A DNA stretch of 32,074 nucleotides, from assembly GCA_000310025.1 (NCBI GenBank), contig FN649748.1, positions 3,572,336 through 3,604,409 on the forward strand, in the 5' to 3' direction. This DNA comes from Ectocarpus siliculosus. Its lineage: Eukaryota; Sar; Phaeophyceae; Ectocarpales; Ectocarpaceae. A model generated the notes under the pieces. It had not been told where the DNA came from. It saw nothing but the letters and a program-made list of their open reading frames with translations, and searched no databases. Numbering within the stretch: position 1 is the first letter of the stretch; each line of letters starts with the position of its first letter. This document shows positions 1-32,074 of the stretch, piece after piece. The translations under genes and the position numbers were made by a program.

Positions 1-1250
1 CCCCCCCCCCCCCCCCCCCCGATACTCGGCAGGGCAACCCGACCACAACAACACCCCAACCAAAGGATGACACCAAACGCTTGCTTGCGAAACGACCATA
101 TTCTTTAGCGGATAGAGTCGACGAAGAAAGTCAGAAAAAACACCAACGTAGGGTTGTGACTCTTGACACAAAAAACAAATCAATAAGAGCATGCATCGAT
201 CCTTGTGACTTGCAGGATTCTCTTGTCTCCGCATTGTTGCCAACTACTATTGTGATCACGGGGTCTGCGGACCTACCATAACACTTTCGTATAGAAACGG
301 CGGATCAAAACCAGGGCCATTCAAGAGAAAACTGAAACATAAAAACACCGACTGCAAGTATCAAGCCTCTTTCGCTCATCTGCCGTCCACTAGCAAGGGT
401 TGTTACACCGACAACCTAACAAGCGGCCCCAACATACGCCGGGTATTGTCCAGTGCTTGCTACAAATTCGCGAATATGTCGAAAGCACATAGAGGCGGCC
501 CAATAAGATCGGCATTCGAGGAAATCGAGACACACGCGAAAACCAAGTTAGTCTCTTCATATCTGTCCCGACAACCGATATTACGAACCAATGACCAAAC
601 CACGCAATTTAGGCCTAGATAAACAGGTTGTACTACTTGCTGCGGCCCGACCATATACAACGTAGTAGTGGATAGAGACGGCCGAGCAAACATTTACTGG
701 AGGCAGCACATGAGCACCTAGACAGCATCTACTTCCCCAAGCCTCTCTCGGCTTGTCGACTCTTTCTTGTCTATCCCCACAAACATCCATACAAATAAAA
801 CAACCAACAGCAAAAAAAAAGCAGACGCCGTGAAAAACACACACCACAGGCGTCGTCAAGCGTTTCTGTCGCGCGACTTCACCGCTATACACTTATGTAT
901 GATGAATAAATACCCACGTAGTAGAACGTCTCCATCACCTTTGGTCTGAAAAACTCCCGGGCAACGTGGCCCGTCTAAGCCCGCCAGCAACACCAACATG
1001 TTCGACCAAAACATGCCAAACGTCCTCCCGTGGCTCCAAGAGGTATACACACATGTACATGATGGGCCTTACGCCACCGCTCGCCACACACTCGCACCAC
1101 CTTACAACGGCGTCATCGTGGACAAAAGACCCGAGCCGTTATTTTACAAAGCAGTCCTCTTTTTTCGAAACGCCGTCCTCTATGTAAGTCGCGTAGACCT
1201 ACGCCACTGCGAACCATCGCAATCATCACATCCGCATTGAGTGCAGTACC
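1..1250. other. Region downstream of gene A, no gene seen
   Basis: Begins with 20 C residues, either a real homopolymer or an assembly edge. The open frames are short, lack splice logic and resemble no family I recognise. The 3' UTR of gene A should lie just below 1251. Confidence 0.5.
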
Positions 1251-4200
1251 TCAAGCGCCGTACTTCTGTACCTGTACCATTTCGGGGCCCCGCAACGAGT
1301 CGGTGGGACGCGCGGTTACCTGCAGGGTCCTGTTGAGGCCCCTCCCGCTTTCACGCTCCTCCTTGATCGTTCCGCGGTTCTCCCGACAAACATCCTCAAC
1401 TGCACTCTTCAGCTTGATTGTGTCAGCTTTGTTGATGTTGTCGTCGTCGTCGTCGTTGCTGTTGTTGATTTGAATCGTTTCAACCTTGTCCGTGTTGCTG
1501 TCGCTCTTGTCGTTGTCGTGGCTGTGGATGCCTGGGTGGACATCGTCAGAGCCGTCGAACGAGCCGTTCAAGTCTTGGTTGAAGGCGGACGACATGCCCT
1601 TCACTCCGACTTCGTAGTCGTCCACAGTCCAGCCCTGCGTTGTGCCGTTACACGGTAGGAAAAAAGGCACGTTTCAATCAATTTTCAAACCATCAAGAAC
1701 CGAATCCAACTCTTTGCTTTGAACAAAGGCATTCAAAAATAGGCCAAGCGTACGGATGTCGTGTCCGTTTCGGTGTGGGTTGAATGCGGAGATTGATCGA
1801 GGCATGAGGGCACATTGTGAGGGAATAGGGGAAAAAAGAGACGTGAGGTGCGCTAGGTCAGTCTTGAAATATTGCAGAAAAGATGAATGTGTGCACTGCG
1901 TTAGTGAAGTCGGAAAGGGGGAAACTTCCCTTGTCGTCTTTGTCGTTCCCCGACGTGCGATTATTTCGGTCTCCGGCTAGTCCACAGTATGGCTAGATGA
2001 AGTGTAAGATAGGGGTGGGTAAGTGCCTGTCAAGGTATCCACAGACAGACAGTATGCAACATAGGCGAAGCGGAGCGGCTAAACCGTAGAGGTGCTCAAA
2101 CAACAGAGACGGGTACAGACGTGCGTACCTGCTTTCCGAGGGCGAGAATGTGCTCCTGGGCGTCGATGCCGGCATGCTTGCGAAAGTTCAAGAGGTAGAG
2201 CTTTGATTCAGGCTTCACCTGAGGAAGGACGACCGAAAGGGCAAGGAACGTGACGCACAGGCAGCAGCAGACACGCGTGGTAATGGAGTAGGATTAGAAC
2301 TTGCCTCGTTGCGCGAAATCGCGCGATGTAGCGACGATCAAACACCGTGTGTCTGACTGCTGTGCCATTCATGTTTAGCTTCTTCTTCCTACTTGTTTCG
2401 GGTGTCACGGCAATTGTTCATATGTACGTGTGCCGCGACGATTAAAGTCGTTGCACCAATTCGGTTTTCGTGGTTGTGACCATTCCGTGTCAATTTGATG
2501 CGGGCGAGGACTGCACACGGGACGTGTACGCAACATCCTGGCAAGGACGCCAGCCATCGGCAATCCCACCGTACCAAGAGTCTATCCGGCGAGGCTTCAG
2601 CGCACAACAACAACGACAAAATCGCACCCACCTCTCCCTGGGCAAGCTCCCGCTGTACCAAGGCCTCGTACTTGACAAAGTGCTGTGATCCCTGCCTGGG
2701 TGCTACGCCTGGCTGGAAACCGACTTCGAACTCTTCTTCTGTCCACCCGCGTTCTGAGAGCATGAACTTGTGCTCCTCCAACGCAATGCCGTGCGTTTCG
2801 CGGTACCTGGCCGCGGTGAAGGCACCAACCAAGAGACGTCAGAGATGTTGATACAAAGAAGAAAAAACGCAGACAGCATGACAACAAAATATATTTGTAT
2901 CATAGATAAAACAGGAACGAAATAAACTCGTATCTACCGTATGTCCAACAGGTGGAACCTCCTGCTGGATAGCCCGGCCACGCCTCTCGTGATTTTCGCC
3001 CAAGAGAACGCCCAAGCACGGCCGTGGGAACGTTCACGCACACTAGTGGGCGAACCACAGCAGTACAGCGGTAGTGTGCGCCGTAGCAACAACATAACGC
3101 CCACCAACAGCGTCAATAGGTTCGTGCGGTCAACGTCGCCGCGTCGCATCTCCCAATCACCTTTGCAGCTTCCTCTTTTCGGTCTGGTTAATCTCTCCGC
3201 CTTCCAGGGTCTCCTCGAGCAGCATCCGGTACTTGGTCTTGTGTCCCCGGGACTGGTTGACTTTGTTCGAAAAGTCCTCGGAGATGGCCTTCTGAAGACC
3301 CGCGCCAATCAAAGGCCGGCGCTTGATGAAGGCGCGCAGGGCGTGCTGGTCCCAGACGTACACCACCACCTGGCGCCCGCGCCCGTGCGAGGGAGCAGCA
3401 GAGGGTGAGGCAGAGGGACGGGATGAGGTGGATCCTACGAAATATATTGTACGACGTGCTTGCACCGGGCAAAACAAGTTAGCCTCGCGTGTGGGGGTAC
3501 CGAAACCGCTGCGGGGGCGGTAGGGTGCCTGACACGCAACACCTCGCAGGTTAGCGACAACTAATTGATACATGAACACGTCGACAAATCAAGACACGAC
3601 GAGACACGCTACGGGTGACCCAATGTTGTTTGTGATGTGTCCGTCGCTTCCACATGTTGTCTGACCTTTCGCGGCCACTCCAAAAGACACTAAATAGCCC
3701 TTAACAAGCCCCAACAAAGAACGCTGTTACCGCCAAAATGGCACGCCGTTTGTAGGGGGGGGTAAGGCTATACTGTACACACTCGATGCTGTGCCCCCTG
3801 TAGAAAAACAACGCCAGGTAGGATGTTTCGAGGTGGTCGTTGTGGCCGTTTCATTCCCATGCAATCCTCGTTTCGCTTCGCTCATGTGGCAGTTACCGCA
3901 TTTTCTTGCAGCACTACCCACATAGACTATGTGTATGTAAACCCCGTAATAGGTTCAAGCGAAGGAAAAACAACAGTCAGAAATTCGCCTACACGTCGTA
4001 CACTGGAGGAGTCACAACTCACATCCGAAGTAGCCGTGACGGTGTTCTTCGTGCATTCCATCTTCCCCAAGTCTTTCGGCCCGTCCACCACATCGGGCAC
4101 GAGCGACAGGGCGACGTTCCCAACCACAGAGTCCCCTCTCAGCATGTTGAAAATCACGTCCTTCACCAAGTCAAGCACCCCTTTCCCTCCGTACTTGTAG

Positions 4201-7200
4201 CCACCGTCCCCGACGACGAGACCCTCGATGAACACGCTGTCTGCCTGATCCTTACCGTCGCTCCTCCCCCCTCCCGCCGGCCACGCATCCGCGGTACCCC
4301 GGGCGGCGGTGTGAGAGGACGCTACCGGAGCCTCCTGTATGAAGGCGTTGAAGGCCATGGAGCCGACGAACCCACCCGGCTCCAGGCGGCACACGTCCTC
4401 ACCCTCCGACCTCACCTGTTGTTGTTATTGTTATTGAACAAGAACATTCACGTTGTTAGCGATTGGTTGAAGCAGCGACCCATTTTATTCCTAGCATTTT
4501 CTTGCGAAAGCGAATGCGACGAGTACGGTTGACACCACCGCCCATCATCACCTGGCTGGTTCAGGTGCCGCACCGACTGACACCTGCATCGTACGAGCAG
4601 CATTCACCATTTCCAATATACGGTTGTCGTGGTTGACTACCGCTGCGATCTACGCTACGCCCCAAGCGTCGGCAAGGCCAACCTCACGGCCCCTTGACCC
4701 ACATCGGCGGTGCCCTCGACGATCAGAAACATCTCCTCGTGCGGTCTGCCTTGCTGGTTGATATCGTTGCCCTCAAGCACAACTCGCCGCTGTGCCTGGC
4801 CCATAAGCTGCATGAACTCCACAGGATTGAGGTCGACCGGCATAAAAATGTCTTGGTAAATTCTTGCCTGCGACGAAACACGACGGGATTCCACGAGCAA
4901 CACCAGCGTTAGAAAGTGAATCGAAAAACGCTGGGGGGGGGGGGCATGGAAAACTACTCTGTGCCAAGTAACCGTTGCACTGCTGCAAAGCTCTGCGTTG
5001 CCACACCTACTGCTGTACCTGTTCAGGGTCCTTTCCAAACTCCTCCGCGTCTTCCTTCTCTTTCCACATTACCCCTATCAGGGCCGCGTTGATCGCCAGG
5101 AAGAATAAGTTCCACTTGATCGAGATCCACAGCGGCGGCGTGCGGTAATAGCTGAAGAAGAGGTTCAGGCTCGATCCGGCGACCACTAGTTCTCTGATCA
5201 GGGAAAAGAGGATGATGCAACGTCCAAGAGAGATACATAGTCTGTGTGAAGTATCAAGAACATTGCGGCCGACCGCAGAGTGTCAGGGGCCGGTTGATGC
5301 AGCAAACTAGGGCGGTGACCTACAGCAGTGCAACGTGAAGACCGGGTGCGCGACGTGTGCCTGAAGCTGATTTCCGAGTCCGGGGAAAAGAGAAAGATCA
5401 GTCAGTGTTTTGGGAAAATAGTGTTTTGGTCCCTCTCTCTGGGAGTCTTGGTTGCTCACGCAGCAGCAGAAGAAAGATGTGGAGCAGAAGAAAGTGGAGA
5501 GGGAACTTGTCAAGATCTGAAACCTATAAATACTGCGGAATGTCGTACATTTCACCGTTGCACCGTTCCGCAGAGCACCGCACGCACGCGGCGGAATCGA
5601 ACGAAGGTAGAAAGAAGACGAAGATGGGAGGAGGGGGGCGTGCTCATGTATCCGCATGCCGTAGTCGTTGGACCATTGACCTCGCGTTCCCCGACAGCGC
5701 CGGCACGCAGCAATAGGCCGGTATTCGCCGGCCCAGGCTACGCTTCACAAGAGGAGGACCCAGGAAGCTGGTGATCATCTTACTGTTTGGTATGCCAAAC
5801 CAGATACGTGTGCCTTGGGTTGGTTTGGCATCCCAGCTAACCAAACGTTTCACATTGAGGAGGAGGCCGAGGCGGATAAATTTGAAGTTGAGTTTTTGAG
5901 TATGCTGCGTGTGTCGCCCCCATGCGACCCATGATTGGACACTTTCTTTTTCCCGTTGGGAGGATGAAAACCTTCTTCGCAAAGAAACTACAACTACAAC
6001 TTGCGCGTGTGAGCAGACAATAACTCAACAACGATCATTGGTAAAACCGACAGCCTCTTGCATGTGTTTTCGGCACATACCGCTGTAGTAGAAGTATGGT
6101 GGAAGTTTGGGCAGTTTTTTGTTTGCTTGTGTCACACAGAAGGTTGTTGTTGAATGCGCAAAGTACTCATATATTGAGGGCTGTTGATTGTGGGGTGATA
6201 TCACGGCACGACGCGCCTTTTCAACCTAAACTCTTCGGCGTAACACATGACGTTACGAGTAGTTTTAAGTATAAATGAGCTGTTCGTTTCCCATGCTGTG
6301 AACAACAACGAACCGCATCCCATCCATCCTCAAAAAAACTCTCTTTTACTTGAGCACACGAGGGCTCACGAGTCGGACACACTACGCGCATGTACTTACG
6401 TACGTATGCATTGCCGCAATGTGCGTACGCCGATCAACCATCGGCACGACTTCGTTACATAGCACACAGCAATAGCATCCTCTGCTGCTGCTGTAGCTAC
6501 ACACACAACAGCGGTGCGCATACATAATACTTGACTCTTTTTAAGCAGCAGCACTGCCGTGCGCAATGTGCGTGGGCTTGAGCAAGCAAGAACCCGGCGT
6601 CGGGACGGACGAATCACGGTCATCCACCGCCTTGGTAACGACTACGGTCAGTAAACCATGTACCTCGCGACCACAAAATTCCTCCCCCGTGGACGTTTGA
6701 TCTTTTCAAACAGCAGACGAAAGAAAAACCACCCACCACGAAAAAATCTCACCGCAAACTCAAGGCATCCGTTTCGAGGTAGCCCAAGGCAAGGATCCCC
6801 AAGCTAGTGTGCCCACACACGGAGCCGATGGTGGTCGCGGTGTCGATGCCGAGGAACTGGAGTGGACGCCGCTCCTTCATCATTTCTTTTCGAAAGCTCT
6901 CCTGAGCCAGCAGTAGTACATCGCCATGTTCCTCGTTTTCCTCTTCTGCCTGTTGTTGGTGACCGACTGCAGATGATGCGAACGGAGCTTCCTTGGGAAG
7001 CAGTAGCCTTCCCCCAGCCAAGCTCGGAGGCTTGAGTGTAGAGAGCTGGCGCCATGCCGAAGGCTTCGCGGCGACGGTAAACGCGCCTCCGGTAGCACCT
7101 GGACTCGACCTCACCAGCCCGTTTCTTCGTCTGAAGACACTGCTGATGATGCTGCCGCTGCTGCCGCCGTTGTTGCGGCCACCGTGCGAAGCAACTGCCC

Positions 7201-7213
7201 TTCCCAAGCTCAT
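1251..7213 (-). CDS. Gene A: Popeye-like membrane protein with CNB-like domain, tandem paralogue 1
   Basis: Eight exons on the minus strand: 6753-7213, 5019-5193, 4703-4867, 4023-4415, 3161-3369, 2632-2806, 2129-2218, 1251-1634. They total 2052 nt (683 aa) and every junction has GT-AG ends. The start at 7213 was chosen because it aligns with paralogue B; an in-frame ATG also lies at 7258. Residues 1-74 contain about 11 Arg/Lys and no Asp/Glu, like a mitochondrial presequence. Residues about 125-200 hold three hydrophobic segments, ending in the WNLFFLAIN motif. Residues 213-430 form a cyclic-nucleotide-binding-like beta-roll (LIVEGTADV, LEPGGFVGSMAF, then VVVYVWDQHALRAF). An acidic insert of about 80 residues lies inside it. 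Residues 445-498 and 514-566 are two copies of one unit, followed by an Asp/Asn-rich tail. Helix-helix-helix-CNB order is the Popeye/POPDC arrangement. Family assignment is firm; targeting and ligand are inference. Confidence 0.85.
5654..5748 (+). repeat. Dispersed repeat, copy 1 (gene A intron 1)
   Basis: It begins GCATGCCGTAGTCGTTGGAC, continues with CATTGACCTCGC, and matches the reverse complement of 9381-9473 over about 95 bp, with scattered mismatches. It lies in the intron between gene A exons 1 and 2, next to a small palindrome GTTTGGTATGCCAAAC at 5785-5800. Its nature (transposon fragment or MITE) is unresolved. Confidence 0.6.
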
Positions 7214-7753
7214 CCCCTGTCTGCTGTGCCGTGGTGGTTGTTCCTGGATTCGAAGCAACAGAGAGAAATCGCCGAATCAGTGGGGTATATTTGTCGCCGG
7301 CTGTGGTGACCTCGTGGTCACTGCGGTACAGCCACCGTTGCGGTAGGCACAGCAACAACCTACAACAGAGAGATAAAGAGCCAGCCCCCGGCTCTGCCCT
7401 GCTGCTGCTGCGACTCAAATCTTATTTTGGTGGGACAGAGTATCTTCGGGCGCAAGGCTGGCGGTAACTATCCAGGCGCAGCACGCAGGGGTGTTGTGTC
7501 CCTACCTGATTGCTATCGCGTATTCTTTCCCGCTTGTTGTCCACAGACCTCCAGGACGAAGACCAACGAACGCGTATAGTAGTCAGGGCTGTGAGCTTGT
7601 CGTAGTTGAAGGGTTGATGGGTGTGACGCCACAACTTGACACATGTTCACAGAATCTTGTCTTCGAGGATCCCAAGAATGCGGCCGAACACGTAACTACC
7701 ACGCCACAAACTCGAACTTTGGTCGCGGTTCACTGGAACATTGGGGTACCGTA

Positions 7754-7982
7754 GGTGACACAATATATCACACCCCCTGGACAGATTTTCAAAGCTCGAT
7801 CGCTCCACACAGCAGAAAGAGTGATGGCGGTGCCGAGAGTTGCGGCGTTGGAAGCGTCTCGTCGATAGCTTTCCGAAAACGTATCTCGTTGGCTTGTGTT
7901 GTACTGTACATCCTCGGCGTCGTGGACTAACATTGAGCTGTCTGTGTGAATTGCCGCAGGGGTTGCGATATCTTATGTCACA
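7754..7982. mobile_element. MITE-like element with imperfect terminal inverted repeats, copy 1
   Basis: The left end GTGACACAATATATCACACC is mirrored at the right end, whose reverse complement begins TGTGACATAAGATATCGCAA. The interior shares AAAGCTCGATCGCTCCAC and a block GCGTTGGAAGCGTCTCGTCG with the element at 14456-14663. No transposase ORF is visible, so it would be non-autonomous. It lies upstream of gene A. Confidence 0.5.
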
Positions 7983-8152
7983 GTACATACATGAGGTACT
8001 ACGGGAGATCTCTGCTGGAAGAACCACAAGAAGTAATGCAAGAGCACGTACAACCTGGGATGGTGTGCTTGCTGACCACACATGGTACGTGGGACGAAAA
8101 TAATAGCGTTCCGTGCACCTATCTTTGAGCGAATGAATCAAGACTTGTATGG

Positions 8153-8172
8153 ATAATAGATAGATAGATAGA
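8153..8172. repeat. (GATA)n microsatellite
   Basis: Short run of GATA/TAGA units in the A-B intergenic region. Confidence 0.8.
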
Positions 8173-9380
8173 TGCATTCACAGCGCCTAGCTTGTCAGTG
8201 TACGGCACTAAAAAAATTCCAAGCGTTTATTATCTATATCCAGCATCGATCTGTTTTCCTCTTGCCTCCGAGCAGCAGTACAGAATTCAACACACAGCAT
8301 GCCAATGTTGTCGACACAGTACAGCCCTTCGAATCGGGCGGAATCTCGAACGTTGAATTTACTGGAAAAGTTTTTATAAGTTGTGTCAAAAATGAATCCA
8401 GTAAGTGATCATCATGTGCTTGTTGTGTAGCTGGTCGCTGGCGGAAGGAATCCAATCCAGTAAGTAAGGAGGTTGATTGGTCGAAAATAAGGAGACGAAA
8501 CACGCCTCAACCACTCACGTTGCCGCGCAAAGTTGCGTTGTGTGATTACTATTATATTTGATCTATCTCGCCAAATGCATGTACTGTACCAGAGACAATC
8601 GCCGTGGTGTGGTGATTGATGAGCAAAGATAAGATCAACAACACACCTGCTCACAACCAACCATTCATTGTCGTCGCGCCGCCTCGATCGAGCAAAGAGC
8701 TACACGTACAGCAGTAGGTATAGTGTGCCGAATGTTGATTTCTTTGAATGACACAAAAACGCCCCACCACCATTGACCATAGTAAGTCTTCATCTTCTTT
8801 GATTTGCACCACGTGCTATACCGACCGAACCGATTAAATATGATGACATTCATTATTATCATGCGGAATCGATTATTATTACTGCGATCATCATGCTGGT
8901 GTGATTTGAGTGTGTTTACCTCGGGTGCGCATGAATGAGCGGTACTACTTACCACCACCCGCTGACAGACGTACGTGTGCAGCGATGCGCAAGATCCACC
9001 ATGAACAAATATATCCTTAGTATTGTTGCCTATCTATCTCTACAGCACGAAAGGGACCACAGATAGTAGTAGATAAACGCCGAAGACAATGAATAAAAAT
9101 ATCAAGCCCACAGACAAAAAGCGTGTAGCGCCCAACAACATAAACGAACGAATCCACTAATCCCCCCCACCCCCCCCCCTCCTCAAAATGGTCAAGCATC
9201 CTCGAGGCAGTTGCACAGTGCTTACAACTGTCTCTGGAAGTGAACGCACCAGAAAATAAATTAAGCCATACGCAGCTGTCATCCGTACGCAAGGAAGTAA
9301 GCACAAGATGCCGAACACCCTTAGCAGGATGCAGCTCACCCTTCATGCGACTCGCCGAAAACCCACGGCGCTTCGCGCTT

Positions 9381-9473
9381 GGTGATGTGAGAGCCTGGTC
9401 CGGTGAGAACCCGGCGTGCTCCGTCCCGGCTTGGTAGGGATGCGAGGTCAATGGTCAAACGACTACGGCATGC
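9381..9473 (-). repeat. Dispersed repeat, copy 2 (A-B intergenic)
   Basis: Reverse complement of the 5654-5748 repeat. The best match is GCATGCCGTAGTCGTTTGAC at the end near 9473, and it fades toward the GTGATGTGAG end. A C homopolymer of about 14 bases follows at 9489-9502. Confidence 0.6.
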
Positions 9474-10001
9474 ACGACTATGAGTACACCCCCCCCCCCC
9501 CCCTCCTCCGCCAGCCAGTGACCAATCCAATACCCTTAACCACACACACTAGGACTAACATCTGAAAATCAGTTGGTTGGCTGTTCTCACTTCGATACCA
9601 AGAGCAGTGATGATGTGCCAGCCTCACAGGAAAAGAAGTAATTCGCTGCCGCCTCACCACCCAGCAAATAATTATAATAGTAGTGCACCCTTTACTTCAC
9701 TCGCCGCACATAGCACTGCACGCATGTATCGTACGAACAAGACCACATGACATATTGACAGCCAGCCGGTACAAAACAAGAACGAATGAACGAAGAACGC
9801 ACACAATCGTGATGCAATTAACAATCAGTCTTGTGATACACGTCTGTCTACCGGCGGCATCAATCACCACCGTCATTTCTCCTCTCCCCTCTCCCCTTTC
9901 CCCCCTGAGTTCCCTCGTCCCTGCTCCTATCGCAGCCCCGAAGGAGTGATTGGGGCACCGCTGTATGCTATCCTATCCTAACCCCTACCACCATCATCAC
10001 C

Positions 10002-10095
10002 ATGAAGCCGTTCGTAGCTCCGGCAGTTGCTCGCGCACTAACATATACTGCGGCTGCACGCAGCAGAATCTCAAGCTGGACAGCTCCTGCTACAG
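10002..10095 (+). other. Possible isolated 5' coding exon (weak)
   Basis: ATG in good context (caccATGAAG) opens 31 codons starting MKPFVAPAVARALTYTAAAR, basic and without acidic residues, like a targeting peptide. They end at a good donor, ACAG|GTAGGTAAG. A C/T-rich tract lies upstream. I found no convincing next exon on the plus strand, so this may be chance. Confidence 0.15.
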
Positions 10096-10267
10096 GTAGG
10101 TAAGTAGTAGTAAAGAATTCTAGCTGCCTCGAAGAAGACCCACGCACCAAAAATAAAACGTTCCGATATGGAACTCAAATTCAAGGTAAAATCAACTCGG
10201 CGCCCGTCGTGAGATACGGCCGTCGAGACACCATCCATCACCTCCATCAACCTGCCGCTAGAAAACA

Positions 10268-10318
10268 CAGCAACAACGACAACAGCAACAGCAACAGCAA
10301 CAACAACAACAACAACAC
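10268..10318. repeat. (CAA/CAG)n microsatellite
   Basis: Imperfect CAA/CAG/CAACGA triplet run in the A-B intergenic region. It produces long spurious Leu/Val or Asn/Gln runs in translated frames. Confidence 0.8.
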
Positions 10319-11507
10319 TTTCACGCGGTGCGCGACATACACGGGGCTTCCCTGAGGCGACCCCTGCTCTTGTTGGAGAGGGGGCGTGCACGGCCTTCCC
10401 CCCCCCGTACATGTGGAAGGCTCCTCAAGCACGAACACCACAGCAACAATAGAAAACATCCTAGAACGCATCCCATACTCTTCGCACCAACCCTTGCTGT
10501 CTGTCCGTTCTCATGTCCAGAAGAAAACACCCACCGAAAAAACATTCGGGGCGATTCTACCCGAACCGAAAAGGTGTGTGGAGCGTGGAGCCACTGTAGC
10601 CGGGCTTAGCGCACTCGTTAGGAGATAGGGACCATTCGAGTGCGCCAAATAAAACACGATATCTAGACTACAGTACAGTAGGAGATAGGCAGGCACGTGT
10701 TGCGAACAACGAAGGCTCGCCAACACGAACACGTTTTATTGCCTGTCTGTCCACACAATGTTTTGACGGTCCTGCCCACCCCTCGCCACCGAATAGACGA
10801 TCTTCACGAGTAAAATAACCGGTCGAATAACAAGAAAAGCAGGATGGCATGCAACTTGTACCAGGTGCACCCATGTGCGAAAATTTCACAGCCACCGTCA
10901 CAAGGAAATAGTCCTAAAAGATCGACGAAACCTCCAGCCCAACATCTCAAACGTCTCGGCCAGCTTGCCAGACCAATAACAGCACCGCCACTCCCCTCCC
11001 CTCCCTCTATCCCCCACAACCACCAGACGCGCCTAGATAGCAACCACGGAAACATGAACGTCTGCCTGAGGCCGAAACGGCACAGCTTGTCAATTTGCCA
11101 CGAACGCGTGAAGCACAAATGCAGCCCTTCCCCTCTCATAACCCCCCCACCCCCACCCCCGCCGCCATTGGCGGCCTGGTATCCTGGTACCATCGGAGAG
11201 TGCAAAAACCCAATGTCCTCACAACACCTCCGACCCCGCCCACCCCCACTATTTGCGAACTTCTGCTGCTCCGGCAGAGCAGGGGCGGCCGTAAAAATCG
11301 ATGGGTGATCACATTTCCTCCTCCTTTTCCCACCAACTATTGGACTAAAGGTGTTATGATACAGTCATCAATAACTCCCCCCAGTGGCTTCCACTAGCGG
11401 GAAAAAAACTAAATAAGTAAACATTTTCGCATACCGAAAAGCGAGCTGAAACACTTTGACACATGGTGCCGCCTTGGACGTAATGTCGCGGATATCCTAC
11501 GGAGCCC

Positions 11508-14500
11508 CTACGCGTCCTGATCCATTGATTCTACCATCTCCCTCTTCTCCTTGTCCGCTGTCCCCCCTGCCCCTTCACGTTCCTCCGACTCCTCAACAAC
11601 CGTCTTGTTCGTATCCGTCTTCTCTAGGCCGGTGGCGGTCTGTACAATGACAGCGGTGGCAGCGTCTACCACCCTCTTGTCCGTGGAGTCATCCTGGCCA
11701 TCATCAGGAACACGAACAGGATGCGTGTTGTCGGGTTGCTCCGCCACGCTTCTTCCGGCAAGGCAGGCCGCCGCCTTGCCCTTAGCTCCAACCTCGTAGT
11801 CGTCCGCGGTCCAGCCCTGACGGTCATGGCCATGGCGATTATCGTAAAACAGGCAACAGGAGGGGACGTCAGTAAAGCGTGATTCAGCGACAGCAGCAGC
11901 AGCAGCAAACAACGAGGATTGTGGGACGCCGTGATGAGGGTGGGCAAGTCGTGCCTGCGGTCGTGTACCGAGGCTGGAAGCCATGTTCGCAGACGCAACG
12001 ACACCATGATGATGATGATGATGATGATGATGATGGTGCCGTAAGGAACGAGAGTGTACTGTACTGCAGCGGGAAGCATCTTCGTCTGTAGCCCTGACGG
12101 TAGATAGCGAATCACGCTGAACCACCGTTACGTCGGCATCGTAGTTCCCCCCCATATGGTGTTGGCGTCCACCACGAACGTGCCCTCTTGCCTCACGGGT
12201 ATGGCTCAAGCAGAGAGCGAAGAGACTACCCTAGCGGAAAACACTTGAGACAAGCATGCAACAGCAGTACAATAGCCGACGCCACCAAGGGAAGCTGCTT
12301 GATATTGGGCTTAAGTTGTGCTTTTTGTCGGAATATTTTGTTTTTGCCCCGTCGTACATACCTGTTTTTCGAGTGCGATGAGGTGTTCCTGGGCATCGAT
12401 CCCCGCCCGGGTCCTAAACTCCCTCAGACTCTGCCGTCCGTCATCCTCCACCTAAACAATCCCGCCGAGGATACACAGGAGCAGAGGAGCAGGAGTTGGC
12501 GCAAGAAGCAAGGAAGGGCCAGGGGGGGGATCTGCATACGTGGATTAGTGCACAAAATGGGGTGGGCGCCAAGAGGTCCCAATCGGGCAACAGTCCGACT
12601 GGCGGTTGCCTGCCCAAGGACCGAAGAGAACGTTGAAATTGTCCACGTATGTAAACTAACGCTAGAAACACAAGAGCGCATATTGTATGTATCAACCTTT
12701 TGCACACGTATAGGCATTCTCCTCAACCAGGCAATGGTTAATCGGTCAAAGAAGGGCCGAGCATTGTAGTGCGTTCGAGGCATCACCACAGAGTAAAACG
12801 GAATGTTAAGGTGCAAACAAAGCGACGAAATTGCCCAGTTTTGATCCAACGGATGGGTGGCACACATCTTCCTGCGGCTCAACTTCCCCACCAAAAGAGG
12901 CCCGCCATGTCCTCGTCTACCGAAGATAGACCACGACCGCAACCTCGGGAGGAACACTCGCCTGTCGGACTCCAAACAAACAACAAAAAATACTATGTGA
13001 ACCACTCTCCCGCCTGGATGTCCCCGACTGATACATTCGAAAATCATGCAGTACAGTAATGAACGCCGAATAGTGAGTTCTCTGGTGCCAGACTAGATAG
13101 GATACACACAACACACACGAGTGCATCGTCAGGGTAAGGGTTTATCCCTCCCGCACCTTTCCCTTCGCTAGCTCTCTCCGCAGCAAGGCCTCGTAATTGA
13201 GGAAGTGTTTCGACCCGTCCCTCGGTGTAACGCCTTTTTGGAAACCCGCTTCGAACTCTTCCTTTGTCCACTCGTGCTCCTTCAGAAGCTCCCGGTGCTC
13301 CTCCGACGAAATTCCGTGCATGTCGCGGTACCTGAGGGGAAAAGAGAGAGAGAGAAAAAAAAAACGATTATTGTGCAGACCTCGAATTCGAACCATCAAG
13401 AAACGTTGCGAAAGAAATCGTCAGCACGGAGGAAGCCCCCGCATCCTGGTGAAAAAAATTACCGTAACTTTTCTCTGTGTTTTTTGCTCCCAAGACCAAC
13501 TCCGCCATGTCATCGCCCAGACGATCGCAAACTTCTCGCACTTGATGATTTACGAGTACATGTGTTGTTTTGTTTTGCTGACGAGTGTGTGTTTCCCATG
13601 CCACCTACAAGTACCGTAACACAAAAATAACCTCTTTCTTCTGCCCAGGTATGCCATGACACCCGATGACAATGAAGGCGTGGGATCGACAAAATAACCA
13701 CACACGGACGGAGCAGCAACAGCGCAACGCGTCTCTTCCGACAACATCAGCAACCCCGAAACTACGCCCCATCTTTCTCCGTATTGTCGGACCCCATCCA
13801 TCAATTTCTACCAACCCTTCACACACCTACCTGCTAAGCTTGCTCTTCTCGATCGGTCTTGTCACGACACCGAAGTAACCCAGAACTACAAAACACCCAG
13901 ATCGTCGGGTCCCACCCCTCCCCTCTCAGTACCCAACATCATAGGGTCCCAACCATCCAACCATCCATCCATCCACCCATCCGTCATTTCACCCTTTGAC
14001 ACACCTGGTCAGCTTCTTCTTCTCGATCGGGGTAATCACCCCCCCGTCGAGGGCCTCCGCCAGCAGCAGCCGGTACCGCTCCTCGGGTCCCCGCGACTGG
14101 TCCACCTTCCTCGTAAGGTCCGCCGATATCGCATTCTGCAGGGCCGCCCCCGCGAGGGGCCTGCGCTTGATGAACGCCCGCAGGAGGTGCATGTCCCAGA
14201 CGTACGCCACCACCTGATGATGCACCCGTCATCGTTGTAGTCGTCACGATCAGGCAGGAAGAGGCAACAGATGTCGGACCGGTTTGAAGCACGGCAGCAA
14301 GAGAACCAGGCAGCGGCAGCGCGGAATAAATAAATAGCGTACTTTGTTAGGACCCGAAATCAACGAATATTCTGGAAATAAAGCAAGGGCTCAAACTTTC
14401 ACAATAAAACCAGAAAACAGGGTGGCACGCACATCTCTCAGCAATGCACGCTTAGGATACCACACACCCCGGCTGGACCGATTCTGAAAGCTCGACTGCT

Positions 14501-17500
14501 CCACGACGAAGAGGAGAACGAAAAATCAAATAATTATACGTTTTCGGAATGCTCTCCACGAGACGATTCCAACGCCCCCCGCCATTGTTCGCCCCCGCCA
14601 CTGTTGTTCTTCTCCCTGCAGGATATTCCAACTTTGAAAATCGGCCGAGGGGATGTGGTATCTCACGTATGCAATCTACACGGAAGTTGAGCGCGCGCGA
14701 CTCACATCGGTCGTGGCGGTCACCGTTGTTGCCGACCGTTCCATCTGTCCGCCTCCGTGACGCCTGTCGCCTTCGGCATCGGCGACAAAGGACTGCGCCA
14801 TGCTACCCACTATGGAGTCTCTCCGCAGGACGTTCAGAGCCACCTCCTTAGCCTCCTTGAACACGCCTCCTCCGCCAGGGACGTTGTCGCTGCTGTCGGC
14901 CACGATGTAACCGTCTTCGTCATCGTCGGTGTAATAGACACCCGGCTCGTATTCGTCGTCAATCGAAGCGTCTTCTTGTTCCTCTGCATCGCCGCCACTG
15001 CTACTGCTACTGGTACTGGTACTGCTGATGTCGGTGGGGACCGTGGGAGAGGTGGTCGTTGGCGAGGCGGAGGCCTGCATGAAGCGGTTGAAGGCCATCG
15101 ACCCCACGAACTGCTTCTGTTCCAAGTGCCCCACCGCCGCGCTCTCTGCCTCTACCTGTGTTTCGAAAGTGTCGTTTCGAAAGTGTCGTTTCGAAATTGA
15201 CGTTTCGAATGTATTGACGTTTCGAATGTAACGCCAATGACACGTAACGGTACCTACACCGGCACCCGAAACAACAAACAAGAAAAATCGCACAAGAGAC
15301 AGCAAAAAAAAGTGTATGTGTTTTGAACTAAACTAGTGAGAGTAGAAATCTCTGCCACATGCTGTTGCAATGAAACCCACTGACTACAGCGGGAAGACAA
15401 TATCGACGGTCCCATGGCTCTGTGCAGCATACCAGACCTTGCGCTTGCCGGGCATATGGAGGAGGTAGGTCATGGCGGAATCAATTCAGAGGTAGGTCCG
15501 TTTCCGAGCTGGACACTAGAAGGTATCTCGTGAGCGTAGAGCAAATCAGTCTCAGTTTCTGTCACAACCTATTTTACTATTGAGCTGACTTGACCCAACC
15601 GAGGAAGGAACGCCCTCTGCATCATGCATAAAGGTCAAGGTTATAGTTCTCGGCACGGAACGGAATATCGGGGCCCGAGGTTGACAATAGAAAACATGCT
15701 GTCGACCCCCCTTCGTATACTCCGTATTTTATACTTGTATAGTATATTCTTGCTTCCTCGGAAGTGTGCCATGCATCTGTTTTCGGATTTCACGTGCAAG
15801 TGTTTATCCTTAGCGGAAGAGAACACTGCTGTATGTGTAGTCTCAATGCCAAAATCAAGCAACCCACAGCGAAAGGGGTCGCTGTGAACCGCCAGCGAGG
15901 GCGAAGACTGCTACTCAGTGCTCGGGGTCTCGTGGTCGAGGAGTTACAGCAGCTATGTAGATACTCGATTGGCGCAACCGCAGGAGGGGAGGGTAGAGAG
16001 GGGCTCTTCTGTGTGACCACGGGTTGGAGTAAACGGCACTAGTGCTGTGAGCGCTGATTTGAAGTGAAGACGAAAAAAAAAAAAAAAAAACGAGGAAGTC
16101 TGCTTGGTAGAGAAAAAAGACAGCGTACTCTTCATGGTCTCAGCCTTAGCGACCCTAGGCCGCGAACCTCAAAACGGGAGCACGTCTCACGGTCTCTTTC
16201 CTGCAAGACACTTGAGTGTGACGGCATAAATTCAGTAGACTCAAAACATGCCCAGTATCCAGCCGGTTTCTTCTTCCACTTACTGCAAAGACTTCTACAC
16301 ATGCCCTTTGTGGATATATCTCGAACGGTAGTCTTTTCTTATGTGCATATATATATATATATATCCTAAAAAACAATACACAAGACCCACAAATACAAAA
16401 ATACTTCCATACACACATTGTCCCGCTAAACGGCTGGCGTCTTTTGATTCGTCACCCAGTTGGCGCGGTCGATGCTTTTTCGAGACACCCACACAAACAA
16501 ACACACCCAGATCACGGCCTTTAGAAATATTCTCTGTTTTCAACCGCACTGAGACCGACGTCTTTTCATTGGTCACCCGGCAAGAGCGGTCGATGCCAAC
16601 AACAGTAAAATAAAGACACAAACATGCACGAAAAAAATGACGTATTCTCATTGGTCAGCCGGTTGGCGCAGTTGATGCTAGCTAAGAAAAAAAAAAAAAC
16701 ACACACACACACACACACACATACATACCTCGGCAGCTCCCTCGACGATGAGGAACACTTCCTCCTGTGGCTGGCCCTCCTCGGACAGATGGGTGCCCTT
16801 CGCCACCAGGCGGCGCTCCGCCAAATCCATCAAGCGGACGAAGTCTACCGGGGTCAGCTCCACCGGCGCGAAAACTTCTTGGAAAGTTCTCGCCTGCATA
16901 AACCAGAAATCAGAACGGTTCCAGACGTGGTTTGCACCATGAAAAGGGGTGGGGGTAAGTAGTGCGACCTTCAGGGCTACTGCTGTAGAGACGTTTGGGA
17001 ATACCGAGATGATAGTCTGTGCGGAGAAGCGTCATCGCTGATAGAACAAAAACGATAGTGAAACTGGGGCTGTTCTGTGTCATTCGAGAGGTTGCCCGTT
17101 TATCGGGGTCCCAAGTCAAACCTCGACGACTCGGAGGAGAGGGGAAACGCGGCATCTGTCACCCCCCTGTTGACTCGAAAAAAAAGAAGGGTACACATCC
17201 TTCTCTGCAAAAACAATGACGTCACTGCCGGGCGAGTACCACGGCAAAGAAGATGAGACGAAGATTGACAGAAGACAACACGTCAGGGGGATATCTCATG
17301 TGTTTCCACATAGGTAAAACGCTGGAGTTACCGTGCCATTCCATTCCGGGTGATAGGCATTGCTTGTATCCAACGTACAGAACGACTAGGTCATTTCTTG
17401 ATCTGTGCCCGCCGAAAGCACCGGCAAAGCGCTGGAGTTACCGTGCCATTCCATCCCGGGTGACAAGCACTGCTTATATCCAAAGTACAGAACGGCTAGG

Positions 17501-20249
17501 TTATTTCCTCTGTGCCCGCCGAGAGCACCGGCACAACTATAATAGGCTTGACAACGGCACTGTTTAAACGGCGCTACTGGACCACTACACAAATGACTGT
17601 TTGGTATACCGTGGTATACAACCGGTACGGTAAATGGTCCCAACGAGTTTATGCCGTCGTGGGTGCGCCGGTGCTGTAACGTCGACCGGTACTCGCCACA
17701 GAACACCCACGGCATTCAGCGGCATTCTACGACAGCCGTCCGGCAAGCGTTAGCGTTCGTTCTCTCAAGCACAGCTACCTAACGCCTAACGCGCCGGGGT
17801 GCGACACGAGGCAACCTCTTTCGGCGTGCGCAGCGACGGGATAAACAACGCCAACCCTGCGCACGCCTGGACACGACTCGACCGGCGTGTAGGGAATATT
17901 TCCTGTCTGTATCTCTTCCAACTTGTAGCCCATGCTAGTTCATGCTATTTCATGCTAGGCGGCGTGGGGATGGAGGTGGACGAACCTGTTCAGGGTCATC
18001 TCCGATATGGGCGGCCTCGCTCTTTTCCTTGAGGAGCAGACCAATCATCGAGACGTTGATCAACAGAAACACCCCCTGTTTGGTGGGAGGCGGGCAGGCC
18101 AAAAATGGTCGGCGGCGCACGGGGTGTTGTGTTATTTCCTTGCAACACTACACTGCAAGATATCTCCACCACAAGTAGAGCATTCATAATACACACCTTC
18201 GACCGACGAGTGAACGGGACGGCTGAATCAATGAATTGACTCTTCTCGCGGGGGTAGAAACCAAGGCAAGTACCGCTAAGGCGAGATAAAACTCCTATGA
18301 TTTGCGCGACCTTCTCCCTGTCTGCTCTGTGAGCCTGACGTAACCCCGGCTGATACGTCAAACGTATGCATACACGCCGAGACGTACGTGTGCTAGACTG
18401 GCGCCAGGGACGAACACACACACACGACGTAGTCACCGCTAACTCTTTAGCCTATAACAGAGTGGGATGCTATCGGTTTCTTGGTACTGCGGCACTACAA
18501 GTTGTGGGGGGCTTCTTCCTTCTCCTCCTCCTCCTGCCGCTCTCACATTCCATCCAATCGGGATCCAAAGCGGCTGCGCCCGGTAGAACTGGAAGAGGAT
18601 GGAAAGCCCTATGCCACTCGCTGCGGATGCACTGGGACAACAAGGCGGTACAGCAGTTGTGATGCCGGGATAACGTGGATAGTTTCGGGAGGTGAGGGGG
18701 CGAGCGGGGTACTGCTGTGTGTATGTCTACCTCGCGGCTACTTCGCCGTACAAAGACGAGATCCAAACCTTCGTTTCTGTTTCACCGTAACCTTGTACGC
18801 GCAATGTGACAATGTGCTTGTTTTGACTTGGCTTGCGTGTACTACGTAAATGAACTGTCAGTCTCGCACGTTTTTCTATCACAAAGGAATCCGCCATCCT
18901 CTAAACATCCAGCAATACAGCGCAGCATGTACATGTATGTATGCATATCACTGCGCGGCCGGCGGCCGGTATTAAGGGGAAATCAAGAATCGAAAACCAA
19001 ACCCGTCACAAGTCCACGTCACACGTGTCACACCATGCTCATTCGTTTTTGTTGCTAACTCAGCGCCGCCCTTGGACTCACGTCTGGAGACAATTTGATC
19101 CCGACTTCTGCACCCCTTTTCTTTACCACGACTCGAGCTCCGTACTCGGTGTACTTCAAGGACTCCTGTATAGATAAGGCAGGCTTGAACCTCTCTCAAC
19201 AACATGTGATCTAAACACACCCAGGAAGACTACCCATTCTTCTTGGTCACTCTAATCCCAGTCGAAACAACTGGCAAGATCAGCAGACCACACCGGGATG
19301 AGAGATGGAACTTGAAGACGAAACCATAGACCTCTGCCTCTCTGTCTCTCTGTCCATCTGTCTTCAGGGAAGTTGTACATTATATGGAGCGCAAGTTCAA
19401 CATTTTCGTTTAGTTTTCGAATACTGGCTCTATACATCTGGATTACATAATGCAACACACGGCTCGGAAGCTTGCTGGTGTCGAAACTCGCTACAATCAA
19501 GTTCATCCCCAAAAAGCACTACAAACTTGAAGTTTAGCAATACGATGAAGAGAAAAGAAGAGTGCTACCACTACTCCCGTCAGAGAGTACTGCTGTAGAG
19601 GTGATGCCCGCTACCACTCGGGTAGGCCGCCCGTAAGCTATCTCACCAAGCAAAATGCGGAGAAACAACCGTTGGCAAAAAACGAAAAAACGAGTCACTA
19701 CTTGAGATCAAAGTACATACGTGTGTGTGGAGAGCTGCGGTTACACCATTTCTACTTGGTAAACCGAGCTTCTCAAGAGATACTGCCACCGACAATACAA
19801 TCTACCAACGTCACAAATGGGGAGGGGTCGTCTCACCGCAGGGCAAGCACATCGGTCTCGAGATACGCTAGCGCCAGGATGACGAAGCTAAGATGACCGC
19901 ACTGATTGCTCGCGGTTGTTGTCGTCTGGCATCCCATGAACTGCAGCGGCCGACGCTCTTTGACCATGGCATCTCGCAGCTGCTTCAACACGCCCCCCTC
20001 ACCTAACCTTGCTGCCCCCTGCTGAACCTCCGGACCCATCGCTATCGCGCTGAATGGCGCCTCCCTGCGCAGCAAACGGCGTCCACCGGTTGGAGGTTTG
20101 GCCATGGAGCTCTCATGGATTGGACTTTTTGCTGGGTGCACGAGGCGGCAATCATGGCCCAACCGTCCTCTCCAACGCAAGGCAGCGCCACTGCTGCTGC
20201 TGCCTTGCAAAGTAGCCCTCCCACGAGCAACCCTCGCCAAGCTGATCAT
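11508..20249 (-). CDS. Gene B: Popeye-like membrane protein with CNB-like domain, tandem paralogue 2
   Basis: Nine exons: 19837-20249, 18547-18631, 17986-18075, 16729-16893, 14706-15155, 14005-14213, 13157-13331, 12362-12451, 11508-11816. They total 1986 nt (661 aa). Exons 2+3 together (175 nt) equal exon 2 of gene A, so B carries one extra phase-0 intron, after the WN codons. An alternative in-frame ATG lies at 20300. The N-terminus is again Arg-rich (about 13 basic against 3 acidic residues in the first 70) and shares the REAPF block with gene A's KEAPF. The membrane segments contain GHLSFVILALAYLETD and PLWIPIGWN. The CNB region shows FLIVEGAAEV and FVGSMAFN, but the PGG of gene A's cassette is QKQ here. 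The exon 5 insert is Ser/Thr- and Asp/Glu-rich and 19 codons longer than in A. Two C-terminal repeat units follow. Introns hold a TIR element, tandem repeats and microsatellites. Same presumed role as A; function unknown. Confidence 0.85.
12006..12035. repeat. (GAT)10 microsatellite in gene B intron
   Basis: About ten GAT units inside the last intron of gene B (11817-12361). The poly-His and poly-Asp runs of the open frames here are intronic artefacts. Confidence 0.85.
14456..14663. mobile_element. MITE-like element with terminal inverted repeats, copy 2, in gene B intron 5
   Basis: The left end starts GATACCACACACCCCGGCTG and continues to a GATTCTGAAAG block. The right end, reverse-complemented, reads GATACCACATCCCCTCGGCC and then GATTTTCAAAG, giving imperfect terminal inverted repeats of roughly 35 bp. 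The interior contains GAGACGATTCCAACGC, the reverse complement of a block in the copy at 7754-7982. It sits in the intron between B exons 5 and 6 and ends about 40 nt from the exon 5 donor. Confidence 0.55.
15158..15231. repeat. TTCGAA tandem array at a gene B splice acceptor
   Basis: Five imperfect units of 14-17 bp, each built on GTTTCGAA (variants GTTTCGAAAGTGTC, GTTTCGAAATTGAC, GTTTCGAATGTATTGAC). The array abuts the acceptor of gene B exon 5 (exon begins at 15155), so it occupies the place of the usual polypyrimidine tract. Confidence 0.8.
16073..16090. repeat. Poly(A) homopolymer in gene B intron
   Basis: About 18 A residues within the intron between B exons 4 and 5. Confidence 0.7.
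16347..16364. repeat. (TA)n microsatellite in gene B intron
   Basis: Alternating AT/TA run of about nine units in the intron between B exons 4 and 5. Confidence 0.8.
16437..16682. repeat. Three copies of a GACGTCTTTTCATTGGTCA intronic unit
   Basis: Copies at about 16437-16476, 16556-16597 and 16639-16680 share the pattern GACGTCTTTTCATTGGTCAC, CCGGTTGGCG, CGGTCGATGC with a few changes each. Copy 2 has an additional 5' part CAACCGCACTGAGACC, which recurs in the fourth copy at 24121. The group ends beside an (AC)n tract and then the donor of gene B exon 4. Confidence 0.75.
16700..16720. repeat. (AC)n tract next to the gene B exon 4 donor
   Basis: About ten AC units followed by ATACATACCT, which on the minus strand is the exon 4 donor AG|GTATGTATG. 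Confidence 0.85.
17313..17535. repeat. 110-bp tandem duplication in gene B intron 3
   Basis: GCTGGAGTTACCGTGCCATT occurs at 17321 and again at 17431. Similarity continues through the whole unit to a GTGCCCGCCG(A)AAGCACCGGC-type end, giving two copies with a period of 110 bp and scattered substitutions. It lies in the intron between B exons 3 and 4. Confidence 0.85.
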
Positions 20250-20300
20250 GGTTCCTGTAGGCCAGCTCTCTGCTGCTGCGGAGGAGAAGCCAGCGTGCAA

Positions 20301-21782
20301 CGTGCCAGTATCACCAAAGTGCTCGGCACTCTACAAGTACTCGTCACGCTCTTTTTATTCTCAACTTTCAACCGCGCGAGGTTGAGTCTTGTCTCGAGAC
20401 ACGATGTTAATGCTGCTGCCGTTTATTTTCGTCGTGACCCCTACGCTCTGGATGGTTGGTATGGGTGGCAGGGAGCAGTTCCATGTGACCCTCGTAGCTT
20501 TGAGGGTAGCGAGAGGATGCCGGAAATTGCTCGTGAAGTGTGTGTGAAGAGAGGGGGAAGAGAGAAACACCGAGACAGCCAGTAGAGAATTCGACAACGG
20601 AGATTTCGTAGAACATCGGGGTGAAGCGGGTGAGAAATGTGAAATGTGAGAAGCGACGAAGCGACCCGATTCCCGATTCCTGAAAAAAGCAGTAAAGCCA
20701 AATATCCAACCATAGCAGTAGCGTGTTTTTGGAGCTCGGACAACGAAGTCTGCACATCATATGTGGCAGACACACACGACACATTTATTGCCATTAGTAC
20801 GTCATCCTGGGGCCTTTGCTATGGATGTAGAGATGAATCCGCGGTTGCGTTTTCGTCAGAAAAATAGTGACAAAAGTGACACACAGTAGCAGTAACTTGT
20901 GAAAGCTGTAGCCCATTCATCACTCCGCACTCACTCAGCGTCATCACGTGATTTTTGGCCAGTCCTCCGGCGTGCCAACTTTAAGCCGGCGGCTAGCGCG
21001 CATACATGTCGAGCGGCGCTGGCGGAGCGATTATACTGCTGTACGTGAACACAAGTATTTGGCGCATATTTCAGGGTTGGGTTCGGACGTTCCGAGTCGT
21101 GTATTTACCTCAACGACACACGACTTACGCCATCAGCTACAGCTGTGTATGCATGTACAGCACCACATGATACCATGGATACATGTACGTTCTTCCCGTT
21201 ACTAGGACAAGGGAAACCTTCACACCAAACAACTTGATAGTGAAACACAAAGTTAAAATTAACTCGCTCCTACAAGTCCGCGTGCAACCACCGAGTTGAC
21301 GTGCTGTTCGCCATGACCGGCACCACAAAAAATAAGCTGACTGCCCTCCGAGAAAACGACTCCGATGTAACAGCTTACAGGTACAATGTAACAGCAGTGA
21401 GTGGGGATCCACGCCCAGAAGCTCGAGGCGAGGGCAGGAGTAGGAGAGAACCAACAATTACTATGCATATGCCCTCTTTTGCATCACACTGCTGTATTAT
21501 TCACGACGAAGGGACGCCCCCAAGTCGCGAAAAAACCGAGTCACCGCCCCCTCATTCTACAACCGGCCTTCGCGCCGGCACCAGGGGCAACGAACAACAG
21601 CACAATCAAAAACCTCAGCGATTAATGAGGAATACCCGGGTTCTCATCAGCGCAAGAGGCAAAAAAAAAAAAACCCAGACCACTTCGCCCAGACGAGGAA
21701 GAAGCTCCAGCCCAAATTCCAGCAACTCCACGCCACACTTCGTAGTCAAGCCTCGAAATCCCAGCAACCCCGCCCGCCACGA
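20301..21782. other. Intergenic region between gene C and gene B, no gene seen
   Basis: About 1.5 kb separating the stop of gene C from the start of gene B, both on the minus strand. It should contain the gene B promoter and the gene C 3' UTR. It holds one TACTGCTGTA decamer at 21034. The longest open frame (21301-21927, plus) is low in complexity and overlaps the gene C terminal exon antisense. Confidence 0.5.
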
Positions 21783-24700
21783 TCAAGCTTTCTGCACCAC
21801 TATGGGCGCGAAACAAGCCCGGACCCACACCCACACCAGCCAGATGCCCGCGAGGGCGATCCCTCTGGACCACAGAACGCTGAACTGCTTCAGTCGTCGG
21901 AATGCGCAAGTGGCGATCTCGCCGTAGTCGATCCAGCTCTCGAGGGTCTTTCCGTCGGCCTTCTGGAGGTAACCGCTGAGCCCGTTCACTATCGCCTCGT
22001 TAGCACCGGGAAACCCGGCTGTGGTGGCCAGGGACATGAGGGTTTCGGGCTGCAGAAGGGGACGAATGAGGATGGGGACCGGGTAGTAGGGGGGTAAGTC
22101 ACTTGGGGAAGGGGGGGGCGGAGGTCACGCAATTGATAAATACTTTTACGTGATAAAGGCTCCCGTTTCGGGAGTTAGCTAGGTGGCTTGCCCACCGGGG
22201 GCGACGCAGGAGGGCATGGCCAATGTTAATGTATGTTAATGTTATCACGGATTGTGTCGTTGGGATAGATAGCAGCCAGCCAATCACGGCCGCCGTGGCT
22301 CGTTCATCTTACGTCACCCGTCATCATCGCATGCCACTTCCCCCTCTCCTCCTCCACCTTGCTGTGGTAGACGACCTCTCCATCCTTTCCTCTCAGCCGA
22401 CGGAGGGCTTCGGAGCAAAGGGTGGACGTCGCGTACCAGAGCAAGATGGAGGAGGACAGGGGGAAGTGGCAGAGGGAGGGCTCGATTTCCGCCGAGAAGA
22501 GGCTTGGCACCTCGCTTGCCGCCGACTTCGATTCGGACGAGACTACGTCATGACCGTTCGCGAGGGGAAGTGTGCAGAACAATGCAGGACTGCAATGCAC
22601 GTGAGCAAGGTGAGGGCGTCACGGGCTGAAAAAAAATCACAGGCTTTAGATATCCTCGAAGGTGTGAGTACTAGGTGGACGGCATGCAGACCACCAAGAT
22701 TGGCGGCACCAGCACCGACCCTTTCCGTACATCGTTGGCATTCGTCAACTCCAAGCATCTGCAACAACGTGGAGCATCGGTCCTGGGTTGCCATGGCCAA
22801 CATAGTACCACGCCTTGTGCTTCAACGCCAACGCCTTCACCAGGCATTGCCGCCTACATACCTTCGCCTGGTTGAGGAACGCGCACACCATCTGCTGTGT
22901 GCCAGGGTTCCGAAGCTGCTTCTTCACCCCCTGTCAGCCAGCAAGAGACAATGGGGGGCGGGCGCGAGATGGGGTTACTGTAACAGGTCACCCTTCTAAG
23001 GCGTATGGCCAATGCGGCATGGCTGCTTCTCTGCACTCAATCCAGCCCAGTCAGCACGCTTCCGGAGATGCAATAACAGCAAGTAGAACAGAGAGTGCCG
23101 TGAGTTGGTCGCCCGGTGACTCAGGCTATGGACATCAGACATGATCAAAATTTGCTCCCCACGAGGGCCACACTCTGCATGCATTCGACTCGCTGCTTAC
23201 ATTGAAGCTCATTACACTCTACTTTTCGGGGGGCTCAGAATCGGGTTATCGGGGGGGGGGCACAATCGGGACGCCTTCGGAGGAATAACTGAGGACGGCG
23301 GCGGCGCAAACAAGAAAAACTGCCTTCGGAGGACATCGTAAAGTCAGCGGCACACTTCCTACCACGCAAACGTGACGGTGGTTGCAAGGGTGTAGCAACA
23401 GAGGATACGATTTAATCGCTGGGAGGCTTCGACTTTTTCGATCTTCGTGCCATATGCAACCAGTCCAGCGAATCTCACGACTCCAGCCGTCGCCACGTCA
23501 TATTTTTTTCCTTGTCAAGGGGCATAACTCGATATACTCTGTACTGCAGTGTGCAGGGCCATGTTGTTTCGAACCCCAGGGTCGAAACGATGCCAGTGTT
23601 CTACGATGCCAGCGAAGGATACGCGGAGATTTTGCTCTTTGAACTGTAGAAAGGTTGTGAAGGGCACTGATTGGTCGAGGCGTGCTTTCGCCCACAGCTC
23701 CACAGCTGAGGGCTCCATGAAATGTAAGCCTGAATCACTTTGCTACTGTGTTGGCCAGCTCGTGGGGGTCACTAAGATAGCTTTACTACCTTTGGGTAGA
23801 ACTGCGCCAGTTATTGGGTGGGGAATCGGATTTCTGCCTTCCAATAAGGCTAATGCATTTTTCCATATGACCATTTATTCACATACACGTACTTCAATGA
23901 AATGAACCACGTTCATTGAGGCTGGCTCAGTATCGGTCCGGGCATCCATCCGACCACGCCTTCGGGCGGCAAAAATAAACAAAAACATACACACACACGC
24001 GCGTGCAGTTTTCTTCTGTTGCTACCGTTTCTGTTTTTGATCCGGAGAATAGCTTAGCCTCCCCCATGCCGCCCCCTCACGGGGTCCCAGTTCATGGCAG
24101 ATAGAAGTGTTTTGTGTTTTCAACCGCACTGAGACTGACGTCTTTTCATTGGACAGCCGGTTAGCGCCGTCGATGCTATTAATAAACACACACACACACA
24201 CACATCCGCCGCTCGTACCTTACTCATCTTCTTGGCCATCTTGAGCATCTGTTTCGGATCCGGCCCATCGGCACCGCCACCTAGACCGCTCTTCGCACCC
24301 CCTCCGCCCATAAGCATGCTCATAAGGCCGCCCATACCCTCTTCCGCCCCTCCGCCGACCCCCCCCGTTCCCGCCCCCATCATGTCCATCAGCCCCGGCA
24401 TTCCCCCCAAAGCGCCTCCCGCCCCTGCTCCGCTGCCTAGATCTGGGAATCCAGGTGCACCTGACCCGCCACCGCCGCCGAACATGTCGAACAGTCCGCC
24501 GCTTCCAGCTGGTGTGCTTCTTGCGGGAGGTGCCATGCTGGCGAGAGCCGTCAGGTGTTTGTCTGCCTTGGATCGGGCAGCTGGAGATTTAGATAGGCAG
24601 GGGGGGGGGGGGGGGACATAGGGGCGGTCGGCTGTGCGGTGCGGTTTGGGGAGAAGCTAGCTAGGCTGACAAGGGGTGGTATGAAACGGGCTGAGCATTG

Positions 24701-26793
24701 GTTGATTTTGAGAGCGAGCGACGAACTTGGTTTGTGATGAGCAACTGCATTGCAACAGGAGGACGCTCGGAATCACAGCAGTCACCTGCTGTACACCAGA
24801 GCGTGACGCCGATACTCGAGCCAATGATCCGAAATCGAACACTCCCTCCGGCCCAAAGGCAACATTTTTGATGCGTTAGTCTGTCAGTTTGCAGGCGAAC
24901 AGCGATACAACACACACACATGTCCCCCAGGCATACATCCCCGAAGGCTACCTCTAAACTCAAATCGATCAGCGCTGCTGCGGTCATCAGTTCACCACAT
25001 GATGGCGTCGGCACCTGATCGGTCGGCCTCCGTTAGCCAACCTTGTCCCCAGTCCCCAGCTTCCATCTCCGCCATGAGCCCCAAGGCCTTCGCATCCCCC
25101 GCCGCGGGCCCAGCCGCTCCACCGTCCTGCACCAGGGTTAACAACACGAACACATACACGAAGAGTGTCTTGAGTGTAACACACTCACAAGTGTGCTTTG
25201 AGTGAAATCATACCTTGTTGTGCAAAATTGCATCGCCTACGGTCGCGCGGGCTTTTGGAAATTGTCAAACCCACAAGTCAGGCCATTGGGAGGCATGACT
25301 TGACGGTCCCTCTCCGAGAACGAGAGAGCGGCGGTGTTATTGGGCGAGTTTGTGCTTGTGAGCCCTGGCAGTAAGGTTGAGAGTAGACGGAAGCAGCACT
25401 TGCATGTGTTGTGTGCATACGGGCATCGATAACCCGAACCCTCTCGTTCTCGTTGAACCAGGCTACACATATATTTGTGAGGTGCTCGCCACTTTCCCAA
25501 ACCACCGGTTCTACCGAAAACCCACGTTGCACGCATGTATACAGCTGCATCCTAGGCTGACGTGACTCTCCGCTTCACATCCCTTGTCGAAATACTGCTG
25601 TAAACAGAGCAGCGCGGTTATTCGAGACACAGCTGTACAGCTGTGCGACCCACACGTGAGAACCTCACGCTAATAAATTAATCTCTTGTTGAGCCTGGAC
25701 TTGTTATCCTCCAGGTTCTCGAGTGCTGGCGCCGTCCAACCCACATACATACCGAACAGCCCATGGACTCACGTTGGACAGCTCTACCGATAGGTAAGCG
25801 TCACGGTAGGCCCGCTGAGCGAGCCGAGACCCCGCGGCCCCGGCCCCCGCCGCCTCCGCCTGCCGCTTTCGTGACATCCCCCGCCTGTAGGAGGCTTTTT
25901 GGCGCAGGGGGCGAGGCAGGCCGGGAGTCTTGAGGAGCTGCGAACAGGTGGCCTCGGCCCCGCGAAGATCTCCGCTCTTGAGTGTCGCCGTTGTGGTGGT
26001 TTGATGGTTTGATTCGTCGATGCCGTCGTGTGGGTGGACGCATCCCAACCCAAACCGATTTGGATGTCCACGTGCATTGACGGATGGGGGTGGGGATGGA
26101 GTGGAGTTCAGGGGCGTTACAAGCGGTCCATGTGCATCTACAGTCGGCAGCGGTGGTAACGTATAACCGGGTCGACAAAGCCTCAACAAGGAAAACGCAA
26201 GGGACGGTGCTGCTGCAGCGCACCTCGTTTGATCACCTACAGTAGCTACACCTTGGACGCTGGCTTCAGACCTCGGGCACCCTGCCGCGGATCATGCCTA
26301 ACGTAAGGTTTTCAAGGCACGCAGGACGTGTTCCCATGAGAAACACTGCCGCGGTTCAAGGCAGCTTCAGACTACAACCAACTACTAAAAGATTATTACG
26401 CAAAGCCCGCAACAAAGAACAACCTACTTGTAGAGGTACTAACCTTAGACCAGAGCTCAGCGGTGGATCGTACACTAAACTCTACGATAACCTCCTCGAC
26501 CATGGCGACGAAATACAAAGTTGAGCCTTGACCACGTTTTTATAAATTGCGGGGCCGTACTACAGTTGTCGTACTACTAACCCAACATACGTGTGGCACA
26601 CCTTAAGCTGAGAGGCTGCCAACGACAACCGTATCGCGCTCAGAGCAGGTGGGGGCGCCAGCCCTACCCCCGCCTCCTCAAGCAGCTGCGCGGCGCGCGC
26701 GAACTCCTCCGCTGCCTCCTCGTACTGCCCTGCCCTGTGCAGTGCCGTCGCTTCCTCCTTGATACGCCGGGCCTGGTCGCCTGGCGACGCCAT
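21783..26793 (-). CDS. Gene C: TPR protein with Gly/Met-rich linker and C-terminal membrane anchor
   Basis: Seven-exon model: 26602-26793, 25745-25976, 25214-25251, 25015-25126, 24219-24580, 22862-22930, 21783-22049. It totals 1272 nt (423 aa) and all phases agree. Residues about 6-120 contain TPR-like helix pairs (EEATALHRAGQYEEAAEEFARA, then RLSLAASQLKSGDLRGAEA, then KASYRRG). Residues 192-300 are Gly/Met/Pro-rich. PDPKQMLKMAKKMSK and RNPGTQQMVCAFLNQAKPE follow, reminiscent of STI1/DP-type helical repeats. A hydrophobic stretch at about 398-419 lies five residues from the C-terminus, so the protein looks tail-anchored, like the plant TPR7/OEP61 group of chaperone-docking membrane proteins (inference). 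The exon 2 donor is the weakest point: a strong GTGAGT at 25771-25772 gives the wrong phase, whereas GTGGGT just before 25745 restores the frame. The frame is also open upstream of the ATG to about 26865, so an earlier 5' exon is possible. Confidence 0.72.
22332..22471. repeat. Imperfect inverted repeat in last intron of gene C
   Basis: Arms 22332-22372 and 22431-22471 are reverse complements at about 36 of 41 positions, with a 58-nt spacer. The right arm on plus reads YQSKMEEDRGKWQ, and the left arm on minus reads YHSKVEEERGKWH. Both lie inside the gene C intron 22050-22861. Confidence 0.75.
24117..24178. repeat. Fourth copy of the GACGTCTTTTCATTGG unit, in gene C intron
   Basis: CAACCGCACTGAGACTGACG, TCTTTTCATTGG and CGTCGATGCT match copy 2 at 16540-16597. 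It is followed by a (CA)n tract at 24186-24203 and the donor of gene C exon 5 (exon ends at 24219). Confidence 0.75.
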
Positions 26794-27512
26794 GGCAACG
26801 CCGCCCCCGAAGGAGCCTGCTGCTGCAGCAGCCTGCTGAGCGTGTTCGAGAGCAGTGGGACGGCGTCAGGGAGGGCAGCCGTGAGAGATGGGCGTGGTGC
26901 TGCAGAGTAGCGACCAGGGTGGAGCTACAATTTGCAGTCAATCGATGTGCTCCACACTTGGCGTTTGATGAAGCACGGTCGGAAAGAGAGCTTGGCGGCG
27001 AATAGGCAAGAAGAGTAGCAGATAGCAATTCCAGCTCTCCAGCACACCTGCGAGAGTGCGAGACCCTGCTGTGGTAGCAGTTGGAGCAGTTGGAGCGGGA
27101 GGTACACGTGTGTCTACTACAGGTTGAGGAGTTTCACTGACTGCTCACCTTTCCGCAGCACAGGCATGCCACCAACGCCGCCGCCGCTACAACCGTACGA
27201 TGCCTATATCTCCGTACCATCGTGTGTGGTTCTGTGTCTCTGTCTCTGCTAGTTGACCAGACTGCTACAGAGACAGCACAGCTTCAGCACCACCGCCGTG
27301 CACCTTGGAGCTCCGTCGATCATTTGGCAGTGACATCGGCCACATGGTACCATGTACTTTCTTGCAGCCCTGCGCGATTTGCGTGCCCCCTTTGTGCACC
27401 TTCCACCTCCATGACCTCCACACAACATTGCCAGCTGACAGCTGGGCACTCACAGCAGCAGTGCGCCCTGAGCAGACGAGGACAGACGAACGGGCCCACC
27501 TCTTGGTAAACC
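26794..27512. promoter_or_regulatory. Divergent intergenic region between TPR gene C and FCP1
   Basis: These 719 bases separate the start codons of two genes transcribed away from each other, so promoters and 5' leaders of both should lie here. I see no clear TATA box. The frame of gene C stays open upstream to about 26865, so part of this region could be coding or a further exon. The FCP1 start sits in a good context (aaaccATGGCC). Confidence 0.4.
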
Positions 27513-30500
27513 ATGGCCATGCGGCGGCCGAAGAAGCTCACCCGTCCGACAGGCTCCTCTTCCGCCTCCCGCCTTGGGCCCGGCATGAAGACGATGGACC
27601 TGCGCTTTTCACCTGCGGGAGGGTGGGGCCTAGCAGGAGTTAGCAGCGGCAGCAGGGGCACGACGGGTCCCGCGGCGCTCCCTCCTCGCTGGGTGATATC
27701 GTGGGAGGTTGGGCCGGGAGCCACGGTGGACCGTGGGCTAAAGCTGGCGAAGCTGCACTGCGTGGGCGTGGACAAGGATGGGGGCCCAGGCGACACGAAG
27801 GAGCAGTTCATCGTGGGTGAGTTGAGTTGCTGTTGCTTTTGGTTGCGTTGGGCAGCTTGCACCACGGCAGGCAACGATGAATGGCATGCAAGCTGAGGGG
27901 CAAATGTTCATGTGTGTTTGTGGCGTTTGTCGTATCTATAGGGGCAGCCCTGAGCGCGGCACTGCTGTCATTCGTGCAAAGCCCGATGGCCTTTTTCGTT
28001 TGGGACACATATTGTCACCCCTGGTCCAAGGTCACATTGGTTGACATGATCTACGCAATCTACGTAATCTACGTATACAGGTATACAGGTGCCCCCACAA
28101 GCGGCCATTTGAATTGGAAGCATGCAATGGCAATGCACACTGCTCTTAGAAGGCGTGTCTCAGGAGAGTAGTCTATGCGCGACTTGCCATTCCTGTGTTT
28201 TGCCGCACTCTCAGCAGTGTTCAGGGTATGTATATTGAAGTAGAAGTAAACACAGCAGTGTTGACGACTATTATAAATAAATAGTGCCAATGTGCCAATG
28301 CCCGGTGTTGTGCCGGTGTTTCCGGCGGGCACGCACTGAAAAACTAGGTGCAATCTGTACTCTGAAAAGTGCCGGTGGCTCTGAATATTAATATTGCCGG
28401 TATGCTGGTGTGGTCCATACTGGCACTACTGAGGGGCCCCCGCTGCATCACTGCATTGCACAGTCAACGTACGTGGTTGCTTTGCATGCACCATGCACGT
28501 ACATATGTTTGCACCGCACCGTCCCTGCTCTCCCACGTTACGTATTAAGGATGGTAAGCTTGTACTGTCTGTACCTGAATTCTACGATGACAAGAGTCCA
28601 GCCGTGCAACCAACCAACCGCAGACGAGGTACGTTACGCCAGACCCATTTCCAGTCAATGGAGGGTATGGTATGCTATGCTACTATAGCTTAGAGCCAAA
28701 TTCGGTGCTGGTTGCTCCGCTTTCGCCCAGATTTCATCGGGTGTACCTTCCCGTGGCGACGTGTTGTAGGCTTTCGGAGTTGACCTACTGTAAGTACCTC
28801 TCTTCTAGTCCTCGAGAGTGCGATGTGTATGGGCTAGGCCGCGGCTGCAATGGTCGTGGTCGTTGCATTGGATGCCCTGTTTTGGCCGGACAAAGATGGG
28901 ATATATACCATCTTTTGGCCAAGAGGTGATGCCCTTCATGGTGGCTGTTGTAAATAGCCAAGAGAACCCTGCAGCAGGGCTCGCGCAAAACGAGAGCCTT
29001 CCTGTCGTACAGCATGGACACAACTTACCAAGGGGTTCTATAAATCTTTGTTCCAAGTGCATACAAAAAAGAAGAAATAGCGTTTTTTTTTTTTTTCTCC
29101 CATCATTGGACCCATCCTCCACTTCTACTACCTAGACGACCCAACCGGGGTCACATAGGAGGGGGGGTTGGACCCCCTCCTGCGTTTCCTGCCTGAGATA
29201 TTTCTATCGCGAGAAGGGTACAACAATCCCTTCCCTCGCGACTTATGAAGTCCATCTAGTTTACTAACAACGAGCTTTGCAGCGCGTCGCTTCCAACTTA
29301 GACCAGGATTTATGTAGTGAGAAAAACAACTCACTTTGCCGGGACTCGAACCCATGACCTGGCCATGACCTGGCCCTTAGTAGGCTGCGAGGGCACCCAC
29401 AAGACCACCGGGGCGACCGGTTGTGTGCCACACTGGTTCGGGCCGAGGGGGAGAATAACACTGTCACGCATGTACTCTGTCTACACGGGTGCTGTTTTGT
29501 GTGGTTGGCAGCATCAGGATATCGGTACAGCAGACATGAGGCACACACGCTCGTGCAACACACACAGAATCAACTTAACACCAACTGCTTGTCACATTTG
29601 CTAGAGAGAAAGTGGGCGGCGAGGCGGGACAGACAACATGATATCGGGTGGAAGATGCTTGGATGACATTGCTCCTTCGCCGCGCCGAGTCTGTACATAT
29701 GACGTCACCGCTCTTCATCAACATCCACTCGTTTCCTTTTTCCCTTCCCTCATCCAGCCTAAGCGTATCCCTGTCCCCCATCGCGCCTTGGCCTTGTTTC
29801 ACAGCACCCCGCGAGGGCATCCTGACGGAGCTGTTGGTGCCGACCGGCGGGCAAGTATCCCCAGGACAAGGCTGCCCCGACCAAGACGTCCCCGCCGCCG
29901 ATAGCGCCTCGTCAAAGACACCAGCAGCAGCAGCAGTAGCAGCAGCAATCCGCACGGACGATGGAGCTGAACCCCAGGCCAGTGGCGAAGGGGTTGTTGT
30001 GGGGCGTATCAGCTTCTGCGCGCACCAGGAGCTGCACGGGACCTTGTGCACCAGCTGCGGGCGCGTCGTCTTGCCGCAGTCGGAGAACGGTAGAGGTAGA
30101 GGGCAAGGCGGTGCCGGCGGCGGTGGTAGCGGTGGCGGTAGCGGGGAGCGGCAGGAGGAAGGCGGGGGTGACACACACCAGGTCTTGATGAAGGGCGGAA
30201 AGATGATGTCGGTCACCGCTGAAGGTGGGACGAAATTGCCTATTAGTTTTTCTGTGCTTTTGTCGTGGTTGGGAGTTGAGTTGCGTTACAGTTTCTTCCA
30301 CGGCGATATCTCGGTGCCGTGCACCGGAAGGGTGTCCGCTGGAGTATCAGTATGAGGGGACTGGCCTGTTTTCGTGCTTTGTGAAAACTCTCTATTTTCA
30401 GTAGATCGTGTTGTGTTTTTGACAGCTTTTCCTGTTGTTGTGAATTTTGTGAATTTTTACGGCACAAGCTCTCTGCGCCTAAGTGTTGCATTGACATATT

Positions 30501-31910
30501 GCTGGGAGTCAAGATTGCTAGGGAAGATTGCCGGAAATTTCGGCGTCGATACACTTGAGCAAATATCCGTGAAGATTCGTGGCGGCTTGGTTTCGACGTC
30601 CTGAGTTTGTGGCCGCTCCCGTGTTTGCCTTTTGTTTGTTGTCAGGCCGTCGGATGATGCACATGAACAAGTCGGGCAGGCTCCTCAACAGCAAGAAGCT
30701 GTCGCTAGTGTTGGATCTTGATAACACGCTGCTACACTGCTCCGATCACCCGGATGCAGGAAGGTGAGTTGAGTCCAATATTCCTTGCCAGCGGCACCCG
30801 TTGGCCATTCCCATGCCATCGACCTTCAAAGGGGAAATAGTAGAACCGGAAAATTCTGGTTGATTTGCGTGGCACATATAGCAAGCGCCGAGGCCATGGC
30901 CTTGCAGTATTTCTCATTGCCTGCCAACCGATTTTCCGGCTGCTACCGTTTTATTCCATGTACATCCCCCACACCAACACCATGTACACCACGATTTCTA
31001 GGGGTAGGAGTGCATGTGAGACACATGCCAGACTGCTCTATACCGTCACGATTGCCGTTTTCATCACTAACACCACTGCCGTGTATGACACACTACAATT
31101 TCCAGGGTGGTCGTGCCAGGAGTGGATGGGATACACGCCCTTAGGCTCCCTAACCAGCAGCGAGAGTACTACATCAAGCTCAGGTATGCATTTAGAATTT
31201 GCACACGTATTTCTTCCACGCTGCACCTTTTAGATTCAAGTAGACATCCCGGACGGCCAAGGGATGTAGTGACGAACTCGTGGTACAGCAGTGTTGAAAA
31301 AACAACATCAACGGCGGCTGCGAACCCACCAGCCGGATACGGTGGGCGACAGTAAACGCTTGACTTGCTGATCATGTCTGCTGTGGTGTGTGCTGCGTGT
31401 TTTCTTTCTTTTGTTAGGCCCGGCCTCAGACGATTCTTGGCGCAGGCGGCGACGATGTTCGAGATGACCATTTACACCGCCGGAACTTCGCAATACGCAG
31501 ATGCGGTGAGATTTTTCTGCTGCTGTTGTTGCTGTTGGTGGTGGTGATCGTACATGCGTACGGAGAGAAACAAGTATCATCAAATGATTACCCAACACTT
31601 TGGCACCCGCTCTCAAACGCCGCCTGGTTCTCCTTCTTTGCCACCATCGGCAAGCGGATGTGGTGACTGCTGCCACCTACTGCCCCCATGGCCATGATCG
31701 ATATGATCTATCATCGGTGATGCTGGTTGTGGCATCCCCAGCTTTCCGAGCCGGAGCGGTGGTGCTAACCTATTTAGGCGCGTGCGTGGGGTTTCTCCTT
31801 GTCCCGACGGTCGTGATCAGGTGGCGAGTGTGCTTGACCCCGACCGGAGCCTGTTTCAGGGCCGACACTTCTCGACGTGCTACACGCCAGACCTAGGCCG
31901 CAACACCAAG
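27513..31910 (+). CDS. FCP1: Gene D: FCP1-type RNA polymerase II CTD phosphatase, 5' part
   Basis: Six coding exons: 27513-27816, 29805-30089, 30646-30763, 31106-31183, 31418-31505, 31821-31910. They give 321 in-phase codons, and the last ends at a good donor (AAG|GTAAAG), so the gene continues past the window. Residues about 75-125 (ISWEVGPGATVDRGLKLAKL, then APREGILTELLVPTGGQVSPGQ) look like the biotinyl/lipoyl-like fold at the N-terminus of FCP1. C173, H175, C183 and C186 form a CxH-x7-CxxC cluster seen in the family. DLDNTLLH (220-227) is the DxDx(T/V) phosphatase motif, whose first Asp is the phosphoryl acceptor in this HAD subfamily. YTAGTSQYADAVASVLDP follows, as in FCP homology domains. 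FCP1 dephosphorylates the Rpb1 C-terminal heptads to recycle Pol II. The BRCT domain expected downstream lies outside the window. Intron 1 is about 2 kb and carries a SINE candidate. Confidence 0.9.
29083..29414 (-). mobile_element. tRNA-derived SINE candidate in FCP1 intron 1
   Basis: Read on the minus strand, the element opens with a tRNA-like head. GTGGTCTTGTGGGTGC (29393-29408) matches a Pol III A box and GGTTCGAGTCC (29342-29352) is a perfect B-box consensus, about 50 nt apart. An unrelated body of about 240 nt follows, including a G/C hairpin at 29157-29183, and the element ends in a run of 14 A (T on the plus strand, 29083-29096). The T stem is followed by bases that do not pair with the 5' acceptor strand, so this is not an intact tRNA gene. 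I could not identify a target-site duplication. Orientation is opposite to the host gene. Confidence 0.55.
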
Positions 31911-31957
31911 GTAAAGCTGCGAAGCGAACGCGCAGGTGCTGTAGGCGAAGCCTTTGC

Positions 31958-31960
<3 letters not shown>

Positions 31961-32010
<50 letters not shown>
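31961..32010. repeat. (CT)25 microsatellite in FCP1 intron 6
   Basis: Uninterrupted CT run of 25 units, 50 nt downstream of the last FCP1 exon in the window. Confidence 0.95.
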
Positions 32011-32012
<2 letters not shown>

Positions 32013-32074
32013 TGGGATTTATGCTGTAGTTCACCCCATTGTTTGTCCAAGGATAGTATTGGTTGCCTTTTCGG

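Follow-up and report, generated by a model that had tools for sequence, protein, structure and literature searches.

The window, a stretch of 32,074 nucleotides of Ectocarpus siliculosus DNA, contains two tandem genes, A and B, which are both carried by the minus strand, spliced, and in frame between positions 1251 and 20249. Their models were rebuilt from conserved exon ends and GT..AG borders. Gene A (7213..1251) is composed of eight exons and encodes 683 amino acids, and gene B (20249..11508) is composed of nine exons and encodes 661 amino acids; the two proteins are 48% identical over 573 aligned columns. The introns are GT..AG and lie at matching places, with one additional intron in gene B, ahead of helix 3.

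Exon 1 of gene A (6753..7213, minus strand, as for all exons below) encodes a presequence-like segment (amino acids 1-71; 7001..7213), running from M1 to an R69-L-L step with 10 K/R and no D/E, and the first membrane helix, and it ends in phase 2 at a gtgaga donor. Hydrophobic segments 2 and 3 are encoded by exon 2 (5019..5193), the first half of a Popeye-like/CNB domain by exon 3 (4703..4867), the FVGSMAF motif at the binding-cassette position and a 100-residue insert by exon 4 (4023..4415), and the end of the domain (VVVYVWDQ...) by exon 5 (3161..3369). Exon 6 (2632..2806) carries a first C-terminal repeat (YRETHGIALEEHKFMLSERGWTEEEFEVG), exon 7 (2129..2218) the first part of a second repeat, and exon 8 (1251..1634) its end, the tail, and the stop. 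In gene B, exon 1 (19837..20249) encodes the presequence-like segment (amino acids 1-59; 20073..20249; M1 to a GRRL step, with 11 K/R and 2 D/E) and the first membrane helix, exon 2 (18547..18631) hydrophobic segment 2, and exon 3 (17986..18075), set off by the intron that is extra relative to gene A, hydrophobic segment 3. The first half of the Popeye-like/CNB domain is found in exon 4 (16729..16893), the FVGSMAF cassette position with a 119-residue insert in exon 5 (14706..15155), the end of the domain in exon 6 (14005..14213), the first C-terminal repeat in exon 7 (13157..13331), the first part of the second in exon 8 (12362..12451), and its end, the tail, and the stop in exon 9 (11508..11816).

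The C-terminal repeat follows the pattern YR..HGI..EEH...L.E.GWT.EEFE.G and is present in two copies in both A (1251-2806) and B (11508-13331); the module had no Pfam match and no solved relative in the PDB. Minus-strand frames at 24120-24656 and 26560-26865 also look coding (a Gly-rich one with MLKMAKKMSK, and a TPR/MIT-like one with QARRIKEEATALHRAGQYEEAAEEFARAAQLLEEAG).

At least four further copies are present in the genome, C, D, and E on the same contig and F on another, together with a divergent seventh copy, G (L024), whose start was not found. The modelled paralogues are C to F, all incomplete at the C-terminal end, with D running into a gap; G was left out. In gene C (L020), the C-terminal module is duplicated, three repeat copies being matched, and an apparent GC-AG donor follows the exon ending in QKGE (L020 7946-8108). 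EsV-1-7 repeats are very abundant in this genome (150 scored among 880 candidates), which fits a brown alga.

The Popeye-like domain and its cassette

The preliminary description of A and B as tandem Popeye-like paralogues with a CNB-like domain was borne out by Pfam. The spliced proteins scored 31.4 (A) and 34.6 bits (B) against POPDC1-3 (PF04831), for which the gathering cut-off is 28.1, and 32.2 and 33.6 bits against cNMP_binding, with a cut-off of 27.5. The scan of the paralogues took in pieces of C, E, and F: C (42.6 bits) and E (45.6 bits) passed for POPDC1-3, F (23.7 bits) was under the 28.1 cut-off, and cNMP_binding was also over its cut-off in the C and E pieces. The PF04831 profile run directly on the genome gave no match because the exons were searched apart, whereas the spliced proteins do match, and no NCBIfam model was over a cut-off on A or B. 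The best solved match of A was the CNBD of Mll3241 (E = 0.0017).

Three membrane helices had been predicted in each protein. The POPDC1-3 match begins at helix 1, in agreement with this prediction, but raw KD hydropathy gives three peaks in the helix region of A, D, E, and F and only two that stand out in B and C.

Canonical CNB cassettes contain a ribose-binding Glu and a phosphate-binding Arg. In POPDC, the invariant motifs are given as FL/IDSPEW/F and FQVT/SL/I (PMC6562197), and cAMP binding by the animal proteins is described as depending on Asp, Ser, and Glu of DSPE and on Val of FQVT (PMC6562197, PMC4918794). DSPE is replaced by G-S-M-A in all six algal copies (FVGSMAF or FIGSMAF), and an insert of 69-119 residues interrupts the cassette in each of them, between F-[VI]-G-S-M-A-F and T-[VI]-T-A. 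Only the VT part of FQVT/SL/I remains in this last motif, with I for V in C (five of the six keep V-T). A phosphate-binding Arg at the canonical cassette spacing was not seen in algal, bacterial, or viral rows. Because of the loss of DSPE in six of six copies, the insert, and the missing canonical Arg, canonical cAMP binding by the algal copies is doubtful, and for this reason the proteins are filed as Popeye-like rather than as members of POPDC1-3. Cyclic nucleotides may well be made in this alga, since class III cyclase exons are present in the genome (three matches over the cut-off).

In C, D, and E, an [IV]VGE motif occurs within the insert. A duplication of the cassette inside the insert, marked by a second [IV]VGE-like motif, was considered; the score was reached by 18 of 2,000 shuffles for B, and by 260 for A, 961 for C, 1,128 for D, 932 for E, and 849 for F, and as only B clearly exceeds its shuffles, no such duplication is claimed.

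The basic N-terminal segment

The preliminary count of about 11 basic and no acidic residues in the first 74 of gene A proved exact, with 8 R, 3 K, and not a single D or E. Both N-termini had been called basic and nearly acid-free, which holds for A and more weakly for B, where the first 74 residues hold 13 basic and 4 acidic ones and the first 59 hold 11 and 2. All six paralogues carry an N-terminus of 57-74 residues that is rich in Arg and poor in acidic residues; counted from M1 to two residues past an aligned Arg in each protein, it contains 67 K/R (87% Arg) and 7 D/E in 390 residues. The acidic share is 1.8% (7/390), compared with 6.1% D/E in open non-coding frames, and those of the window contain 13.2% K/R. 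When same-length windows were drawn from these frames, those at least as extreme as the real segment numbered 3/1,317 for A, 107/1,881 for B, 21/1,881 for C, 120/1,366 for D, 27/1,200 for E, and 20/2,014 for F. The bias is unusual singly in A, C, E, and F, and not in B (5.7%) or D (8.8%), and the six tests are not independent because the paralogues are related. In the remainder of the same six proteins, 0 of 2,688 windows were as extreme.

In both A and B, no in-frame ATG lies between the preceding stop and M1 (open frames ending at 7276 and 20330), and the paralogues have in common a start of the form M-I-S-x-A-R or similar. Between D and E, DNA identity rises from 0.30 (9/30) over the 30 nt upstream of the ATG to 0.80 (24/30) over the 30 nt downstream of it; deeper in, it ranges from 0.43 to 0.77, down to 0.43-0.50 in parts of the presequence. 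The single Nei-Gojobori estimates of dN/dS for D/E, which carry no interval, are 0.33 for the 69 codons of the presequence, 0.18 for the remainder of exon 1, and 0.30 for the core. The jump in identity at the ATG and the ratio of 0.33 therefore indicate that the D/E segment is translated and, as judged from these comparisons, constrained, and the same is concluded for A and B by homology. A start downstream of the basic segment, which would have undone the presequence, was rejected on the D/E comparison and on the position of M1 as first in-frame ATG, the answer for A and B coming through the shared start.

In the six-way alignment, an invariant Arg precedes a linker (GGR-LLL in A, GGR-RLL in B, PGR-AIA in C, EGR-TFS in D, GGR-AIT in E, and SSR-QLS in F). 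An R-x-[LIF] pattern, with the hydrophobic residue at +2, is aligned in six of six proteins and in none of 400 alignments of shuffled presequences, although it was defined only after the alignment was seen. At least one all-Arg column was obtained in 81 of these 400 shuffles and at least two in 5, and the real N-termini have three such columns in the realignment and two in the full-length alignment. The residue after the step is S, T, or A in C, D, E, and F and L in A and B, A having in addition an earlier WRQL-STL. MPP cleaves at an R-2 or R-3 step, and the R-x-[LIF] step resembles the R-3 type. Beyond the step come a linker of 51-61 residues and then three hydrophobic segments, assigned by homology. 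The hydrophobic moment of the real segment was reached by 3,004 (A), 4,763 (B), and 3,193 (C) of 5,000 shuffles, and was mildly above shuffles in D, E, and F (543, 247, and 604 of 5,000).

Seven control families were searched in the same genome (PF00231, PF00081, PF02921, PF00118, PF01257, PF00285, and PF04800); two gave a likely N-terminus, two had no match, and for three, exon 1 was not found in the regions inspected. The two candidate controls, both presumed mitochondrial, are an Fe/Mn-SOD N-terminus (MMFSRVACNAARRVPSAGRMISSS.., reading MMFSRVACNAARRVPSAGRMI-SSS) and the first exon of an NDUFS4 candidate (MFTSLLSRLDRQYSALPRAFA..), which look similar to the Popeye-like N-termini, each resting on unproven exon joins; a second SOD (L030) was left out. 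Ectocarpus is reported to possess both MPP subunits and MIP (PMC3097184), and stramenopile glycolytic enzymes, one of them from a kelp, have A-, L-, S-, and R-rich presequences that are described as taking GFP into diatom mitochondria (PMC6198282).

We propose, with a probability of roughly two in three, that A and B are members of a small family of algal Popeye-like proteins whose mitochondrial presequence is cleavable. Alternatively, they could be non-mitochondrial POPDC-type proteins of the plasma membrane, the ER, or endosomes, whose long, basic, disordered N-terminus stays in the cytosol and owes its bias to genome make-up. The composition of the non-coding frames, which match B and D as often as stated above, and the amphipathicity of A to C, no better than that of shuffles, both speak for such a protein, as does the reported arrangement of animal POPDC, with a short, extracellular, glycosylated N-terminus of 27-39 residues and a cytoplasmic Popeye domain (PMC6562197). 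However, a basic N-terminus held inside and followed by three helices would leave a cyclic-nucleotide-type domain outside the cell or in a lumen. Moreover, 7 acidic residues in 390, the conservation of M1 and of the Arg columns, and translation under constraint exceed a drift in composition. We thus regard this alternative as rather unlikely.

Bacterial and viral relatives

When viral contigs were scanned with the A/B alignment as query, 11 loci (L009-L019) were obtained. A first scan of bacterial genomes, with the viral alignment alone as query, gave no loci, and a second one gave 31 (L035-L065). The encoded relatives are about 210 residues long and combine three helices with a CNB domain. 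Against POPDC1-3, the five viral proteins tested scored 50.7-55.6 bits, and six of the seven bacterial ones passed (30.0-55.1 bits), the seventh, from Rhodospirillales, being below 28.1 at 25.6 bits. The viral profile also matched PKG domains (E = 2.7e-23), and the cores of algal A to C are 30-32% identical to the viral core. In the bacterial and viral rows the cassette reads G-E-M-[SA]-F, with no Arg at the usual place. This POPDC build was seen in Bacteriovoracaceae, Planctomycetota, Nitrospinota, Myxococcota, and Bacteroidota/Ignavibacteriota, and on marine viral contigs. Ten neighbouring genes on five viral contigs were checked: a phage setting is supported by a PhoH-like protein (L009) and by a lysin of phage type (L014), and the neighbours from the other three contigs had no matches. 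A viral protein found no match in a phage collection of 50,697 records, and no PHROG was found for the three tested.

The viral forms begin at helix 1 in all nine loci read, seven of which are complete (214-217 aa), and in 25 of 27 bacterial frames at most 49 residues are possible before the matched core; the two others (L058 and L060) are GC-rich frames that stay open much further upstream. From these viral starts and short bacterial frames, it looks as if the long basic extension was added in the algal branch. In a tree of 41 rows, the algal proteins group as a single clade (100/100) whose stem measures 2.09, and no bacterial row is a special neighbour of this clade. An alphaproteobacterial, and thus mitochondrial, origin of the domain found no support in this tree, given the long algal stem, the lack of a special bacterial neighbour, and the sole Rhodospirillales row, a long branch elsewhere. 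Short charged motifs flank the helices: [KR]ERRP precedes helix 1 in A, B, D, and E (KDRRP in C and TERQP in F), and [YR]E[KR]RP directly follows helix 3 in eight of eight viral rows and in 6 of the 14 bacterial rows printed.

Topology, placement, and comparison with known proteins

Mean net charges around the helices were compared between 6 algal, 27 bacterial, and 8 viral rows. They were −0.67, +1.04, and +1.00, respectively, in loop 1, +1.00, −0.41, and −1.00 in loop 2, and −3.67, +0.81, and +1.25 in the flank after helix 3, a reversal that counts as one event in one clade. Among the algal rows, for which alone the stretch before helix 1 was scored, this stretch is +1 to +2 in all six proteins; the algal helix 1 is short and is followed by ETD. 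Membrane topology commonly obeys the positive-inside rule. Because the loop charges are opposite, this rule suggests an N-in/C-out orientation for the algal form and an N-out/C-in orientation, like that of animal POPDC, for the bacterial one. In a mitochondrion, the algal N-terminus would then lie on the matrix side, as import by a presequence requires, and the Popeye-like domain would face the intermembrane space.

On the proposed reading, TOM/TIM23 would import the presequence, MPP would cut it close to the R-x-[LIF] step, and the protein would stay in the inner membrane. With less confidence, the Popeye-like domain would end up in the intermembrane space, since the N-terminus enters the matrix and three helices follow, and the reversed loop charges relative to the bacterial and viral forms fit this placement. 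A domain located there could sense nucleotides of the cytosol that cross the outer membrane. The conserved extension of A, B, and at least four sister copies, which resembles a mitochondrial import signal, suggests that a protein of the cAMP-sensor type was re-routed to the mitochondrion. A fuller scenario is offered tentatively, as possible though short of probable: a Popeye-type sensor may have been moved to the inner membrane and turned over, with its loop charges swapped and its domain facing the intermembrane space, and its cassette may have been rebuilt by the insert for another ligand or partner.

As a sub-case of the mitochondrial reading, the protein could instead keep the POPDC and bacterial topology, with its domain reaching the matrix after conservative sorting. 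Mitochondrial cAMP signalling has been described in animals (PMC5097110), and loop 1 and the post-helix-3 flank of the bacterial and viral proteins are net positive, as would suit a domain in the cytoplasm. The six algal proteins, however, have 0 or −1 in loop 1 and −3 to −5 in the post-helix-3 flank, and a matrix domain seems unlikely. Plastid import in brown algae starts with a signal peptide. Targeting to the plastid or secretory route through such a peptide, to which the long S/A/R-rich, transit-peptide-like extension might point, is very improbable, as no secretory h-region was found in the first 45 residues of the six paralogues (maximum KD 9-mer 0.69-1.52), a result that counts against cleaved-signal-peptide routes, yet not against a signal anchor.

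The cleavable mitochondrial presequence is the preferred reading. The preliminary description of the segment as mitochondrial in type stands as regards a basic, translated, and constrained extension, common to six paralogues, with an R-x-[LIF] step and no h-region, and with no counterpart in the viral relatives; it is weakened by the amphipathicity of A, B, and C, and by the charge of B, which alone is unremarkable. If it is true, the presequence-bearing algal branch would represent a second cellular setting for the Popeye fold, and a clean example of the re-routing of a membrane protein combined with a switch of topology.

In the accounts cited here, POPDC is reported in animals and one protozoan, with none in plants or fungi, and CAP/CRP are named as its nearest bacterial relatives (PMC4918794, PMC6562197, PMC6952887, PMC8706714). 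The bacterial and viral proteins with three helices and a CNB domain suggest that the whole Popeye architecture, beyond the soluble domain, has bacterial relatives. No relevant open-licence literature was found on Popeye proteins in brown algae or a Popeye domain in Ectocarpus. Loss of popdc3 in zebrafish is reported to impair mitochondrial function (PMC12001256), which is not evidence for location.

The algal proteins resemble animal POPDC1-3 in having three predicted helices followed by a Popeye/CNB-type domain, with A and B over the Pfam cut-off, but they differ in the absence of DSPE, the 69-119-residue cassette insert, flank charges pointing to an inverted topology, the C-terminal repeat module, and the 108-132 residues that precede the CGH of helix 1, compared with an N-terminus of 27-39 residues. 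They exceed the Pfam cNMP_binding cut-off, like the domains of CNG channels, PKA, and PKG, but have Ser in place of the ribose-binding Glu and no canonically spaced phosphate-binding Arg. The extension is rich in R, S, and A, as are the stramenopile glycolytic-enzyme presequences (PMC6198282), which were tested as GFP fusions, whereas the algal one is known from sequence and precedes a multi-helix membrane protein. Finally, the bacterial and viral proteins have the same order and spacing of helices and domain as the algal ones, and 11 of the 12 tested pass POPDC1-3 (25.6-55.6 bits for the whole set), but they keep G-E, have no insert, and show opposite loop charges, and the viral forms are without the basic extension.
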